Position numbers and translations under genes: made by a program. A stretch of 64,000 bases of DNA from Ruegeria sp. A3M17 (GTDB taxonomy: Bacteria > Pseudomonadota > Alphaproteobacteria > Rhodobacterales > Rhodobacteraceae): contig NZ_QOCF01000028.1 of the NCBI RefSeq assembly GCF_003318255.1, forward strand, positions 124,001-188,000, read 5' to 3'. Below, piece after piece: positions 1-64,000 of this stretch. The notes under the pieces are model-generated. The model did no database searches, had not been told where the DNA came from, and worked only from the letters and a program-made list of their open reading frames with translations. Position 1 is the first letter of the stretch; each line of letters starts with the position of its first letter.

Positions 1-85
1 CAAGGTAATGCATGTTCGCATCCCGGGTGCGTCCCGACAGGATTTCATCCCCGATCACAAGCATTGCTGCGGTTGGGTTCGGCAT
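1..85 (-). CDS. CinA/MoaB-like molybdopterin-binding domain protein (N-terminal fragment)
   Basis: Only the first 28 codons lie in the window; the gene runs off the left edge. The N-terminus contains MLVIGDEILSGRTRDAN, the nucleotide/molybdopterin-binding loop typical of the CinA N-terminal (MoCF-biosynthesis-like) domain. The start is the ATG at 83-85, preceded on the minus strand by AGGAAAGGA at a normal distance. Proteins of this family are either full CinA (with a nicotinamide-nucleotide amidase domain) or the short stand-alone molybdopterin-binding version; the fragment cannot decide between them. Confidence 0.8.
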   Translation of the reverse strand, partial: MPNPTAAMLVIGDEILSGRTRDANMHYL

Positions 86-155
86 GACCTGTCCTTTCCT
101 GATATGGCACAGGCCGCAAGATATCGTTCCTGCTGAACCTCGCAAGGCCCGTTTG

Positions 156-725
156 TCATTCTCGCAACGCTTGGGCAGGCAAATCGGCAGTGACGCGTTG
201 GAACAGGTCCATATCGTTCATCGACCGCGCCAGGATCATCGCCCCTTCCAGGCGGGCAATCGTTTCCCCTGCTCGGGCTTCGGGATTTGCGGCACCAGCA
301 GCCCGGAATACCGTTTCCAGCCATACGAGGTTGCGCTCGAAAAACTCGCGAGTCCGTCTGGCGACCGGGTCCGGCAACCTTGCGATTTCAGCACCGAACA
401 TACCGCATAGGCACATCAGATCCTGTTCAATCAGCGCTTGTCGATATGCCGCCACGTATTGTTCAAGAGATTCCATAGGCGTGGCTTCGTCCAACCGCCC
501 CAACGCCCCTAGGAACCGATCAGTGTACCGGGTAACCAGCGCCTCGCCCAAGGCTTCCTTGGTGGGAAAATGGTAGTGAATGCTGGCAGATTTGATTCCG
601 ATTTCAGCTGCGATGTCGCGAAAGCTGAAAGCATAATACCCGCCTTGTCGCGCCATATGCTCGGCCACATCTAAAATACGGCTGGCAGTTTCTGACAGGG
701 GTTTTTCCGTTTTGGGCATCTGCAT
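156..725 (-). CDS. TetR/AcrR-family transcriptional repressor
   Basis: The 189-residue protein has a TetR N-terminal helix-turn-helix at about residues 15-60 (FSFRDIAAEIG...SIHYHFPTKEAL) and a variable ligand-binding C-terminal half with the LCGMFGAEIA stretch seen in many AcrR-type regulators. It is divergent from the SDR gene at 819, and two near-identical 16-bp palindromes lie in the 93-bp gap, so it very probably represses both itself and the SDR. No clear Shine-Dalgarno sequence separates Met1 from Met3 as the start. The inducer is unknown; an electrophile or small carbonyl compound is plausible from the reductase partner, but that is inference. Confidence 0.9.
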   Translation of the reverse strand: MQMPKTEKPLSETASRILDVAEHMARQGGYYAFSFRDIAAEIGIKSASIHYHFPTKEALGEALVTRYTDRFLGALGRLDEATPMESLEQYVAAYRQALIEQDLMCLCGMFGAEIARLPDPVARRTREFFERNLVWLETVFRAAGAANPEARAGETIARLEGAMILARSMNDMDLFQRVTADLPAQALRE

Positions 726-741
726 ATCAATCTAAAAATTA

Positions 742-757
742 CCTACCACTAGATAGG
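742..757. promoter_or_regulatory. TetR operator, copy 1
   Basis: CCTACCACTAGATAGG matches the second site at 793-808 at 14 of 16 positions. It is an imperfect inverted repeat (CCTACC/GATAGG, 5 of 6 pairs) around a 4-bp centre, the geometry of many TetR-family operators. It lies 16 bp upstream of the tetR start codon, so it is well placed for autorepression. Confidence 0.7.
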
Positions 758-792
758 GGGTTGTATTTCAAAATTCAAACTCAATATATCTA

Positions 793-808
793 CCTATCAG
801 TAGATAGG
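793..808. promoter_or_regulatory. TetR operator, copy 2
   Basis: CCTATCAGTAGATAGG is a perfect 6-bp inverted repeat (CCTATC/GATAGG) with a 4-bp spacer, centred 51 bp from copy 1. Its right end runs into the purine-rich AGATAGGGA that must serve as ribosome binding site for the SDR at 819, so bound repressor would cover the initiation region. Confidence 0.75.
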
Positions 809-818
809 GAATCTGATC

Positions 819-1574
819 ATGACACAGACAACAACACTTATTGTCGGCGGATCCAGCGGAATGGGTCTGGCCACAGCGCGCCAAATCATAGCAAGCGGCG
901 GGCACGTGACCCTTGTCGGGTCATCCGCTGGCAAGTTGGACGCGGCGAAAGCGGAACTTGGCGACAACGCGGACACATACCGCGCGAACCTGCGCGACGC
1001 GGCAGACGTCGAAAGGCTGATCAACCAGATCAAATCGAACACGCGTCACATTCAGGGATTGGTGAATGCAGCCGGTACATTTGCGCCAAAACCGTTCCTG
1101 GAACACACTGCCGAAGACTATGACAGCTATCTGGATCTGAACCGCGCGACCTTTTTTATCACACAGGCCGTGGCCGAAAACATGAAAGCCAACGGAGGCG
1201 GCAATATCGTTAACATAGGCTCTATGTGGGCAAAACAGGCAGTTCGCGCCACACCGTCCTCGGCCTATTCGATGGCCAAAGCCGGACTTCATTCCCTGAC
1301 GCAGCATCTGGCAATGGAGCTGGCGGAACATAAAATCCGGGTGAATGCGGTTTCTCCAGCGGTGGTGGTGACCCCCATCTATGGAGCCTTCATCGCACCG
1401 GATCAAATCGAGGCGACCTTGACTGATGCCTTTGACGCTTTTCACCCGATCGGCCGCGTCGGCCGCCCTGAGGATGTGGCGCATACCGTCACCCATCTTC
1501 TGTCCGATGATGCGGGTTGGGTCACCGGGGCAGTCTGGGATGTGGATGGTGGCGTGATGGCGGGCCTCGTCTGA
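819..1574 (+). CDS. SDR-family oxidoreductase
   Basis: A 251-residue classical short-chain dehydrogenase/reductase. The Rossmann cofactor loop GGSSGMG is at residues 10-16, NAAG at 83-86, Tyr150 and Lys154 form the YxxxK active site (SAYSMAKAG), with a candidate serine at 135, and the C-terminus has the usual D-x-D-GG ending. It reduces or oxidises an unidentified alcohol/carbonyl substrate with NAD(P)H. The ATG follows GGGA at 807-810 within the operator region. Expression is probably controlled by the divergent TetR protein. Confidence 0.9.
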   Translation: MTQTTTLIVGGSSGMGLATARQIIASGGHVTLVGSSAGKLDAAKAELGDNADTYRANLRDAADVERLINQIKSNTRHIQGLVNAAGTFAPKPFLEHTAEDYDSYLDLNRATFFITQAVAENMKANGGGNIVNIGSMWAKQAVRATPSSAYSMAKAGLHSLTQHLAMELAEHKIRVNAVSPAVVVTPIYGAFIAPDQIEATLTDAFDAFHPIGRVGRPEDVAHTVTHLLSDDAGWVTGAVWDVDGGVMAGLV

Positions 1575-1613
1575 CACTTCCCATACGGGCGGGCGCGCGT
1601 TAAGCCGGGTAGC

Positions 1614-2315
1614 ATGAAGTTTGCCACCCCATTGATCCCCGCCCGCCTGATCCGCCGCTACAAACGCTTTCTGGCCGATTGTCAGTTGGAGGACGGGCGC
1701 GAAGTAACCGCCCATTGCGCCAATCCGGGGTCAATGATGGGCCTGGCGGAACCCAGCGAGAAGATCTGGCTGGAGCCTAACGACGACCCGAAGAAAAAAC
1801 TGAGATACGGCTGGCGACTGGTCGATCATGAGAACGGGCATTTTACCGGTGTTGACACCTCGGTGCCCAACAAAGCCCTGCGCGCGTCCCTTGAGGCCGG
1901 CGAAATCTCCGAACTGGCGGCTTATGAAACCGTAAAGCCCGAGGTGAAATACGGCCAGAACAGCCGCATAGATTTCCTGCTGACCCAACCGGGCCTGCCG
2001 GACACCTATCTCGAGGTCAAAAGCGTGACCCTGTCCCGCGAACCCGGTCTGGCCGAGTTCCCCGACAGCGTCACCGCACGCGGCACCAAACACCTAGGTG
2101 AGTTGTCGGACATGGTGAAACAAGGACATCGCGCGATCATGCTGTATCTGGTGCAGCGCACGGATTGCGACCGGTTCGCATTGGCGGCGGATATCGACCC
2201 GACTTATGCCGCCGCGTTTGAGGCCGCGCGGGCGCAAGGTGTGGAGCGTTTGATCTATGACACGCGCATCTCACCACAAGGCGTTTGGGTCAACCCAACC
2301 CTGATAAACAGCTAG
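1614..2315 (+). CDS. sfsA: SfsA family protein (sugar fermentation stimulation protein homologue)
   Basis: 233 residues, the usual SfsA length. An OB-like N-terminal part (HCANPGSMMGL near 34-44) is followed by a PD-(D/E)XK nuclease-like core: RID at 118-120 and EVK at 134-136. E. coli SfsA was described as a DNA-binding regulator of maltose metabolism, but the fold suggests a nuclease-type activity; the true role is unsettled. The gene starts 39 bp after the SDR and is followed by a convergent TPR-sulfotransferase gene. Confidence 0.93.
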   Translation: MKFATPLIPARLIRRYKRFLADCQLEDGREVTAHCANPGSMMGLAEPSEKIWLEPNDDPKKKLRYGWRLVDHENGHFTGVDTSVPNKALRASLEAGEISELAAYETVKPEVKYGQNSRIDFLLTQPGLPDTYLEVKSVTLSREPGLAEFPDSVTARGTKHLGELSDMVKQGHRAIMLYLVQRTDCDRFALAADIDPTYAAAFEAARAQGVERLIYDTRISPQGVWVNPTLINS

Positions 2316-2381
2316 TTACCCCCCGCCCGTGCGGTGATGCGCAAACTGACCCGAATTCCCGATTGCTAAGCAGCCTAGGGA

Positions 2382-4049
2382 CTATTCATCAGCCGCTTGG
2401 ATTTCTGGCCATAGGTCCGGTTCCAATCCTTTCACAAATGGCGCAAGTTGGTCCGCAAACGTATGCCAGCGCCCGATCGATGACGTGTTGACCGGTTTCC
2501 GGATCTGCAGGTTGCTCGCCGTTCTGACCGCCTCCGAGGAAGCCTGTGGCGACAGCATACCGTCCTCGAATCCGACACCGGACAGTCGCGCCAGTTCATT
2601 GGCCGCATCCCTCAGGTTTTCGACCAGATTTTCGTACCGGATGCTGTGAATACGACCTGGCAATTCCTGTTGCCAGTGCAGGATGTATCGACGATAGCGA
2701 TTTGCCTCGGCGGCCATCCACTTAAGATCATGCGTATAATGCAAGCCGGCAGCGCCAAAATGTGTGCGCCACATTGACAGGGCCACATCACGCGGATCGC
2801 GCTCGACATTCAGGATCACAGCCTCAGGGAAAGCCTGTGCAATCGCGCCAAGAAGCGCGTAATTTCCGGGCGCTTTGTCCACAAACGTCGCGCTGCCCTC
2901 AGAAAGATCCGGTAGGTGACCCACATAGAAATCCACCAGTTTCTGCGCGTCTTGCCAATCAGAGGGGCGCGCTTCGGCTTTTCTGGCCCAGTGATGAACG
3001 GCTGCAAGCTCTCCAAGTCCCTGAACATTTGAGTGTGCGGACAGAATACGCTCGACCAGCGTTGTGCCAGATCTGGGTTGACCGACAACAAAGATCGGAC
3101 GGGGGATATCAGGTCGTGGCCCGGTTGGTGCGGCAAGCAGAGGGGCTGCCAGACGTTTGCAGCAGTCCCTTTCACTGCGGCCCTCCAATTCCCTGAGCCC
3201 TTCACGCAGCAAGCTATGGCCTTCGTTCAGATGGCCCATCTCTTGTGTCGTGTCGCCTTCATGTCGCGCCAGACTTGCCGCTGCAAAGTGAAGAGTTGCG
3301 ACGCCCTCGCGATTATCAGAAGGAACGCCGATCGCTTTTGAAACCTGGACTTTCAACGCAGTGCGATCATCTTGTGACAGACCTGGAAGCGTTGCCGCGA
3401 ACTCGAGTGTTTCAGGATGATCTGGCGCCAGCCTGAGCGCGGCGCGGGCATGCTCTAAGGCAGCATCCAGTTGCTCAACACTGACATATGCTTTGGCTAG
3501 ACGCAGCTGCCCATAGTGGAACTTTGGATGTTGTTCGACCAGCTCTGTCAGAACGTCAATCGCGCGCTGCCACTGATGTTGCTCATCCAATATGTCTGCT
3601 TTCAGACAGTAGGCCTGTAAATTCCCCGGCTGATCTTTCAGAACCAAGTCGACGGCGGTAAGGGCGTCCGCCTCTTGATGCTCGCGCAGCAATGCCATCG
3701 CGCAAATGAAAGACTGCGGTGGGGTCAGGGGTGCTCTGGTACCAATCTTGTCGATGAATCGAAGTGCTCTTTCCGACTCTCCCCCCTGAACGAGGCTCAG
3801 CCCATAGTTTTGAATCAGTTCCGGATTATCGGGTTCCAAATGCCAGGCTCGTTCAAAGCTAGTCTGCGCCAGTTTGAAATTTTGCTGTTGAATCGCACAC
3901 AATCCCGCGAGCCGCGGCAATGCGGGTGCCTTTGGCTATTTTTTCGCGGCTTTCGTCGCTCGTTAATAGGCCCGATCCGTTCGGCCGTTTTTTAACAATT
4001 CGCCAATCGCGGAAATTTCGGCACTCAGTGGATTAAATTTATTTATCAT
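2382..4049 (-). pseudogene. TPR-sulfotransferase gene interrupted by two in-frame stops
   Basis: From codon TTG at 3918-3920 the frame is open for 512 residues: TPR repeats, then a PAPS-type sulfotransferase domain with VVGQPRSGTTLVERIL (5'-phosphosulfate loop) and NVERDPRDVALSMW (3'-phosphate site). In the same frame upstream, an ATG at 4047-4049 (AAGG eight bases before) opens a peptide that looks like the missing first TPR helix (AIGELLKNGRTDRAY). It is separated from the rest by TAA at 3963-3965 and TAG at 3936-3938. Reading through gives DRAY-x-RATKAAKK-x-PKAPALPRLAGLCAI, a normal TPR pattern. Both stops could arise by single substitutions from glutamine codons. An intact shorter protein starting at TTG 3920 or further in cannot be excluded, but it would lack half a repeat. 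Confidence 0.65.
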
Positions 4050-4239
4050 CTTCAATGCCTTATTTATCATTATGGGCTTATTCAGGCTTTTACCCGAACC
4101 GTCCAACGACTCTCGGGCAACTTTCCATGTGATATGTGCCTCAGTTTGCGGATTTAAAATGCGGCTGCGCACCCTCTGGAACTTTCTGCACAAGCAGCGT
4201 AAAAGAAGTGCTGCGCGCAACATTTGGAGCTTAGCGTCG

Positions 4240-5052
4240 ATGAAAGAACATCGTGGCCGCCTGACCAAGGACGGCATCCGCATTTACGAACAGGGTGACT
4301 TTGCCGGCATGCATGCGGCAGGGGCTTTGGCTGCGCGGATACTCGACGATATTGCAGAACATGTCTTTCCGGGCCAGACCACTGGCGCAATTGACGGCAT
4401 GATCACGCAGATGGTCGAGGATGCGGGCGCGACGTCGGCGACAATTGGCTACAAAGGCTATCAGCACGCCAGCTGTATCAGCGTGAATCACGTGGTCTGC
4501 CACGGCATCCCCAGTGACAAGAAACTGAAGGATGGCGACATTCTGAACATCGACGTTACGGTCATTGTAGACGGCTGGTTCGGCGATACTTCGCGCATGT
4601 ATGTTGCAGGCAAATTGCCCCGCAAGGCCGAGCGCCTGATCCAGGTGACACATGATGCCCTGTTCAAAGGCATCGAGGCGGTCAAGCCGGGCAACACCTT
4701 CGGTGATATCGGGCATGCCATTCAGGCCTACGTCGAGGCGCATCGGATGAGCGTTGTCCGTGATTTCTGTGGCCACGGTCTGGGCCGGGTTTTCCACGCG
4801 CCGCCAAACGTTCTGCACTATGGCCGCCCGGGAACCGGCGCGGTGCTGGAAGAGGGCATGTTCTTCACCATCGAACCGATGGTGAACCTTGGCCGCCCCG
4901 AGACGAAAACACTGGCCGACGACTGGACCGCTGTGACCCGCGACAAGTCACTGTCAGCGCAGTTCGAACACTCGGTGGGTGTGACGGCTGATGGGGTCGA
5001 TATCTTTACCCTGTCACCGGGCAACAAGTTCCATCCGACCTATTCGTCCTGA
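4240..5052 (+). CDS. map: Type I methionine aminopeptidase
   Basis: 270 residues from ATG 4240 (GGAG 4226-4229 upstream), beginning MKEHRGRLTKDGIRIY; an in-frame upstream extension to 4072 lacks family similarity and is left out. The metal-binding residues are visible: two aspartates in NIDVTVIVDGWFGDTS, histidine in CGHGLGR, and glutamates in FTIEPM and QFEHS. It removes the initiator methionine from nascent proteins in the cytoplasm. It is divergent from the broken TPR gene. Confidence 0.95.
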   Translation: MKEHRGRLTKDGIRIYEQGDFAGMHAAGALAARILDDIAEHVFPGQTTGAIDGMITQMVEDAGATSATIGYKGYQHASCISVNHVVCHGIPSDKKLKDGDILNIDVTVIVDGWFGDTSRMYVAGKLPRKAERLIQVTHDALFKGIEAVKPGNTFGDIGHAIQAYVEAHRMSVVRDFCGHGLGRVFHAPPNVLHYGRPGTGAVLEEGMFFTIEPMVNLGRPETKTLADDWTAVTRDKSLSAQFEHSVGVTADGVDIFTLSPGNKFHPTYSS

Positions 5053-5219
5053 TCGGCCGCCTGCTCGCGCAGCAGTTTCAGCAGCAATGTTTCCGTGCCC
5101 CACGGCGTAATCGCGTCGTGGATAAACACAGGCGCGCGTAAAGGCTTGGGCACGGGTCCGGTGTGGGTTTCAGCGGCCTGTGAGTGGGTCCAGAACAGAG
5201 AGGTGGCGGTGCGGTCCAT
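5040..5219 (-). CDS. Small hypothetical protein (59 aa)
   Basis: An open frame from ATG at 5217-5219 to TAG at 5040-5042 encodes a 59-residue protein with a polar N-terminus and a leucine-rich C-terminal helix (WGTETLLLKLLREQAAD). It sits 23 bp downstream of the HAD gene on the same strand and overlaps the 3' end of map by 13 bp in convergent orientation. No good ribosome binding site is visible, and I do not recognise a family. It fills an otherwise empty 190-bp gap, which modestly supports it. Confidence 0.4.
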   Translation of the reverse strand: MDRTATSLFWTHSQAAETHTGPVPKPLRAPVFIHDAITPWGTETLLLKLLREQAADQDE

Positions 5220-5242
5220 CCGCGAATTCTAGCATAAGTGAG

Positions 5243-5878
5243 TTATAGGCCCAAAAGCTTTGGCACTTGGGCCATGTCGTCAAAAACCTCGGCACCTAGT
5301 GCAGCCAACCGCGCACCGTCGTCATGGGCCGCATAACCCAGGCACCGCATATCGGCGCGCTTGGCAGCGGTCACTCCGCTTTCGCTGTCTTCGATGACGA
5401 CCGGGGACTTGGCACCGAAATGCTGCGCTGCTGCAATGAACAAAGCAGGGTCGGGTTTACCCACCCCCAGAATATGCGCCGAAAACATCACATCCCGGAA
5501 CCTGTTCCACAATCCGTTCTGGCCCAGGGTGATCTGCATCTTCTCCGGGCGGCCATTCGAGGCGACGCAGTACGGAATACCCAATGAATCCAACTGCGCC
5601 AACAGCTCGGGAACACCCGCAACCAAAGGTGTACCGGCACGCAAAACCTCATAGGTTGCCCAATAGATTTGTTCGATCCAATCATCCGGCAGATCCGCGC
5701 CCAACGCCCGGGCCTTGTCGCGGACACCAGTCATCGTACCGCCGACGAAAAGCGCCATGTACTCCGCTAAAGACAGGTTCAGCCCATGCCTCGCAAAGCT
5801 GTCGATCAAAACCTGATTGGACAGAACCTCACTATCGACCAGCACACCATCGCAATCGAAAATAACCAGATCGTGCAT
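5243..5878 (-). CDS. HAD-superfamily phosphatase (subfamily IA, beta-phosphoglucomutase/phosphoglycolate phosphatase-like)
   Basis: 211 residues. Motif I is FDCDGVLVDSE with nucleophile Asp8 and acid/base Asp10; motif II is ASNG; motif III lysine is in GVGKPDPALF; motif IV is EDSESG. An alpha-helical cap lies between motifs I and II. It hydrolyses or transfers phosphate on a small sugar-phosphate-like metabolite that cannot be named from sequence. It begins one base after the rsmD stop codon, so it is probably cotranscribed with rsmD and the flavoprotein. Confidence 0.88.
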   Translation of the reverse strand: MHDLVIFDCDGVLVDSEVLSNQVLIDSFARHGLNLSLAEYMALFVGGTMTGVRDKARALGADLPDDWIEQIYWATYEVLRAGTPLVAGVPELLAQLDSLGIPYCVASNGRPEKMQITLGQNGLWNRFRDVMFSAHILGVGKPDPALFIAAAQHFGAKSPVVIEDSESGVTAAKRADMRCLGYAAHDDGARLAALGAEVFDDMAQVPKLLGL

Positions 5879-5879
5879 G

Positions 5880-6437
5880 TCAGACCTCTGCCCGCCACAT
5901 CAGCGAAATATGCGTGTCGCCGTATTTACGCGTATTGTGCAGGTCAAACCCTTCTGGCGCCTCCATGGGGGCGTTTTCTTCCCAGACAATCAAGGCATCT
6001 TTTGCCAGCCACCCCCCTTGAGTGACCGTCGCAAGCGCCTTTTGTCCCAGGCTTTTGCCGTAAGGCGGATCGAGAAAAATCAGATCACAAGGTGTGCCCG
6101 GATTGTCGCCCAATCGCGTCGCGTCGCGACGGATCAGATCGGTGTAACCCTTGCTGTGGGTCAGATCAATGTTCTTACGGATCAGTCCCTGCGCCACACG
6201 CCCGTCATCCACGAACGTCACATGCACCGCGCCGCGCGACAGCGCCTCAAGCCCCAGTGCTCCGGTGCCGGCGAAAAGGTCCAGAACACGCAGCCCATCA
6301 AAGTCGATCTGATGGCTCAGCACATTGAACAGGCTTTCACGCACACGGTCAGTGGTGGGACGCAGATGCGCCCCGGCATCGCCTTTGCCGACCGAGGCCA
6401 AGGCGCGGCCCCGGAACTCTCCGGCGATGATCCTCAC
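5880..6437 (-). CDS. rsmD: 16S rRNA (guanine966-N2)-methyltransferase
   Basis: 185 residues, normal for RsmD. MRIIAGEFRGR at the N-terminus, TTDRVRESLFN before the SAM-binding loop LDLFAGTGALGLEAL, and the catalytic N6/N2-methyltransferase motif DPPY (FLDPPYGKS). It methylates G966 of 16S rRNA in the 30S subunit. Its ATG overlaps the stop codon of the upstream flavoprotein by four bases (6434-6437), implying translational coupling. Confidence 0.95.
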   Translation of the reverse strand: MRIIAGEFRGRALASVGKGDAGAHLRPTTDRVRESLFNVLSHQIDFDGLRVLDLFAGTGALGLEALSRGAVHVTFVDDGRVAQGLIRKNIDLTHSKGYTDLIRRDATRLGDNPGTPCDLIFLDPPYGKSLGQKALATVTQGGWLAKDALIVWEENAPMEAPEGFDLHNTRKYGDTHISLMWRAEV

Positions 6438-7645
6438 GCTTTGAGCAGCGGTTTCAGGTCCGCGTCTGGGTCGGCCACGACGGCCGGGTCAGCAGTTTTG
6501 CCTGCATCAATCAGGCGCTTGCCGACCATATAGGCGCGCGGGTCATTCATCGCGTCGACCGCGATCAACTGATCGCCTTTATAGTACCAGAAGGACACCG
6601 TCTGCCCGTCGCCCTTGCGGGTCACCACGCAGTCATAGCCGGTGTTCAGACCTGCGATCTGTAGTTTGACGTCATATTGGTCCGACCAGAACCACGGCGT
6701 CGCCACATAATCCCTGGCGGCACCCAGCATGTTCTGAGCAACGATCTCGGCCTGATCGATGGCATTCGGTACGCTTTCCAGCCGGATACGGCCTCCATCA
6801 TGCGGGAACGACGCGCAATCGCCCGCCGCCCAGATAGCCGGATCAGAGGTGCGGCCATGGGCATCCGTTTTGATGCCGTTGTCCAATTCCAACCCGGCCA
6901 TCTCGGCCAATTGGGTCGAGGGTGCGATGCCCACGCCAACCACGACGAAATCAACCTCAAGCTTGGTGCCATCAGTCAGAATGGCCCCGGTTACCTTGCC
7001 GTCTTCGCCGACCAGACGATCCAGCCCGACGCCTTCACGGATGTCGGCACCGTAATCGGCATGCAAGGCACGGAAGTAATCGCTGGTTTCCGGTGCCGCG
7101 ACACGTTGCAAAATACGTTCTGCCATCTCGACCAGAGTGACCTTGACCCCGCGCTTGGCGCAGACGGCAGCCGCTTCAAGCCCGATATAGCCACCACCAA
7201 CGATCAGGGCGCGGGCGCCCTCTATCACGCGGGGCTCCATCTCGTCGATATGGGTCAGATCGCGCACGACATGGACGCCTTTGAGATCACCGCCAATGGC
7301 AGCAGGCAGGTAACGCGGGTCGGACCCAGTGGTCAGGGCCAGTTCGTCATATGAAATCACCTCATCGCCCAGGATCACGGTCTTGGCCTGAGGGTCGATC
7401 CCGGTCACGCGCTGACCCAGACGCAGGGTGATGTTGTTTTCGGCGTAGAAACTTTCGGGGCGTAGGAACAGGCGTTCAAGCTCCATGTCGCCAAGCAGAT
7501 AAGCCTTCGACAGAGGCGGTCGCTGATAGGGCAGATGCTGCTCGGCACCGATCAGCGTGATATCGCCTTCAAATCCGTCCTTGCGCAGTCTTGCAACAAG
7601 AGATGATCCCGCCTGCCCGGCTCCGATCACAACAATATGGCTCAT
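6434..7645 (-). CDS. FAD-dependent ferredoxin/rubredoxin reductase-like oxidoreductase
   Basis: 403 residues of the pyridine-nucleotide-disulfide reductase fold as in putidaredoxin and rhodocoxin reductases: FAD loop VIGAGQAGSS at the N-terminus, PYQRPPLSKAYL, a second GGGYIGLEAAA NAD(P)H-binding loop, and WAAGDCA for the FAD ribityl chain. No redox CxxC is present, as expected for this class. It would pass electrons from NAD(P)H to a small iron-sulfur protein, often for a P450 or Rieske oxygenase, neither of which is encoded here. AGGA precedes the ATG by five bases. Confidence 0.88.
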   Translation of the reverse strand: MSHIVVIGAGQAGSSLVARLRKDGFEGDITLIGAEQHLPYQRPPLSKAYLLGDMELERLFLRPESFYAENNITLRLGQRVTGIDPQAKTVILGDEVISYDELALTTGSDPRYLPAAIGGDLKGVHVVRDLTHIDEMEPRVIEGARALIVGGGYIGLEAAAVCAKRGVKVTLVEMAERILQRVAAPETSDYFRALHADYGADIREGVGLDRLVGEDGKVTGAILTDGTKLEVDFVVVGVGIAPSTQLAEMAGLELDNGIKTDAHGRTSDPAIWAAGDCASFPHDGGRIRLESVPNAIDQAEIVAQNMLGAARDYVATPWFWSDQYDVKLQIAGLNTGYDCVVTRKGDGQTVSFWYYKGDQLIAVDAMNDPRAYMVGKRLIDAGKTADPAVVADPDADLKPLLKA

Positions 7646-7744
7646 CTTCGTCCTGCCCTGTCAAATTCCCGTGGTTTCATTCTCTGGCTCACCTATATTG
7701 CGGCTGAGGCCGACTCTGCAAATCCAATCGACAGGAGGAACAAG

Positions 7745-8230
7745 ATGATTTCAACCGGTGATACGCTTCCCGACGCAACGTTGACTCAAATGGGGGCAGA
7801 AGGGCCCGAAGAGGTTCGGATTTCAGACAAGACCAAAGGCCGCAAAGTCGTGATCTTTGCTGTGCCCGGCGCATTCACACCAACCTGCCATTCGGCCCAC
7901 GTGCCCAGCTTTATGCGAACCAAGGAACAGTACGACGCCAAAGGCGTGGACGAAATTATCTGCGTCTCGGTCAACGACCCTTTTGTAATGAGCGCGTGGG
8001 GCGAAGCCACTGGTGCGACAGGCGCAGGCCTGACCATGCTGGCCGACGCCGCATCCGAATTCACGAAGGCCATTGGCATGGATTTCGATGCCCCGCCCGT
8101 CGGCCTGCTTGCACGCTCAAAGCGCTATGCGATGTTGGTCGAAGATGGCAAGGTCGTTGCGCTGAACCTCGAGGAAAACCCCGGTGCCTGCGAGATTTCC
8201 GCGGGCGAAGGTCTGCTTGAGGCCATCTAG
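7745..8230 (+). CDS. Peroxiredoxin, Prx5/type II (glutaredoxin-dependent type)
   Basis: 161 residues from ATG 7745, preceded by a strong AGGAGG (7733-7738); the in-frame extension to 7637 is not needed. The peroxidatic cysteine is Cys48 in PGAFTPTCHSAHVPSF, the hallmark of the Prx5 group, and no fused glutaredoxin domain is present. It reduces H2O2 and organic hydroperoxides with thiol reductants in the cytoplasm. It is divergent from the flavoprotein gene. Confidence 0.95.
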   Translation: MISTGDTLPDATLTQMGAEGPEEVRISDKTKGRKVVIFAVPGAFTPTCHSAHVPSFMRTKEQYDAKGVDEIICVSVNDPFVMSAWGEATGATGAGLTMLADAASEFTKAIGMDFDAPPVGLLARSKRYAMLVEDGKVVALNLEENPGACEISAGEGLLEAI

Positions 8231-8238
8231 GTCACTCG

Positions 8239-8259
8239 GGCCCCGGTACAGCCGGGGCC
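8239..8259. terminator. GC-rich stem-loop after the peroxiredoxin gene
   Basis: GGCCCCGG (8239-8246) and CCGGGGCC (8252-8259) pair perfectly around a 5-base loop nine bases after the stop codon. There is no following T-run, so it may be an mRNA 3'-end structure or a weak terminator rather than a standard intrinsic terminator. Confidence 0.45.
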
Positions 8260-8333
8260 ACGTTAACCCTATTTCACTTGATGCAACTTCCTGATGGGTC
8301 GATACTTGCCCCATTCATTCAGGGAGTTTTTTG

Positions 8334-8579
8334 ATGAAGCTCAAAGTCATCACAGTCATTCTGGGTTCGGCAGGTGCACTCACCGCCTGTGGCCCGGCCC
8401 CGACACCTCAGCAGCAGCAGGCACGACAGCATGAGATTGCCTGCCTCGGCGGCACACTAGGCGGCGCACTGATCGGCGGGGCGATTGGCAATCAATTCGG
8501 CGGTGGGTCCGGCAAAGACATCCTGACCGCAGCAGGGGCCGTCGCGGGCGGTGTCTCGGGCCAGCGTTACGCGTGCTGA
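8334..8579 (+). CDS. Glycine-zipper lipoprotein
   Basis: 81 residues from ATG 8334 with AGGGAG at 8321-8326. A short signal sequence ends in the lipobox LTAC (Cys19), followed by a Gln-rich linker and a glycine-zipper segment (GGTLGGALIGGAIGNQFGGG) of the 17-kDa-antigen/2TM type. It is likely anchored in the outer membrane. Its stop overlaps the ribosome binding site of the EF-hand gene, so the two are probably cotranscribed. Confidence 0.8.
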   Translation: MKLKVITVILGSAGALTACGPAPTPQQQQARQHEIACLGGTLGGALIGGAIGNQFGGGSGKDILTAAGAVAGGVSGQRYAC

Positions 8580-8589
8580 GGAGAGAAGG

Positions 8590-8940
8590 ATGATGAAAAC
8601 AGCTATTATAACGACAACGGTCATTCTGTTGGCCAGTGCAACCTTGGCGGAAACAGTGGCTGAACTGCACGAAAAGGAACTGAACGCCATTGATTCCAAC
8701 AACGATGGCTTCCTGTCCAAGGACGAGTTCAACGCCTTTTCGGATTATGCCTTTCAGGAAATGGACGAAGACAAGAATGGAACGCTGGGTCTGGAAGAAG
8801 CCAAGCCGTTTCTGGACATAAAGCAGTTTCAAAACGTTGACCGCAACAACGACAGCTTTATCTCACGATCAGAGTATGACCTGCAGATGGGCGATGATTT
8901 CCTGGCCGCCGATCAGGACGGAAACGGCCAGTTGGATTGA
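8590..8940 (+). CDS. Exported EF-hand calcium-binding protein
   Basis: 116 residues. The first 20 residues form a signal peptide (IITTTVILLASATLA). Several EF-hand loops follow: DSNNDGFLSKDEF, DEDKNGTLGLEEA, DRNNDSFISRSEY, and a partial DQDGNGQLD at the very C-terminus. It likely binds Ca2+ in the periplasm. The ATG at 8590 or 8593 is preceded by GAGGAG (8578-8583). It lies between two small lipoprotein genes on the same strand. Confidence 0.85.
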   Translation: MMKTAIITTTVILLASATLAETVAELHEKELNAIDSNNDGFLSKDEFNAFSDYAFQEMDEDKNGTLGLEEAKPFLDIKQFQNVDRNNDSFISRSEYDLQMGDDFLAADQDGNGQLD

Positions 8941-8973
8941 TCGCACGACCGGGCTGAACGATAGGAGCGTGGT

Positions 8974-9282
8974 ATGAAAAAGTGGATGGCCTTCGGCATT
9001 CTGGGGTTTCTTGCCGCCTGTGATACGCCGCAGGCCCCCGTGGTGACCGGACCGAACGGACAGCCCCAGATCCAGATCAGTACTTCGGGCCTGACGTGCT
9101 ATGATACGCGTTGTTTGGACATCAACCCGGCCGCGCGCAGCGTTCGATCGGTTGGGAATCGGACAGCCGGTATTCCACGAGACATCGACGTCAGCAACGG
9201 TACGGTAACACCCGCCGAATTCCGTCGTCTGGGTGAAATCGCTTCCCTGGCCGGGGGTATGGGATCCAGAGGGGACCGTTAA
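8974..9282 (+). CDS. Small lipoprotein of unknown function
   Basis: 102 residues with a short signal sequence and lipobox LAAC (Cys16: [11 protein letters not shown]). The mature part contains two cysteines in TCYDTRCLD that could form a disulfide. I recognise no family. It follows the EF-hand gene by 33 bp and its end overlaps the convergent phhB stop by three bases. Confidence 0.75.
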
Positions 9283-9572
9283 ACGAGGCTGTCCATTTTA
9301 CGCGCCAACTTAGCATCCAGCGCTGACAAACCGCCCACATCATGGGTGGACAGGACGACCTCGACCGTGCGGTACACGTTTGACCATTCGGGATGGTGGT
9401 TCCATTTCTCGGCAAAGATCGCCACCTGGGTCATCCAGCCAAAGGCATGAACAAAATCTTCGAATATGAAGGTTTTGGTGATTGCGTCCCGGTCGGTGAC
9501 CATGGTCCAGCCGTTGTCGAACAGCGGATCAAGAAGAGGGCCGCGTGTCTCGGTCGACAATAGTTCCGTCAT
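9279..9572 (-). CDS. phhB: 4a-hydroxytetrahydrobiopterin dehydratase (pterin-4a-carbinolamine dehydratase)
   Basis: 97 residues from ATG 9572. The family signature is present: [12 protein letters not shown], the paired histidines in WNHHPEW, and [17 protein letters not shown]. The enzyme recycles the carbinolamine left by aromatic amino acid hydroxylases, although no such hydroxylase is in the window; in bacteria it also acts as a folate/molybdopterin-related accessory. The ATG overlaps the end of the upstream acyltransferase gene by four bases. Confidence 0.92.
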
Positions 9573-10756
9573 TGCTGTTCCTCCGGATTCGATTTTCTGA
9601 ACGGACCATAGTCCGTCAGAATCTCGATCTCTTCTCCCACTGCGTGGGCCTCGGCGTCCAGATATTTCTTGATCGCATCGGCAAAGCCCGGGTCGTTGAC
9701 CCAATGCAAGCTGTGCGTGCGCGTGGGCAAGTAACCGCGCGCCAGCTTATGTTCACCCTGCGCGCCTGCTTCGACCCGCGCCAGACCTTCCGCAATGGCA
9801 AAGTCGATCGCCCTATAATAGCACAGTTCGAAATGCAGGCAGGCGTGATGTTCAGTGCAACCCCAATACCGCCCAAAAAGCGTTTCGCGGCCGATGAAAT
9901 TCAAAGCCCCGGCGATGGGGTATCCGTCCCGTTCAGCCAGCACCAAGGCCATGTCGTCCGTCATGGTTTCATGTGCAATATCAAAGAATTGGCGAGTCAG
10001 ATAGGGCGCGCCCCACTTACGGGACCCGGTGTCCTGATAGAACTGCCAGAAGGCATCCCAGTGTTCGGGGCGCAGGTCATCCCCTGTCAGCGTGCGGATT
10101 TCGCCGCCAAAATCGATGGCCTGCGCGCGTTCTTTGCGGATGTTTTTGCGCTTGCGCGATGATAAAGCCGCAAGAAATCCGTCGAAATGCTGGTATTCGT
10201 CATTCAGCCAGTGAAATTGCTGTGACTGGCGCAGCATAAGGCCCATCTGTTCGCCCGCCATCGCCTCGGCTTCGGTGCAGAAAGTCGCGTGGACCGAAGA
10301 CACCTGATTGTCCGCAGCCAATTGCACCGCCCCCTGCACCAGCGCAGACATGCCAACCGAGTCATAGCCGGGGCGCACCAGAAAACGCCGACCTGTTGCG
10401 GGGGTGAATGGTACGGCGATCTGCAGCTTGGGATAATACCGACCCCCGGCGCCTTCATAGGCATGCGCCCAGTTGTGGTCGAAGATATATTCGCCCTGAC
10501 TGTGGGATTTGGCATACATCGGCGCCACCGCGATCAGCATCCCGTCCAGATAGGCCGTCAGGTATTGCGGCTGCCAGCCAGTTTCGCGCCCGACCGAGCC
10601 GCTGTGCTCAAGTGCAAGAAGAAACCGGTGGGTGGTAAACGGATCAAGCGGACGGCCGCCATCGGCAACCTCGGGACAGGCGCAGCTGTCCCATTCCGCC
10701 GCAGATATCTGCGACAGCGAGCCCAGCACCCGAACCTCGATCTGTGCCTGATCCAT
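9569..10756 (-). CDS. FemAB/GNAT-like acyltransferase (DUF482, peptidoglycan-recognition type)
   Basis: 395 residues matching the COG3146/DUF482 pattern: [31 protein letters not shown] near 95-110, [14 protein letters not shown], and a C-terminal GNAT-like half with [16 protein letters not shown] and [15 protein letters not shown]. These proteins are thought to transfer an acyl or aminoacyl group, but no substrate is established. It is the third gene of a ridA-GDPD-acyltransferase-phhB operon on the minus strand. Confidence 0.85.
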
Positions 10757-10801
10757 TTGCCCTCCGCCTCTGATCTTTATCTGTGACGTCGCAGGGCTGG
10801 T

Positions 10802-11569
10802 TCAACCCGGTTGTGCAGCCAGATATCCTTCGAACGTCACATTGTCCGCAACTTCGCGGGCCTCTGCCTCTTGTTCAGGCGACCGCACAGTCCAGCACAG
10901 GATCGGTACACCGCGTGCCTTCAGTTCGGCCACGCGGGGGCGGTCAAGGTCTTCGACCTCATGGCTAATGAAACTGGCCCCTACACGGTCGAAATCCGGA
11001 ATGTCGCGCAGGTGGTCACAAACACCCTGAGGTAAAAGCTCGACCTTGGGCTGGTACGATCCCGTCACGATGCCACGCGGCAGATGCGGTGCCAGCCGCG
11101 CCAGTTCAGCGACCGAGTTTGGGTTGAACGACATCAACGCCACCGGCCCATCGTAACCTGACAATGCACGCACCGCTTCTTGTTCCAGCGGGCCCACGGA
11201 TGTGCCCATCGCGCCGTCCTGATCTTTGAATTCGATCAGCAGCGGTACTTTGCCTGACACGATTTGTAGCACCTCATCCAGCGTCGGGATACCATCGTCG
11301 GCGTGCAACAGCGTGGTGCCTGACGCCTGAACCGACGTGATCTGCTGGATCGGACCGGACTGCCCGGTCAGGCGGGTCATGTCATAGTCATGAAACACCA
11401 TGGCCCGGTTGTCCGAGGTCCGTTGCAGATCAATCTCAATCCCATACCCGGCGTCCACGGCGGCGCGAATGGCCGCCCGGCTGTTTTCCGGGCGGTTGTC
11501 CTGTTTGTCGTGCAGCGCACGATGCGCCAGCGGGACTTGAAGGAATACGTCAGGCAGTGCGGGCGTCAT
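10802..11569 (-). CDS. Glycerophosphodiester phosphodiesterase
   Basis: 255 residues with a GDPD-type TIM barrel: catalytic HR in LAHRALHD, NRPENS, the metal ligands in GIEIDLQRT, and the second catalytic histidine in VFHDYDMTRLTG; LIEFKDQ supplies a further acidic ligand. It hydrolyses deacylated phospholipids to glycerol 3-phosphate and an alcohol. No signal peptide is visible, so it is probably cytoplasmic. Its start overlaps the ridA stop (11566-11569). Confidence 0.92.
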   Translation of the reverse strand: MTPALPDVFLQVPLAHRALHDKQDNRPENSRAAIRAAVDAGYGIEIDLQRTSDNRAMVFHDYDMTRLTGQSGPIQQITSVQASGTTLLHADDGIPTLDEVLQIVSGKVPLLIEFKDQDGAMGTSVGPLEQEAVRALSGYDGPVALMSFNPNSVAELARLAPHLPRGIVTGSYQPKVELLPQGVCDHLRDIPDFDRVGASFISHEVEDLDRPRVAELKARGVPILCWTVRSPEQEAEAREVADNVTFEGYLAAQPG

Positions 11570-12021
11570 TGAACTTCGAAGATACCTTCGATCTCAACCG
11601 CGACGCCCAAGGGCAGTGCCGCCGCACTGACGGCCGAACGCGAATGGCGACCTGCATCGCCCAGCGCTTCGACCAAAAAGTCCGACGCGCCGTTGATGAC
11701 CTGCGGCTGCGCAGTGAAATCTGCGGTCGAGTTCACGAACCCGGTCAGCTTGATGACGCGCACCAACTTTTCGATATCGCCACCGCAGGCCGCTTTGACC
11801 TGCGCCAGAAGGTTGATCGCACATACCTTAGCCGCAGCAGCGCCTGCTTCGACTTCCATGTTGTCGCCCAGCTTGCCAGTGATCAGATCATCCGCCTTCG
11901 AGATCTGCCCCGAGACATAGACGATATTGCCCACGCGCACGAAGGGCACGTAGTTGGCCGCCGGCGCAGGAGCGTCCGGTAGGTTGACACCCAGGCTTTC
12001 CAGTTTCGCCGCGATGCTCAT
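11566..12021 (-). CDS. RidA family protein (YjgF/YER057c/UK114)
   Basis: 151 residues from ATG 12021 with GGGAGGAG just upstream on the minus strand. The family features are YVPFVRVGNIVYVSGQI and NLLAQVKAACGG...VRVIKLTGFVNS. It belongs to the longer RidA-like subgroup in which the last segment (PLGVAVEIEGIFEV) is conserved. RidA hydrolyses reactive enamine/imine intermediates from PLP enzymes; longer paralogues may differ. First gene of the four-gene operon. Confidence 0.88.
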   Translation of the reverse strand: MSIAAKLESLGVNLPDAPAPAANYVPFVRVGNIVYVSGQISKADDLITGKLGDNMEVEAGAAAAKVCAINLLAQVKAACGGDIEKLVRVIKLTGFVNSTADFTAQPQVINGASDFLVEALGDAGRHSRSAVSAAALPLGVAVEIEGIFEVQ

Positions 12022-12267
12022 GAGGTCTCCTCCCAAATTTGAGTCGGGGCGAAGCTAACCGGGAAGGCAGGGATCGAAAAGTGCGAAAACGGCGATGTGA
12101 CCTACGCCGGCTGTGGGCGTAACTTTTCTTATTCTGAACTGTTGAACCTGTGTCACTTTACGTTGGCCTATTCGGCAGGTTAAACGCTATCTGTTTCATA
12201 TTGGTGGCGAAACGCCTATGTGACTTTGGGTAGGCCGGGCACAACGGCCAAAGAGAGTATTGATTAA

Positions 12268-13140
12268 GTGTTCGGGCACGGACTGTCCGAACGTTTTGGA
12301 GTGGCAAAGACCGTGTTGAGCAGAATCAGCCTAAAACCCCTGATCGTTGTGTCCGTATTGGCAGTTCTCAGCGCTTGCACCACACGCCCTCCGGAGGGTG
12401 TTCAGCAAGGTGAAGCATTTGATCCGTACGAAAGCAACAACCGGGGCATCCACAAGTTTAACCTTGGCGTCGACCGGTTTCTGTTTCGCCCGGCCTCAAA
12501 AGGGTACGTAAAGATCGTCCCCGACCCGATGGTGACCAGCTTCAACCATTTTGCCGAAAACCTGACGATGCCGGGCCAAGCCGTGGACTACCTGCTTCAA
12601 GGCAACCTCAAGCAGTCAGGCAACGCATTGCTGCAGTTTGTGATCAACACGACCGTTGGTGGCCTGGGGTTGTCAGCCCCGGCCGACGAGCTGAACCTTC
12701 CGCCTGTGGATACCGATTTCGGTGAAACGCTGCACGTCTGGGGTTTCGGCGAGGGCGCATATGTCGAGCTGCCCCTCTACGGCCCGTCAACGCAGCGGGA
12801 CTCGATTGGCGTTATCGTCAACCTGTTCTCGAACCCGATCAACTTCTCTCCGGTCCGTCCGGTCGACAATATCGGCGTCTATGCCGAGGTCGTGCGCCGG
12901 ATGGGTGATCGGGGGCGTTTTTCGGACACGGTCGACTCGATCCTATATGAAAGCGCCGACAGTTATGCGCAGGCGCGGACCATTTACCTACAAAATCGCC
13001 GCTTTGAACTGGCGAGAGACGACGAAGAAACCTATCTGGGTCTCTATGACGACCCTTATGCAGACAACGGGACCGACCCTGTCAGAGATCCGTACCTAGA
13101 CCCATACGAGGACCCCTATGAGGACCCCTATGCCGAGTAA
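12268..13140 (+). CDS. mlaA: MlaA/VacJ family outer-membrane lipoprotein
   Basis: 290 residues from GTG 12268 (a second GTG at 12301 is an alternative start). The signal sequence ends in lipobox LSAC (Cys37, or Cys26 from the second start). The mature protein has the MlaA core: FDPYESNNRGIHKFNLGVDRF, LTMPGQAVDYLLQG, DFGETLHVWGFGEGAYVELPLYGPST. It extracts mislocalised phospholipid from the outer leaflet of the outer membrane and passes it to MlaC. The C-terminus is an acidic tandem repeat of DPYx units, unusual for the family. mlaBDEF are not in the window. A 246-bp gap separates it from divergent ridA. Confidence 0.92.
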   Translation: MFGHGLSERFGVAKTVLSRISLKPLIVVSVLAVLSACTTRPPEGVQQGEAFDPYESNNRGIHKFNLGVDRFLFRPASKGYVKIVPDPMVTSFNHFAENLTMPGQAVDYLLQGNLKQSGNALLQFVINTTVGGLGLSAPADELNLPPVDTDFGETLHVWGFGEGAYVELPLYGPSTQRDSIGVIVNLFSNPINFSPVRPVDNIGVYAEVVRRMGDRGRFSDTVDSILYESADSYAQARTIYLQNRRFELARDDEETYLGLYDDPYADNGTDPVRDPYLDPYEDPYEDPYAE

Positions 13141-13729
13141 CCATATGAACCGGCGCGGTTTTGTCGCCACTGGCCTTGCCGGCCTGGCACTGACCGCCCT
13201 GCCCTTTTCCGCCTTTGCCCAGACTGAAGCCAGCGCCAAGGCTCTGGTCGTCAGTGTCGTGGATGACATCAACCGCATTATCGCGTCGGGCAAATCCGAA
13301 AAGGCGATGATCCGCGATTTCGAAAAGGTCTTTGTGCAATATGCCGATGTGCCGATCATGGCACGTTATGTGCTGGGGGCGGACGCCCGTTCGGCCAGCC
13401 CGTCGCAGTTGAAGCAGTTCACCAGAGCCTTTCAGGGCTATATCTCGAACAAATATGGCCGACGTTTCCGCGAATTCATTGGTGGGCAAGTCACCGTCCG
13501 GAAGGCCCGGAAAATCAAGGCCGGTTACGAGGTACGCACCTCGGTTAAGCTGCAGGGTTCGTCCCCGTTCGAGGTGACATTCCTGGTGTCGGACAAATCG
13601 GGCCGCGACAAGTTCTTCAACATGTTCATCGAAGGGGTGAATATGCTGCTGACCGAACGGACCGAGGTCGGCGCGATGCTGGACGCCCGCGGTGGGGACC
13701 TGAACCGTCTGATCAAGGACTTGAGCTAG
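13130..13729 (+). CDS. mlaC: MlaC family phospholipid-binding periplasmic protein
   Basis: 199 residues from ATG 13130, whose ribosome binding site GAGGA (13120-13124) lies in the last codons of mlaA; ATGs at 13118 and 13145 are alternatives. The N-terminus NRRGFVATGLAGLALTA ending AFA looks like a twin-arginine signal peptide. The MlaC/Ttg2D domain follows (YGRRFREFIGGQ; SPFEVTFLVSD). It shuttles phospholipids across the periplasm between MlaA and an inner-membrane Mla ABC complex. The 10-bp overlap with mlaA implies coupled translation. Confidence 0.9.
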   Translation: MPSNHMNRRGFVATGLAGLALTALPFSAFAQTEASAKALVVSVVDDINRIIASGKSEKAMIRDFEKVFVQYADVPIMARYVLGADARSASPSQLKQFTRAFQGYISNKYGRRFREFIGGQVTVRKARKIKAGYEVRTSVKLQGSSPFEVTFLVSDKSGRDKFFNMFIEGVNMLLTERTEVGAMLDARGGDLNRLIKDLS

Positions 13730-13763
13730 AACAAGATCAGCTGACTCGGTTCAAACGCAAAGA

Positions 13764-13798
13764 AACGCCGCGCGAACTCAATCGCGCGGCGTTTTTTC
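13764..13798. terminator. Intrinsic terminator between mlaC and the sugar ABC operon
   Basis: A perfect 12-bp stem AACGCCGCGCGA (13764-13775) / TCGCGCGGCGTT (13782-13793) with a six-base loop, followed by TTTTCTT on the plus strand and by a shorter T-rich run on the minus strand. It sits between convergent genes (mlaC stop 13729; ATPase stop 13801) and can serve both. Confidence 0.93.
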
Positions 13799-13800
13799 TT

Positions 13801-14898
13801 TTAATTCAAGCGCTCGCCGGTTTCCTTGGCGAAGTACGATACTTTGCTCATATCAAACGCCAAGTTCAGCATCTTGCCTGCCTGCGCGCTGGTTTCGGCA
13901 TGTAACCTTGCGGTCACCTGCTTGCCGCCCAGTTCTGATACGACATAGGTGTCGGCCCCTGCAGGTTCGACCATATCGACCATGCACGCCGCTTCCTGCA
14001 CGCCATCGCCCGCACGGAACCCGGCCTCGGCGATATCCTCGGGGCGCAAACCCAGGATCACATCCTCGGGCAACGCCAGATCGCGCGCATCGTTCAGAAC
14101 CAGCGTTTCGCCGGCTTCACGCGAGATGACGATCTGTGTACCCGATCCGTGTTTTGTGACCTGCGCAGGGATCAGATTCATTGCCGGCGAGCCCATGAAA
14201 TCGGCGACAAACAGATTGGCCGGGTTGTTATAAATCTCGGCTGGGCTGCCGATCTGCTGCACGATACCGCCCTTCAAGACCACGATTTTGGTGGCCAGCG
14301 TCATCGCCTCAATCTGATCGTGGGTCACGTAGACGATGGAAGCGTCCAAAGTCTGGTGCAGCTTCTTGATCTCGGTCCGCATCTCAACCCGAAGCTTGGC
14401 ATCGAGGTTCGACAGCGGTTCATCAAACAGGAATAGCTTGGGATCGCGCACCAGTGCCCGGCCCATCGCCACACGCTGACGCTGACCACCGGATAGCTGG
14501 CTGGGACGACGGTTCAGCAGCGGTTCGATTTGCAAAAGCGAGGCCACATCGTTCAGTTTGGCCTCCTGCGTTGCCTGATCGACCCCGCGCACCTTCATGC
14601 CGAAGGTGATGTTCTTGGCCACGCTCATCGTCGGATACAAAGCGTAGGATTGGAACACCATCGCGATGTCGCGGTCCTTGGGGCTGACATGGGTCATGTC
14701 TTTGCCACCAATCGCCAGCGTCCCGTCGGTGATTTCCTCCAACCCCGCAATACAGTTCAGCAGCGTGGATTTACCGCAGCCCGAGGGGCCGACCAGCACC
14801 AGGAAATCGCCCGGTTCGATTGAGATGTTGATGTCTTTCAGAATCTCGGTTGCACCGTAATTCTTGTAGAGTTTGTTGATATCAAGGATGGGAGCCAT
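13801..14898 (-). CDS. Sugar ABC transporter ATP-binding protein (CUT1, MalK/UgpC-like)
   Basis: 365 residues. Walker A GPSGCGKST, Q-loop MVFQSYALYPTMSV, signature [15 protein letters not shown], Walker B LFLFDEPLSNLDA and the H-loop VTHDQ are all intact, followed by an OB/TOBE regulatory C-terminal domain (GLRPEDI). This long form is typical of MalK-like ATPases of CUT1 importers. It powers the permease pair at 14902-16666 and ends the leftward operon SBP-permease-permease-ATPase. Confidence 0.95.
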   Translation of the reverse strand: MAPILDINKLYKNYGATEILKDINISIEPGDFLVLVGPSGCGKSTLLNCIAGLEEITDGTLAIGGKDMTHVSPKDRDIAMVFQSYALYPTMSVAKNITFGMKVRGVDQATQEAKLNDVASLLQIEPLLNRRPSQLSGGQRQRVAMGRALVRDPKLFLFDEPLSNLDAKLRVEMRTEIKKLHQTLDASIVYVTHDQIEAMTLATKIVVLKGGIVQQIGSPAEIYNNPANLFVADFMGSPAMNLIPAQVTKHGSGTQIVISREAGETLVLNDARDLALPEDVILGLRPEDIAEAGFRAGDGVQEAACMVDMVEPAGADTYVVSELGGKQVTARLHAETSAQAGKMLNLAFDMSKVSYFAKETGERLN

Positions 14899-14901
14899 GG
14901 G

Positions 14902-15801
14902 TTATCCCTTCACAGAGCCAGCGGTCAGGCCGCGGATGAAATACTTACCGGCAACGACATAGACAAGCAGCGTCGGCAGCCCCGCGATGATCGCGGCGGC
15001 CATGTCGACGTTGTACTCTTTGACGCCGGTGGTGGAGTTTACGATGTTGTTGAGTGCCACGGTCACGGGTTGCGTGCCCGCCTGGCTGAACGACACGCCG
15101 AACAGGAAGTCGTTCCATATCTGCGTGAACTGCCAGATCACGGTCACCACGATGATCGGCAGTGACAGCGGCATAAAGATCGACCAGAAAATCCGCAGAA
15201 AACCTGCCCCATCGACCCGGGCCGCCTTGGTCAGCTCGGACGGAATGGTAACATAGTAGTTGCGGAAAAACAGCGTGGTGAAGCCCAGCCCGTAGATCAC
15301 GTGGACAAAGATCAGGCCCGGAATGGTTCCGGCGATCCCCATCATGCCCAGCAGGCGTGCCATTGGCAGCAGAACAACCTGGAACGGGATGAAGCAACCA
15401 AACAGCATCAGCGAGAAGATGATATTGGCCCCTTTAAACCGCCATTGGGCGACGACATAGCCGTTCAGCGCACCTATCAGGGTCGACAAAAACACCGCAG
15501 GCACCGCGATCAGGACCGAGTTCCAGAAGTAAGGCCGCAGACCTTCACATTGGATACCGGTACAAGCGCCTGACCACGCGGTTTTCCAGGCGTCAAAGCT
15601 GACTTCTCGGGGCAGCGAGATCAGGGACCCGGTGCGGATTTCCTCAAGGCTTTTCAACGATGTGGTTAACATCACGAACAGCGGCATCAGGTAGTACAGC
15701 GCGAACAGGCCCAGCAGGACGTAAAGCAGCCAACGAAGGGCAATCTTGCCGGTGGCGCTCTGCGTGCGGGTTTGGGTTTGGGGCATCGACAGATCAGTCA
15801 T
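14902..15801 (-). CDS. Sugar ABC transporter permease (MalG/GtsC-like)
   Basis: 299 residues with six predicted membrane helices beginning at WLLYVLLGLFALYYLMPLFVML. The cytoplasmic EAA loop is ELTKAARVDGAGFLRIFWSI, the contact point for the ATPase. It overlaps the upstream permease by eight bases. With its partner it forms the membrane channel of a carbohydrate importer; similarity of the binding protein to GtsA suggests glucose or mannose. Confidence 0.93.
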   Translation of the reverse strand: MTDLSMPQTQTRTQSATGKIALRWLLYVLLGLFALYYLMPLFVMLTTSLKSLEEIRTGSLISLPREVSFDAWKTAWSGACTGIQCEGLRPYFWNSVLIAVPAVFLSTLIGALNGYVVAQWRFKGANIIFSLMLFGCFIPFQVVLLPMARLLGMMGIAGTIPGLIFVHVIYGLGFTTLFFRNYYVTIPSELTKAARVDGAGFLRIFWSIFMPLSLPIIVVTVIWQFTQIWNDFLFGVSFSQAGTQPVTVALNNIVNSTTGVKEYNVDMAAAIIAGLPTLLVYVVAGKYFIRGLTAGSVKG

Positions 15802-16666
15802 TTTTCGCCCTCAACTCTGAATAAAGATATGGAACCACGATGGCAAAGACGACGAGCATCATGATCATCGCAGACGACGCCGCCTGACCGATATCGCCGC
15901 GCGAAAACGCCATGGCATACATGTATGTGGCTGGCAGATCAGTCGCATAGCCCGGACCACCACCTGTCAACGCGATGACAAGGTCAAAGCTCTTGATCGC
16001 AAGGTGGGCCAGCACGATGAAGGCCGACAGGAAGATCGGTGCCATCGACGGGATGATAATCGCCGTATAGATGCGCCATGTGGGGATACCATCGACCTGC
16101 GCGGCCTTGATGATCTCACCATCTACCGACCGAAGCCCGGCCAAAAACAGCGCCATCACAAAGCCCGAGCTCTGCCAGATCGCGGCAATCACGATCGTGT
16201 AGATAGCGTAATCGGGGTTTACCAGCCAATCGAATTCGAAATTCGGAAAGCCCCAGCCCTGCACCATGGATTCAATGCCTAACCCTGGGTTCAGGATCCA
16301 CTTCCACGCGGTGCCGGTCACGATCATCGACAGTGCCATCGGGTACAGGTAGATGGTGCGAATGACCCCTTCGACGCGGATCTTTTGATCCAGCAGGATG
16401 GCCAGCAACAGCCCCAGCACCATCGCGATCACGATGAACAGCGCGCCAAAGATATACAGGTTGTTGATTGCCGTATCCCAGCGAGGGGAATCGAACAGGC
16501 GTTCATACTGAATGAAACCATGGATCTCGTATTTCGGCAGTAGTTTCGATCGGGTCAGCGACACCCATGCGGTCCATCCGATAAATCCGTAGACAAAAAT
16601 CAATACGGCGATGAACGACGGTGCCAGCACCACCTTGGGCAGGTGGTTTTCCAGCCATTCGGACAT
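15794..16666 (-). CDS. Sugar ABC transporter permease (MalF/GtsB-like)
   Basis: 290 residues, six predicted membrane helices starting at VVLAPSFIAVLIFVYGFIGW. The EAA loop is IIKAAQVDGIPTWRIYTAII. It is the second gene of the operon and starts 57 bp after the binding-protein gene, a gap that contains an 11-bp hairpin. GGAGG lies just before the ATG. Confidence 0.93.
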   Translation of the reverse strand: MSEWLENHLPKVVLAPSFIAVLIFVYGFIGWTAWVSLTRSKLLPKYEIHGFIQYERLFDSPRWDTAINNLYIFGALFIVIAMVLGLLLAILLDQKIRVEGVIRTIYLYPMALSMIVTGTAWKWILNPGLGIESMVQGWGFPNFEFDWLVNPDYAIYTIVIAAIWQSSGFVMALFLAGLRSVDGEIIKAAQVDGIPTWRIYTAIIIPSMAPIFLSAFIVLAHLAIKSFDLVIALTGGGPGYATDLPATYMYAMAFSRGDIGQAASSAMIMMLVVFAIVVPYLYSELRAKND

Positions 16667-16686
16667 TTTTTCCTCCGGGGAAAAGT

Positions 16687-16715
16687 GCTCTGCCCCTCAG
16701 TATAAGGGGCAGAGC
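16687..16715. promoter_or_regulatory. Intercistronic hairpin between binding-protein and permease genes
   Basis: GCTCTGCCCCT (16687-16697) and AGGGGCAGAGC (16705-16715) form a perfect 11-bp stem with a seven-base loop. On the minus-strand transcript it follows the binding-protein stop and is trailed by only a short U stretch. Such hairpins usually stabilise the binding-protein mRNA or cause partial termination, giving more binding protein than permease. Confidence 0.75.
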
Positions 16716-16723
16716 GTTTTGGA

Positions 16724-17968
16724 TCAGTAGCTGTTGGCCACCGCGTCCGCCAGTTGCTGAACCGCGTCAGCCGAGGACATATCCGAGTTGAAATGTGCGG
16801 TCACAACATCCGTGATCGCACCTGACTGCGACCCGCGCAGCGCCATGCCATGGGCGTAAGACGGCAGCAGCGAACCACCTGCCGAAGTCGTGCCCATGTC
16901 TTCTGCCGAGATTTTCGCGCAGATATCAAAGGCATCCAGCGCCACGTCAGTTCGTGCAGGGATCGAACCCTTGTTCAGGTTGAACACTTCCTGGAAGTTC
17001 GGTGCGACGATCAGTTTGGCCAGCAGTTCCTGGCCGGCGCGGTTGTCGTCACCTTCCACTTCAAACATGGCAAAGCTGTCGACGTTGTACAGATAACCGT
17101 CGCCGGGGGTCGAGGCGCACAGGAAATCTTCTCCGGGTTTTTTACCAGCGGCCAAGAATTCACCTTTGGCCCAGTCACCCATGATCTGGAATGCGGCCTC
17201 GCCATTCATCACCATGGCGGTGGCCAGGTTCCAGTCGCGACCCGAGAAGTTCTCGTCAACATAACCACGCATGGTACGCATCTGGTCAAAGACCTGTACC
17301 ATTGTGTCCGACGTCAACGCTTCGGGGTCGAGATCAACCAGCGCTTTCTGGTAGAATTCTGGTCCACCAATACCCATGACAACCGCCTCAAACACGGTCG
17401 CGTCCTGCCAGGCCTGGCCACCGTGGGCCAGCGGGATCACACCAGCGGCCTGCAGTTTTTCGGCTGCTGCGTTGAACTCATCCCATGTGGTGGGCATTTC
17501 GATGTCGTTTGCCGCCAGAACATCAGCATTCGCCCAGATCCAGTCGATGCGGTGCACGTTCACGGGTGCAGCGCACCAAGTGCCTTCGCACATCATATGG
17601 CCCGCGATCGACGCAGGCAGGACATCCGCCCAGCCTTCGGCCTCGGCAACGTTCGAAATGTCGGCCAGAACGCCTTCTTCGTACCATTCCTGAATGGCAG
17701 GGCCTTTCAGCTGAACGGCGGTCGGCGCATTACCGGAGAGAACCCGGGCACGCAGCGCGGTCATTGCCGCATCACCGCCGCCTCCCGCGACGGGCATGTC
17801 GGTCCAGGTGCCGCCGTTCGAGGCGAATTCTTCCTGCAGAACGGCAACCGACTTGGCCTCGCCACCCGAGGTCCACCAGTGCAGTACTTCCGCCTGCGGC
17901 TCGGCCACAACGGACGATCCGGCCACAACGGCCAAAGTCGAAACAGTGGCAAATGCAAAACGCTTCAT
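16724..17968 (-). CDS. Sugar ABC transporter substrate-binding protein (GtsA-like, glucose/mannose type)
   Basis: 414 residues from ATG 17968 (GGGAGGAG upstream; an upstream in-frame extension is not needed). Signal peptide of about 22 residues, then EVLHWWTSGGEAKSVAVL and PVAGGGGDAAMTALRARV...NAPTAVQLKGPAIQEW, which I recognise from the pseudomonad GtsA glucose/mannose-binding proteins; VPVNVHR-type segment (APVNVHRIDWIW) is also shared. It captures sugar in the periplasm for the two permeases and ATPase downstream. Divergent from a two-component system, as in Pseudomonas where GltR/GtrS controls gts genes. Confidence 0.9.
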   Translation of the reverse strand: MKRFAFATVSTLAVVAGSSVVAEPQAEVLHWWTSGGEAKSVAVLQEEFASNGGTWTDMPVAGGGGDAAMTALRARVLSGNAPTAVQLKGPAIQEWYEEGVLADISNVAEAEGWADVLPASIAGHMMCEGTWCAAPVNVHRIDWIWANADVLAANDIEMPTTWDEFNAAAEKLQAAGVIPLAHGGQAWQDATVFEAVVMGIGGPEFYQKALVDLDPEALTSDTMVQVFDQMRTMRGYVDENFSGRDWNLATAMVMNGEAAFQIMGDWAKGEFLAAGKKPGEDFLCASTPGDGYLYNVDSFAMFEVEGDDNRAGQELLAKLIVAPNFQEVFNLNKGSIPARTDVALDAFDICAKISAEDMGTTSAGGSLLPSYAHGMALRGSQSGAITDVVTAHFNSDMSSADAVQQLADAVANSY

Positions 17969-18097
17969 TTCTTGTCTCCTCCCTGAGAACTCAGTGACTG
18001 CCAAAGCAGCGATGGCGCTATTACTGTGGTCTGATCGCCGTCTGACAAAGCAGAATTCACGCTAAAGCACAGAAACGGCCCAAATTTTCACCACTTC

Positions 18098-18143
18098 TGT
18101 TACAGCGTGTTACGTTGGCATTGAATCTGTTTCCATTCGTTAC
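18098..18143. promoter_or_regulatory. Phased direct repeats, probable response-regulator binding region
   Basis: TGTTAC occurs at 18098-18103 and 18108-18113, TGTTTC at 18128-18133 and CGTTAC at 18138-18143. All lie on one 10-bp register (only the 18118 position does not match). Tandem half-sites spaced 10 bp with four-base linkers are the standard layout of OmpR/PhoB-family targets. The array lies between the binding-protein gene (start 17968) and the regulator gene (start 18186). Confidence 0.65.
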
Positions 18144-18185
18144 AATGGACGATGACAGAGGGAAAAGATCGGGAGGAAAGACAGA

Positions 18186-18917
18186 GTGAGCATTCCGCGG
18201 CTTCTGGTGGTGGATGACGACCCTGAGATGCGGTCGATGATGACGCAGCTATTGCAGCAAAACAGCTTCATCGCCCTACCCGCCAGTTCCGAGCGGGAAA
18301 TCCGGGCGCACCTGTCCAATGGCCGGATCGATCTGATTTTGTTGGACGTCATGCTGGGGGACGAGAACGGGATTGATATCTGCGCCCGGTTGCGGCGCGA
18401 ACAAGACGTCCCGATCATTCTGGTCTCTGCCCTGTCTGCCGACCATCAGCGCATGGCAGGGTACGAAGTTGGGGCAGACGACTACATCGCCAAACCCTTC
18501 AACCCTCAGCTGATGCTGGCCCGTATAAGGGCAGTGATGCAGCGCGCTCGGCGGTCGTCTTCGCTGGCGTATCGCCGCAGAACCCGCACGTTCCGCTTTG
18601 ACGGCTGGGTCTTTGACGGAAAGCGTGATGATTTGCATTCGCCAGAAGGCTATTTGGTCGCGTTGTCACAGCGGGAAACCGCCCTGCTCAAGGTCTTGCT
18701 GGCCAATCCACATATTCCGCTGACGCGCGATGAAATAGTGACGGCGCTGGATGTCACGGGGGACAGCGACAAGTCCGAAGCACAGGGCCGCGCCATCGAC
18801 ATGCTGGTCGGTCGCCTGCGGTCCAAGATCGAGACCAACCCGAAAGATCCACAAATGCTGCGCACGGAACGCGGGGTCGGGTATATCTTTGCCGCCGACA
18901 TTTCGGTCGAAGAATGA
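18186..18917 (+). CDS. OmpR-family response regulator (GltR-like)
   Basis: 243 residues from GTG 18186 (GGGAGGAAAG upstream). Receiver domain with acidic pocket VVDDDPE, phosphoacceptor Asp54 (LLDVMLGDENG) and Lys103 (IAKPF). A winged-helix effector domain follows, with LSQRETALLKVLL and RAIDMLVGRLRSKIE...TERGVGYIF. It overlaps the kinase gene by four bases. From position beside a GtsA-like operon it probably activates or represses sugar uptake in response to the kinase. Confidence 0.94.
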   Translation: MSIPRLLVVDDDPEMRSMMTQLLQQNSFIALPASSEREIRAHLSNGRIDLILLDVMLGDENGIDICARLRREQDVPIILVSALSADHQRMAGYEVGADDYIAKPFNPQLMLARIRAVMQRARRSSSLAYRRRTRTFRFDGWVFDGKRDDLHSPEGYLVALSQRETALLKVLLANPHIPLTRDEIVTALDVTGDSDKSEAQGRAIDMLVGRLRSKIETNPKDPQMLRTERGVGYIFAADISVEE

Positions 18918-20356
18918 CACTGCGCCTGCGCAATCTGGGGTGGCTTTGGACCCTTTCAGCCTTTGCCACCGGTTTGCTGTCTGCAGGGTTATGGTTCGCT
19001 TCGGCGCGCGCCTGGAACGACTACCTGCTGCAATCTTTTGTGGCGGGGTTCACCGTCTACGAAGAGTTGCGAACAGGCATGGCCCCCTCCGAGGGGTTGT
19101 CGATAACGCCCTTGCCGCCCCAGGATACCGCCCTTGCCGAAAATGGTGAGTTTCAGCGGTTGCCCGGGTTTTCCAACCGCCGCTTCGTCACCAACCTTTC
19201 GATCCTGACCGACAGTTCCTCACCGCTAAGCGGGCGTGAATTAACCGTGGCGATCCTGTCCGACCGGTTGGTTTATCCGGTTTCGGACATTGTGTCAGGC
19301 AGTGATCAGACTGGGCCTGAAAAGATGGGAAACCTGACCCGGTTGCTGGCGACATATTGCAGCGAACCAATCCTGATTGCGAAATTTGGACGCGAGGCCT
19401 GGCATCAGGTCGACGGGACCCCGATCTGGGGCTGTCAGGCGGCCCCAATGGATTTACGTCTGCCCGCAATTCTTATGGGGATCGTCGCAATGGCGGTCAT
19501 CTTGTCCGCAGTCAGTAACGTCTCGGATACCTTCACCCGGTTTGCCCGCGCGTTGCGCGAACGGCAGCGCCTTGGTGGGCCGGAAAGCTATGAAGCAGAT
19601 GGCCCAGATGAACTGCGCGATATCGTCTCGGCGGTGAACGCCCATCTTGAGGCCGAGCGCGCGCAGCTTGAAAAGCGGGCGACTGTCCTGTCCGGTGTCA
19701 GCCACGATCTGGGTACCCCTGCGACCCGCGTGCGCCTGCGTGCCGCCCTGATCCCTGACGATGAACTACGCGAAAAGCTCGAGGCGGATGTGGATCAGAT
19801 GACGGGCATGATCGAAAGTGTCCTGACCTATACGCGATCCGAACTGGATGTTGAGGAACCGCGCCAGATTTCTCTGACCTCTTTGGTCGAGGCTCTGGTC
19901 GCCGATTATCAGGATATGGACCTGCCCGTGACACTAAAAAAGACCGACCCCGTCGCGGTCGATGGGGTTACATCAGTTTTCATGTCCCGGCGCGGACACG
20001 GGCAGCTGACCGAAACACGCCGCGTTCTGGTCATGGCGCGACCCATATCGCTTAGGCGTGCGCTTACCAATTTGATCGACAACGCGTTGAAATATGGTCG
20101 ACACGCCGAAGTACAGTTGGCGACCGATGCGATCACCGCGACGATCACGGTCGAAGATAAGGGCACCGATCTGTCCGTGGAGGACATCGAAAACCTGATG
20201 GCCCCATTTCGTCGTGGGTCCAACACCGGATCTTCTGACGGCTATGGTTTGGGCCTGACAATTGCCGCCACCGTGGCCGAACAGCATGGCGGAGAAATGC
20301 GCTTTGAAGCTGGCGACTGCGGCCTGCGCGCCTGCCTGCAAATCGCCCGGCAGTAA
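18914..20356 (+). CDS. Sensor histidine kinase (GtrS-like position)
   Basis: 480 residues. TM1 about 10-31, a periplasmic sensor of some 150 residues, TM2 about 183-203, a HAMP-like linker, HisKA with phosphoacceptor His264 (GVSHDLGTPATRVRLRAAL), and a HATPase domain with N box NLIDNALKYG, G1 region VEDKGTDLS (degenerate) and G2 GYGLGLTIAATVAEQHGG. It phosphorylates the regulator encoded just upstream. The sensed ligand is not evident; pseudomonad GtrS responds to glucose-derived acids. Its stop is five bases from the fliP end. Confidence 0.92.
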   Translation: MTLRLRNLGWLWTLSAFATGLLSAGLWFASARAWNDYLLQSFVAGFTVYEELRTGMAPSEGLSITPLPPQDTALAENGEFQRLPGFSNRRFVTNLSILTDSSSPLSGRELTVAILSDRLVYPVSDIVSGSDQTGPEKMGNLTRLLATYCSEPILIAKFGREAWHQVDGTPIWGCQAAPMDLRLPAILMGIVAMAVILSAVSNVSDTFTRFARALRERQRLGGPESYEADGPDELRDIVSAVNAHLEAERAQLEKRATVLSGVSHDLGTPATRVRLRAALIPDDELREKLEADVDQMTGMIESVLTYTRSELDVEEPRQISLTSLVEALVADYQDMDLPVTLKKTDPVAVDGVTSVFMSRRGHGQLTETRRVLVMARPISLRRALTNLIDNALKYGRHAEVQLATDAITATITVEDKGTDLSVEDIENLMAPFRRGSNTGSSDGYGLGLTIAATVAEQHGGEMRFEAGDCGLRACLQIARQ

Positions 20357-20361
20357 AAAAA

Positions 20362-21092
20362 CTAGGTGGTATAGCTGCGCACAAGAGCGCTGGCGATCAG
20401 TGACCACCCATCGGCGATGACGAAAAACGCCAGTTTGAACGGCAAGGACACTGTGGCAGGCGGAACCATCATCATGCCCATCGACATCAGCACCGCTGCA
20501 ACTACAAGGTCGATGATCAGAAATGGCAGAAAGACCAGAAACCCGATCTGAAAAGCGCGCGCAATTTCGGAAGCATGAAGGACGGCATCAGGATGGACAG
20601 CGGCGCTTCGGGCGACAGCGTTGTGGCATCACCACCGGGGCGCAGGGCGGCCATGGCGTGAAACGTATCAGGGTCCAATCGCGCAGCCATGAAACCGCGA
20701 AACGGCTGTAATGCACGCTCTAATGCAGGCTCGGCCTCCATCGTTTCATCGACCAACGGCCGAATTCCTGTTGTCCAGGCTTCGGAAAAGACCGGCTCCA
20801 TGATGAAGTAAGTCAGAAACAGCGCCAGACTGACAATCAGCATATTGGGAGGAGATTGCTGCAACCCGATACCCTGGCGCAGGATCGCCAAGACAGTGAT
20901 CAGAAACGGAAAACAGGTGATCATGATCGCCAACCCCGGAGCCAGGCTGAGCACGGTGATCAACAGGATCAACTGAATCGTTCGCGCAGAAATTGAACCG
21001 TCCTCGCCCAGCGAAACAGACAACTCCTGCGCCATGGCCAGAGACGGGGTCAGCACCGCAAACGCGACCGCCAGAATAAGAAATCGGCGCAT
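20362..21092 (-). pseudogene. fliP: Flagellar export protein FliP, one-base frameshift
   Basis: The first frame reads as normal FliP: signal peptide, then RTIQLILLITVLSLAPGLAI, a FPFLITVLAILRQGIG helix, LFLTYFIMEPVF and [11 protein letters not shown]. At about 20569-20573 one T is missing from the expected CTTTCC, so the frame closes at 20517. Inserting one base restores [21 protein letters not shown], then the last helices ([28 protein letters not shown]) to TAG at 20362-20364, for about 243 residues, the family norm. FliP forms the core of the flagellar export gate, so if real the lesion should abolish flagella. An assembly or read error is the alternative. It overlaps the fliN stop by one base. 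Confidence 0.85.
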
Positions 21093-21379
21093 CAGCCGAT
21101 CCCGTTTTGCAGGTCCGCGATTTCGGTCAGACGCACAGCCAGTTGACCGGCCTGCTCGCCCTCCATCTCCTCTAGCAGACCGCGTGCGACAAGCTGGTCG
21201 CCGACATACAGGTCAACCGGATCCTCGATGCGTTTGTCCAGCATCAGCACGGCGTTTTCCCCCATGTTCAGCAGATCCCGGATCAAAGGGCGCGCCCGGC
21301 CAACCGATACGGAGACTTCAATCGGAACGGCCTCGAACGGGTTGGGCTTCTCGGATTTCGGGGTTTGCGGATCACTCAT
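21092..21379 (-). CDS. fliN: Flagellar motor switch protein FliN
   Basis: 95 residues forming a single SpoA/FliN C-terminal domain: IEVSVSVGRARPLIRDLLNMG, then VLMLDKRIEDPVDLYVGDQLVARG. It assembles the C-ring at the base of the motor and controls rotation direction. It overlaps the upstream fliH-like gene by eight bases and the downstream fliP by one, so the leftward genes form one coupled operon. Confidence 0.93.
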   Translation of the reverse strand: MSDPQTPKSEKPNPFEAVPIEVSVSVGRARPLIRDLLNMGENAVLMLDKRIEDPVDLYVGDQLVARGLLEEMEGEQAGQLAVRLTEIADLQNGIG

Positions 21380-21971
21380 TGGTCACTGCCTCTTTTGCCT
21401 GAAAAACATACGCCTGAAAGGCCTGATCGACCGCAGCAAGCAAGCCGCTGCAATCCACTTCGCGCTGGGAAATCCCGACCTTGAGCCGCGCTTGCCCTGC
21501 CTCAAGCGACGGGTCTTCGATCACCTGCACAGGCGATGACAGATCGACTGGGATCAGGTCACCCACCTCGTTCACACGACCTGAGGGTACGAAGATTTGC
21601 ATGGGCTGTCCGATCTGCCCGCGCGCCATGTCGGTGAGCTGCTCGACAAGCCGAACGGCAAACCCACTGCCCAGCATTTCGGGCAAAACCAGCTGTGTCA
21701 GGCTCTGAAACATTGGTTCCAGCGACAGGGCCATCCGGTTAACCGCCTCATGGTAGGTAAAAGACATATCTTCGAGAGATTTGGCCAATTCGGCCGAAAC
21801 CTGCCCCCGGCTAAGCTCCTGCGCCTGGACCGCGTCTTCCCAGCCAGCGCTATAGCCTTGCTCGAACGAGGCCAGCCTTTGTTCCTCTAACGCGTCCTCA
21901 TCCAGTACGTGCAGCGGTCCGCCGCCGGCCTGTAAAGTGAAATCCTCAAGAAGATGGGCAATCGACATCAC
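21372..21971 (-). CDS. FliH-like flagellar export accessory protein
   Basis: 199 residues with an N-terminal helical part rich in Glu/Gln (EEQRLASFEQGYSAGWEDAV, the FxxGYxxG pattern of FliH) and a C-terminal domain (QIFVPSGRVNEVGDLIP...). FliH holds the export ATPase FliI at the C-ring. The sequence is divergent, so the name rests partly on its place between fliF and fliN. Overlaps fliF by four bases and fliN by eight. Confidence 0.7.
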   Translation of the reverse strand: MMSIAHLLEDFTLQAGGGPLHVLDEDALEEQRLASFEQGYSAGWEDAVQAQELSRGQVSAELAKSLEDMSFTYHEAVNRMALSLEPMFQSLTQLVLPEMLGSGFAVRLVEQLTDMARGQIGQPMQIFVPSGRVNEVGDLIPVDLSSPVQVIEDPSLEAGQARLKVGISQREVDCSGLLAAVDQAFQAYVFQAKEAVTNE

Positions 21972-23563
21972 ACACGCTCCTCACCTTCTTCCAGCCAGCT
22001 GCGCAGAATTTCGACCGTTTCTTCCTGCTTGTCGCCGATCATCGCCCTGAGCCGATCCACCGGGTCCGCCCCGGCATCGGTCGCAAGCGCCGGAACGTTC
22101 TCTGTGGGCACCTGCCCCGGCAAGGTGGTGAATTGCCCGCCCTCTTCCGTCGCAATTTCGCCGGTCAGGTATGCGTTAGGTTCCTGAGCCGTACCTGCGG
22201 GCAACAGCGCCGGAGCAGTTGCCGGTTGAGTCAGTATGGGGCGGATGACAAACACCCCAAGTACCAGAGAAACCAGCGCCAACACGGCCATCTGAATCAG
22301 CGACATCGCGTCGAAATGCACCTTCTGCCACAGTGAGGCGCTTGCGAGACTGCCCTGTGGTTCGACCGCCGGCAGATCCAGCGATTTCCGCGTAATAACG
22401 TCGCCCCGCTCGGCATCGTAGCCCACTGCCGAGGCCACAAGCTCTTGCAGTGCATCCATCTCGGTCTGCGGCATCGGCGTGAATGTTTCACTGCCGTTTG
22501 CGTCCACGGATCGCGTTCCGTTTACCAGAACAGCCACCGTCAGTCGCTTGATCGCGCCGGGACCGTTGTGAACCTCAAGCTCGGTTTCGGAAACCTCGTA
22601 GTTGACCCGCTCTCGGGTCTGGGTTGCGTTCGAATTGGATTCGTCTCCGCCCGCGCCATCGCCATCGGGCAGGTTTGACGCAACCGTCACATCCCCGGAT
22701 TGGTTGCGGGCACTGTCCGAACGCTCTTCGACATCGGTGCTGATTGCCACGCGGCCATTGGGATCGAAACGCCGTTCGCGGATTGATTCTGTCTTGGTAA
22801 CCGTATCGACACTCACCTCGACGACAGCATTTCCAGCTCCGACTCTGGCCTCGACCAGACGCAGAACCCGCTCGCGCAGCTGGCGCGATTTATCGCCAGC
22901 GGTATCTGCGGACACCGGGTTGTCCTGTGCCCCGATCACTGCGCCATTCGAATCGATGACGGTGACGTTCTCGGGCGCCAATCCGCTGACTGCGGACGAC
23001 ACCAGGAAACGGATCGCCTTTGCCTGATCCGACGTGATGTCCGTGCCCGACGCGACCAGATAGACCGACGCGGTTGGTGCAACACTGCGCTGGAACGGAT
23101 TGGCTGATCCATTGGCAATATGCACTCGCGCCTGGCTGATATGGGGGCTGCCGACGATGGTTCTGGCCAACTCTCCTTCTTTGGCGCGCCAATAGGCGGC
23201 GTCGAACATCTGCGACGTTGTGCCAAACCCGCTGAGTGAATCCAGCAGCTCGTAGCCCTGGTTTCCGGTTGCCGGCAGACCTTCGCTGGCCAGCGTCAAG
23301 CGCAGCTCATCCCGTTGTGATCCCGGCACATAGATGGAGCCGCCGCGAATCTCATACTGCACACCACGCTGATCCAATGAACGGACGATATCCCCCGCAG
23401 CGCCGCTTTCTAATCCGGCGTAAAGCAGGGTCATCGACGGCGTTGTCACCAGACGCGACATCGCAAGGATCCCCAGGAACACCAGCACGACAGCACCCGC
23501 GACAATGATTTGTTTACGCCTGTCCAAACTTGCCCAGACAGTTCCGATCTGCTGCACGATCAC
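21968..23563 (-). CDS. fliF: Flagellar MS-ring protein FliF
   Basis: 531 residues. An N-terminal membrane helix (IIVAGAVVLVFLGILAMSRLV) is followed by the YscJ/FliF ring-building domains (LLYAGLESGAAGDIVRSLD...GQYELL-type segment NQGYELLDSLSGFGTTS; ARVHIANG), a long Ser/Asn-rich central loop, a second membrane helix (MAVLALVSLVLGVFVI) and a C-terminal FliG-binding tail (DPVDRLRAMIGDKQEETVEILRSWLEEGE). It builds the MS ring. The listed start is GTG; a GTG two codons later has the better-spaced GGAGG. Confidence 0.95.
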   Translation of the reverse strand: MIVQQIGTVWASLDRRKQIIVAGAVVLVFLGILAMSRLVTTPSMTLLYAGLESGAAGDIVRSLDQRGVQYEIRGGSIYVPGSQRDELRLTLASEGLPATGNQGYELLDSLSGFGTTSQMFDAAYWRAKEGELARTIVGSPHISQARVHIANGSANPFQRSVAPTASVYLVASGTDITSDQAKAIRFLVSSAVSGLAPENVTVIDSNGAVIGAQDNPVSADTAGDKSRQLRERVLRLVEARVGAGNAVVEVSVDTVTKTESIRERRFDPNGRVAISTDVEERSDSARNQSGDVTVASNLPDGDGAGGDESNSNATQTRERVNYEVSETELEVHNGPGAIKRLTVAVLVNGTRSVDANGSETFTPMPQTEMDALQELVASAVGYDAERGDVITRKSLDLPAVEPQGSLASASLWQKVHFDAMSLIQMAVLALVSLVLGVFVIRPILTQPATAPALLPAGTAQEPNAYLTGEIATEEGGQFTTLPGQVPTENVPALATDAGADPVDRLRAMIGDKQEETVEILRSWLEEGEERV

Positions 23564-23615
23564 CTCCGACTCGCCGACATTCTGTGCGACGCATCCCTTG
23601 TTTGGACGATTGCCC

Positions 23616-23630
23616 TTAACAATCGGTTAG
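23616..23630. promoter_or_regulatory. CtrA-like site between fliF and fliL
   Basis: TTAA-N7-TTAG at 23616-23630 matches the CtrA consensus TTAA-N7-TTAA at seven of eight positions. It sits in the 113-bp divergent region between the two flagellar operons. CtrA is the known activator of flagellar genes in many Rhodobacterales. An overlapping inverted repeat CGATTG-N7-CAATCG (23607-23625) is also present. Confidence 0.4.
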
Positions 23631-23676
23631 TCCCTGTCGGGTTATGACGATTGCAGATTGTAGGAATGAGGACGTC

Positions 23677-24174
23677 ATGACCGACGCGACTGCAGAACAG
23701 GCAGAAGTCCCAGAAAAATCTGGGAAAAAGGGAATGATATTAGGCGCGATTCTGGCGATAGCCGGTGCTGCGGGCGGGTATTTCCTGACCACCTCAGGCT
23801 TGTTGTCGGTGGGCGGAATACCCGTCGTGCAAAACGCCGAAGAAACAGAGAAAAGCAAGCCTGCCAATGCTCTGCCAAAGGTTGGATTCGTTGACCTTGC
23901 CCCAGTCGTCGTCTCGGTAAACACCAGCGATTCGCGACATCTGAAGTTTCATGCCCAGCTCGAGGTGAATGCGCCGTACATGGCGGATGTGGAAAAGATG
24001 AAACCGCGAATCATGGACGTTCTGAACGGATATCTGCGCGCGATCGAGGTATCGGATCTTGAGGATTCGCTCGCGCTCATGCGCATCCGCGGACACCTGA
24101 TGCGGCGTATCGAAATCGTCGTCGGTGAAGGCCGTGTGCGCGACGTTCTCGTCATGGAATTCGTACTGAACTAG
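23677..24174 (+). CDS. fliL: Flagellar basal body-associated protein FliL
   Basis: 165 residues from ATG 23677 (GAGGA upstream). A short charged N-terminus, one membrane helix (MILGAILAIAGAAGGYFL) and a periplasmic domain with VVVSVNTSDSRHLKFHAQLEV and a C-terminal VVGEGRVRDVLVMEFVLN are typical of FliL. It surrounds the stator units and affects torque. First gene of the rightward operon that leads to motA. Confidence 0.92.
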   Translation: MTDATAEQAEVPEKSGKKGMILGAILAIAGAAGGYFLTTSGLLSVGGIPVVQNAEETEKSKPANALPKVGFVDLAPVVVSVNTSDSRHLKFHAQLEVNAPYMADVEKMKPRIMDVLNGYLRAIEVSDLEDSLALMRIRGHLMRRIEIVVGEGRVRDVLVMEFVLN

Positions 24175-24183
24175 GAGGCGAAG

Positions 24184-24645
24184 TTGGAGCTGATTGCAGA
24201 TATTTTGCTGGTGGCAGGTGCCTTGGGTGCGGGTCTTTATTGTTTCGTCCTGTCCCGGCGGTTGAAACGCTTTACCGACCTTGAAAGAGGCGTCGGTGGT
24301 GCCGTGAGCGTGCTGTCATCGCAAGCGGAAGAGTTGAAACGGTCGCTGGATTCAGCGCGCGACGCCTCGGATCAATCTGGCGTCGCGCTGAAGAAATTGA
24401 CCGAGCGCGCCGAAACAGTGGCGCAGCGGCTTGAGCTGATGATGGCCTCGATGCATGACGTAGTGCCGGACGATGAAGAGGTGACCGAGACCCCTACACC
24501 AGAGCCTGAGCCGGTTGCTTCCGAAGAACGGTCCCAAGCCACCTCAGTGCCCGTCATTGAAGAAGACGCGCCAGCCGAGACGCAGGTCAAACGTCCGGGT
24601 GGGTTGATGTTCCTGCGCCACAGCCGCAGCGAGGCCACGACATGA
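24184..24645 (+). CDS. Membrane-anchored coiled-coil protein of the flagellar locus (DUF6468-like)
   Basis: 153 residues from TTG 24184, preceded by a strong AGGAGG. One N-terminal membrane helix (IADILLVAGALGAGLYCFVLS), then RRLKRFTDLERG and a helical coiled coil to about residue 95, then an acidic Pro/Glu-rich tail. The layout matches proteins of unknown function found between fliL and motE/motA in alphaproteobacteria; the DUF6468 name is from memory. It overlaps the next gene by four bases. Confidence 0.75.
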   Translation: MELIADILLVAGALGAGLYCFVLSRRLKRFTDLERGVGGAVSVLSSQAEELKRSLDSARDASDQSGVALKKLTERAETVAQRLELMMASMHDVVPDDEEVTETPTPEPEPVASEERSQATSVPVIEEDAPAETQVKRPGGLMFLRHSRSEATT

Positions 24646-25217
24646 GGCGGAAGCGGGTGGAAAACCGCCCCAAGGGCGGCGTTCTTGCAGTGATCGCGAT
24701 GCTTATGATCGGTTCCGCCGCGATCAGAATAGGATTGGAGGCCGGCCCCGCGCTGGCTAAAGGATCCGATCCCGCCCCATCGCTGGCGAGGAACAGCCAA
24801 CCCAAACAGCCCGGTGCGCAAGAATTGTTGACTGAATTGCTACGCCGCGAAGACGCGCTCAAGAAACGAGAGGCCGCTTTGGAAGACAAGGAAAAGGCGC
24901 TGGATATCGCGGATCAGGCGATTGAAACGCGCTTGGCTGCCTTGCAGGAGGCAGAAGAGTCGCTGCGACAAACACTGGCCTTCGCCGAAAAAGCCGCCGA
25001 GACCGATCTGACGCGCCTGACGGATGTGTATCAGAGTATGAAGCCCAAGGACGCAGCCGCCCTGTTCGAAACCATGGATCCCGGCTTTGCGGCTGGCTTT
25101 CTGTCGCGGATGCCGCCTGACGCAGCAGCAGGTGTTCTGGCCGGTCTCAGCCCCGAATCCGCCTATACGATCAGTGTGATCATGGCCGGTCGCAATGCTG
25201 CGGCTCCGCAGGAGTAG
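24642..25217 (+). CDS. MotE-like flagellar motor chaperone (MgtE N-terminal-type domain)
   Basis: 191 residues: a membrane or signal helix (VLAVIAMLMIGSAAIRIGL), a long heptad-type coiled coil (about 60-125, LLRREDALKKREAALEDKE), then a MgtE_N-like domain (YQSMKPKDAAALFETMDPGFAAGFLSRMPPDAAAGVLAGL). This is the architecture of MotE, which stabilises MotC in rhizobia. Its place just before motA supports a motor role. Confidence 0.82.
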   Translation: MRRKRVENRPKGGVLAVIAMLMIGSAAIRIGLEAGPALAKGSDPAPSLARNSQPKQPGAQELLTELLRREDALKKREAALEDKEKALDIADQAIETRLAALQEAEESLRQTLAFAEKAAETDLTRLTDVYQSMKPKDAAALFETMDPGFAAGFLSRMPPDAAAGVLAGLSPESAYTISVIMAGRNAAAPQE

Positions 25218-25263
25218 CGCACATGTTTTTTACCCCCGCATCTGACATTGCAGGAGACCGCCC

Positions 25264-26133
25264 ATGATCGGAATCATCGGAATCGTCGTCATTTTCGCCA
25301 TGGTGTTTGGTGGCTATCTTGCCGCCGGTGGCAAGATGACGATCATTTTGAAATCGCTCCCGTTCGAGATGATGATGATCGGCGGCGCCGCCGTTGGCGC
25401 ATTCATGATCAGCAACGACTTGAGCGCTGTCAAACATACGATCAAGGACATGGGTAAAGTGTTCAAGGGTCCGAAATGGAAACCCGAAGATTACCGTGAT
25501 CTGCTGTGCCTTTTGTTTTCTCTGATCCGCATTGCCAAGGCCAACCCGGTCGAAGTGGAACAGCATATCGAAGACCCCGAGAACTCGACCCTATTCTCGG
25601 CCTATCCGAAGATTCAAAAGGACAAGGAAGCTGTCGATCTGATCTGCGACACCATGCGATCCGCGTCGATGAATTACGACGATCCACATCAAGTTGAAGA
25701 AGTGCTGGAAAAACGGATGGAGACCAATTTTCACCACGCCATGCATTCCAGCCACGCGCTGCAAACCGTCGCCGATGGTTTGCCCGCACTTGGGATCGTG
25801 GCCGCCGTTTTGGGCGTAATCAAGACGATGGGGTCCATCGACCAGCCGCCCGAAGTACTGGGCAAACTGATCGGTGGCGCTTTGGTCGGGACATTCCTGG
25901 GCGTGTTTCTAGCCTATGGTCTGGTGGGCCCGTTCGCTGGCAAGCTGAAAACGGTGGTCGAAGAGGACAACCATTTTTATCAGCTGATCAAAGAGGTTCT
26001 GGTCGCCAATATGCACAACCACAACGCAGCCATGTGCATTGAAGTTGGCCGCCAGAACACGCCGACGCATAACCGCCCCGGGTTCTCGGAGCTGGAAGAT
26101 GCGCTGAAGGAACTCAAACAGGCAGCGGCATGA
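25264..26133 (+). CDS. motA: Flagellar motor stator protein MotA
   Basis: 289 residues with four membrane helices: two near the N-terminus (IGIIGIVVIFAMVFGGYLAA; MMMIGGAAVGAFMIS) and two after the cytoplasmic loop (LPALGIVAAVLGVIKTMG; IGGALVGTFLGVFLAYGLVGP). The MotA signature ADGLPALGIVAAVLGVIKTM is clear. It forms the proton channel with MotB, which is not encoded in the window. AGGAG precedes the ATG. Confidence 0.95.
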   Translation: MIGIIGIVVIFAMVFGGYLAAGGKMTIILKSLPFEMMMIGGAAVGAFMISNDLSAVKHTIKDMGKVFKGPKWKPEDYRDLLCLLFSLIRIAKANPVEVEQHIEDPENSTLFSAYPKIQKDKEAVDLICDTMRSASMNYDDPHQVEEVLEKRMETNFHHAMHSSHALQTVADGLPALGIVAAVLGVIKTMGSIDQPPEVLGKLIGGALVGTFLGVFLAYGLVGPFAGKLKTVVEEDNHFYQLIKEVLVANMHNHNAAMCIEVGRQNTPTHNRPGFSELEDALKELKQAAA

Positions 26134-28268
26134 TCCGGATAGTTTTTCTTGCTTTGGCACTTGCCGCAGCGACAACGCAGGTACAGGCGCAGGATGTGCA
26201 GGTGCGCTCGGGCGAACATGACGGGTATACGCGGCTGGTCGCCCAGATTCCAACTGGCACTAAATGGGTGCTGTCGCACAAGAAAAATGGTGCGCGTCTG
26301 AAAATCGAACTGGAAAAGGTAAACTTCGACACAGCAGCCGTGTTCCGGCGTCTAACGCAAAACCGTTTGGCCGCGATCTCTCAGTCCGAACCGGGCGCGA
26401 CACTTGATATGCAATTTGGCTGCGACTGTGTTGCCAATGCCTTTCTGTTCAAGGGCACGATGATCGTGGTGGATATTGCACCTGGCTCCGCGCTGCCCCC
26501 AATCAGCGCTGATATACCGTCGCCTGTTTTGCCCAAAGCGCCCAAAGAGAAAGACCCGTTGGTCACGCAAAATCTGCAGAGTCTCGAATTGCCGCTGCTA
26601 AGCCTGAACGCACAGCGCTTTGAAGAACAGCTCTCTACCCTGCTGCTGCGCGGTTCTGACCGGGAAGTCGTTGATTTGAGGCTTTCTCCGGTCGGACCAA
26701 GGCCGTCGGCCCCCAAGAACGATCCCTTTAGTCCCTCAGACCTTAATGCGAATATTCATGTGACATCCGTTCTGGACGGCTTGAATGAACTTTTAGGGCC
26801 ATCCTTGCCGCAGCTTGAACAACGCCCACGCTGCATCTCAAGCGCTGAGCTTGGGTTTGACCGTTGGTCTGGGGCAACTCCCTTTCCGGAACAGGTGGCT
26901 TCGTTGCGCGCCGCCTTGTTCAAAGAATTTGATCATCTCGACGAAGAAGAAACGCTGAAGCTGGCGCAGCTGTACGCCTATTCCGGGTTCGGCGCAGAGG
27001 CTATTCGGACGCTTGAATTGCTTGGGCGGCATGCGCCGGACACAGATCGGGTTGCCGCCATAGCCCGGTATCTTGATGGCGCACAGCCGTCCCATCCGAA
27101 CCCATTTACCAGTCTTCAGCGGTGTGAAAGCGACGCCGCGCTTTGGGCTCTTTTGATCGAAGCAGAGCTGCAGGAAGAGGCCCGGTTGCAATCGATCGAA
27201 CAGTCATTTGCGCGCTTGCCCGACCATCTGCGCCGTCACGTTGGGCCGACATTGGCGGAAATTCTGACAGATGCCGGGAAACTTGAACCAGCAAGGCGCG
27301 TGTTGCGCGCAGTCGACCGCGTTGCGACTGAGGACAGCGCCGATACGTCCCAAGCCAAGGCTAAAGTCGCGGTTGCCGAAGGCGACGGCCCGAAGTCAGA
27401 AGCATTGTTGAACGAGGTCATCGCCGCGTCGGGTGCAGAGTTGGAGGCACCGCTTGCGCTTGCGCGACTGGTCGACAAGCGATGGTTGGAACGTGGGGCA
27501 ATATCTCCGCAAGAGCTTGATCTTGCGGCCTCTTACGTCACGGAGTTTCGCCGTTCTGAAATCGGGCCGCGCATGATGCAAACACAGGTCGTCGCTTTGA
27601 GCCTAAGCCACGAATTCGACAAGGCGATGGATCTTCTGAGCGCCCAAGATACACAGGCCATTGCCGCCGAAACGTTGAACCGCGTCGCCCAGATCCTGAC
27701 CGAACGCGCCGGCGACGCGACATTTCTAAGACGGGTCATGACCCTGACGCCCGAGCAGAAACTGGCGCTATTCACAGACACAAGCTTGGCGATGGCCGAG
27801 CGTTTGGTCACCCTTGGTTTTGCGGACGCGGCGCTGGAACTGGCCAGTCGGCCACAGGACAAGGCCCGGCGCGCAGAAAGGGCACGGTTACGCGCGCGCG
27901 CTGCCTTACTGCAACGCCGACCTCATCAAGCGATGTTGGAGCTGGCCGACGATCCATCAGACGCGGCCCAGCTATTGCGAGGGCAAGCATTGCAGATGAC
28001 GGATGATTACGTGGCAGCTGGTCAGCTTTTGCGTGCTGTGGGAGGGGATGAAAAAGCCGATCGGTTCTTTTGGTTGGCCGATCATCCGGAAACAGTAGAG
28101 CACGAACGCGACACAAAGTTCCTCGCAGTTCAGCAAAAAACGCGGCTCCTGTCCGTGCCGCCAACACGGATGCAGGACAAACCCTTAGCTGACGCGAAAG
28201 GCTTGTTGGATGACAGCGCGAAAACACGCCAGTACATTCTGGAGTTGCTTGCGAAGGTGGACCAATAG
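26130..28268 (+). CDS. Large exported protein of the flagellar operon, unknown function
   Basis: 712 residues, overlapping motA by four bases. A signal peptide (IRIVFLALALAAATTQVQA) is followed by an AMIN-like beta region (VRSGEHDGYTRLVAQIP...WVLSHKKNGARLKIEL), a Pro-rich linker near 130-150, and a long helical C-terminal part with TPR-like pairs (LAQLYAYSGFGAEAIRTLELLGRHAPD; ELVQ-type repeats). Its position suggests a periplasmic motility factor, perhaps a scaffold binding the stator or peptidoglycan. I do not recognise a named family. Confidence 0.75.
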   Translation: MIRIVFLALALAAATTQVQAQDVQVRSGEHDGYTRLVAQIPTGTKWVLSHKKNGARLKIELEKVNFDTAAVFRRLTQNRLAAISQSEPGATLDMQFGCDCVANAFLFKGTMIVVDIAPGSALPPISADIPSPVLPKAPKEKDPLVTQNLQSLELPLLSLNAQRFEEQLSTLLLRGSDREVVDLRLSPVGPRPSAPKNDPFSPSDLNANIHVTSVLDGLNELLGPSLPQLEQRPRCISSAELGFDRWSGATPFPEQVASLRAALFKEFDHLDEEETLKLAQLYAYSGFGAEAIRTLELLGRHAPDTDRVAAIARYLDGAQPSHPNPFTSLQRCESDAALWALLIEAELQEEARLQSIEQSFARLPDHLRRHVGPTLAEILTDAGKLEPARRVLRAVDRVATEDSADTSQAKAKVAVAEGDGPKSEALLNEVIAASGAELEAPLALARLVDKRWLERGAISPQELDLAASYVTEFRRSEIGPRMMQTQVVALSLSHEFDKAMDLLSAQDTQAIAAETLNRVAQILTERAGDATFLRRVMTLTPEQKLALFTDTSLAMAERLVTLGFADAALELASRPQDKARRAERARLRARAALLQRRPHQAMLELADDPSDAAQLLRGQALQMTDDYVAAGQLLRAVGGDEKADRFFWLADHPETVEHERDTKFLAVQQKTRLLSVPPTRMQDKPLADAKGLLDDSAKTRQYILELLAKVDQ

Positions 28269-28355
28269 CGGATCACGTCGGCGTCACCTGCATTCATGGT
28301 TGATCTTTCATTAGGTGCCCGCTGAGCGTCGGCCTGCAGTCCGCACCGGCCGCTT

Positions 28356-29699
28356 TTACGGATCAAAGACCAACGGCATCAGGTCCGCCAATCTGGATGT
28401 GGGCTCGACCCAACCCAATATGGCTGCGCGGATCGCGTCCGCGCGGTCTGAACCGACGACTGGTGCGGCAAATTCGGTATACTTGGCGATCACGTCGTCC
28501 TTGCTGAGTGGTGCCTCGGGCCCTCCGCGCGCGTGAATGTCGCCGGATTCGAACACACGCCCATCGGTCGATTTCAAGGTGACATCGGCCCACCGCCCCT
28601 GTGGGAAGCGTGCACTGTGGCGCGTATCTTCCAGAACGTGAATTCGCGGCACCAACTCTGCCACCACTGGATCAGACAGACCCACACCCGAGATATACTC
28701 GACCCCGATCCGACCATGGATCGCCTGAACCGCCACAGCAAAAGGCAGAGAATATTGGGCCTGAGACGTGGTATCAGGCATCCCTGCGTACAAGCAGGCC
28801 GCTTCTTGAAAACTGTTGATATGGATGGATCGGATCTGGTCGTAGGCTAGGTCATTCTCCATCATTACTGCCCGAACGCCGTCAATGGCCGCATGGGCCC
28901 AGCGACATATCGGATAGGGTTTCACATACTGATGTTCGACCTGCCAGAACTGACCCAAGTCATCCCAGAACAACGCGACATCGGCATCTTCGATTGTGAT
29001 GGCCGGGGCACCCGTGAAACCACGTTCAGCCAGGATCGCAGATGATACGCCAACCATCGCGCCCCAACCCGATCCGTCATGCAGCATCGTCGGATTTGCA
29101 ATCTCGCGCATCATCTGACTTCGAGGGCCGTGGTATTCCGCGATTCCCAACGCTTGTCGAAACTGACTGGGCGAGTGCCCACGCATGCGCGCGGCCATGG
29201 CCACCACACCCAGTGCGTTCCACGCGCCGGACGTGTGATAATCGCTGACCGATGCGTGCAGCGACAAACCCGCACGTCCTGCGATTTCGTATCCCGTGAC
29301 AACGGCAGCCAGGGCTTCGGGACCTGAGAAATCAGGGCAATGCACCCCAAGTGAAACCAACGCGGGCAGGACGACGACACCGATATGCCCTTTGGTCGGG
29401 TTGTAGCCGTCATGCCCGTCCAAATTGTCGGTTTGTGTGGCTGCTGCGTAGGCAGCGCCCGCCATGCTGACGGGGCGGCCGTCAAACATCATCGGAACGC
29501 TGAATGCCGCATCATTGCTTGCATAGAGCAGCGCGGCAGTATCGCGGGCGATCACGCCGGCCTCCATCGGGCCGGAGGCGATCAGGATGCCCATTGTGTC
29601 CAGCATCATCAGGGCGGCGGCTTCTTTCGCGCTGTCGGGCATCTCCTGCGCTGAAAGGTTCAGGGCAAAATCCGTGACCCGATCAAGAGTGCCGGTCAT
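28356..29699 (-). CDS. MmgE/PrpD family protein (2-methylcitrate dehydratase-like)
   Basis: 447 residues with the MmgE/PrpD all-helical fold signatures: TDNLDGHDGYNPTKGHIGVVVLPALVSLG near 95-120, the SDYHTSGAWNALGVVAMAAR segment, and KPYPICRWAHAAIDG. The family includes 2-methylcitrate dehydratase and cis-aconitate decarboxylase, but genes linked to catabolic operons often act on other substrates. It overlaps the flavoprotein gene by four bases, so they act in one pathway, probably methylamine/betaine-related; that is inference. Confidence 0.88.
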   Translation of the reverse strand: MTGTLDRVTDFALNLSAQEMPDSAKEAAALMMLDTMGILIASGPMEAGVIARDTAALLYASNDAAFSVPMMFDGRPVSMAGAAYAAATQTDNLDGHDGYNPTKGHIGVVVLPALVSLGVHCPDFSGPEALAAVVTGYEIAGRAGLSLHASVSDYHTSGAWNALGVVAMAARMRGHSPSQFRQALGIAEYHGPRSQMMREIANPTMLHDGSGWGAMVGVSSAILAERGFTGAPAITIEDADVALFWDDLGQFWQVEHQYVKPYPICRWAHAAIDGVRAVMMENDLAYDQIRSIHINSFQEAACLYAGMPDTTSQAQYSLPFAVAVQAIHGRIGVEYISGVGLSDPVVAELVPRIHVLEDTRHSARFPQGRWADVTLKSTDGRVFESGDIHARGGPEAPLSKDDVIAKYTEFAAPVVGSDRADAIRAAILGWVEPTSRLADLMPLVFDP

Positions 29700-32140
29700 T
29701 TGGCTGCCTCCATCACCTTGGGTTGGACATCGCGCAGCCGGAGACCCGACGGATCAAAGGGCGGTTCGGCCAAAACTCTGGCTTTATGCGGTTTGCCGAG
29801 GATGAATATGTCCACAGTATCCCCCGGCTGTACGACTGTCGGATCTGCATAGCCGATGGCCAGGGACTTGCCGACTGAATAGCCATAGGCGCCTGAGGTC
29901 ACACGTCCGACCGGTGCGCCATCTGGTGTAAAGATAGGTTCGCCACCGGACGCGTCGGCATCCGTCACCTCGACCTCAAAAATTGACAGAACCTCGCGTG
30001 CGGCGTTGTCCTTAACCTGCACATAGGCGTCTTTGTGCAGGAAGTCCTTGTCCAGCTTGATCAGACCTGCCAGCCCGACTTCCTGCGGCCAGTATTCCTG
30101 AGAATACTCGCGGCCCCAAGAGCCATAGCCCTTCTCGATCCGCAGTGAGCCCAGCGCGCGGCCGCCCACCGGACCACCGTCGCACTCCTTCGCAGCCTCA
30201 AGAAGCCCTGAATAGAGCCTGATCTGATCTTCTTCTGCGCAGTGCAACTCCCACCCCAGATCTCCGGTAAAGCTGACGCGGATGGCAAGGCAGGTGACGC
30301 CCGCCACCTCGATCGTTTGTGAGCGCATAAAACGGAACGCTTCGTTTGACAGGTCGGCATTTGTCAGTCGTTGCAACAGGTCACGCGACTTGGGACCCGC
30401 TACATTGAAACCCGCGATGCGATCCGTGGCCACTTCGAATGTTGTGCCTTCGGGCAGGTCGACCATGTTGAAGAACCGCTGATGATAACGCTCGGCCATG
30501 CCCGAGCCGATCATCATGAATTCTTCATCTGCCACTTTGGTGATGGTGAAATCCCCGGCAACGCCGCCCCGGACCGAGATTAGCGGGGTCAGACAGGACC
30601 GCCCGATTTCGGTCGGCACCCTATTCGCGACCAAACGGTCCAGCCAGTCATAAGCGTCCGGGCCGTCAATCACGTAGTTGGCAAAGTTTGAGATGTCGAT
30701 CACGCCAACGTTTTCGCGCAGCATTCTGACCTCGCGCCCAACCGGATCCCACCAGTTCTGGCGGGTGAACCCGTTTGTCTCGGTGGTGCCGGGTTGATCC
30801 GCAAACCAAAGCGGGTGTTCCCAGCCGCAGTTCAGACCAAAGACGCAGCCCATGTCCTTTTGCATCTCATATGCCGGGCGCACGCGGGCCGGGCGGCCGG
30901 CGCTGCGTTCCTCGTTCGGGAAATGGATGGCAAAACGGTGGGTATACTGATCCTCGACCCGCGCCTTGGTGAATTTCTTGTCCGCCCAGTCGCCATATCG
31001 GGCCAGATCCCAGGCGAACATGTCGTATTGAGGCTCACCCTCGATCATCCACTGCGCCGCCAGCAACCCCAGCCCGCCCGATTGCGAGAAACCGGGGATC
31101 AGGCCCCCACAGAGGAAATAGTTCTTCAATTCGGGCACCGGACCCCAAAGGGCGGAACTGTCCGGGGACCAGATCATAGGCCCGTTGATTACCCGTTTCA
31201 CGCCAGCCGTCGCCGCCGCGGGCACACGTTCGGTTGCGCGGATCACGTTCTCCATGATCCGGTCCAGATCGTCGGGGAACAGATCATGGGCGAAGTCCAG
31301 CGGCGTGCCCTCTTCGGCCCAGAACTTCATGTCCTTTTCATAGGCCCCGATCAGCAGGCCGTTGCCTTCCTGTCGGAAGTAGTACTCGCCGTCCCGATCG
31401 GCAATCGACGGTAAACGGCGACCCAGGTTGGCAACCTCATCAATGGAATCGGTTACGAAATATTGGTGTTCGGTCGGTTGCAGCGGCAGGGTCAGACCGG
31501 CCAGCGCCGCAACTTCGCGACCCCAAAGACCTGCTGCATTGACAACCCATTGCGTATGGATGTCGCCCTTTTCGGTACGCACGATCCACGACCCATCTGG
31601 CTGCTGATTAGTGCCTAACACAGGGCAAAAGCGCTCAATCGTTGCGCCCATTGCCCGCGCACCTGCGGCATATGCGTGCGGCACGCCTGAGGGATCCACG
31701 TTGCCGCCTTCGGGTTCAAACATAATGCAGCGGATATCGTCGAACCGCGCCAGCGGGTGAAGTTCCATCGCCTGTTCGCGGCTGACCTCGTAGAAATTCA
31801 GGCCATAGAACCGAGCCTTGGCCTCTTGCAAACGCAACTGGTGTTCGCGGTTTTCAGTCTGGGCCAGATAGAGGGAACCGGGCTGGAACACTCCGCAGCT
31901 CTGGCCCGTTTCCTGCTCCAGCTCTTTATACAGGTTCATAGTGTAATGCTGGATGCGGGTGATGTTGTTGTTGTCATGCAACCCGTGGATATTGGCCGCC
32001 GCGTGCCAGGTTGATCCGCTGGTCAGTTCATCCCGTTCAAGCAGGACAACGTCCCGCCAACCTAGCTTGGCCAAATGGTACAGGATTGAACAGCCAGCCA
32101 ATCCTCCGCCGATGACTACGGCCTGTGCATGCGTTTTCAT
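29696..32140 (-). CDS. FAD-dependent dimethylglycine/sarcosine dehydrogenase-like protein with GcvT domain
   Basis: 814 residues from ATG 32140 (GGGAG upstream). An N-terminal DAO-type FAD domain (VIGGGLAGCSILYHLAKLG; GSTWHAAANIHG) carries the TWH histidine (His46) used for covalent flavin attachment in dimethylglycine and sarcosine dehydrogenases. The C-terminal half is an aminomethyltransferase (GcvT) tetrahydrofolate-binding region ending in the GCV_T_C barrel (VGRVTSGAYGYSVGKSLAIGY). Such enzymes oxidatively demethylate N-methylated glycines and load the one-carbon unit on folate. Next to betB this fits choline to glycine breakdown, though the exact substrate is not proven. Confidence 0.88.
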   Translation of the reverse strand: MKTHAQAVVIGGGLAGCSILYHLAKLGWRDVVLLERDELTSGSTWHAAANIHGLHDNNNITRIQHYTMNLYKELEQETGQSCGVFQPGSLYLAQTENREHQLRLQEAKARFYGLNFYEVSREQAMELHPLARFDDIRCIMFEPEGGNVDPSGVPHAYAAGARAMGATIERFCPVLGTNQQPDGSWIVRTEKGDIHTQWVVNAAGLWGREVAALAGLTLPLQPTEHQYFVTDSIDEVANLGRRLPSIADRDGEYYFRQEGNGLLIGAYEKDMKFWAEEGTPLDFAHDLFPDDLDRIMENVIRATERVPAAATAGVKRVINGPMIWSPDSSALWGPVPELKNYFLCGGLIPGFSQSGGLGLLAAQWMIEGEPQYDMFAWDLARYGDWADKKFTKARVEDQYTHRFAIHFPNEERSAGRPARVRPAYEMQKDMGCVFGLNCGWEHPLWFADQPGTTETNGFTRQNWWDPVGREVRMLRENVGVIDISNFANYVIDGPDAYDWLDRLVANRVPTEIGRSCLTPLISVRGGVAGDFTITKVADEEFMMIGSGMAERYHQRFFNMVDLPEGTTFEVATDRIAGFNVAGPKSRDLLQRLTNADLSNEAFRFMRSQTIEVAGVTCLAIRVSFTGDLGWELHCAEEDQIRLYSGLLEAAKECDGGPVGGRALGSLRIEKGYGSWGREYSQEYWPQEVGLAGLIKLDKDFLHKDAYVQVKDNAAREVLSIFEVEVTDADASGGEPIFTPDGAPVGRVTSGAYGYSVGKSLAIGYADPTVVQPGDTVDIFILGKPHKARVLAEPPFDPSGLRLRDVQPKVMEAAK

Positions 32141-32193
32141 GAACTTGATCTCCCACCGACGGAACCGAAAACGGCACCCTTTGGAGGAAGTCA

Positions 32194-32212
32194 GCCACAT
32201 GTCTTATGTGGC
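32194..32212. promoter_or_regulatory. Inverted repeat upstream of the dimethylglycine dehydrogenase-like gene
   Basis: GCCACAT (32194-32200) and ATGTGGC (32206-32212) are perfect arms around five bases, 54 bp upstream of the ATG at 32140. It may be a protein-binding operator or part of a structured leader. Confidence 0.4.
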
Positions 32213-32216
32213 TTAT

Positions 32217-32251
32217 GCTCTGTTCCCGACGCGAAATGTCGGGAACAGAGC
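32217..32251. terminator. Perfect 14-bp stem-loop after betB
   Basis: GCTCTGTTCCCGAC (32217-32230) pairs completely with GTCGGGAACAGAGC (32238-32251), loop seven bases, 19 bp past the betB stop on the minus strand. No U-run follows, so it may limit rather than end transcription into the next gene, or protect the betB mRNA. Confidence 0.6.
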
Positions 32252-32269
32252 TTGAATGGCCGGTTTTGA

Positions 32270-33724
32270 TTAGTAAGGCGCTTCGACGTCGTTCATCGAA
32301 ACATAGACCGTCTTCATCTCGCTGAAGTGGTTGATCGCCAGTTTCGAGTTCTCGCGCCCAACGCCCGACATTTTAGACCCGCCAAACGGCGCCTCGACCG
32401 GAGCCAAATTATAGGTATTGATATAGCAGGTGCCCGCCTCGAACCCGGCCACGATGCGGTGCGCGCGGGTCAGGTCGTTGGTGAACACACCGGCGGCTAG
32501 GCCGAATTCGGTATCATTGGCGCGGGCCATCACCTCTTCTTCGGTATCAAAATTCAGCACAGACATGACCGGGCCAAAGATTTCTTCGCGCGCGATGGCC
32601 ATATCGTCCGTCACATCCGCAAACACAGTGGGCTGCATGTAGAAGCCGTCACCGTCGATCCGCTCACCGCCAAATACCAGACGTGCACCTTCGGCCTTGC
32701 CCTTTTCGACATAGCTCAGCGCGATGTTCATCTGGTTTTCGCTGACCATGGGGCCAAAGTTGACGCCCTCATCCAGCGGATCACCGATTTTCGCAGTGGC
32801 CAGACGTTCAGAGAGGCGCTTGAGGAATGCCTCTTTGACGCCTTTCTGCACAAAGACACGAGTGCCGTTCGAACAGACCTGACCCGAGGAATAGAAGTTG
32901 CCCAGGATCGCACCCGAAACAGCGTTTTCGATATCGGCGTCGTCGAACACGATCATCGGGGACTTGCCGCCCAGTTCCATCGTCACATGCTTCATGCCGT
33001 CGGCGGCCGCGGCATAGACCTTGCGGCCGGTCGGAACGGAGCCAGTCAGCGAAACCTTGGCCACGCGCGGATCGGTCACAAGCGATGCGCCAACATCGCC
33101 ATAGCCCTGAACCACGTTATAGACGCCCTTGGGCGCGCCCGCCTCGATCAGGATCTCGGCAACCTGCAACGCCGACAGGGGCGTGGTCTCGGACGGTTTG
33201 AAGACCATCGTGTTGCCGCAGGCCAGCGCAGGGGCGCCTTTCCAGCATGCGATCTGGGTCGGGTAGTTCCATGCGCCGATACCGACGCAAACGCCCAGCG
33301 CCTCGCGGATGGTGTAGACAAAGTCTCCGCCGCCCAGCGGGATATGTTCACCCGTCAATGACGCAGCCAGCCCCCCGAAGTACTCCAGCGCATCCGCACC
33401 CGATGTGGCGTCTGCCACCAGTGTTTCCTGCAAGGGTTTACCGGTGTCGTGGGTTTCGAGGATCGAAAGCGCGCGATTGCGGTCGCGCATGATGTCAGAT
33501 GCCCGTCTCAGGATGCGCCCACGCTCGGTCCCGGACATTGCCGCCCACTCTGCCTGAGCGGTTTTGGCGCTTGTTAGAGCCTGATCTACAATATCCGGCG
33601 TGGCAGAGTGCAGCCGGGCGATGATTTCACCGGTGGCCGGGTAGATCACGTCGATAGAGGTGCCGTTGGTATCTTCGACATATGCGCCGTTGATGAAATG
33701 GCTCGCTTTGGGCTGAAACTTCAT
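32270..33724 (-). CDS. betB: Betaine aldehyde dehydrogenase
   Basis: 484 residues, normal for BetB. Catalytic Cys284 ([11 protein letters not shown]) and Glu250 (MELGGKSP), cofactor loop GSVPTGRKV, and [13 protein letters not shown] typical of betaine aldehyde dehydrogenases; [13 protein letters not shown] near the C-terminus. It oxidises betaine aldehyde to glycine betaine, an osmoprotectant and carbon source. A palindrome resembling the BetI operator lies about 40 bp upstream of the ATG. betI, betA and betC are not in the window. Confidence 0.9.
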
Positions 33725-33764
33725 GCCGATTTCCTTCTCAGAAGTTCTTTCTTTCGCGTTTATA

Positions 33765-33790
33765 TTTTATTGATTGACCAGTCAATAAAA
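33765..33790. promoter_or_regulatory. BetI-type operator upstream of betB
   Basis: Two nested inverted repeats share one centre: TTTTATTG (33765-33772) / CAATAAAA (33783-33790) outside and ATTGAC (33773-33778) / GTCAAT (33781-33786) inside. The TATTGATTG...CAATA core resembles the known enterobacterial BetI operator from memory. It is 41-66 bp before the betB start. Confidence 0.65.
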
Positions 33791-33850
33791 GCAGTTCACG
33801 GCGGACTCCCGCTGATGTGAATCGGCGACCTCTTGAATAAAAAGCTTAAT

Positions 33851-33865
33851 GTTCCATTTATGTTC
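33851..33865. promoter_or_regulatory. LexA (SOS) box, alphaproteobacterial type
   Basis: GTTC at 33851-33854 and GTTC at 33862-33865 are separated by exactly seven bases, the alphaproteobacterial LexA consensus GTTC-N7-GTTC. It lies 24 bp upstream of the ATG at 33889 and overlaps the likely -10 region (a TTGAAT-like -35 is at 33833). Confidence 0.7.
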
Positions 33866-33888
33866 TACATAGTCAGAGGAACAATCCG

Positions 33889-34218
33889 ATGTCTTACCAC
33901 GGCAGAAACCTGGCCCTGAATGGCCCGTCGAACGATTATCATTTGTTGCCTGTCACCGACCAACAAATGCGATATGCCCGAGCAATTGCCCAGCAGTCAG
34001 CCTTGGAAATCCCAGTCGAGGCACAGCAGGACCGCAGGTCGATGTCGGCCTGGATATCGGCGCACAAACCAATCGACCCTTCGCCCTTCGCGAACTATCC
34101 AACCGGGAAACAGGTTGCATTTGCCGAACGCATTTCCCGCAGCAAGCGCAGGCCTATCCCGTCCGAGTGTTTCCGCGATAAACAGATGATGTCCCGCTGG
34201 ATTGATCAGAACAAATAA
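33889..34218 (+). CDS. Small protein of two similar DUF3072-like halves, LexA-box controlled
   Basis: 109 residues, soluble and basic. Residues 21-60 and 71-109 are internal repeats: PVTDQQMRYARAIA...MSAWISAHK against PTGKQVAFAERIS...MSRWIDQNK, sharing T-x-x-Q, an aromatic-Ala pair, an I/P-E-containing middle and the MS-x-WI ending. The pattern T.KQ..FA.RIS..S... ID resembles DUF3072, a short motif of unknown function. A LexA box directly upstream suggests induction by DNA damage. AGAGGAAC gives the ribosome binding site. Confidence 0.75.
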   Translation: MSYHGRNLALNGPSNDYHLLPVTDQQMRYARAIAQQSALEIPVEAQQDRRSMSAWISAHKPIDPSPFANYPTGKQVAFAERISRSKRRPIPSECFRDKQMMSRWIDQNK

Positions 34219-34225
34219 TGGCCGT

Positions 34226-34726
34226 CTAATGTTTATGGTGGCGGGTATATAGCGCAACCGTAGCAGCAACAAACATACCCAAGAGGATGTAGCCGGTAAC
34301 AGCCTCAGCGACGGCCAGTCCGCGACACAAGCCTGTTGGGATCATGTCGCCATATCCCACAGTGGTGAAGGTGACGTATGAAAAATACAGGAAATCGGCT
34401 GGGGCATCTGCACCGACAACGCAATTGTCGGCGTAGCCGAATGCGCCATACGCCGCCGCGAACAAGAACGGCACGACCTGAATGAATGACACACCCATCA
34501 GAAACAAGCGTCGATGCGGCAGCTTCACCTGTGTCATGTAGTACCAAGATTGCGATGCGACCCAAACCACCAGGCAGACCGACACAATAGTACCAATGGT
34601 TTCCCCTGCGGCCGCCTCACTCAGGCGCGACAGACCATACCACGCGAAAAAACTGGCAATAACCAGTCCGACCGCTGCGATAAGCGTCGATTTCCACTCT
34701 TCCAGGGTTGTAGGTTCACGGTGCAT
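34226..34726 (-). CDS. Potassium channel-like membrane protein
   Basis: 166 residues with four hydrophobic helices (about 13-32, 44-64, 73-96, 134-158) and one pore loop between the last two, carrying the K+ selectivity filter TTVGYGDMIP (122-127 TVGYGD). A single filter per chain implies a tetrameric channel. No cytoplasmic RCK domain is present. The two extra N-terminal helices are not a voltage sensor. Convergent with the LexA-box gene. Confidence 0.85.
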   Translation of the reverse strand: MHREPTTLEEWKSTLIAAVGLVIASFFAWYGLSRLSEAAAGETIGTIVSVCLVVWVASQSWYYMTQVKLPHRRLFLMGVSFIQVVPFLFAAAYGAFGYADNCVVGADAPADFLYFSYVTFTTVGYGDMIPTGLCRGLAVAEAVTGYILLGMFVAATVALYTRHHKH

Positions 34727-34802
34727 AAAACCTCCGATGGCCTAGGTTTTTCCGCGATCATCAGGGTTCCGGCCTGTACCCGCAACCTTAATCATTCACC
34801 CA

Positions 34803-35708
34803 TCATTCAATGCCAAGGTGTTCTTGCCCGCGCTGACGTGACAGCAGGATCTGTTTCTGGCGTTCGCGGAACCGCGTTTTGTCCGCTTCTGATGTCTCGT
34901 TAATGCACCGATGGCAGGACACGCCGTGCTCGTATTCCGGGCGCTTCATATCCTCGGGCAGGATCGGGCGGCGACAGCCATGGCACAGGTTGTGCGGCCC
35001 TTCGACCAGCCCATGTCCGACCGAGACACGATTGTCGAAGACAAAGCACTCACCCTGCCAACTACTGTCCTCAGCGGGCATCTCTTCGAGATACCGCAGA
35101 ATGCCGCCTTTCAGGTGATACACATCCTCAACGCCCTGCCCCAACAGGTAGTTGGTGGATTTCTCACAACGGATGCCGCCGGTGCAGAACATGGCAACCC
35201 GCTTGTTGTGAAAGCGGTCTTTGTTTTCCTCCCACCAGGCCGGAAAATCACGGAAACTGGCTGTTTCAGGGTCTACTGCGCCCTCAAATGTACCAATCGC
35301 CACCTCGTAGTCGTTGCGTGTGTCGATCACGACCACATCGTCAGACCGAATGAGATCGTTCCAGTCCTCGGGCTCGACATAATTGCCGACGCGGGCACGC
35401 GGATCGACGTCCGGCTGGCCCATGGTCACGATCTCTTTTTTCAGGCGCACCTTCATTTTGCCAAAGGGCGGGCGGTCAGATGTGGCCTCTTTCCACTCTA
35501 GATCCGCACATCCGGGCAAAGCCTTGATGTGGGCCAGCACCGCATCGATCCCACTACGCGGGCCGGCGATGGTTCCGTTGATCCCCTCGGCAGCCAGCAA
35601 CAAGGTGCCCTTGACTGATTGCGCGCGGCATAGGTCCAGCAGCGGGTCGCGCAGGGACACGTGATCCGAAAAACGGGTGAAGTGATAGAGAGCAGCGATC
35701 GTATACAT
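34803..35708 (-). CDS. trhO: tRNA uridine-5-oxyacetic-acid pathway hydroxylase (rhodanese-domain TrhO)
   Basis: 301 residues, the usual length. An N-terminal acylphosphatase-like domain (AEGINGTIAG), a rhodanese domain with active Cys175 in CTGGIRCEKS, and a C-terminal region with CHGC...CHRC cysteines that may bind zinc. TrhO (YceA) hydroxylates uridine 34 of several tRNAs using oxygen. It is upstream of the K+ channel gene on the same strand. Confidence 0.93.
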   Translation of the reverse strand: MYTIAALYHFTRFSDHVSLRDPLLDLCRAQSVKGTLLLAAEGINGTIAGPRSGIDAVLAHIKALPGCADLEWKEATSDRPPFGKMKVRLKKEIVTMGQPDVDPRARVGNYVEPEDWNDLIRSDDVVVIDTRNDYEVAIGTFEGAVDPETASFRDFPAWWEENKDRFHNKRVAMFCTGGIRCEKSTNYLLGQGVEDVYHLKGGILRYLEEMPAEDSSWQGECFVFDNRVSVGHGLVEGPHNLCHGCRRPILPEDMKRPEYEHGVSCHRCINETSEADKTRFRERQKQILLSRQRGQEHLGIE

Positions 35709-35805
35709 GCGCGCGGTCTAAACCTGCTGGACAAGAGTCGCAAGGGACCGGATTGACGCCCCCCGCCCTGCCCCCTACCGATAGAACAATGCGAGGAGAT
35801 TCCCG

Positions 35806-36399
35806 ATGGCCCATGCCCTGATTGTAATCGACGTTCAGAACGATTTCTGCCCCGGTGGTGCGCTGGCGGTGCCCGGAGGTCACGAGATCGTGGACCCCAT
35901 CAACGCTATGATGGCAGAGTTCGACGCCGTGATCCTGACGCAGGATTGGCACCCGGCGGGACATTCGTCCTTTGCCAGCGAGCACGACGGTAAAGCCCCC
36001 TTGGACATGACCGAAATGCATTATGGGCCGCAGGTCTTGTGGCCGGATCATTGTGTGCAGGGCACCGACGGTGCGGAATTCCACCCGGACTTGAATACCC
36101 ATGCTGATCTTGTCATTCGCAAAGGCTTTCGGCGCGGCATCGATAGTTATTCCGCGTTTTTCGAAAACGATCAGAAGACGCCGACAGGTTTGGATGGGTA
36201 TTTGAAATCACGTGGCATCACCAAACTGACCATGGTTGGGCTGGCCACAGATTTCTGTGTTCATTTTTCGGCCGTCGACGCCGCCCGGTTGGGTTTTGAT
36301 GTCACGGTCCGAATGGACGCATGTCGGGCGATTGATATGGATGGATCATTGGCAGCCGCCATGGCCGCGATGCGCGCCGCAGGCGTTACACTGGATTAA
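35806..36399 (+). CDS. pncA: Nicotinamidase
   Basis: 197 residues, isochorismatase-like hydrolase. Catalytic Asp9 in VIDVQNDFCPGGAL and the nucleophilic cysteine in ATDFCVHFSA; metal-binding DWHPAGHSSF and the KGFRRGIDSYSAF loop are those of PncA. It converts nicotinamide to nicotinate. GAGGAG precedes the ATG. pncB, the next step, is 0.7 kb downstream on the same strand. Confidence 0.95.
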   Translation: MAHALIVIDVQNDFCPGGALAVPGGHEIVDPINAMMAEFDAVILTQDWHPAGHSSFASEHDGKAPLDMTEMHYGPQVLWPDHCVQGTDGAEFHPDLNTHADLVIRKGFRRGIDSYSAFFENDQKTPTGLDGYLKSRGITKLTMVGLATDFCVHFSAVDAARLGFDVTVRMDACRAIDMDGSLAAAMAAMRAAGVTLD

Positions 36400-36920
36400 G
36401 GAGCGCTGCCTGTTTCGGCAAGATATCTGAGTACCGCAAACAGGATCACCGCCAGCCCCAACGCAAAGCCGATACGCCCTGGGACGGTACGCCGCTCGGG
36501 TTTGGCTGGTGTCGCCTTTCTGGGTTTTGGTGTCCAGTCAGGCACATGACGTTGCATGCCCGCACGTGGTTTCGCCTTTTTCAGGTCATCGATGAAGCGG
36601 TGAAAATCGAACTCACCGCAATACTCGCCGCTGATCCCCAGTTCGCGGATATTGGTGAACAACGCGCGCAAAATCCGCTCGCGCTCGGTTCCATCCCGCG
36701 GGGGGTAGAAGCCATGCGTCATGTTGCTGTCGGTCGAATCCAGATCGAACCCAGCTTCCTGAAAAATCTTGCGAATCTTCGGTGAAGCAGCCCTGAGCGC
36801 GCCAGCCGTTTTCACATGACGGAATCGGGCACGCGCGACGGAAATGTCCAATCGCTCTGAACCGGCGTCATCTTCCAATTCTTCGTTAACAACGATGTCA
36901 AAATCGTACTCGAGAACCAT
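36396..36920 (-). CDS. Hypothetical protein with a C-terminal membrane anchor
   Basis: 174 residues. A soluble, acidic N-terminal region (EYDFDIVVNEELEDDAG), then a Lys/Arg/Pro-rich linker, then one membrane helix at the very end (IGFALGLAVILFAVLRYL) with a short tail, the layout of a tail-anchored protein. It lies between pncA and pncB in opposite orientation, overlapping pncA by four bases. No family recognised; a role in NAD metabolism is only suggested by position. Confidence 0.65.
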   Translation of the reverse strand: MVLEYDFDIVVNEELEDDAGSERLDISVARARFRHVKTAGALRAASPKIRKIFQEAGFDLDSTDSNMTHGFYPPRDGTERERILRALFTNIRELGISGEYCGEFDFHRFIDDLKKAKPRAGMQRHVPDWTPKPRKATPAKPERRTVPGRIGFALGLAVILFAVLRYLAETGSAP

Positions 36921-36952
36921 TCACCAAATTAACCTCGTTCAACCATCCCTCT

Positions 36953-36974
36953 CTTTTCACTAAACTGTGAAAAG
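36953..36974. promoter_or_regulatory. Palindrome between the tail-anchored gene and pncB
   Basis: CTTTTCAC (36953-36960) and GTGAAAAG (36967-36974) are perfect 8-bp arms around TAAACT, in the 165-bp region between divergent genes. Its size and place suit a repressor of NAD-salvage genes, but I cannot match it to a named regulator. Confidence 0.5.
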
Positions 36975-37085
36975 ATCACACAATATGCTCGCAATGTGAC
37001 CTGACCTTGTCATTGTTATCATTCTAGCGACTCTTGCCATTCCACGCACCGATTGATCTAACAACGGAAATCGCAGGAGTTCCCC

Positions 37086-38378
37086 ATGGTCGATATTGCG
37101 ACACGCGTGTACAATCATAAATGGAAGATTGACCCGATTGTACGGTCTTTGATCGACACGGATTTCTACAAACTGCTGATGTGCCAGTCAGTGTTTCGAA
37201 ATAAGCCCCAAACGGATGTGGCTTTTTCCCTGATCAACCGGTCGAATCACATCCCTTTGGCCAAACTTATCGATGAAGGCGAGCTGCGCGAGCAATTGGA
37301 TCATATCCGGTCGCTTAGCCTGAGCCGGGGCGAAAGCACGTGGCTGCGGGGCAATACGTTCTATGGCAAACGTCAGATGTTCCGTTCGGATTTCATGGAA
37401 TGGTTCGAAAACATGCGCCTGCCGCCCTATCACCTGGAACGGAAGGGCGATCAGTACGAGCTGACCTTTGAGGGTAAATGGCACGAGGTTATGCTGTGGG
37501 AAATCCCGGCTCTTGCGGTTCTGATGGAGCTGCGCTCGCGCGCAGTGCTGAACAACATGCGGCGGTTCGAGCTGCAGGTGCTATATGCCCAGGCCATGAC
37601 CCGCGTTTGGAAGAAGATCGAAAAGCTGCGGGATATTGACGGACTTGGGATCGCTGACTTCGGAACCCGACGTCGACACAGCTTTCTTTGGCAGGACTGG
37701 TGCGTGCAGGCCATGATCGAGGGTCTGGGATCGTCCTTTACCGGTACATCGAACTGTCTGATCGCCATGCGGCGCGAAGTTGAGGCCATCGGCACCAACG
37801 CGCACGAACTGCCGATGGTCTACAGTGCCCTTGCCAAAGACGATGCCGAACTGGCGCAGGCGCCCTATGACGTGCTGAGCGACTGGCACGACGAACATGA
37901 CGGCAATCTGCGCATCATTCTGCCCGACACCTATGGCACGCAGGGCTTTCTGGATCGCGCCCCCGACTGGCTGGCCGGATGGACCGGCATTCGCATCGAC
38001 AGCGGTGATCCCGCAACAGGCGCGGAAACCGCGATCAAGTGGTGGCAATCCCGTAGAGAAGACCCCCTGGAAAAGCGCGTGATCTTCTCGGATGGTCTGG
38101 ATGTCGACAAAATTCGGGAACTGCACACTCAATTCGCCCACAGAACCAAAGTCTCGTTCGGGTGGGGCACTTTGCTGACCAACGATTTTCGCGGGCTCGT
38201 GCCAAACGATGCATTGGCGCCGTTCTCACTGGTCTGCAAGGCTGTGTCCGCCAATGGCCAGCCGACCGTGAAACTGTCGGACAACCCGGAAAAGGCAATG
38301 GGACCAAAGGACCAGATCGAACGCTACAAACGAGTGTTCGGCGTAGGTGCGCAAGAAGCGATCGAGGTGATTGTTTAG
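37086..38378 (+). CDS. pncB: Nicotinate phosphoribosyltransferase
   Basis: 430 residues. LIDTDFYKLLMCQSVF and the phosphate/PRPP-binding segments (FGTRRRHSFLWQDW with the catalytic histidine; GTSNCLIAMR; IRIDSGDP) are those of PncB. It makes nicotinate mononucleotide from nicotinate and PRPP with ATP. GCAGGAG precedes the ATG. With pncA it forms the Preiss-Handler salvage route. Convergent to the aldehyde dehydrogenase gene, only three bases between stops. Confidence 0.95.
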   Translation: MVDIATRVYNHKWKIDPIVRSLIDTDFYKLLMCQSVFRNKPQTDVAFSLINRSNHIPLAKLIDEGELREQLDHIRSLSLSRGESTWLRGNTFYGKRQMFRSDFMEWFENMRLPPYHLERKGDQYELTFEGKWHEVMLWEIPALAVLMELRSRAVLNNMRRFELQVLYAQAMTRVWKKIEKLRDIDGLGIADFGTRRRHSFLWQDWCVQAMIEGLGSSFTGTSNCLIAMRREVEAIGTNAHELPMVYSALAKDDAELAQAPYDVLSDWHDEHDGNLRIILPDTYGTQGFLDRAPDWLAGWTGIRIDSGDPATGAETAIKWWQSRREDPLEKRVIFSDGLDVDKIRELHTQFAHRTKVSFGWGTLLTNDFRGLVPNDALAPFSLVCKAVSANGQPTVKLSDNPEKAMGPKDQIERYKRVFGVGAQEAIEVIV

Positions 38379-38381
38379 GCT

Positions 38382-39833
38382 CTAACCATGGTAAGCCGCG
38401 ACCGTTTTCAACTGGGAAAAGCCATACAAGGCCTCGAACCCTTTCTCGCGGCCGTGACCGGATTTTCCGACACCACCAAAGGGCAGCTCTACGCCACCAC
38501 CCGCGCCGTAGTTGTTGATGAACACCTGACCCGAGCGCAGTTGCTTTGCCAGCCGCATCTGCCGTGCGCCGTCGCGGGTCCAGATGCTTGCGACCAGCCC
38601 GTAATCGGTGTCGTTGGCGATCTTCACCGCGTCTTCTTCTGAATCGAATGGGATAAGCACCTGAACAGGGCCGAAAATCTCATCCTTGGCCAGACTGTGA
38701 TCCGGCGGAACGTCCGCAAAAAGGGTCGGCACAACATAGGCGCCTTCGGACCGCGCCCCGTCTACGATCCGCCCTTGCCCTGCGACGGTCAGGTCTGCAC
38801 CCTTGGAAAGAAAACCCGAAACGATGTCCTTTTGACGAGCCGATATCAGCGGGCCAACGCGCAGATCATCCTGCGCCGGGCCAACGGTCAAATCTGCATA
38901 GGCCGCTGCCATGCGTTGCTTGACCTGATCATAAACCCCGCGCTGCACCAGAATGCGTGATGAGGCAGAGCAGGTTTGCCCCGCATTCTGAACCCCCGCG
39001 TTGACCAGAAACGGCAGGGCTGCATCCAGATCGGCATCGTCAAACACCAATTGAGGCGACTTCCCCCCAAGCTCCAGCGTCACAGGAACCACGTTTTGCC
39101 CCGCTGCCTGCTGCACCGTCGCCCCCGTAGCAACCGACCCGGTAAACGAGACATGGTGCACGCCCGTATGGCCCGCCAAAGCCGCCCCCGCCTCGGCCCC
39201 CAACCCGGGTACGACGTTCAGGGCACCGGCGGGCAAACCGGCCTCTTGCGCCAGATGCGCAAAGGCCAGCGCGGTCAGGCAAGCTTCTTCCGCAGGTTTC
39301 AGAACGCAGGCATTGCCCATCGCCAGTGCGGCCCCAACCGACCGCCCGATGATCTGCATCGGATAGTTCCATGGCACGATATGCCCCGTCACGCCGTGCG
39401 GTTCCCGTAAAGTATAGACGGTGTAGCCATCCAGATACGGGATGGTCTCGCCCATGACCTTGTCCGCGGCGCCACCATAGAATTCGCAATACCGTGCCAA
39501 CGCAACCGCATCTGCCCGTGCCTGCGTCAGGGGCTTGCCGACATCCATGGCCTCTAGCGTGGCCAGGTCCTCGACACGCTCCAAAACAATCCTCCCAATA
39601 CGCGTGAGGATACGGCCCCGCTCCAGTGCGGTCTTTCGTCCCCAATCCCCGTCAATCGCAGTCTGAGCCGCCCTGACCGCAGCATCAACATCATGCGCGC
39701 CACCCCTTGCGATCTGGCAAATCTCTGAGCCGTCAGAAGGATTGATCAAAGGCAATGTTTGTTCTGAGGCTGGCGGCACCCAATTGCCGCCGATCAGACA
39801 CAAGCTTGGATCAAACCAAAGGGGGCTGGACAT
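38382..39833 (-). CDS. NAD-dependent aldehyde dehydrogenase
   Basis: 483 residues with catalytic Cys288 (NAGQTCSASSR), Glu254 (LELGGKSP), cofactor loop GSVATGATV and PWNYP. It is similar to, but not the same group as, betB (43-45 kb side operon). It begins 33 bp after the ABC ATPase gene on the same strand and is therefore likely the last gene of the peptide-type importer operon. The aldehyde it oxidises may derive from the imported compound. Confidence 0.88.
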   Translation of the reverse strand: MSSPLWFDPSLCLIGGNWVPPASEQTLPLINPSDGSEICQIARGGAHDVDAAVRAAQTAIDGDWGRKTALERGRILTRIGRIVLERVEDLATLEAMDVGKPLTQARADAVALARYCEFYGGAADKVMGETIPYLDGYTVYTLREPHGVTGHIVPWNYPMQIIGRSVGAALAMGNACVLKPAEEACLTALAFAHLAQEAGLPAGALNVVPGLGAEAGAALAGHTGVHHVSFTGSVATGATVQQAAGQNVVPVTLELGGKSPQLVFDDADLDAALPFLVNAGVQNAGQTCSASSRILVQRGVYDQVKQRMAAAYADLTVGPAQDDLRVGPLISARQKDIVSGFLSKGADLTVAGQGRIVDGARSEGAYVVPTLFADVPPDHSLAKDEIFGPVQVLIPFDSEEDAVKIANDTDYGLVASIWTRDGARQMRLAKQLRSGQVFINNYGAGGGVELPFGGVGKSGHGREKGFEALYGFSQLKTVAAYHG

Positions 39834-39866
39834 GAGATACTCCTGTTTTTGGCTCTAATATGCAGT

Positions 39867-41465
39867 TCACGCCACATCCCGACCAATGTCTGGCAGCACT
39901 GGCGCGGCATTAATCAGGTCTTTTGTGTATTGATGTTGTGGGTCAGAGAAGACACTATCGGTATCGCCCTCTTCTACGATCTTTCCGGCCTGCATCACCA
40001 TAACGCGGTCAGTGATGGTGCGCACGACGCTCAGATCATGGCTAATGAACAGATAAGTCAGTTCATAGGCCTCACATAGTTCGGCCAACAGGTCGAGGAT
40101 CTGCGCCCGGACCGACACATCAAGGGCCGAGACGGCCTCGTCAAACAAGATCAGTTCGGGCCGGATGATTAAGGCACGGGCGATGGCGATGCGCTGTCTC
40201 TGACCGCCCGAGAATTCATGGATATACTTACCAGCGTCATCCGGGCTGAGACCCACCGCTGTCAACATTTCAGCGATCCGGTCCTGCCTCTCGGACCCCG
40301 TTACAGGGGCATCGAGCAGATGGAATGGTTCAGTGATCAGCCGGGCCACGCGGTGACGTGGATTGAAGCTGCCATAGGGGTCCTGAAAGACCACCTGCAT
40401 CTTGCGCCGCACGGCGAGGTTGGGTTTGTGACCCGAAAAGACAGGCTGCCCGTCCAGACGAATATCACCGCCCTGAACTTCTTCCAGGCCCAATATTGCC
40501 TTTGTTAGGGTCGATTTTCCACACCCCGACTCGCCGACCAGGCCCAAACGTTCTCCGCAGTTGAGCGTAAAGCTGACTTGGTTCACCGCCCTGTGATGCC
40601 CGGGTTTTTCAAACAGCCCTTTGCGGGGCAGACGATAGTCGCGAACGACATTTGTCACTTCAAGTAAAGGGCGGGATTGCGCGGGTTCAGGCAGGTATAC
40701 CTGATGCCCCGAAGCCTCGAACAGCATACGGGTATATGGATGCTTCATGTGTTGCAGCAGGTGGCCGGTTGCTCCGGATTCGACCATTTCGCCATGGCGC
40801 ATGACAACGATTTGGTCAGCCATATCCGCGACCACGGCAAGGTCATGAGTGATCATCAACAGCCCCATGTCGTATTCCGACACAAGCCCTTTCAGAAGCT
40901 TCAGGATTTGCGCCTGCGTTGTCACATCCAGCGCTGTGGTCGGCTCATCCGCGATCAACAGCTTGGGACGCAAGGCAATCGCCATCGCAATTACGACGCG
41001 CTGGCGCTGACCCCCGGATAGTTCGTGCGGAAAGCGGGACAGCGGGAAGCGATCCGGCGGCAGGCCAACACGGGTCAGAACTTCCTCCGCCCGGTCACGC
41101 GCCTGTCTGGGCGGCATCGCCTTGTGGATCAGGATGGTCTCCATCACCTGATCGCCGATGGTTTTGACTGGGTTCAGTGCGGTCATCGGCTCTTGGAACA
41201 CCATACCGATCGCGGCACCGCGCAAGGCACACATGTCGTTTTCGTTGCGGCCCAGCATATCTGAGCCGTTCAGCCGGATGGCACCGGCTGTCTTTGCCCC
41301 GTCCGGCAAAAGCTGCATCACCGCAAGCGCGGTCATCGATTTACCCGACCCGCTTTCCCCGGTCACGGCCACGATCTGACCGGGCGCAATGGACAGATTG
41401 ACCTGTTTCAGGATGTCCGTGCCGTGAATGGACAGCGACAGGTTTTTGATCTCAAGCAAACTCAT
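39867..41465 (-). CDS. Peptide/nickel-type ABC transporter, fused double ATPase (DppD-DppF type)
   Basis: 532 residues from ATG 41465, overlapping the permease stop by four bases. Two complete ATPase modules: Walker [12 protein letters not shown] near 36 and [10 protein letters not shown] near 315; signatures LSGGQRQRV and [15 protein letters not shown]; Walker [13 protein letters not shown] and [12 protein letters not shown], each followed by an oligopeptide-binding C-terminal extension. A single chain thus replaces the DppD/DppF pair. It drives the two permeases upstream. Confidence 0.94.
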
Positions 41466-42277
41466 GCGCGGGCCACTCTGATCCGGGGATCCAGCCAATC
41501 GCGCAACCCATCGCCCAGCAGGTTCAACCCCAGTACCGTGACAATGATCGCCAGACCCGGAATCAGAGCCAAATGCGGGGCAAAACTGACCATAGTTTGC
41601 GCATCAGCCAGCATCCGGCCCCAACTTGGCGTGGGCGGTTGCGCGCCTAGACCGACATAGGAAAGACCTGCCTCGGCCAGAATTCCCAACGAGAACTGGA
41701 TGGTGCCCTGAACGATAAGAAGATTGGCGACGTTGGGCAGGATATGCTCGGCCGATATCCGTGCCGCACCTTTGCCCGAAACGCGCGCGGCCAGGATGAA
41801 TTCCCGCTCCCACAGAGATAGCGCTGCGCCGCGAGTGATGCGTGCAAAAACCGGGATATTGAAAATGCCAATGGCGATGATCGCATTTATCGCGCCAGCA
41901 CCGAAAACGGCAGTGATCAGTATGGCAATGACCAGCGAAGGGAAGGCAAAGACCAGATCATTACCGCGCATGATCAGCTCGTCCAGCCACGACCCTTTGC
42001 GCGCAGCCGCTGTCAGGCCCAAAGGCACGCCCAGCGCCATGCCGATGCCCACCGCCACCAGGGCCACCGCAATCGACGTGCGCGCACCAACCATGATCAT
42101 CGAGAACATGTCGCGTCCGAAATGATCTGTACCAAACCAGTGTTGCGCGTTGGGGGGCTGCAGTTTGCCGGGGATGTTCAGCGCGGCGTAGTCATAGGGC
42201 GTCCAGACAAAGGAAATCGCCGCCGCCAACAGCACCAGCGAGGACAGACTAGCCCCAAGGATCAGGCTCCGGCTCAT
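41462..42277 (-). CDS. Peptide-type ABC transporter permease (DppC-like)
   Basis: 271 residues, N-terminal helix then LGTDHFGRDMFSM-like segment (FGTDHFGRDMFSMIMVG) that is diagnostic of DppC/OppC permeases, and an EAA loop with GKGAARISAEHILPNVANLLIV. Partner of the DppB-like permease. Overlaps both neighbours by four bases. Confidence 0.93.
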   Translation of the reverse strand: MSRSLILGASLSSLVLLAAAISFVWTPYDYAALNIPGKLQPPNAQHWFGTDHFGRDMFSMIMVGARTSIAVALVAVGIGMALGVPLGLTAAARKGSWLDELIMRGNDLVFAFPSLVIAILITAVFGAGAINAIIAIGIFNIPVFARITRGAALSLWEREFILAARVSGKGAARISAEHILPNVANLLIVQGTIQFSLGILAEAGLSYVGLGAQPPTPSWGRMLADAQTMVSFAPHLALIPGLAIIVTVLGLNLLGDGLRDWLDPRIRVARA

Positions 42278-43221
42278 GTCCGGCTCCTTAACCTTGGATC
42301 AACGGCGGCATAGGCCAGATCGACAAGAAAGTTCACGGTGATGACGGCAAAGACCAGCAGCATCACCACGGATTCCACAACGATCAGATCGCGGGCCGAG
42401 ATTGCCTGAAACACCAATCGCCCAAGACCCGGCAGGTAGAACACCTGTTCGATGATGATTGAACCGGCTAGCAGGAAGGAAAACTGTAGCCCGATGATGG
42501 TCAGAACCGGGATCAGCGCGTTGCGCACCCCGTGCCGCCACAGGGCCTGACGCCGCGACAACCCCTTGGCACGTGCGGTACGCATGAAATCCTCACCCAG
42601 AATATCCAACAGCGACGACCGCATGACCCGCGCCAGAATGGCCGCCTGCGGCCAGGCCAGCGCGATGGCCGGCAGTGTCAGGGAATGTAGCCCTGCCCAA
42701 AGCCCCTTATCCCAGCCTGCGAACCCTCCGGCATTGAACCAGCGCAGATTGATGGCGAAGATCAGCACCAACATCATGGCGAACCAGAAATTCGGCACTG
42801 CAATGCCAAGTTGCGTTGCCCCCATTACCGTCAGATCGCCCGGTTTGCCCCGGCGCGCGGCGGCGTAGATGCCAACCGGAAACGCAATCGCGGTGGACAG
42901 GGTCAGCGCATACAGCGCCAGTGGCAGCGAGACCCACAGCCGATCCGCGATCATCTGCGACACGGGCGTGCGATAGGTGTAAGAGGTTCCGAAATCCCCC
43001 ACCATCATCCCGCCAACCCAATTGAAATACCGCTGCAGCTTGGAAACGTCCAAACCCAATTCGGCCCGTAGGGCGGCAAGCGTATCTTCTTGCGCATTAA
43101 CGCCCAGCATGAATGACGCCGGATCGCCGGGCGCCACCTCAATCACGGCAAATATGACCACAGAGGCGACGGCGAGGCTGATCACCAGCGATATCAGTCG
43201 TTTGAGGGCGTAACGAAGCAT
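42274..43221 (-). CDS. Peptide-type ABC transporter permease (DppB-like)
   Basis: 315 residues with the DppB N-terminus (MLRYALKRLISLVISLAVASVVIFAVIEVAPGDPASF) and the EAA-loop segment DFMRTARAKGLSRRQALWRHGVRNALIPVLT. It pairs with the DppC-like protein. It begins 40 bp after the ion-channel gene on the same strand. Confidence 0.94.
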   Translation of the reverse strand: MLRYALKRLISLVISLAVASVVIFAVIEVAPGDPASFMLGVNAQEDTLAALRAELGLDVSKLQRYFNWVGGMMVGDFGTSYTYRTPVSQMIADRLWVSLPLALYALTLSTAIAFPVGIYAAARRGKPGDLTVMGATQLGIAVPNFWFAMMLVLIFAINLRWFNAGGFAGWDKGLWAGLHSLTLPAIALAWPQAAILARVMRSSLLDILGEDFMRTARAKGLSRRQALWRHGVRNALIPVLTIIGLQFSFLLAGSIIIEQVFYLPGLGRLVFQAISARDLIVVESVVMLLVFAVITVNFLVDLAYAAVDPRLRSRT

Positions 43222-43261
43222 CTAGGTCACGTTAGGGGTGCGTGCCCTGCGGGTCCAGCAC

Positions 43262-44332
43262 CTATGGAACCAGAAGATAGGCAAAAACGGCATAGCCAAC
43301 GATTGCGGCGTAACCCAGCGGGTAAATCCACTTGATGGCGTAATTATCCAGCTTGCGCGCCCCGGATTCGCGACCCGAGACTTTGAGCCTGCGCAAGGCG
43401 ACATTGAACACAATCAATGCCCCGGTCATCAGGAACATGCATTGCAGAACGAAATCCAGAAATGTCAGGTATCCCAGCTTTGGCAGATCAGCAGAAATCG
43501 CCCAGTTGAAAGCCACAAATACTAGCAAGTTTCCGCCGGCAATTTCGATCCGTTTGCGGTATTCATCCAGAAAGAACAGTGCCCAGCCAACCGAGATCAG
43601 CACCAGCATCGGCAGAAACACCCGAATGACATAGTAGGTCAGATGTCGGTGGCCTTCAAAAATCAGCGCAACCTGATCGCTGTCCTGACCGGAAAGGCCC
43701 GTGACCTGAGAGGTTTCAAGTCGCGCATTGTCCAGAATCCACTCTTCTTCGCCCAGCAGGTCACCAAGACCCGAGAATTCGTTCATCGGATGATAGGACA
43801 CATATTGGGATGGAAAGATCGAAACGACCTCGAAATGGAACTCCTGCGTGTCGAAAGGGTATTTCCGAAAATCGAAATGTGGGGCCTGCAATGTCAGCGA
43901 GGATTTCTCGACATACAGCACCCGCCCGTCATATCGCAGAGAGGCCGCGGATTCGTGAATCCACTTGTTGGATTGTTGGTTGTGAATGACAAATGCAGGC
44001 ACCACCGTCCCGATCTCAGCGGCATGATCGGCAAGTGCCGGGGGGTTGAAAACCCGGATATCGCGCCCCAGCTCTTGCCGGTCAAAAGCCAGCGCCGGGT
44101 CGGTCCACTCAACACGCAGCACAACCACAGCACCGTAGTTTTCGGCCTTCTGGTCAACGCTGGTGATCTGATCGATTCGAATACCGATACCAACATCCAG
44201 CGGGTTCTCGGGCGTCCCGATGGGCGTATCCAACCGACTGTCCAGCATGTTCTGCGCCCCAACCGGTTCCACTGACGTTGCCGCAAGGGCAACGGTCACA
44301 AAAACCAGAAACAGGGCACGAAACAAAATCAT
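43262..44332 (-). CDS. Pentameric ligand-gated ion channel (prokaryotic Cys-loop receptor homologue)
   Basis: 356 residues from ATG 44332 (signal peptide MILFRALFLVFVTVALAATS). The extracellular beta-sandwich (about 25-230) contains the YPFD Pro-loop (158-161, FRKYPFDTQEFHFEV) that is the prokaryotic counterpart of the Cys-loop; the two cysteines are absent, as in all bacterial members. Four membrane helices follow: M1 232-254, M2 262-281 (pore), M3 290-315, M4 335-355. The M2-M3 link contains DLPKLGY, the motif shared with GLIC and ELIC. It sits inside an ABC importer operon between the binding protein and DppB. Ion selectivity cannot be read reliably; Arg/Lys cluster at the inner end of M2. 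Confidence 0.92.
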   Translation of the reverse strand: MILFRALFLVFVTVALAATSVEPVGAQNMLDSRLDTPIGTPENPLDVGIGIRIDQITSVDQKAENYGAVVVLRVEWTDPALAFDRQELGRDIRVFNPPALADHAAEIGTVVPAFVIHNQQSNKWIHESAASLRYDGRVLYVEKSSLTLQAPHFDFRKYPFDTQEFHFEVVSIFPSQYVSYHPMNEFSGLGDLLGEEEWILDNARLETSQVTGLSGQDSDQVALIFEGHRHLTYYVIRVFLPMLVLISVGWALFFLDEYRKRIEIAGGNLLVFVAFNWAISADLPKLGYLTFLDFVLQCMFLMTGALIVFNVALRRLKVSGRESGARKLDNYAIKWIYPLGYAAIVGYAVFAYLLVP

Positions 44333-44358
44333 CCTTGGCTCACTCAAAACACTAAAAT

Positions 44359-44386
44359 GCAGGGGCCATGAACCAGAGGCCCCTGC
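44359..44386. promoter_or_regulatory. Intercistronic hairpin after the peptide-binding protein gene
   Basis: GCAGGGGCC (44359-44367) and GGCCCCTGC (44378-44386) pair perfectly around a ten-base loop, seven bases after the binding-protein stop on the minus strand. A short U-rich stretch follows. As in the sugar operon, it likely reduces or processes transcription into the downstream genes. Confidence 0.7.
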
Positions 44387-44392
44387 CTTGAG

Positions 44393-45880
44393 TTACTCGG
44401 ACCAGCTGATTTGCGTCAGATCGATTGCGGCCGTGGGCGCGTTTTCCCACAGGCCCTGCACGCCCGCCTTGGCGACACCCAGCTTGGCCAGCTGGAACAG
44501 GTACCCGTTGACGAAATCGCTTGAGATCAGGCGCTGCGCCTCACCCATCAGACGGGTGCGTTCTTCGGGGTCCGTCGTCGAATTCAACGTGTCCATCAGC
44601 GCCTGGAAATCGGTGCTGTCATACTGGAAGTAATAGTCAGGACGCGCATAGATCCCGATATCCATAGGCTCGGTATGACTGACGATGGTCAGGCCAAAGT
44701 CCTTGCCCTTGAACACCGATTCCAACCATTGGGCCCATTCAACATTGATGATATTGGCCGTGATCCCGACCTCGGCCAGTTGGGCGGCCACAATCTCACC
44801 CCCGCGTCGGGCATACGAGGGCGGCGGCAAGTGCAGAGTCGTTTCAAACCCTTCCGCATACCCAGCATCGGCCAACATCTTGGCGGCCTTCTTGGGGTCG
44901 TAGGCCGAGTTCCCGGTCAAATCGACATAAGCCGGGTTGTGCGGCGCGAAATGGGTGCCGATGGGCGTGCCATAGCCAAACATTGCTCCATCGATGATCG
45001 CCTGACGGTCAATCGCGTGGGCCAATGCCTGACGCACTTGGATATCATCGAAGGGTGGCATCTTGTTATTGGTGGACAGAATGGTTTCCCCTTCGGTCGA
45101 GCCGACAAGCACCTGAAAGCGTGGATCAGCTTCAAATTGCGGCAGGTTTTCTGGCGCAGGGAAGTTGTCGAACACGTCGATATCCTCGGCCATCATAGCC
45201 GCAAATGCCGCTGTCGGGTCCGAGATAAATTTGAACGTAGCCGTCTCTAATTCAGGCTGATTGCCCCAATAGTCCGGGTTGCGATTCAGAGTGATACTGT
45301 CGCCCTGCACCCATTCACCAAAGGTAAAAGCGCCGGTTCCGACGGGGTTGGTCTTGATGCCCTCGATGCTTTCGGGCGCGACAATAACCGCATCACCCCA
45401 GGCCAGGTTGAACAGGAAGTTCCCGTTCGGCTCGGACAGGGTCACCTTGACGGTCAGCGGGTCGACCACCTCGATGTTTTCAATCCCGGCAAACAGGGCT
45501 TTTTGCGCATTTGCGCTATCCTCGGATCGGGCGCGGTCCAGGCTGAACTTGACGTCCTCGGCATCCATCGTGCTGCCGTCGTGGAAGGTCACCCCATCGT
45601 GCAGTTTGAAGGTATAGACCTTGCCATCTTCCGAGATTTCCCAACTTTCAGCCAGTCCGGGTACCACCGATCCGTCACCCATAAACCGGGTCAGGCCTTC
45701 GAAGATATTGGTGTAAACCACCGAATCGATGGCCTGCGCTGCGGCACTGGTCGGGTCCAGATGCGGCGGCTCTAGTTGCAACGCGATGGTAATGTCGGAT
45801 TTGGCGAAAACCTGTGTACCAAACAGGCTGGCGCTAACCGCCAGCACCGAGGCAAAGGACCGAAATGTCTGCTTTGTCAT
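44393..45880 (-). CDS. Peptide-type ABC transporter substrate-binding protein (SBP family 5)
   Basis: 495 residues. A signal peptide of about 26 residues (SVLAVSASLFGTQVFA), then the family-5 pattern: VVYTNIFEGLTRF, PGLAESWEISEDGKVYTFKLHDGVTFHDGSTMDAEDVKFSLDRA, and AMMAEDIDVFDNF. It binds a peptide, opine or similar small solute in the periplasm. First gene of the six-gene leftward operon. Confidence 0.94.
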   Translation of the reverse strand: MTKQTFRSFASVLAVSASLFGTQVFAKSDITIALQLEPPHLDPTSAAAQAIDSVVYTNIFEGLTRFMGDGSVVPGLAESWEISEDGKVYTFKLHDGVTFHDGSTMDAEDVKFSLDRARSEDSANAQKALFAGIENIEVVDPLTVKVTLSEPNGNFLFNLAWGDAVIVAPESIEGIKTNPVGTGAFTFGEWVQGDSITLNRNPDYWGNQPELETATFKFISDPTAAFAAMMAEDIDVFDNFPAPENLPQFEADPRFQVLVGSTEGETILSTNNKMPPFDDIQVRQALAHAIDRQAIIDGAMFGYGTPIGTHFAPHNPAYVDLTGNSAYDPKKAAKMLADAGYAEGFETTLHLPPPSYARRGGEIVAAQLAEVGITANIINVEWAQWLESVFKGKDFGLTIVSHTEPMDIGIYARPDYYFQYDSTDFQALMDTLNSTTDPEERTRLMGEAQRLISSDFVNGYLFQLAKLGVAKAGVQGLWENAPTAAIDLTQISWSE

Positions 45881-46049
45881 GTAAATTACTCCCCACTGAA
45901 AATGGAAACCTGCGTTTTTTTGGGCCGTACTGCACCCAACTTCCCTTTAAACCTTAGGTCATTCAAGGAAATGTTCGCGCAACCGGGGTTTCTATAGCCC
46001 GCTACGATCTGTTATGCCGCGCTGCAACATGACAACCGGAGGAGCGACA

Positions 46050-46889
46050 ATGAGCGCCACCGCCCGCAAAAAAGCCCCGAATGCCCAGGATATTCGCGCC
46101 CGCAAAGGCGGCGAGCCGCTGGTCAGCCTGACCGCCTATACCACGCCGATGGCGCGGCTGATGGATGATCATTGTGATTTTGTCTTGGTGGGCGACAGCG
46201 TCGGCATGGTGTTGCACGGGCTGGAATCAACGCTGGGTGTGACGATGGAGATGATGGTGATGCATGGTCAGGCCGTCGCGCGCGGCCTGGAAAGTGCGAT
46301 GATGGTCATCGACATGCCCTTCGCCAGTTACGAGCACTCGCCTGCCGAGGCATTCCGCAATGCCGCCCGGCTGATGTCCGAAACCAGCGCGGGCGCGGTC
46401 AAACTGGAAGGCGGAGTCGAGATGACCGAGACCATCCGCTTTCTGGTCAAGCGCGGGATTCCGGTGATGGCGCATATCGGCCTGACCCCACAGTCGATCA
46501 ACACACTTGGCGGATACAAAGTTCAGGGCCGCGACGAACAGGCCGAGGCTGTACTGGCCGATGCACGCGCTGTGGCCGAGGCGGGCGCGTTCTCAGTCGT
46601 TCTTGAAAAAGTACCGCAGAAGCTGGCCGATCAGATCACGGCTGAGATCGCGATCCCGACTATCGGAATCGGAGCCTCGGCTGGGTGCGACGGTCAGATT
46701 CTGGTTGTGGACGACATGGTTGGCTTTTTCACCGCCTTCAAACCGAAATTCGTCAAACGCTATGCTGAACTTGGCCCGTTGGCCGAAGCCGCCATCGCCG
46801 AATATGCCGCCGATGTGCGCGCACGAGCCTTCCCGGCGGCCGAACACGTCTTTTCCGATCAGGCCCCGATCAAAGGACCCAAGACATGA
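46050..46889 (+). CDS. panB: 3-methyl-2-oxobutanoate hydroxymethyltransferase
   Basis: 279 residues from ATG 46050 (GGAGGAG just before). [31 protein letters not shown] holds metal-binding Asp residues; [11 protein letters not shown] and [12 protein letters not shown] are PanB signatures. It adds a hydroxymethyl group from methylene-tetrahydrofolate to ketoisovalerate, the first step of pantothenate synthesis. It overlaps panC by four bases. Confidence 0.96.
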
Positions 46890-47728
46890 CCGCCCCAATC
46901 TTTCGCCGTCTGGCCGACCTGCGTGCCTTGACTTCGAAATGGAAGCGGAAGGGTGAAGAGATCGGCGTGGTTCCGACCATGGGCGCGTTGCATCAGGGGC
47001 ACCTGTCACTGGTTGAGGCCGCCAAGACGGGTTGTGACCGGGTGATCGTCACGATCTTTGTAAACCCAAAACAGTTCAATAACCCCGAGGATCTGGCAAA
47101 GTACCCGCGTACTGAGAACGAGGATGCGCAGAAACTGGCCCCCTACGGCGTTGATGCGATCTATGTTCCGGAACCCGAAGAAATTTACCCACAGGGCTTT
47201 GCCACCACAGTTTCCGTCGCTGGCTTGACCGATGTGATGGAGGGCGAGTTCCGCCCCGGCCATTTCGACGGCGTTGCCACCGTCGTGGCCAAACTGTTCC
47301 TGCAAACGCAGGCGGATCGAGCCTATTTCGGGGAAAAAGACTATCAACAGCTGATGATCGTGACCCGAATGGCCCGCGATCTGGACATTCCGACCGAGGT
47401 TGTTGGATGCCCCACGGTGCGCGAGCCCTCTGGTCTGGCCATGTCCTCGCGCAATCTGCGTCTGTCGCCCGAGGGGCTGGATATTGCCGCCCACAAAAAC
47501 CGGATCATGCAGGAATTGGCGGCTGCCTTGAAAGACGGCGCGCAGTTTGGTCCTTTGGCGGCACAGGCCGAGATCGATCTGTTGGCCGCCGGTTTCACGC
47601 AGTTGGAATATATTCAATTGCGGTGTGCCGAAACGCTGGACCCGATGACCCTCGCAAACCGGCCCGCCCGGCTGTTTGCCGCAGCCTGGGCGGATGACGT
47701 GCGACTGATCGACAATATTCCTGTCTGA
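46886..47728 (+). CDS. panC: Pantoate-beta-alanine ligase
   Basis: 280 residues. [15 protein letters not shown] contains the HxGH nucleotide-binding motif; [30 protein letters not shown]-type segment ([11 protein letters not shown]) and SSRN follow. It joins pantoate and beta-alanine with ATP to pantothenate. Cotranscribed with panB. Confidence 0.96.
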
Positions 47729-47795
47729 ACGCTCTGGCACGTTCGTCATTGTTTGCGCTAAAGTCCCGCCAAACCAAACGACGGGGGGCGCAGGC

Positions 47796-49274
47796 GTGAC
47801 CTACATTCTTGCCATTGATCAGGGCACCACATCATCGCGGGCAATTCTGTTCGACGCAGAGATGCAGCGCACAGGCACCGCGCAGCACGAATTCACTCAG
47901 CACTTCCCGCAGGAAGGCTGGGTCGAACATGATGCCGAGGAAATCTGGGACAGCGTCCTGCGTGTGTGCCGCGAGGTTATGGACGGTGTCGGGGTAACCT
48001 CTGATCAGATCGCGGGCATCGGCATCACTAACCAGCGCGAAACAACAGTAGTTTGGGACCGCGCTACTGGCGCGCCAATCCACAACGCGATCGTCTGGCA
48101 GGACCGCCGTACCACCGAGATCTGCGCGCGTTACAAGCAGGCCGGGTGCGAGGATGACGTGACCGCCCAGACCGGGCTGCTGCTGGACCCCTATTTCTCG
48201 GGCACCAAAGTTAAATGGTTGCTGGACACCGTGCCTGGTGCGCGGGACCGGGCCGAGGCCGGAGAGCTGATGTTCGGCACCATCGACAGTTTCCTGATCT
48301 GGCGCCTGACCGAGGGGCGCAGCCACGTCACCGACGCCACCAACGCGGCGCGTACGCTTTTGTTCGACATCCACAAGGGCGAATGGAGCACCGAAATCTG
48401 TGATCTGCTGGACGTGCCGATGAACATGCTGCCCGAGGTGCATGATTGCGCCTCGGATTTCGGAAATACGACTCTATTTGGGGGGAATATCCCGATTCTT
48501 GGTGTTGCCGGTGATCAACAGGCCGCCACCATCGGTCAGGCCTGCTTCCAACCCGGCATGATGAAATCCACCTATGGCACCGGTTGTTTTGCTCTTCTGA
48601 ACACAGGGGATAAGCCGGTCGAGTCGAAGAACCGCCTGTTGACGACCATCGCCTATCAATTGGACGGTAAAAGAACCTATGCGCTGGAAGGGTCGATCTT
48701 TGTGGCCGGGGCTGCCGTGCAATGGCTGCGCGATGCATTGCAGATCATCGAGAGCGCCCCGGAAAGTGGCGAGCTGGCCCAAAAGGCAGACCCGAACCAG
48801 CATGTCGTGCTGGTGCCCGCCTTTACCGGCCTCGGCGCGCCTTACTGGAAACCGGATTGCCGGGGCGCGGTGTTCGGTCTGACCCGGAATTCAGGCCGTG
48901 CCGAATTTGCCAAGGCCACGCTGGAAAGTATCGCATACCAGACGCGCGATCTGTGGCACGCCATGCAGGGCGACTGGGGTGCAGATACCGACGTTATCCT
49001 GCGTGTGGACGGTGGCGCCAGCGCGTCGAACTGGGCGATGCAGGGATTGTCGGATTACCTGGGCGCCGAGGTCGACCGGCCGGTAATGCAGGAAACCACT
49101 GCATTAGGCGCGGCTTGGCTGGCCGGTATGCGCGCAGGCGTTTACCCGGACCAACAGGGATTTGCGGAAACTTGGGCGTTGGATCGCCGGTTCGAACCGG
49201 AACTTTCTGCCAAAGAGCGTGATGCCGCCTATGACCGCTGGAAACGTGCGGTGTCAGCTGCGATGGCGTTCTGA
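47796..49274 (+). CDS. glpK: Glycerol kinase
   Basis: 492 residues from GTG 47796 (GGGGGG upstream). [16 protein letters not shown] is the FGGY N-terminal phosphate loop; [25 protein letters not shown] and [15 protein letters not shown] follow. It phosphorylates glycerol to glycerol 3-phosphate. glpF and glpD are not adjacent. A perfect hairpin after its stop overlaps the end of convergent smpB. Confidence 0.95.
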
Positions 49275-49280
49275 GAGGTA

Positions 49281-49304
49281 TGAAGGATCAGCTATGATCC
49301 TTCA
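49281..49304. terminator. Hairpin between glpK and smpB
   Basis: TGAAGGATCA (49281-49290) and TGATCCTTCA (49295-49304) are perfect 10-bp arms around a four-base loop, starting seven bases after the glpK stop and covering the last codons and stop of smpB. Neither side has a T-run, so it is a weak shared terminator or 3'-end structure. Confidence 0.5.
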
Positions 49305-49764
49305 TCAATCGCTGCTTTTGACGTGACCAGTCACGCTTGGCCTGGGTTTCGCGCTTATCATGGTTCTTCTTACCCTTGGCGATACCGATTTTGATCTTGG
49401 CCTTGCCCTTGTGGTTGAAATACAAAACCAGCGGCACCAGCGTCATGCCTTTGCGCTGGGTCGCGTTCCACAGGTTCGACAATTCCTTGCGTGACACCAG
49501 CAGTTTGCGCCGACGGCGTTCCTCGTGCTTGAACGATTTGGCTTGCTCGTAGGGGGCGATATAGCTGTTCACCAGCCACAGCTCGCCATCATCGACCGAG
49601 GCATAGCTTTCGGCGATGTTCGTCCCACCTACACGCAGGGATTTGACCTCGGACCCTTCCAGCATGATGCCGCACTCAAGATCGTCCTCGATTGCGTAAT
49701 CGAAGCGCGCGCGCCGGTTTTCGGCGATGACTTTGTAATTCGGGTCTGTCTTTTGTTTAGCCAT
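49288..49764 (-). CDS. smpB: SsrA-binding protein SmpB
   Basis: 158 residues. [29 protein letters not shown] and ALGK-type [34 protein letters not shown] are diagnostic. SmpB carries tmRNA to stalled ribosomes in trans-translation. ssrA itself is not in the window. A second rescue factor gene, arfB, lies 3.2 kb away. Confidence 0.96.
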
Positions 49765-49811
49765 GACGCGTTGATCTATGCGGCTTGGGCGGCCCTTGCA
49801 AGGCGTAGCCG

Positions 49812-50354
49812 TCAGGAGGTGGCTGAGATAATCAGATCAGGTCCGAAAATCGTGTCGGCGTGATTGTGCAAATAGATCTTGAGCCACGGTGTGAATCGCT
49901 CGGGGTAACGCTGCACTTCGGCCAGAAGATCATGGTAATCGACCCATCGAATTTCCATGACCTCTTCCGGGTTGGGCTCAATCTTCAGCGGGCCGCGCAC
50001 ATGGGCCAGAAAGATGTCGACAACTTCATGCTCGATCATGTTGTTGCCGACATCGGCGTGATACTCCAGCCGGTGACGGTATTCCGGGTAAAGCCCGGTA
50101 ATTCCCAATTCCTCACGCAGCCGGCGAACGGCGCAGACAGACGGTGTCTCGCCCCAGTCGGGATGGGTACAGCAGGTATTCGCCCACAGGCCAGGGGTAT
50201 GATATTTACCCAAAGCCCGACGTTGCATCAAAATTTCGGTCCCGCGCACGACAAAGACCGACACCGCCTTGTGCCGCAGGCCTTTTTCATGCGCCTCAAG
50301 CTTGTCAACTGGGGTCAACTCGCCATCAACCCAGGCCGGGATCATGATTCCCAT
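49812..50354 (-). CDS. idi: Isopentenyl-diphosphate delta-isomerase, type I
   Basis: 180 residues from ATG 50354 (AGGAG eight bases before; Met at 50345 is an alternative). A Nudix fold with active-site Cys in WANTCCTHP and the catalytic glutamate in the Nudix-like [18 protein letters not shown] at the start. It interconverts IPP and DMAPP for isoprenoids. The upstream in-frame extension lacks similarity. Confidence 0.93.
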
Positions 50355-50506
50355 CTGTCGTCTCCTGCTGCCGATCCACCCGAAGGGCCGGAAATTCGAA
50401 ATTGGCTGCCACCGGGTCGGCTTGGCTCTGCGAATTTTTGCGTGCAATGCATGAAATACCGCGCGCTTTCAAATTGGCGCTGTTCAACGCGGTTATCAAG
50501 CGCACG

Positions 50507-50533
50507 AAAGGCCGCAGGGGCTGCGGCCTTTTG
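50507..50533. terminator. Terminator of the cytochrome c gene
   Basis: AAAGGCCGCA (50507-50516) and TGCGGCCTTT (50522-50531) form a 10-bp stem with a GGGGC loop, 29 bp past the cytochrome c stop (minus strand). T-runs are short on both sides. Confidence 0.75.
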
Positions 50534-50561
50534 TAACCTAAACGGTGTTTGGTCTGCGGCT

Positions 50562-50975
50562 TTATTCGCCAGAAACGCTTACGATATAGGCGTAAACATC
50601 CTCGGCACCCTTCTTCAGCTTGAACGTCATTTTGGATTTGGCCGAGGTTTCACCCAGATAATCTTTCAGAAACGCCTTGGGATCCTTCGCATATTCAACG
50701 AATGTCGTTTCGTCCCAAACCAGACCGTTTTCACCAGCGGCAACGATGCTGTCGCCATATTTGAACTCTTCGACAGTGCCCGCGGTCCGGCCTGCAACCC
50801 CATAAAGGTTCGGACCGGTTTTACCGCCCTTTACGATGACTTCACCCTCAGGATCGGCAATCTGATGACAGGATTTGCACTTGTTGAAGGTTTTCTTTCC
50901 GGCTTCGGCGTCTCCTTCGGCATATGCGGGAAGGGCCAGAAGGCCGACGATTGCGGTCGCGATAATGCGATTCAT
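50562..50975 (-). CDS. Class I c-type cytochrome (cytochrome c2/c550-like)
   Basis: 137 residues from ATG 50975 (GGAG upstream). A 19-residue signal peptide ends in AYA; haem is bound by CKSCH (Cys33, Cys36, His37) and Met116 (SKMTFKL) is the likely sixth ligand. It is a periplasmic one-haem electron carrier, perhaps between the bc1 complex and an oxidase. Confidence 0.92.
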   Translation of the reverse strand: MNRIIATAIVGLLALPAYAEGDAEAGKKTFNKCKSCHQIADPEGEVIVKGGKTGPNLYGVAGRTAGTVEEFKYGDSIVAAGENGLVWDETTFVEYAKDPKAFLKDYLGETSAKSKMTFKLKKGAEDVYAYIVSVSGE

Positions 50976-51103
50976 AACTTTTGCTCCGATACGAATTGGC
51001 TGCACCGAATGGACCGTCGGCGCAAAAAAGAGTCAACGCGCAGATTGCCGCGCGAGGGCACTGTGCCACTGCGGCATATAGGCCGTCCTTAACTTAAGTC
51101 ATG

Positions 51104-52102
51104 TCAGCCGGACCAACAGGGTAAAAGATCCCCCGGCGCTGGCGAGGCAAGATATACGGCCCGAGCAATCGCCCGCGACAGACAGATCGAAGCCATATGG
51201 CCAAGAAGCCCCAGTTCAGCCTCTGGAAGGTCGTGATTGCCTGTGCTGACGCCGAACACCAGATCGCCATCGCCTGGTGTGTGCGCGGGAACAATCGCCC
51301 GCGCGATTCCGTCATGGGCGGCCACCGCCAATCTATGGCATTGCGGCTTGGACAGCGCCGCGTCAGTGGCGACAATCGCGATGGTGGTGTTGGCCTTGTC
51401 CGGCTGGGCAGATCGCATTGCCTCGGCCTTGCGGCTGGCCAAGACTCGACCAAGACCTGCGATGGAATCAGGCCCTAAACTGCCAAATTCGTCATCAAGT
51501 TCAAACGGTGCAGCCCAGAAATGACGATCACCGGGCGTAGTGACGCTGCCGAGAGGGTTGGCCGCGACCAATGCGCCAACGGTGACCCCGTTTTCCATCA
51601 CAAACGAGGCAGATCCCAGCCCGCCCTTGTGCATGGCAGCCAACGCACCAGTACCTGCTCCAGCGGTGCCCAGATCGAACTGATCGGACGCGTCCTCGAA
51701 TGCGCGGCGCCCCAGCGCGCGATAAGGATTCTCGGCCCAGGCTTTGTCGCCGCCGTTAAGCAGGTCAAACAGGATCGCACCCGGAACGATGGGGACGACT
51801 ATACTGCCAACCTCAAACCCGCGGTGTTGCGCCCTAAGCGCGTCAGCTACCCCGGAACAGGCGTCCAGGCCAAAGGCCGAGCCACCGGATAGAACGATGG
51901 CATCCACGCGCGACACAGATTTGTCAGGCGCAAGCAGGTCGGTTTCCCGCGTGCCCGGCGCTCCACCCATCACATGAACGGACGCCGTAAAGGGTTCAGG
52001 TGCAGTCAGAACGGTTGCGCCGGATTTGAGCGCATCATCCTGAGCGTTTCCTACCAAAAGGCCGGGGACATCGGTGATCAGGTTTCGGGGTCCGGGAATC
52101 AT
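51104..52102 (-). CDS. P1 family Ntn-hydrolase (DmpA/NylC-like)
   Basis: 332 residues. The segment KANTTIAIVATDAALSKPQ holds the expected autocleavage bond Asn238-Thr239, with Thr239 as the new N-terminal nucleophile, as in 6-aminohexanoate oligomer hydrolase NylC. Upstream, LSGGSAFGLDACSGV and AGTGALAAMHKGGLGSAS are conserved in this family. Natural substrates are unknown; relatives cleave beta-aminopeptides or nylon oligomers. No signal peptide, so cytoplasmic. Confidence 0.85.
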   Translation of the reverse strand: MIPGPRNLITDVPGLLVGNAQDDALKSGATVLTAPEPFTASVHVMGGAPGTRETDLLAPDKSVSRVDAIVLSGGSAFGLDACSGVADALRAQHRGFEVGSIVVPIVPGAILFDLLNGGDKAWAENPYRALGRRAFEDASDQFDLGTAGAGTGALAAMHKGGLGSASFVMENGVTVGALVAANPLGSVTTPGDRHFWAAPFELDDEFGSLGPDSIAGLGRVLASRKAEAMRSAQPDKANTTIAIVATDAALSKPQCHRLAVAAHDGIARAIVPAHTPGDGDLVFGVSTGNHDLPEAELGLLGHMASICLSRAIARAVYLASPAPGDLLPCWSG

Positions 52103-52144
52103 TGCTTTGTCAGGTGTTGGAGCAGAAGAGCGCGCAGGCGCGCT

Positions 52145-52178
52145 GCCTCCGGCGGGGATATTTCTTGCCAGATGAAGA
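52145..52178. repeat. Candidate dispersed intergenic repeat
   Basis: GCCTCCGGCGGGGATATTT (52145-52163) followed by CTTGCCAGATGAAGA resembles a short intergenic element that I recall seeing many times in Roseobacter genomes near gene ends. A short palindrome AGCGCGCAGGCGCGCT-like stretch lies just before it. Only one copy is present in this window. Confidence 0.4.
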
Positions 52179-52183
52179 GAGGA

Positions 52184-52930
52184 TCAGATGCAGCGGCCAC
52201 CGTCGACCTCCAAAGCTGTGCCGGTGATCATGCTGGCCTCGTCGGAACATAAGAAACAGGCGGCGTTGGCCATATCCTCGGGTGTCGAGAAACGACCCAG
52301 AGGGATGGTCGACAGGAACTTGGCGCGAATTTCAGGTGTATCCTCGCCCATGAAGGACTTGAGCAGCGGCGTTTCCCCTGCAACCGGGCAGATGGCGTTT
52401 ACCCGGACACCCGATGGGGCCAGTTCGACTGCCATGGTCTTGGTCGCGGTGATCATCCAACCCTTGGAGGCGTTGTACCAGTTGAGATTCGGACGCGGCG
52501 ACAGGCCAGCGGTCGAGGCCACGTTCAGGATCGCGCCGGTACCACGCGATTTCATATGCGGAACCAATGCACGGGCCGTTAGATAGACAGATTTCATGTT
52601 CACGTTGAAAACGCGGTCGAAATCCTCTTCGCTCACATCCTCCAGCGGGGTGGGAAGGTGGGTGACGCCGGCGTTGTTAACTAGGATATCGAGATGCCCC
52701 AGTCGATCAAAGGCTGCGTCTGCCATCGCCTCAACCGATGCGCCGTTGGCCAGATCGACCTGATGTGCAAAGGCGTTCGGGCCCAATTGATTGGCCTGAA
52801 CCTCGGCCGCATCACCGTTGATATCGGCGATCATGACGCGGGCGCCCTCGGACAGGAATTTCCGCGCGATCCCGGCACCAAAGCCTGATGCGCTACCGGT
52901 CACGATTGCGGTTTTTCCCTCTAACCTCAT
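52184..52930 (-). CDS. SDR-family oxidoreductase (3-ketoacyl reductase/glucose dehydrogenase type)
   Basis: 248 residues from ATG 52930 (AAGGA upstream; TTG 52946 is not a likely start). Cofactor loop TGSASGFGAG, NNAG, the YxxxK site in WYNASKG, and CPVAGETPLL after it. Ends in DGGRCI. Closest in style to FabG-like or 2,5-diketo/3-oxo reductases; substrate unknown. Followed by the candidate repeat at 52145-52178 and then, on the same strand, the P1 hydrolase. Confidence 0.9.
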   Translation of the reverse strand: MRLEGKTAIVTGSASGFGAGIARKFLSEGARVMIADINGDAAEVQANQLGPNAFAHQVDLANGASVEAMADAAFDRLGHLDILVNNAGVTHLPTPLEDVSEEDFDRVFNVNMKSVYLTARALVPHMKSRGTGAILNVASTAGLSPRPNLNWYNASKGWMITATKTMAVELAPSGVRVNAICPVAGETPLLKSFMGEDTPEIRAKFLSTIPLGRFSTPEDMANAACFLCSDEASMITGTALEVDGGRCI

Positions 52931-52990
52931 GATCTTGTCCTTTTGCAACTGCGCAAAATCAGAGTAGCGATGCGCCGCAAAGATACCAGA

Positions 52991-53410
52991 TCAATCTTCG
53001 GGTATCTTACCGCGCAGGGCTTTGACGTCTGAGCGTGCCTTTTTGGAAGCCAGACGTCGCTTGACCGAACCGTAGGTGGGTTTGGTGGCGATACGGCGCT
53101 TGGGTTTAACCATAGCGCGGGTGATCAGCTCGGCCAGCCGGTTGCGGGCAATTTCCCGGTTGCGCGCCTGGCTGCGGGTTTCGTCGCATTGAATGATGAT
53201 CGCGCCCTCTTTGGTCCAGCGTCGCCCCGCCAGCCGCTTGAGCCGCGATTTGACCGGATCAGGCAAAGAGGGTGAGCGCGCCGCCTCGAACCTCAATTCG
53301 ACGGCGGTGGACACCTTGTTCACGTTCTGCCCGCCGGGACCCGACGAGCGCACAAAGCTTTCGGACATTTCCCAGTCTTGCAGGGTGATATCATCGGTGA
53401 TGCGCAACAT
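52991..53410 (-). CDS. arfB: Alternative ribosome-rescue factor B (YaeJ-like release factor)
   Basis: 139 residues from ATG 53410. The GGQ motif is in SSGPGGQNVNKVSTAVELRF; the C-terminus is a basic tail (KPKRRIATKPTYGSVKRRLASKKARSDVKAL) that enters the empty mRNA channel in ArfB. It frees stalled ribosomes by hydrolysing peptidyl-tRNA. A strong minus-strand terminator ends only 24 bp before the start, leaving no room for a separate promoter downstream of it. Confidence 0.93.
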   Translation of the reverse strand: MLRITDDITLQDWEMSESFVRSSGPGGQNVNKVSTAVELRFEAARSPSLPDPVKSRLKRLAGRRWTKEGAIIIQCDETRSQARNREIARNRLAELITRAMVKPKRRIATKPTYGSVKRRLASKKARSDVKALRGKIPED

Positions 53411-53433
53411 GAGGCTGACCTTACAGGCCTGAT

Positions 53434-53472
53434 CCAAAAACAAAAAGGGCCGCCCCGCATGGGACGGCCCTT
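53434..53472 (-). terminator. Terminator/attenuator upstream of arfB
   Basis: On the minus strand, AAGGGCCG (53472-53465) pairs with CGGCCCTT (53452-53445), with an inner CCC/GGG stem around a four-base loop and one mismatch, followed by a U-run (53444-53434, UUUGUUUUUGG). This is a good intrinsic terminator. It lies between an 18-codon ORF and arfB on the same strand, so arfB expression must depend on readthrough. Confidence 0.85.
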
Positions 53473-53542
53473 CGAAAGCTCAGGAGGTTGGGTCGGTTAG
53501 ATCAATCGACCAGCCGGAGCGAGCGCTCCGCCAAGGGCTGCC

Positions 53543-53599
53543 TTAACAGGCGATCCCCCCGGTTGTTCCAACACCTCTCTCCAATCCCTTTCTCGACAT
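53543..53599 (-). CDS. 18-residue leader peptide upstream of arfB
   Basis: ATG at 53597-53599, stop TAA at 53543-53545, product MSRKGLERGVGTTGGIAC. The Shine-Dalgarno sequence is exceptional: GAAAGGAGGTGATCC (53615-53601) is the near-perfect complement of the 16S rRNA 3' end, with AGGAGG at a seven-base spacing. After the stop, CGGAGCGCTCGCTCCG can fold, then ACCTCCT (53488-53482) can pair with the SD, and then the terminator before arfB follows. The peptide is too short to be an enzyme; a regulatory leader is more likely. Confidence 0.6.
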   Translation of the reverse strand: MSRKGLERGVGTTGGIAC

Positions 53600-53600
53600 T

Positions 53601-53615
53601 GGATCACCTCCTTTC
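53601..53615 (-). promoter_or_regulatory. Near-perfect ribosome binding site of the leader ORF
   Basis: On the minus strand GAAAGGAGGTGATCC is complementary to the 3' end of 16S rRNA over about 13 bases. ACCTCCT at 53488-53482 can sequester its AGGAGGT core in the transcript. Confidence 0.8.
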
Positions 53616-53672
53616 AATCTGTTTCCGTTACCCGAAATCGTGCCACGAGTTGCACGAAACTCAAAGCGTTTT

Positions 53673-54317
53673 TTACGCGGGCTGCGCCGTCAGTCGCGCC
53701 ACGATTACTTTGAACGGGATCAGCGCGATCAGGGCCAGCGACAGTTTTACCAGCCAATCCGCAAAGGCCAGCGATACCCATAGGGGTGCCATCGGGCCGG
53801 TCAGCATGAAAGGAACGGGTTCCCATGCCCAGCTGATTGCCGCGTTGGCGTCGGCACCAAAGATTGTGACAGTGGCCGAGAAGGCGATGGTGAAGAACAG
53901 CGCCGTATCCAGCGCAGACCCAACCAGAGTCGAGGCCAGCGGCGCACGCCACCAGCGACCGCCGCGCAGTTTGTTGAACACCGCAACATCGGTCAGCTGA
54001 GCGATCAGGAAACCGGTACCCGACGCAACCGCGACCCGCAACGGTACGGCGGCATAGGAGAACCCATCACCCTGCAGAATGATCTGCGTACCGATCAGCG
54101 AGCAGATGATGCCGGTGACGAATCCGGCGAATACCACCTTGCGGGCAGCCTGCACGCCGTAGACACGGTTCATGATATCCGTGACCAGAAAGGCCACAGG
54201 GAAAGTAAAGGCACCCCAGGTCAGGAGGCCGTCCAGCAAAAGAAACTGGACCAGAATGTTCGAGGCCACAACAATGGTAGCCATGGCAATGATGCCGGGA
54301 ATATAAGCGCGTTGCAT
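53673..54317 (-). CDS. Queuosine precursor transporter (VUT family, YhhQ-like)
   Basis: 214 residues from ATG 54317. About six membrane helices; FPVAFLVTDIMNRVYG, the VUT_1 signature, and SSLVGSALDTALFF-type segment (STLVGSALDTALFFTIAF) are conserved. It likely imports preQ0/preQ1 for queuosine tRNA modification. No preQ1 riboswitch was convincing upstream. Confidence 0.9.
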   Translation of the reverse strand: MQRAYIPGIIAMATIVVASNILVQFLLLDGLLTWGAFTFPVAFLVTDIMNRVYGVQAARKVVFAGFVTGIICSLIGTQIILQGDGFSYAAVPLRVAVASGTGFLIAQLTDVAVFNKLRGGRWWRAPLASTLVGSALDTALFFTIAFSATVTIFGADANAAISWAWEPVPFMLTGPMAPLWVSLAFADWLVKLSLALIALIPFKVIVARLTAQPA

Positions 54318-54408
54318 TTTTAGATGCCCGTTTTGACAAGGTAGCGGCGACTTGGCCAAGGGACGGTCCCAAGGCAAGCCGCGCTTCTAGACCTTTGCTT
54401 TAAGCGAG

Positions 54409-55293
54409 TCAATCGGGCAGAGCATACTCGACCAGTTCGGTACGCTGAAGCGCCAGAAAATTGTCGTCCGACACCATAGTGGCCCGCAAGCGGCCCTCGT
54501 CGTCGTGCCAGACAGACAAACCCTCGAGGTTGTCATGTGCACCGGTCCCAGTTTGGAGCAGAACCTCTTCAGCGCTTGGGGTGTCACCGTCCACCTCCCA
54601 TCGCCGCAGACGCGAACGGAACCCGATCCAACCGACATCCCGTTCCAAAACGTAAAGCCTGCCATCCGGTCCGAAATCTGCTGCCACCGGCAGAAAGTCC
54701 CCCCGTTGCGGCAGAACGAAAGGCGTCGACCACGCCTGACCGTCCCACCGATAGACAGGGATATCACCCGTCGCTGTTCGGTTTTCCTCGGGCATTGTGA
54801 AAATGTGGCCGCGCTGATCAATGGCCAACGCCTCGAGCGAGCCGTTGACCTCAAAGCCGTCGAACGCCTTGGGCCGCGGCAGAACCTGCGCTTTGGTCCC
54901 TGGCGCGGGGTAATACACCACGCGGTGGATACCTTCGAACGAGACGAACAGGGCGCCATCAGGGGCAATGGCTATGCCTTCGGAATCCCCGACCCCACCA
55001 GTCAGAGGGCGTCCTCTGCTGGAAATGAGAGGCCAATTTTCAGTGATCTGAATGTCGGTAATTTCGTCATCATTACGCTCGACCCGTGCGGCAATCAGTG
55101 TCGAACGATCGGTCATTCCAATCAAATGGCGGCCATCATCCGAGATGTGGATGGCAGAAATCCCGCCAAACCACTCAGCCGTGTGACGCCATGTAAAACT
55201 GCCAAGGTGGTTGGGTGTCTTGAGATCAACTGCCCAAGCCGCCCCGGCCAGCAATACTGCGACGATCAGTTGGATTGCAGAACTTGTGTGCAT
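54409..55293 (-). CDS. Exported phytase-like beta-propeller protein
   Basis: 294 residues with a signal peptide (IQLIVAVLLAGAAWA). The rest is a phytase-like/esterase-like (PF13449-type) propeller: FGGISAIHISDDGRHLIGMTDRST, GDSEGIAIAPDGALFVSFEG, and HDNLEGLSVWHDDEGRL. Ligand and reaction are unknown. Its start overlaps the mepA end by 28 bp. Confidence 0.78.
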   Translation of the reverse strand: MHTSSAIQLIVAVLLAGAAWAVDLKTPNHLGSFTWRHTAEWFGGISAIHISDDGRHLIGMTDRSTLIAARVERNDDEITDIQITENWPLISSRGRPLTGGVGDSEGIAIAPDGALFVSFEGIHRVVYYPAPGTKAQVLPRPKAFDGFEVNGSLEALAIDQRGHIFTMPEENRTATGDIPVYRWDGQAWSTPFVLPQRGDFLPVAADFGPDGRLYVLERDVGWIGFRSRLRRWEVDGDTPSAEEVLLQTGTGAHDNLEGLSVWHDDEGRLRATMVSDDNFLALQRTELVEYALPD

Positions 55294-56129
55294 TGCTGAG
55301 GTAGATCGGCCAATCGATATTCACGCCGTTTCTTGGGCGCTGGGGCATTAGGGTCAGGCGGGGGTGGGTTAAGGATATTGTTCACCCATTGCTGCGCCTC
55401 GGCACAGCCATCCCCTTTTGGCGGGGAATCTTGATTAACGCATCCTTTAGAACCGCGTGGGCACTTCAGGCGCACGTGGAAATGATAATGATGACCCCAC
55501 CAGGGCCTGATCTTGCGCAAGTAGGCACGATTGCCCTTCTCGTTTTTGCACATTTCCACCTTGGCACCGGGAAAGACGAAAATACGCGCTACACGCTTGT
55601 CCTTTGCGGCCTGGCGCAGCACGGCATGGTGTTGTTGCGTCCAGTTACCGTTGACAAACGCGCCATTCGATCGGCGCAGGGAAATCGACGAGATATTCTC
55701 ACGCGCCTTGCGGCTTAAGCGCATGTTGTCGCCGGGCAGCATCCAGATATCGATGTCCAGACCCAGCTGATGGCTGCGGTGCCCGGATGTCATCGGCCCA
55801 CCGCGCGGCTGGCTGATATCGCCGACATAAAGCCCGTTCCACCCGGGCTGCTTTGCCGCGAACTTGCTAAGGTCCTGCACATAATCAATCGCCTCAGGAT
55901 GCCCCCAATTGCGATTGCGTGACAGGCGCATCGCCTGCCATGTCGGTCCCGTTTCGGGCAATTGCACCGACCCTGCAGCGCATCCACGCGAATAACTGCC
56001 GAAGGCTGCGGATTTTTGCTGCGAACTTGCTTTCTGCGCCCCGAACAACTGTTTAGCCAGAGGTTGCGCCGCAGCAGTGTTCGTCAGAACAATCGCGGCC
56101 AGTATCGTCAAAAAACGTAATAAAATCAT
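55266..56129 (-). CDS. mepA: Penicillin-insensitive murein endopeptidase
   Basis: 287 residues: signal peptide (LRFLTILAAIVLTNTAAA), then SRGCAAGSVQLPETGPTWQAMRLSRNRNWGHPEAI and the LAS-metallopeptidase zinc site GHRSHQLGLDIDIWM with a second histidine in WWGHHYHFHVRL. It cuts D-alanyl-meso-diaminopimelyl crosslinks in peptidoglycan. It overlaps the MFS gene by four bases. Confidence 0.93.
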   Translation of the reverse strand: MILLRFLTILAAIVLTNTAAAQPLAKQLFGAQKASSQQKSAAFGSYSRGCAAGSVQLPETGPTWQAMRLSRNRNWGHPEAIDYVQDLSKFAAKQPGWNGLYVGDISQPRGGPMTSGHRSHQLGLDIDIWMLPGDNMRLSRKARENISSISLRRSNGAFVNGNWTQQHHAVLRQAAKDKRVARIFVFPGAKVEMCKNEKGNRAYLRKIRPWWGHHYHFHVRLKCPRGSKGCVNQDSPPKGDGCAEAQQWVNNILNPPPPDPNAPAPKKRREYRLADLPQQCTQVLQSN

Positions 56130-57493
56130 CTGCTCTGATCCCCTTCCGGTTTCACCCAGCGCATCAGTATTAGTCCCAGAATAAACAACAGAACGATGGG
56201 TGACACCCCCAGTCTTGCACTGCCGGTTACAGTTGTGGCTATTCCGATCAGCAGGGGGGCGGCAAAGGCTGTGGCACGACCCGACAAACCATAAAGCCCA
56301 AAGCTTTCGACCGGGGCTTTGGGGTCGGTGTGACGCACCATCATCGAACGGCTGGCGGATTGCAGAATACCGCCCATACCGCCGATCAGTACCCCGCAGC
56401 CAAAGAACACCAGATCAGGCAGGCCGGATCCTTCGGGTATAGACATGCCAAAGATCTGTGTGCGGTCCATCGACACGATGGTTATGCAAACAAAGATCAA
56501 CACCCAGATGGCCACCAAAATCACAGGTTTAGGGCCGTATTTCTTGTCCAGTTTACCGCCGACCCACGAAAACGCAGCCGCAGCCAGAACGCTGACGATA
56601 CCAAAGACGCCGATCTTGATCAGGTCCCATTCCAGCACCAGTCGCGCATAAACACCGCCAAAGGTGTAAAGCCCGTTCAACGCGTCACGGTAGAACATGG
56701 ATGATCCAAGGTAGGTGGCCAGGCTAACCCGGTGGCGCAGGTTGGAAATCGACTTGACCAACAGGCGCAGCGCGTCACCCACACTGCCTTTTTTGTCGGT
56801 CGGCGCATCATCCCGGACCCACAAAAAGTAGGGGATCATGAACAGAACGAACCAAACCGCCGTGAATGGCCCCACAAAACGTGTGCCCTGCTGCATTGAG
56901 GCATCCAGCCCAAACAGCGGATCCATCCCAATCAGGGTCTTGCCGTTGGCCTGCTCGACGAACAGCGCCAGCATAATCGCAAGTGAGATCAGCCCACCAA
57001 AATAACCAAAGGCAAATCCAGACCCCGAAATCTCACCAACCTCATTTTCGTCCCCCAAATCGGGCAACTGCGAATTGATGAAAATCAACGCATATTCCGC
57101 GCCAACAAAACCTAGACCAAAGGCCGACAGCATCAGCCACATATTCGACCCGTCGGGCATCGTGTACCAAAGCGCGGCAGAGCCAACCGCATACATCACC
57201 GAAAACGCGAAAATCCATGGCATTCGGCGACCCGAGACATCTGCCATGGCCCCCATCAACGGTGCGCCAAAGGCGATGATCAACCCAATGATGGTCATGC
57301 AATTCGCCCACACCGTCTGCGCCCGTGCATCGGCCGCATCAGCATCCAGGCCGGACGTCAGATAATACTCTGCCGCCACCCCGGCAAAGTAGGGACCAAA
57401 GACAAATGTAACCAGCAAGGTGTGATACGGTTGACTGGCCCAGTCGAAAAACCACCAACCCCAAATGCGCTTGCGCTTGGAAATTTCTGCCAT
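56126..57493 (-). CDS. MFS transporter, UMF1 (Atg22-like) family
   Basis: 455 residues with about 12 membrane helices. WGWWFFDWASQPYHTLLVTFVFGPYFAGV at the N-terminus is the UMF1/Atg22 hallmark, and the central LRHRVSLATYLGSSMFYRDALNGLYTFGG loop is also typical. Yeast Atg22 effluxes amino acids from the vacuole; bacterial members are uncharacterised. Overlaps mepA, forming a small operon with it. Confidence 0.9.
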   Translation of the reverse strand: MAEISKRKRIWGWWFFDWASQPYHTLLVTFVFGPYFAGVAAEYYLTSGLDADAADARAQTVWANCMTIIGLIIAFGAPLMGAMADVSGRRMPWIFAFSVMYAVGSAALWYTMPDGSNMWLMLSAFGLGFVGAEYALIFINSQLPDLGDENEVGEISGSGFAFGYFGGLISLAIMLALFVEQANGKTLIGMDPLFGLDASMQQGTRFVGPFTAVWFVLFMIPYFLWVRDDAPTDKKGSVGDALRLLVKSISNLRHRVSLATYLGSSMFYRDALNGLYTFGGVYARLVLEWDLIKIGVFGIVSVLAAAAFSWVGGKLDKKYGPKPVILVAIWVLIFVCITIVSMDRTQIFGMSIPEGSGLPDLVFFGCGVLIGGMGGILQSASRSMMVRHTDPKAPVESFGLYGLSGRATAFAAPLLIGIATTVTGSARLGVSPIVLLFILGLILMRWVKPEGDQSR

Positions 57494-57625
57494 AACTGCC
57501 CCTGTTTATCGTTGTTTTCATAAGACGGGTCTTTGGCCTATTTCGCAAGGGTTCTGTTAGCGCACACTTGCTCTTTGCCGCGCTAGCTACTACCTCTCGC
57601 GAAACACGGCTTGGAGTTTACGAAT

Positions 57626-57916
57626 ATGATGGCAATTTTCGGCCCGATCGACTTGGTATTGAGCATCGCCTATTGGTTCGTCTTGATTCAGGTCATAATG
57701 AGCTGGCTGATCAACTTTCAGGTTCTGAACCTTCACCAGCAATTCGTTGCCCAGATTTGGTACGGGTTGAATCGGATCCTGGAGCCGATTTATCGCCCTA
57801 TTCGCAAAGTGCTGCCCGATCTTGGCGGCATCGATCTGACGCCTTTGGTCGTGTTGATCATCATCATTTCACTGCGAAGCTACGTCCTGCCGGAACTCTT
57901 TCTGGCCCTGAGCTGA
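57626..57916 (+). CDS. YggT family membrane protein
   Basis: 96 residues from ATG 57626 (GGAG nine bases before). Two membrane helices bracket the family signature FQVLNLHQQFVAQIWYGLNRILEPIYRPIRKVLP. YggT proteins have been linked to osmotic protection and cell-envelope functions, but the mechanism is unknown. Divergent from the MFS gene and 86 bp before recQ. Confidence 0.9.
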   Translation: MMAIFGPIDLVLSIAYWFVLIQVIMSWLINFQVLNLHQQFVAQIWYGLNRILEPIYRPIRKVLPDLGGIDLTPLVVLIIIISLRSYVLPELFLALS

Positions 57917-58002
57917 GACTGATCCCTCTTGTTCACCGAATCTTAGTATGTGATTGTCCTGTCTTAAGAGCAGATAAACCTTAAAACAGGGCAACCCCGC
58001 AC

Positions 58003-60042
58003 ATGTTCGACGCCGCACCGATGCTGCGAGATGTCTTTGGATTCGACGACTTCCGCCCCGGGCAGGAAGAGATTGTCGATGCCGTGACCGCAGGCGAAAA
58101 CGTGCTGGCGATCATGCCGACGGGTGGCGGTAAATCCCTGTGTTTCCAATTGCCTGCCTTGATGCGCGACGGCGTTACCGTGGTGATCTCACCGCTGATC
58201 GCCCTGATGCGGGATCAGGTGCGCGGGCTGCAGGAGGCCGGCGTTGAAGCAGGTGCGCTGACCTCGGGCAACACACCCGAAGAAACAGATGCCGTGTGGG
58301 AAGCGCTGGAGGCCGGGCGGCTAAAGCTGCTCTACATGGCCCCCGAACGTCTGGCGGCAGGGTCGGCGCTGGGGATGCTGCGCCGGATCAACGTCAGTCT
58401 GATTGCCGTGGATGAAGCCCATTGCGTCAGCCAGTGGGGTCATGATTTCCGCCCCGACTATCTGCGGATCGGAGAGCTGCGCCGCGCGTTGAACGTACCG
58501 CTAGCTGCCTTTACGGCAACCGCAGATGCCGAAACGCAGGACGAGATCGTCGAAAAACTGTTCGACGGCACACCTCCTAACAAATTCCTACGCGGCTTCG
58601 ACCGCCCCAACATCCATCTGGCCTTTGGCACCAAGGATGGCCCCCGTAAACAGATCCTCGACTTCGCCGAAGCGCGCAAAGGCCAGTCGGGCATTGTCTA
58701 TTGCGGCACGCGCAACAAAACCGAGGTGCTCGCGCAAGCCTTACGCGCCGAGGGACATTCTGCCTGCCACTATCACGGCGGGATGGAGGCCGAGGATCGC
58801 CGCATCGTCGAAACCCGCTTTGCCCGCGAAGACGGGTTGATCGTGGTTGCCACCGTGGCTTTTGGCATGGGCATCGACAAGCCCGACATCCGATGGGTCG
58901 CCCATGCGGACCTGCCCAAATCCATCGAGGCCTATTATCAGGAAATCGGTCGTGCGGGCCGTGACGGTGGCCCTGCCGAGACGCTGACTCTGTTCGGCCC
59001 CGACGATATCCGCCTGCGCCGCTCGCAAATCGACGAAGGGTTGGCCCCGCCAGAACGTCGCATGGCCGACCATGCACGCCTGAATTCTCTATTGGGTCTG
59101 GCCGAGGCATTGGAATGCCGCCGTCAAACTCTGTTGGGCTACTTCGGTGAAGAGGCAGAACCTTGCGGCAAGTGTGATCTGTGCGACACCCCCCCTGAGG
59201 TGTTCGATGGAACCACACCCGTCCGCATGGCCTTGTCAGCGATTCTGCGCACCGAGGAATGGTTCGGCGCCGGCCACCTGATCGACATCCTGCTGGGCAA
59301 TGAAACCGACAAGATCCGCGCCCGGCGCCATGACCAACTGTCGACCTATGGGATCGGCAAAGAGTGGTCGCGCCCGCAATGGCAGGCCATCTTCCGGCAG
59401 ATGATGGGGTATGATCTGGTCCGCCCGGACCCCGAACGCCACGGCGCACTGCAAATGACCGAGGCTGCCAAGCCCATCCTGAAGGGTGAGGCCCAGATCA
59501 ACCTGCGCAAGGACACATTGCGCAAGGCCGGACGCCGCCCGGCGGTCAAAATGATGGTATCCGAGGAAGACGCGCCGCTGCTGTCGGCCCTGAAAGCCAA
59601 ACGGCGCGCTTTGGCCGAAGCCGCGCGGGTACCGGCCTATGTCATCTTCCCCGACCGCACGCTGATCGAAATGGCTGAAAAACGCCCCTTGTCGCTAGAC
59701 GATATGGCCCGAATTGGCGGGGTCGGCGCGAAAAAGCTGGAACGTTACGGTGACACGTTTCTTGAAGTCGTCGCCGGTGAGGTTGAAGCCGTTCATCCCG
59801 CGCGCCGCAAATTGGCTGGCCGCGATCAGGGCAATATCTATGATCAGTTGCTTGAAGTGCAGTCGCAGCTGTCACGCGGTCCAGACGGGATCGACAAGCC
59901 GCTAACCTGCTCGGCCTCGCAACTGGCCAAGGTCGCACAATTGCGGTCAGATGACCCGCGCGCGATCGAACATGTTCTGGGCGATCGCCGTCACGAAAGG
60001 TTTGGCGCCGCCTTTCTGGACGTGCTGCGACAGACGGACTAG
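58003..60042 (+). CDS. recQ: ATP-dependent DNA helicase RecQ
   Basis: 679 residues. Walker A MPTGGGKSLCFQ (39-48), DEAH (137-140, followed by CVSQWGHDFRPDY), helicase motif VI EIGRAGRDG, zinc-binding cysteines 372, 388, 391 and 394 (CRRQ...CGKCDLC), winged helix, and a C-terminal HRDC domain near 525-595. It unwinds recombination and replication intermediates. yggT precedes it on the same strand. Confidence 0.96.
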   Translation: MFDAAPMLRDVFGFDDFRPGQEEIVDAVTAGENVLAIMPTGGGKSLCFQLPALMRDGVTVVISPLIALMRDQVRGLQEAGVEAGALTSGNTPEETDAVWEALEAGRLKLLYMAPERLAAGSALGMLRRINVSLIAVDEAHCVSQWGHDFRPDYLRIGELRRALNVPLAAFTATADAETQDEIVEKLFDGTPPNKFLRGFDRPNIHLAFGTKDGPRKQILDFAEARKGQSGIVYCGTRNKTEVLAQALRAEGHSACHYHGGMEAEDRRIVETRFAREDGLIVVATVAFGMGIDKPDIRWVAHADLPKSIEAYYQEIGRAGRDGGPAETLTLFGPDDIRLRRSQIDEGLAPPERRMADHARLNSLLGLAEALECRRQTLLGYFGEEAEPCGKCDLCDTPPEVFDGTTPVRMALSAILRTEEWFGAGHLIDILLGNETDKIRARRHDQLSTYGIGKEWSRPQWQAIFRQMMGYDLVRPDPERHGALQMTEAAKPILKGEAQINLRKDTLRKAGRRPAVKMMVSEEDAPLLSALKAKRRALAEAARVPAYVIFPDRTLIEMAEKRPLSLDDMARIGGVGAKKLERYGDTFLEVVAGEVEAVHPARRKLAGRDQGNIYDQLLEVQSQLSRGPDGIDKPLTCSASQLAKVAQLRSDDPRAIEHVLGDRRHERFGAAFLDVLRQTD

Positions 60043-60077
60043 ATACGGCCCAGAACAGGCAAGGAATGAGAGCGGAT

Positions 60078-60848
60078 ATGCTGGTAGTTATTTCCCCGGC
60101 CAAGCGGCTGGACTGGGCAGAACGGGATGTCGAAGTCACGCAGCCAGACTTTCAGGACGATGCCATCCGCCTGTCAAAAACCGCCCGCAATCTGACTCTG
60201 GGTGATCTAAAAAAGCTGATGGACCTGAGCGATGATCTCGCGCGCCTGAACCGCGACAGGTATCGCGCGTTCTCAGACGCGCCCGAGGCAGATGTGACAC
60301 GCCCCGCCGCACTGGCCTTTGCGGGCGACACCTATCAAGGGCTTGAAGCTGCGTCTCTGGACGCCGAGGAGATGGCCTGGGCGCAGGATCATCTTCGCAT
60401 TCTATCCGGTCTTTACGGTGTGCTGCGCCCGCTGGATTCCATTCAGGCCTATCGGCTTGAGATGGGCAGCAAGCTTAAAACCCGCCGCGGAAAGAACCTG
60501 TATGAATATTGGCGCGATCAACTGAGCAAAGCGCTTAACGCGCAAGGTACTGAGGTTGGATCAGATGTCCTGGTGAACTGCGCCAGCCAGGAATATTTCG
60601 GCGCAGTAGACCCTAAAGCGCTAAAGCTACGCGTTGTCACCCCTGTTTTCATGGAAGACAAAGCCGGCACGCCAAAGATCGTGAGCTTTTTTGCCAAGAA
60701 AGCGCGCGGTGCCATGGCGCGGTATGTCATTCAGCACAGGCTGGAAGATCCAAAAGGGCTGCTGGACTTCGACTCAGGCGGTTATGAATATCGCCCCGAA
60801 TTGTCAGAAGAAAACAAACCCGTCTTTGTGCGGCCCTATCAGGCCTAA
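60078..60848 (+). CDS. yaaA: Peroxide stress protein YaaA (DUF328)
   Basis: 256 residues from ATG 60078 (ATG 60066 is an alternative, but its AAGGA is directly adjacent). MLVVISPAKRLDW is the family N-terminus; YRAFSDAP, GDTYQGLEA and LPILSGLYG-like RILSGLYGVLRPLD follow. E. coli YaaA lowers free intracellular iron during peroxide stress and binds DNA. Last four bases overlap the convergent VOC gene. Confidence 0.93.
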   Translation: MLVVISPAKRLDWAERDVEVTQPDFQDDAIRLSKTARNLTLGDLKKLMDLSDDLARLNRDRYRAFSDAPEADVTRPAALAFAGDTYQGLEAASLDAEEMAWAQDHLRILSGLYGVLRPLDSIQAYRLEMGSKLKTRRGKNLYEYWRDQLSKALNAQGTEVGSDVLVNCASQEYFGAVDPKALKLRVVTPVFMEDKAGTPKIVSFFAKKARGAMARYVIQHRLEDPKGLLDFDSGGYEYRPELSEENKPVFVRPYQA

Positions 60849-61300
60849 TCCAACATAGACGGGTCATAGGCGACGAGTTCGACAGTATTGCCTTCGGGGT
60901 CTTCGGTGAAGATACCGCGCCAGCCGATCCATCCGAACTGCTCGACCCGGTAGGGCTGGCCAAGGTGGTCATACCACTGCATCACTGCCTCTTGTTCGTC
61001 GAATGGCAGCGACAGGGCGATGTGATGCAGGGACGACGCTCCACCCGTCACCGGTTTTTGCAACTCGGTCGGGTGCAACCCTGGTCGCGGGGCGGCAGTG
61101 TGGTGAAACAGGGCCAGAACCTGCGTATGGCCACCGTATCCAGGTGCGATTTGGAAGAAGGTGATCGCGCTGTTGTGGTCACCGCTAAAACGCTCTAACC
61201 CGATCACGTTTTCATAAAACGCGACCATGGCGGCCATATCCGCGCAGCGGATGGCAATCTCACCCAGTGCGCGGGGCTGAAATCCACGATCTTCAGACAT
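60845..61300 (-). CDS. VOC-family (glyoxalase/bleomycin-resistance-like) protein
   Basis: 151 residues. Two beta-alpha-beta-beta-beta half-modules: GEIAIRCADMAAMVAFYENVIGLERF and SLHHIALSLPFDEQEAVMQWYDHLG; metal-ligand candidates His and Glu in GNTVELVAYDP. Typical of a small metal-dependent lyase, dioxygenase or resistance protein; no closer name is supported. Confidence 0.85.
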   Translation of the reverse strand: MSEDRGFQPRALGEIAIRCADMAAMVAFYENVIGLERFSGDHNSAITFFQIAPGYGGHTQVLALFHHTAAPRPGLHPTELQKPVTGGASSLHHIALSLPFDEQEAVMQWYDHLGQPYRVEQFGWIGWRGIFTEDPEGNTVELVAYDPSMLD

Positions 61301-61309
61301 GGGTTCAAC

Positions 61310-63526
61310 CTAGTCAGCCCGGATATCCTCTGCAACAACCGGGCAACAATCATCCGGCCTATGAGTCCGAACCATCTGGTGAATCGTCTGCTTTTGCAGC
61401 GGTTTGGTCAGGTAGTGATCCAGTCCGGCAGATAAGATTCCCTGATCGTCACCAGCCATCGCATGAGCCGTCAGGGCGACAATGGGAACATGTCGGCCGG
61501 TCTCAATCTCGCGGCGCCGGATTTCGGCTGTGGCCTGTTTGCCGTCCATTTTAGGCATCGAGATATCCATAAAGATCAGATCAGGGTCAAACTCCTGATG
61601 CTCCTGCACCGCTTCGATCCCGTTGCCGGCAAAGCGCAGGTCGATGTGCAGATCCTTGACCATCTTTTTGAGGATCAATTGGTTGGTCCGGTTATCTTCC
61701 GCCGCAAGCACGCGCATGATACGCTGCGTTCCTTCACATGCGGGCTGGTTAAGTTCCCGACTGATCGATGCGGTCTCCGAAAGCGCCTCAACGCCCTTTG
61801 GTTGGCCAAGCGCTTTCAGGCGCCCGTATAGCTCAGCCCTGGGGATCGGCTTTTGCAGAACGCCTTCGATCAGGTGGCGTGCGGGGTGGGCGTGAATGAC
61901 GCCGGGATTGGCCGACATCACGACAACCGGCAGAGCGCCCCACCCCCTGTCTTTCAACATGACAGCCAGCTCAAGCCCGTCCATGCCGGGCAGGTCATGA
62001 TCGCACAGCAGAAGGTCCACACTGTCGTCCAGCGCCGTCAGTGCCTCTCGGCCCGAGGTGCAAACGGTGACCTGCACCCCCAGCCGACCCAGCTGTTTGG
62101 ACAGGATCGCGCAGTTGGCGGCCAAATCCTCGACGATCATCACATGGCGCAGGCGCCCGTCAAGATCGGGCGGGGCGGGTTGCGGGCCTTCAGCGGTCGG
62201 CAGTGAGACCCGAAAGCCAAAGCAAGACCCCTGCCCCGGCTCGCTATCCACCCAAATCGACCCGCCCATCAATGTAATCAATCGCTTGGTAATGGCAAGG
62301 CCCAGACCGGTTCCTTCAAAGGCCCGGTTTCGCTCGTCTTCGACCTGATTGAATTCGCCAAAAATGTGCCCGATCTTGTCTTCGTCGATGCCGATACCGG
62401 TATCTTCGATCGCGACGTGCACATCGCAAGATTGAGCATCCGGGTTAGGCACGCCGGTGACACGGATCAGGACATGGCCCTTGGACGTGAACTTGACCGC
62501 ATTGCCGACGAGATTGGTCAAAACCTGCCGGACCCGTCCCGGATCGCCAACAAACAATGTGGGCAGGAACAGATCGTAATCCACCAGCAACGACAGCCCT
62601 TTGTCCCGAACGCTGGGTTGCAGCAGCATCGCGACTTCAAGAATGCAGCGTTCAAAGTCGAATTGCTCCGGATGAAGGGTCAGCTTGTCCGCCTCAATCT
62701 TGGAATAGTCCAGGACGTCGTTGATAATCACCAAAAGCGCTTCGCCTGAGTTGCGGATGGTGTTCAAATACTGCCGTTGTTCTTCATCCAAAGGTGTTTC
62801 GGTCAGCAATTCGGTCATCCCCACGATACCGTTCATCGGGGTTCGGATTTCATGGCTCATATTGGCCAGAAAGGCCGATTTGGCGCGGTTTGCCGCCTCG
62901 GCCCGTTCACGAGCAGAGGTCAACTCGGCCTCATGGCGCACGGATGCGGAGATGTTCAGGGCCAGGCTCACCACATCGCCACCATGACCGCGCTGGTCGA
63001 TCAGCTTAATGTAATGGCCGTTCCACAGCCGGATTACCTCGGGCTGGGGGTGTGGCATGGCCCATCTCTGCAGCATTCTATCGCGCCAGCCGGGTGTCGG
63101 CTCGGACCCGAGGTCAATCAGCCCCTCAGTCGTCAGAATCTCCAAAATCCTCGGATAGGTCACACCCGGCGCAACCTCTTCCAACCCGTCAAAGACGCTT
63201 AAGTAAGCCGCGTTTGCCCCGATCAGGCGACTTTCCTCGTCGAAGAACGCGAATCCATCCTGAATGGTTTGGATTGAATGCCACAGGCGACGCTCGGCCA
63301 CCTCGATCTTGGCGTTGGCGACCGTCAAATCGGATTTGACCTTTTCATTCTCACCCCGGACCGTTTCAACCTCGGCCTGGGTTTCACCGATCCGCTTGGT
63401 CAATGCCATCGCATGCAGGCCCAGTTTGCGGTTCGCAGCCGACAGCTCTGCCTGTTTCATTTCCAACAACCGTTCGGCCGCCAACCGGGCGCGCCGTTCT
63501 TGTGACAGTTTTCCTGCAAGACTCAT
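61310..63526 (-). CDS. Cytoplasmic hybrid sensor histidine kinase with two receiver domains
   Basis: 738 residues. N-terminal coiled coil about 1-80, a PAS-like domain about 80-200 (WHSIQTIQDGFAFFDEESRLIGANAAYLSVFDG), HisKA with His225 (FLANMSHEIRTPMNG), HATPase with N box NLVGNAVKF and G2 GTGLGLAIT, REC1 about 460-570 with Asp509 (LCDHDLPG), REC2 about 605-720 with Asp654 (FMDISMPKMDG). There is no membrane segment, so it senses an intracellular signal, as do RetS/CckA-type and aerobic-cytosolic kinases. No output regulator is adjacent, so a phosphotransfer protein is likely encoded elsewhere. Confidence 0.93.
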   Translation of the reverse strand: MSLAGKLSQERRARLAAERLLEMKQAELSAANRKLGLHAMALTKRIGETQAEVETVRGENEKVKSDLTVANAKIEVAERRLWHSIQTIQDGFAFFDEESRLIGANAAYLSVFDGLEEVAPGVTYPRILEILTTEGLIDLGSEPTPGWRDRMLQRWAMPHPQPEVIRLWNGHYIKLIDQRGHGGDVVSLALNISASVRHEAELTSARERAEAANRAKSAFLANMSHEIRTPMNGIVGMTELLTETPLDEEQRQYLNTIRNSGEALLVIINDVLDYSKIEADKLTLHPEQFDFERCILEVAMLLQPSVRDKGLSLLVDYDLFLPTLFVGDPGRVRQVLTNLVGNAVKFTSKGHVLIRVTGVPNPDAQSCDVHVAIEDTGIGIDEDKIGHIFGEFNQVEDERNRAFEGTGLGLAITKRLITLMGGSIWVDSEPGQGSCFGFRVSLPTAEGPQPAPPDLDGRLRHVMIVEDLAANCAILSKQLGRLGVQVTVCTSGREALTALDDSVDLLLCDHDLPGMDGLELAVMLKDRGWGALPVVVMSANPGVIHAHPARHLIEGVLQKPIPRAELYGRLKALGQPKGVEALSETASISRELNQPACEGTQRIMRVLAAEDNRTNQLILKKMVKDLHIDLRFAGNGIEAVQEHQEFDPDLIFMDISMPKMDGKQATAEIRRREIETGRHVPIVALTAHAMAGDDQGILSAGLDHYLTKPLQKQTIHQMVRTHRPDDCCPVVAEDIRAD

Positions 63527-63641
63527 CTTTGGTGTTTCCGGGACAATCTGCGTCCAGCATCCGGGCAGAGAGTGAAGAACTGTTTAAGCCGTTGCCCAAT
63601 GATCGAACCTCATGCCACTCTTGCCAAAACGGAGGTGTGAT

Positions 63642-64000
63642 ATGCGGGGTTTCTTCGGCGCGTTGTTGGCCTGTGGCTTGTTTGCTCATCCTGTGGCGGC
63701 GGGCTGCGCAACGGATGGTCAGATCGATCGGTTCGTCGCGGATTACCTCTCTGCTACGCCCACATCTGCCCTTTCGCCTGAAGGTACAATGAAAGATGCG
63801 CTGTGTACGCAAGCGCGCATAGTGTCCGCATTAGAGCCGCATTTGGGACCAGTCATCGGCTACAAGGCCGGTCTGACCAGCGCGCCGGCACAAGAAAGAT
63901 TTAGCGCATCTGAACCGGTTCAGGGCGTTTTGTTCCGCGACATGATGCTGGATGACGGCGCGACCGTTCCATCAGACTGGGGGGCGCGACCGGTGTTTGA
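63642..64000 (+). CDS. Exported 2-keto-4-pentenoate hydratase-like protein (N-terminal fragment)
   Basis: Starts at ATG 63642 (GGAGG ten bases before) and runs off the right edge after 119 codons. The first 22 residues are a signal peptide (FFGALLACGLFAHPVAAG), with a cysteine at 23. Then the hydratase/decarboxylase pattern of MhpD/HpaH appears: GYKAGLTSAPAQERF and PVQGVLFRDMML. This family is normally cytoplasmic and acts in aromatic degradation, so export would be unusual. The catalytic C-terminal part is missing. Confidence 0.75.
   Translation, partial: MRGFFGALLACGLFAHPVAAGCATDGQIDRFVADYLSATPTSALSPEGTMKDALCTQARIVSALEPHLGPVIGYKAGLTSAPAQERFSASEPVQGVLFRDMMLDDGATVPSDWGARPVF

Follow-up and report, generated by a model that had tools for sequence, protein, structure and literature searches.

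The question raised by this locus is why a gene for a pentameric ligand-gated ion channel (pLGIC) lies among the genes of an ABC importer, and whether its position there points to its function. The locus is in Ruegeria sp. A3M17, within a 64,000 nt stretch of contig NZ_QOCF01000028.1 that was analyzed as a whole and is here termed the window. The order of genes on the minus strand of the window is SBP, pLGIC, permB, permC, double ATPase and ALDH. SBP (positions 44393–45880) encodes a 495 amino acid SBP_bac_5 solute-binding protein of the OppA/DppA type (PF00496, E-value = 3e-93), and an orthologue is found in all 54 genomes of a sample of the genus. permB (positions 42274–43221) encodes a DppB-like importer permease of 315 aa (PF00528, 5.6e-38) and permC (positions 41462–42277) a DppC-like permease of 271 aa (PF00528, 4e-34). 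The ATPase gene (positions 39867–41462) encodes a fused double ATPase of 531 aa, which is DppDF-like and displays PF00005 in two stretches together with oligo_HPY. An aldehyde dehydrogenase gene, ALDH (positions 38382–39833, 483 aa, PF00171, 1.8e-154), ends the permease unit. The coordinates agree with a preliminary description of this DNA, which placed the pLGIC between the SBP and DppB-like genes and on the same strand. The junction between SBP and permB is referred to here as the slot.

The pLGIC gene (positions 43262–44332, minus strand) encodes a predicted protein of 356 aa with a signal peptide. The start codon is an ATG at position 44332, and a TTG is present in frame at position 44347. 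The sequence displays the ligand-binding domain Neur_chan_LBD (PF02931, E-value = 1.3e-13, 51 bits, with 26 required); PF02932, the model of the membrane domain, is not matched in the Pfam search at 0.001. The phmmer comparison shows the closest similarity to sTeLIC, the pLGIC of the Tevnia jerichonana endosymbiont (6fl9, 2e-78), followed by DeCLIC (1.2e-71), with GLIC far weaker. The AlphaFold2 monomer (27-row alignment, mean pLDDT 85.9) displays a signal helix, ten strands that form a beta-sandwich, and four helices, M1 to M4, at aa positions 231–254, 258–280, 291–318 and 322–354. A Foldseek search with this model also gives the sTeLIC chains as the best matches, i.e. 6fl9 with 43% identity and TM-scores of 0.82 (query) and 0.93 (target). 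The preliminary description had recognized a pLGIC by a YPFD sequence, four helices and a DLPKLGY sequence, and all of these are present; the assignment is borne out by Pfam, phmmer, the AlphaFold2 model and Foldseek. The protein has the features of a Pro-loop type prokaryotic pLGIC, i.e. an LBD ectodomain, four membrane helices, the Pro-loop proline and aspartate, and an arginine before M1. A single match to the pLGIC protein is found in the genome at an E-value of 0.001.

The alignment made in the present analysis, on which the numbering of pore positions is based, includes 53 channels from the slot and 18 non-slot channels. YPFD of the Pro-loop is at residues 158–161 (nt positions 43850–43861), and P159, D161 and the R237 that precedes M1 are each present in 53/53 slot and 18/18 non-slot channels. 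The M2 pore helix (residues 258–280, nt positions 43493–43561) displays R0′, an acidic residue at 2′, L9′ and W16′. R0′, E or D at 2′, N7′ and L9′ are each found in all 71 aligned channels. The window protein is taken as a putative cation channel because of the ring of acidic residues at 2′, which suggests this selectivity. Position 16′ (residue 277) differs between the two sets; it is W in all 53 slot channels and F in all 18 non-slot channels.

The channel gene appears to be maintained by selection. The median dN/dS is 0.074, with a range of 0.025–0.212 (Nei-Gojobori), in 15 pairs of slot loci that were chosen by hand; for the same pairs the medians are 0.042 for SBP, 0.032 for permB, 0.099 for the ATPase and 0.062 for ALDH. 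As judged by these ratios the gene is functional and is under purifying selection akin to that of the neighboring genes. The range of values in the 15 pairs rules out a pseudogene in the clade of the window. Damaged copies exist elsewhere, e.g. a slot copy in a Jhaorihella record (G237) is in two overlapping frames and a non-slot copy (G060) has internal stop codons. A plasmid-borne origin was also considered and set aside, as a plasmid collection, which may omit near records, gave no pLGIC match.

sTeLIC (6fl9, 9ewa) has the same fold and core length as the window channel and, in a pairwise alignment, shares R0′, the acidic 2′, N7′ and L9′. It differs in having F at 16′ and in loop C, whereas the slot channels have W16′, a loop C that is non-aromatic in 52 of 53, and W124 and H126 in beta5. 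DeCLIC, the Desulfofustis pLGIC (6v4a, 9ftg), has a core with 37% identity and E in the 2′ column. According to the entry titles DeCLIC carries an extra N-terminal domain in the same chain; in the window, by contrast, the binding protein is encoded by a separate adjacent gene. GLIC, with 22% identity, and ELIC have the pLGIC fold in common with the window channel and are remote. GLIC is gated by protons and ELIC by amines, and these properties cannot be carried over to the window channel.

The gene order is highly conserved where the channel is present. SBP and permB have orthologue-level matches in all 54 genomes of the genus sample (in one, G028, both genes are interrupted by unread bases), and the channel is present in 38. 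In all 38 the channel is between SBP and permB by coordinates. Some pLGIC match at 1e-5 is found in 17 of 198 genomes sampled from the family, and SBP at 1e-150 in 119; the coordinates place a channel in the slot in eight of the 198, including two from the genus of the window and one with the channel in two frames. A third set, of 74 named pLGIC loci, has 51 with SBP, pLGIC and permB on one strand, two with one flank only (contig end), and 21 with the channel elsewhere. In 51/51 of these slot loci the channel is co-directional with SBP and permB. The named loci and the genus genomes overlap and 21 loci have identical importers, thus the two sets are not independent, because many records represent the same strains. 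The hosts of slot loci are Ruegeria, Leisingera, Tropicibacter, Falsiruegeria, Cribrihabitans, Seohaeicola, Jhaorihella, one Shimia, one Phaeobacter and other Rhodobacteraceae. Whether the order is kept elsewhere in Rhodobacterales was the first check proposed for this locus, and it is kept in 38/38 channel-bearing congeners and in several other genera.

Some loci display local variations. One Ruegeria genome (G045) has a 6.5-kb insert between the channel and permB (L077, positions 5626–12190), with genes that by eye are of the sarcosine-oxidase type and a regulator of the AraC/GlxA type. Three Leisingera loci have about 1.3 kb between channel and permB. Phaeobacter marinintestinus has two pLGICs (L218, L234), one in the SBP slot with 55% identity to the window channel and the other elsewhere with 50%.

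The slot is occupied by other sequences where the channel is missing. The 16 congeners without a channel match have a gene of a 339-aa type (nine genomes), an SH3 gene (four), less than 160 nt with nothing recognized (two) or unread bases (one). The first of these encodes a conserved secreted protein of 338–339 aa (L063, L064, L065, L066, L068, L072, L073, L074, L075) and starts about 18–32 nt past the SBP stop codon; the one member scanned matches no Pfam family. The second is a small gene on the opposite strand that encodes a secreted SH3-domain protein (L061, L062, L069, L070); the assignment is from Pfam SH3_3 in the one member scanned, that of L069, and all four cluster together. Elsewhere in the family the slot has tannase-type, cyclase, histone-deacetylase-type, arginase-type or aldo-keto-reductase genes, others, or none, and several of the non-channel genes are on the strand opposite to SBP. 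Selection of the family loci was manual and favored gaps of 0.5–9 kb, with a few short ones included; for this reason the 33 loci with other contents and the 13 empty ones are not rates. The SBP–permB junction is thus a permissive site, and position alone is weak evidence of function.

These contents bring in a different account of the locus, in which the junction is a permissive site between two units and the channel serves an unrelated need, i.e. pH, ions or another solute, and borrows the SBP transcript. This account comes near to an even chance. It is favored by the unrelated genes that fill the same junction both within the genus and in other genera, and by retention of the importer without the channel. 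The constant orientation of the slot channels on the SBP strand counts against it, unlike that of several other slot genes.

The arrangement of transcription signals also bears on this. A promoter-like element of two boxes, CTGGAC-N18-TAACGT, is at positions 43229–43258 on the minus strand, 7 nt upstream of the permB ATG and 3 nt past the channel stop codon; it stands out by conservation only, and it is termed promoter-like for its geometry and conservation. A scan with CT[AG]GAC-N18-TAACGT, in which a slightly looser pattern was counted and spacers of 16–18 were allowed, finds it in 48/54 channel loci, 7/9 loci with the 339-aa gene, where it follows that gene, 4/4 SH3 loci, 5/13 empty loci and 15/33 loci with other contents. 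The spacer is 18 nt in 77 matches and 17 nt in two, and 22,600 base-shuffled upstream regions gave no match. The element looks like the promoter of a leaderless message because the boxes and their spacing are fixed and the spacer sequence is free. It could instead be the site of a regulator, as neither the window nor the rest of the genome has a second exact copy. When one mismatch is allowed the genome has nine places in total, compared with 37 for a reversed control. A scan of positions 38200–46100 with the general consensus gave three sigma-70-like sites, compared with 3.5 expected; all three are on the plus strand and none is on the minus strand.

A GC-rich hairpin of nine perfect pairs with a 10-nt loop is located at positions 44359–44386 on the minus strand (fold of positions 44325–44400, z = −2.33), within the 60 nt that separate the SBP stop codon from the pLGIC ATG. 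The 62 nt behind SBP have a z-score of −2 or lower in 31/54 channel loci, 4/4 SH3 loci, 7/13 empty loci and 1/9 loci with the 339-aa gene, and a folding energy of −15 kcal/mol or lower in 52/54, 4/4, 13/13 and 6/9, respectively. The hairpin goes with the SBP gene and not with the channel, because it is present in channel-less loci. The channel probably rides on the SBP transcript behind this hairpin, which would be attenuating or stabilizing. Upstream, in the intergenic region between SBP and the divergent panB, a near-palindrome, GTTCGCGCAAC (window positions 45973–45983), is conserved, and most of the relatives compared have it as GTTGCGC[GC]AAC on the strand of SBP; this could be an operator.

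The locus had been described as one operon. The conserved order on one strand is in keeping with that, but the element that precedes permB in 48/54 channel loci is not; two transcription units are indicated rather than one, and the term operon would fit SBP and the channel at most. Separate promoters had been named as an observation that would speak against a link between channel and importer. This applies in part, as the putative permB promoter is also found in channel-less loci. A putative start of its own for permB is a further point in favor of a channel that only shares the SBP transcript for an unrelated purpose. Four loci of the Tropicibacter/Falsiruegeria type differ; there the element is absent and a gap of 13 nt separates the channel gene from permB, and for these reasons channel and permB look co-transcribed.

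The history of the channel was approached with two trees. The first, a maximum-likelihood tree, includes 71 channels, 53 from the slot and 18 from elsewhere, and all 53 slot channels form one clade with an SH-aLRT value of 96. The method is a quick one with long-branch warnings, and one short slot piece was left out; the slot channels are one clade, though not beyond doubt. A chance neighbor without history is ruled out by the order in 38/38 genomes and the single clade. A FastTree of the importer (four proteins, 114 loci) requires at least 16 changes of channel presence by parsimony, at least ten of them forced by starred branches; gain and loss are indistinguishable on this tree. Given the single channel clade, repeated loss with some exchange at the junction would be the simplest reading. 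In Shimia biformata (L216) the channel of the slot is grouped with the other slot channels, yet the importer is placed at a clear distance from those of the remaining channel-bearing loci, which asks for one transfer or a far older capture. In another Ruegeria genome (G009) the SBP is 97% identical to that of the window and the slot has the SH3 gene and no channel. For the account in which the channel merely occupies a permissive junction, the forced changes of channel presence while the importer stays, and the related channels located elsewhere, are favorable; that no non-slot channel is inside the slot clade is unfavorable.

ALDH is located after the ATPase gene in 53/54 channel loci, 12/13 empty loci, 9/9 loci with the 339-aa gene, 4/4 SH3 loci and 22/33 loci with other contents. 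By its distribution ALDH is part of the importer unit whether the channel is present or not, and it is therefore uninformative on the ligand of the channel. The importer is retained in 15 readable channel-less congeners of the 54, and the slot of one more consists of unread bases. The suggestion that the importer needs the channel is ruled out, since importer and ALDH persist in channel-less loci.

The preliminary description had proposed that the channel senses a primary amine carried by the importer, which ALDH would oxidize after deamination. This is very unlikely. The best-scoring models for ALDH are of the betaine-aldehyde, phenylacetaldehyde and aminobutyraldehyde types, which would suit an amine, but ALDH does not reach the cut-off for any of the models in the scored table and it accompanies the importer regardless of the channel. 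Comparison of SBP with solved structures finds only distant relatives, the best at 1.1e-50 (peptide, nickel, heme and opine binders). Aromatic residues of loop C are part of the amine site of ELIC. Of the 53 slot channels 52, the window channel included, lack F, W and Y in loop C (residues 205–221), thus the aromatic loop C of an ELIC-like amine-gated channel is not displayed. This speaks against a classic cation-pi amine site without excluding one. Available passages on sTeLIC describe 4-bromophenethylamine and 4-bromoamphetamine (entry 9ewa) bound in its vestibule, and a carboxylate in the same site, as modulators in crystallized channels (PMC11988449); by analogy the amines would mildly favor an amine ligand, and the carboxylate offsets this. 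Thus no positive evidence for an amine was obtained, and ALDH does not serve as a pointer to the ligand. The words SPO009, SPO010, opine and ion channel, of which the locus tags were guessed, do not occur in the available part of a report on Ruegeria pomeroyi transporters (PMC10130141).

Residues specific to the slot channels are found in the extracellular domain. S121, N122, H126, K143 and S144 are near-fixed in slot channels (50–53 of 53) and differ in most non-slot channels, and W124 is present in 53/53 slot and 3/18 non-slot channels. In the AlphaFold2 model these six residues are on or beside beta5/beta6, the strands that line the vestibular ligand site of sTeLIC in the passages of PMC11988449 at hand. 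Their nearness to the vestibular region is a lead only. Binding proteins dock on chemoreceptors, and an analogous arrangement can be imagined here, in which loaded SBP is the agonist, so that importer and channel would share one receptor protein. SBP docked on the vestibule would open the channel, and the pair would be a bipartite periplasmic receptor that converts nutrient capture to a cation current. Both the docking of SBP as agonist and the bipartite receptor are unlikely, at a small fraction of the overall probability. The six residues near the vestibular site and the likely common transcript of SBP and channel would fit this idea, as does the recurrence of stand-alone binding proteins and fused binding domains with pLGICs in the available text of Tasneem et al. 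2004 (PMC549065) and in loci from outside the family. Plain clade history could have produced the residue patch, as there are 20 slot-specific columns in all and these are scattered across the protein. The nearly identical SBP of the channel-less G009 also counts against the idea.

Eleven loci of the Shimia type carry the sister channels in a different, shared neighborhood, and the 10 kb around them contain nothing that matches the SBP of the window; by eye this neighborhood has a typA-like gene preceded by SMR-like and mostly YitT-like genes (L219 left aside). Eight distant pLGIC-like loci occur in the family, and the four that were scanned, for one neighbor or for the channel itself (L083, L084, L085, L150), gave no periplasmic binding protein. 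One of these (L085, positions 4245–6721, in G044) is a second, distant pLGIC-like gene with 29% identity over residues 121–296, and a gene for an MscS-type mechanosensitive channel is about 300 nt downstream on the same strand. Another (L083, positions 7000–9195, in G109) encodes a pLGIC of 731 aa, in which some 400 additional residues at the N-terminus have no Pfam match at 0.001.

In the phylum pLGICs are rare, i.e. they are found in 6 of 398 sampled genomes, the window's own included. The other five genomes have six channel loci, and three of the six adjoin periplasmic sensor genes. One of them (L247) has a gene for a PhnD-type binding protein 28 nt downstream of the pLGIC. Two others, from different families (L244, positions 389–2656; L248, positions 5253–7672), have a gene for a dCache_3 membrane sensor directly before the pLGIC and overlapping it or nearly so. 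No sensor neighbor was seen in the remaining three (L245, L246, L249), where one neighbor in all was scanned with Pfam and L246 starts at a contig end.

The available passages of Tasneem et al. 2004 (PMC549065) describe bacterial channel genes that have stand-alone PBP-II and Cache genes next to them, and chemoreception is proposed there for such channels. The window locus likewise has a stand-alone binding-protein gene conserved beside the channel, as in the PBP-II and Cache neighborhoods of ART-LGICs given there. It differs from those passages in that the binding protein is part of a complete ABC importer, and in that there is likely a single capture at a junction that unrelated genes also occupy. 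Neither Silicibacter nor Rhodobacter is mentioned in the available text of that paper, and operon, transporter, periplasmic, Ruegeria, Rhodobacter and genomic context are absent from that of Jaiteh et al. 2016 (PMC4795631). That binding proteins occur next to bacterial pLGICs is thus, in general terms, an idea already in print in 2004 (PMC549065). The case of an importer junction, with a likely single capture, a putative separate start for the permease and channel-less controls, was not found in the titles, abstract openings and passages surveyed.

The explanation that joins these observations combines a one-time capture, expression from the SBP transcript, and a cation channel that senses a solute related to that of SBP. 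A sTeLIC-like channel gene would have been captured, most likely once, between the SBP gene and the permease promoter in Rhodobacteraceae, and would have been retained in Ruegeria, Leisingera, Tropicibacter, Seohaeicola and relatives; the trees support both steps. From the anatomy of the locus the channel would most likely be carried second on the SBP message, with its expression lowered by the hairpin that follows SBP. By homology five copies would assemble in the inner membrane as a homopentamer, with the ligand-binding domain in the periplasm and cation conduction by way of the acidic 2′ ring. A periplasmic solute, the same as that of SBP or related to it, would open the channel at a threshold, and the brief influx of cations may report the solute to the cell or limit its uptake.

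This joint explanation is tentative, and its chances are put somewhat below even. Sensing of the SBP solute by the channel is plausible because periplasmic sensor genes are next to the pLGIC in three of the six loci sampled from outside the family (compare the available passages of PMC549065), and the 11 sister loci without the window's SBP nearby count against it. The same recurrence of periplasmic sensors beside unrelated pLGICs, also noted in those passages, weighs against a channel that serves an unrelated need from the SBP transcript. A functional link between channel and importer is plausible, and stands about even with that account. The interpretation given in the preliminary description, which also put forward that the channel may couple uptake to membrane potential, is partly supported overall.

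To our knowledge the role of bacterial pLGICs in their hosts is an open question, and it is not settled in the titles and abstract openings of the literature surveyed. The present locus would turn this question into a short list of experiments. The channel is inherited beside one SBP, which supplies a concrete first candidate for its ligand, as the ligand of SBP is measurable. Strains with and without the channel are found within one genus and have nearly identical importers, and these form a natural comparison.
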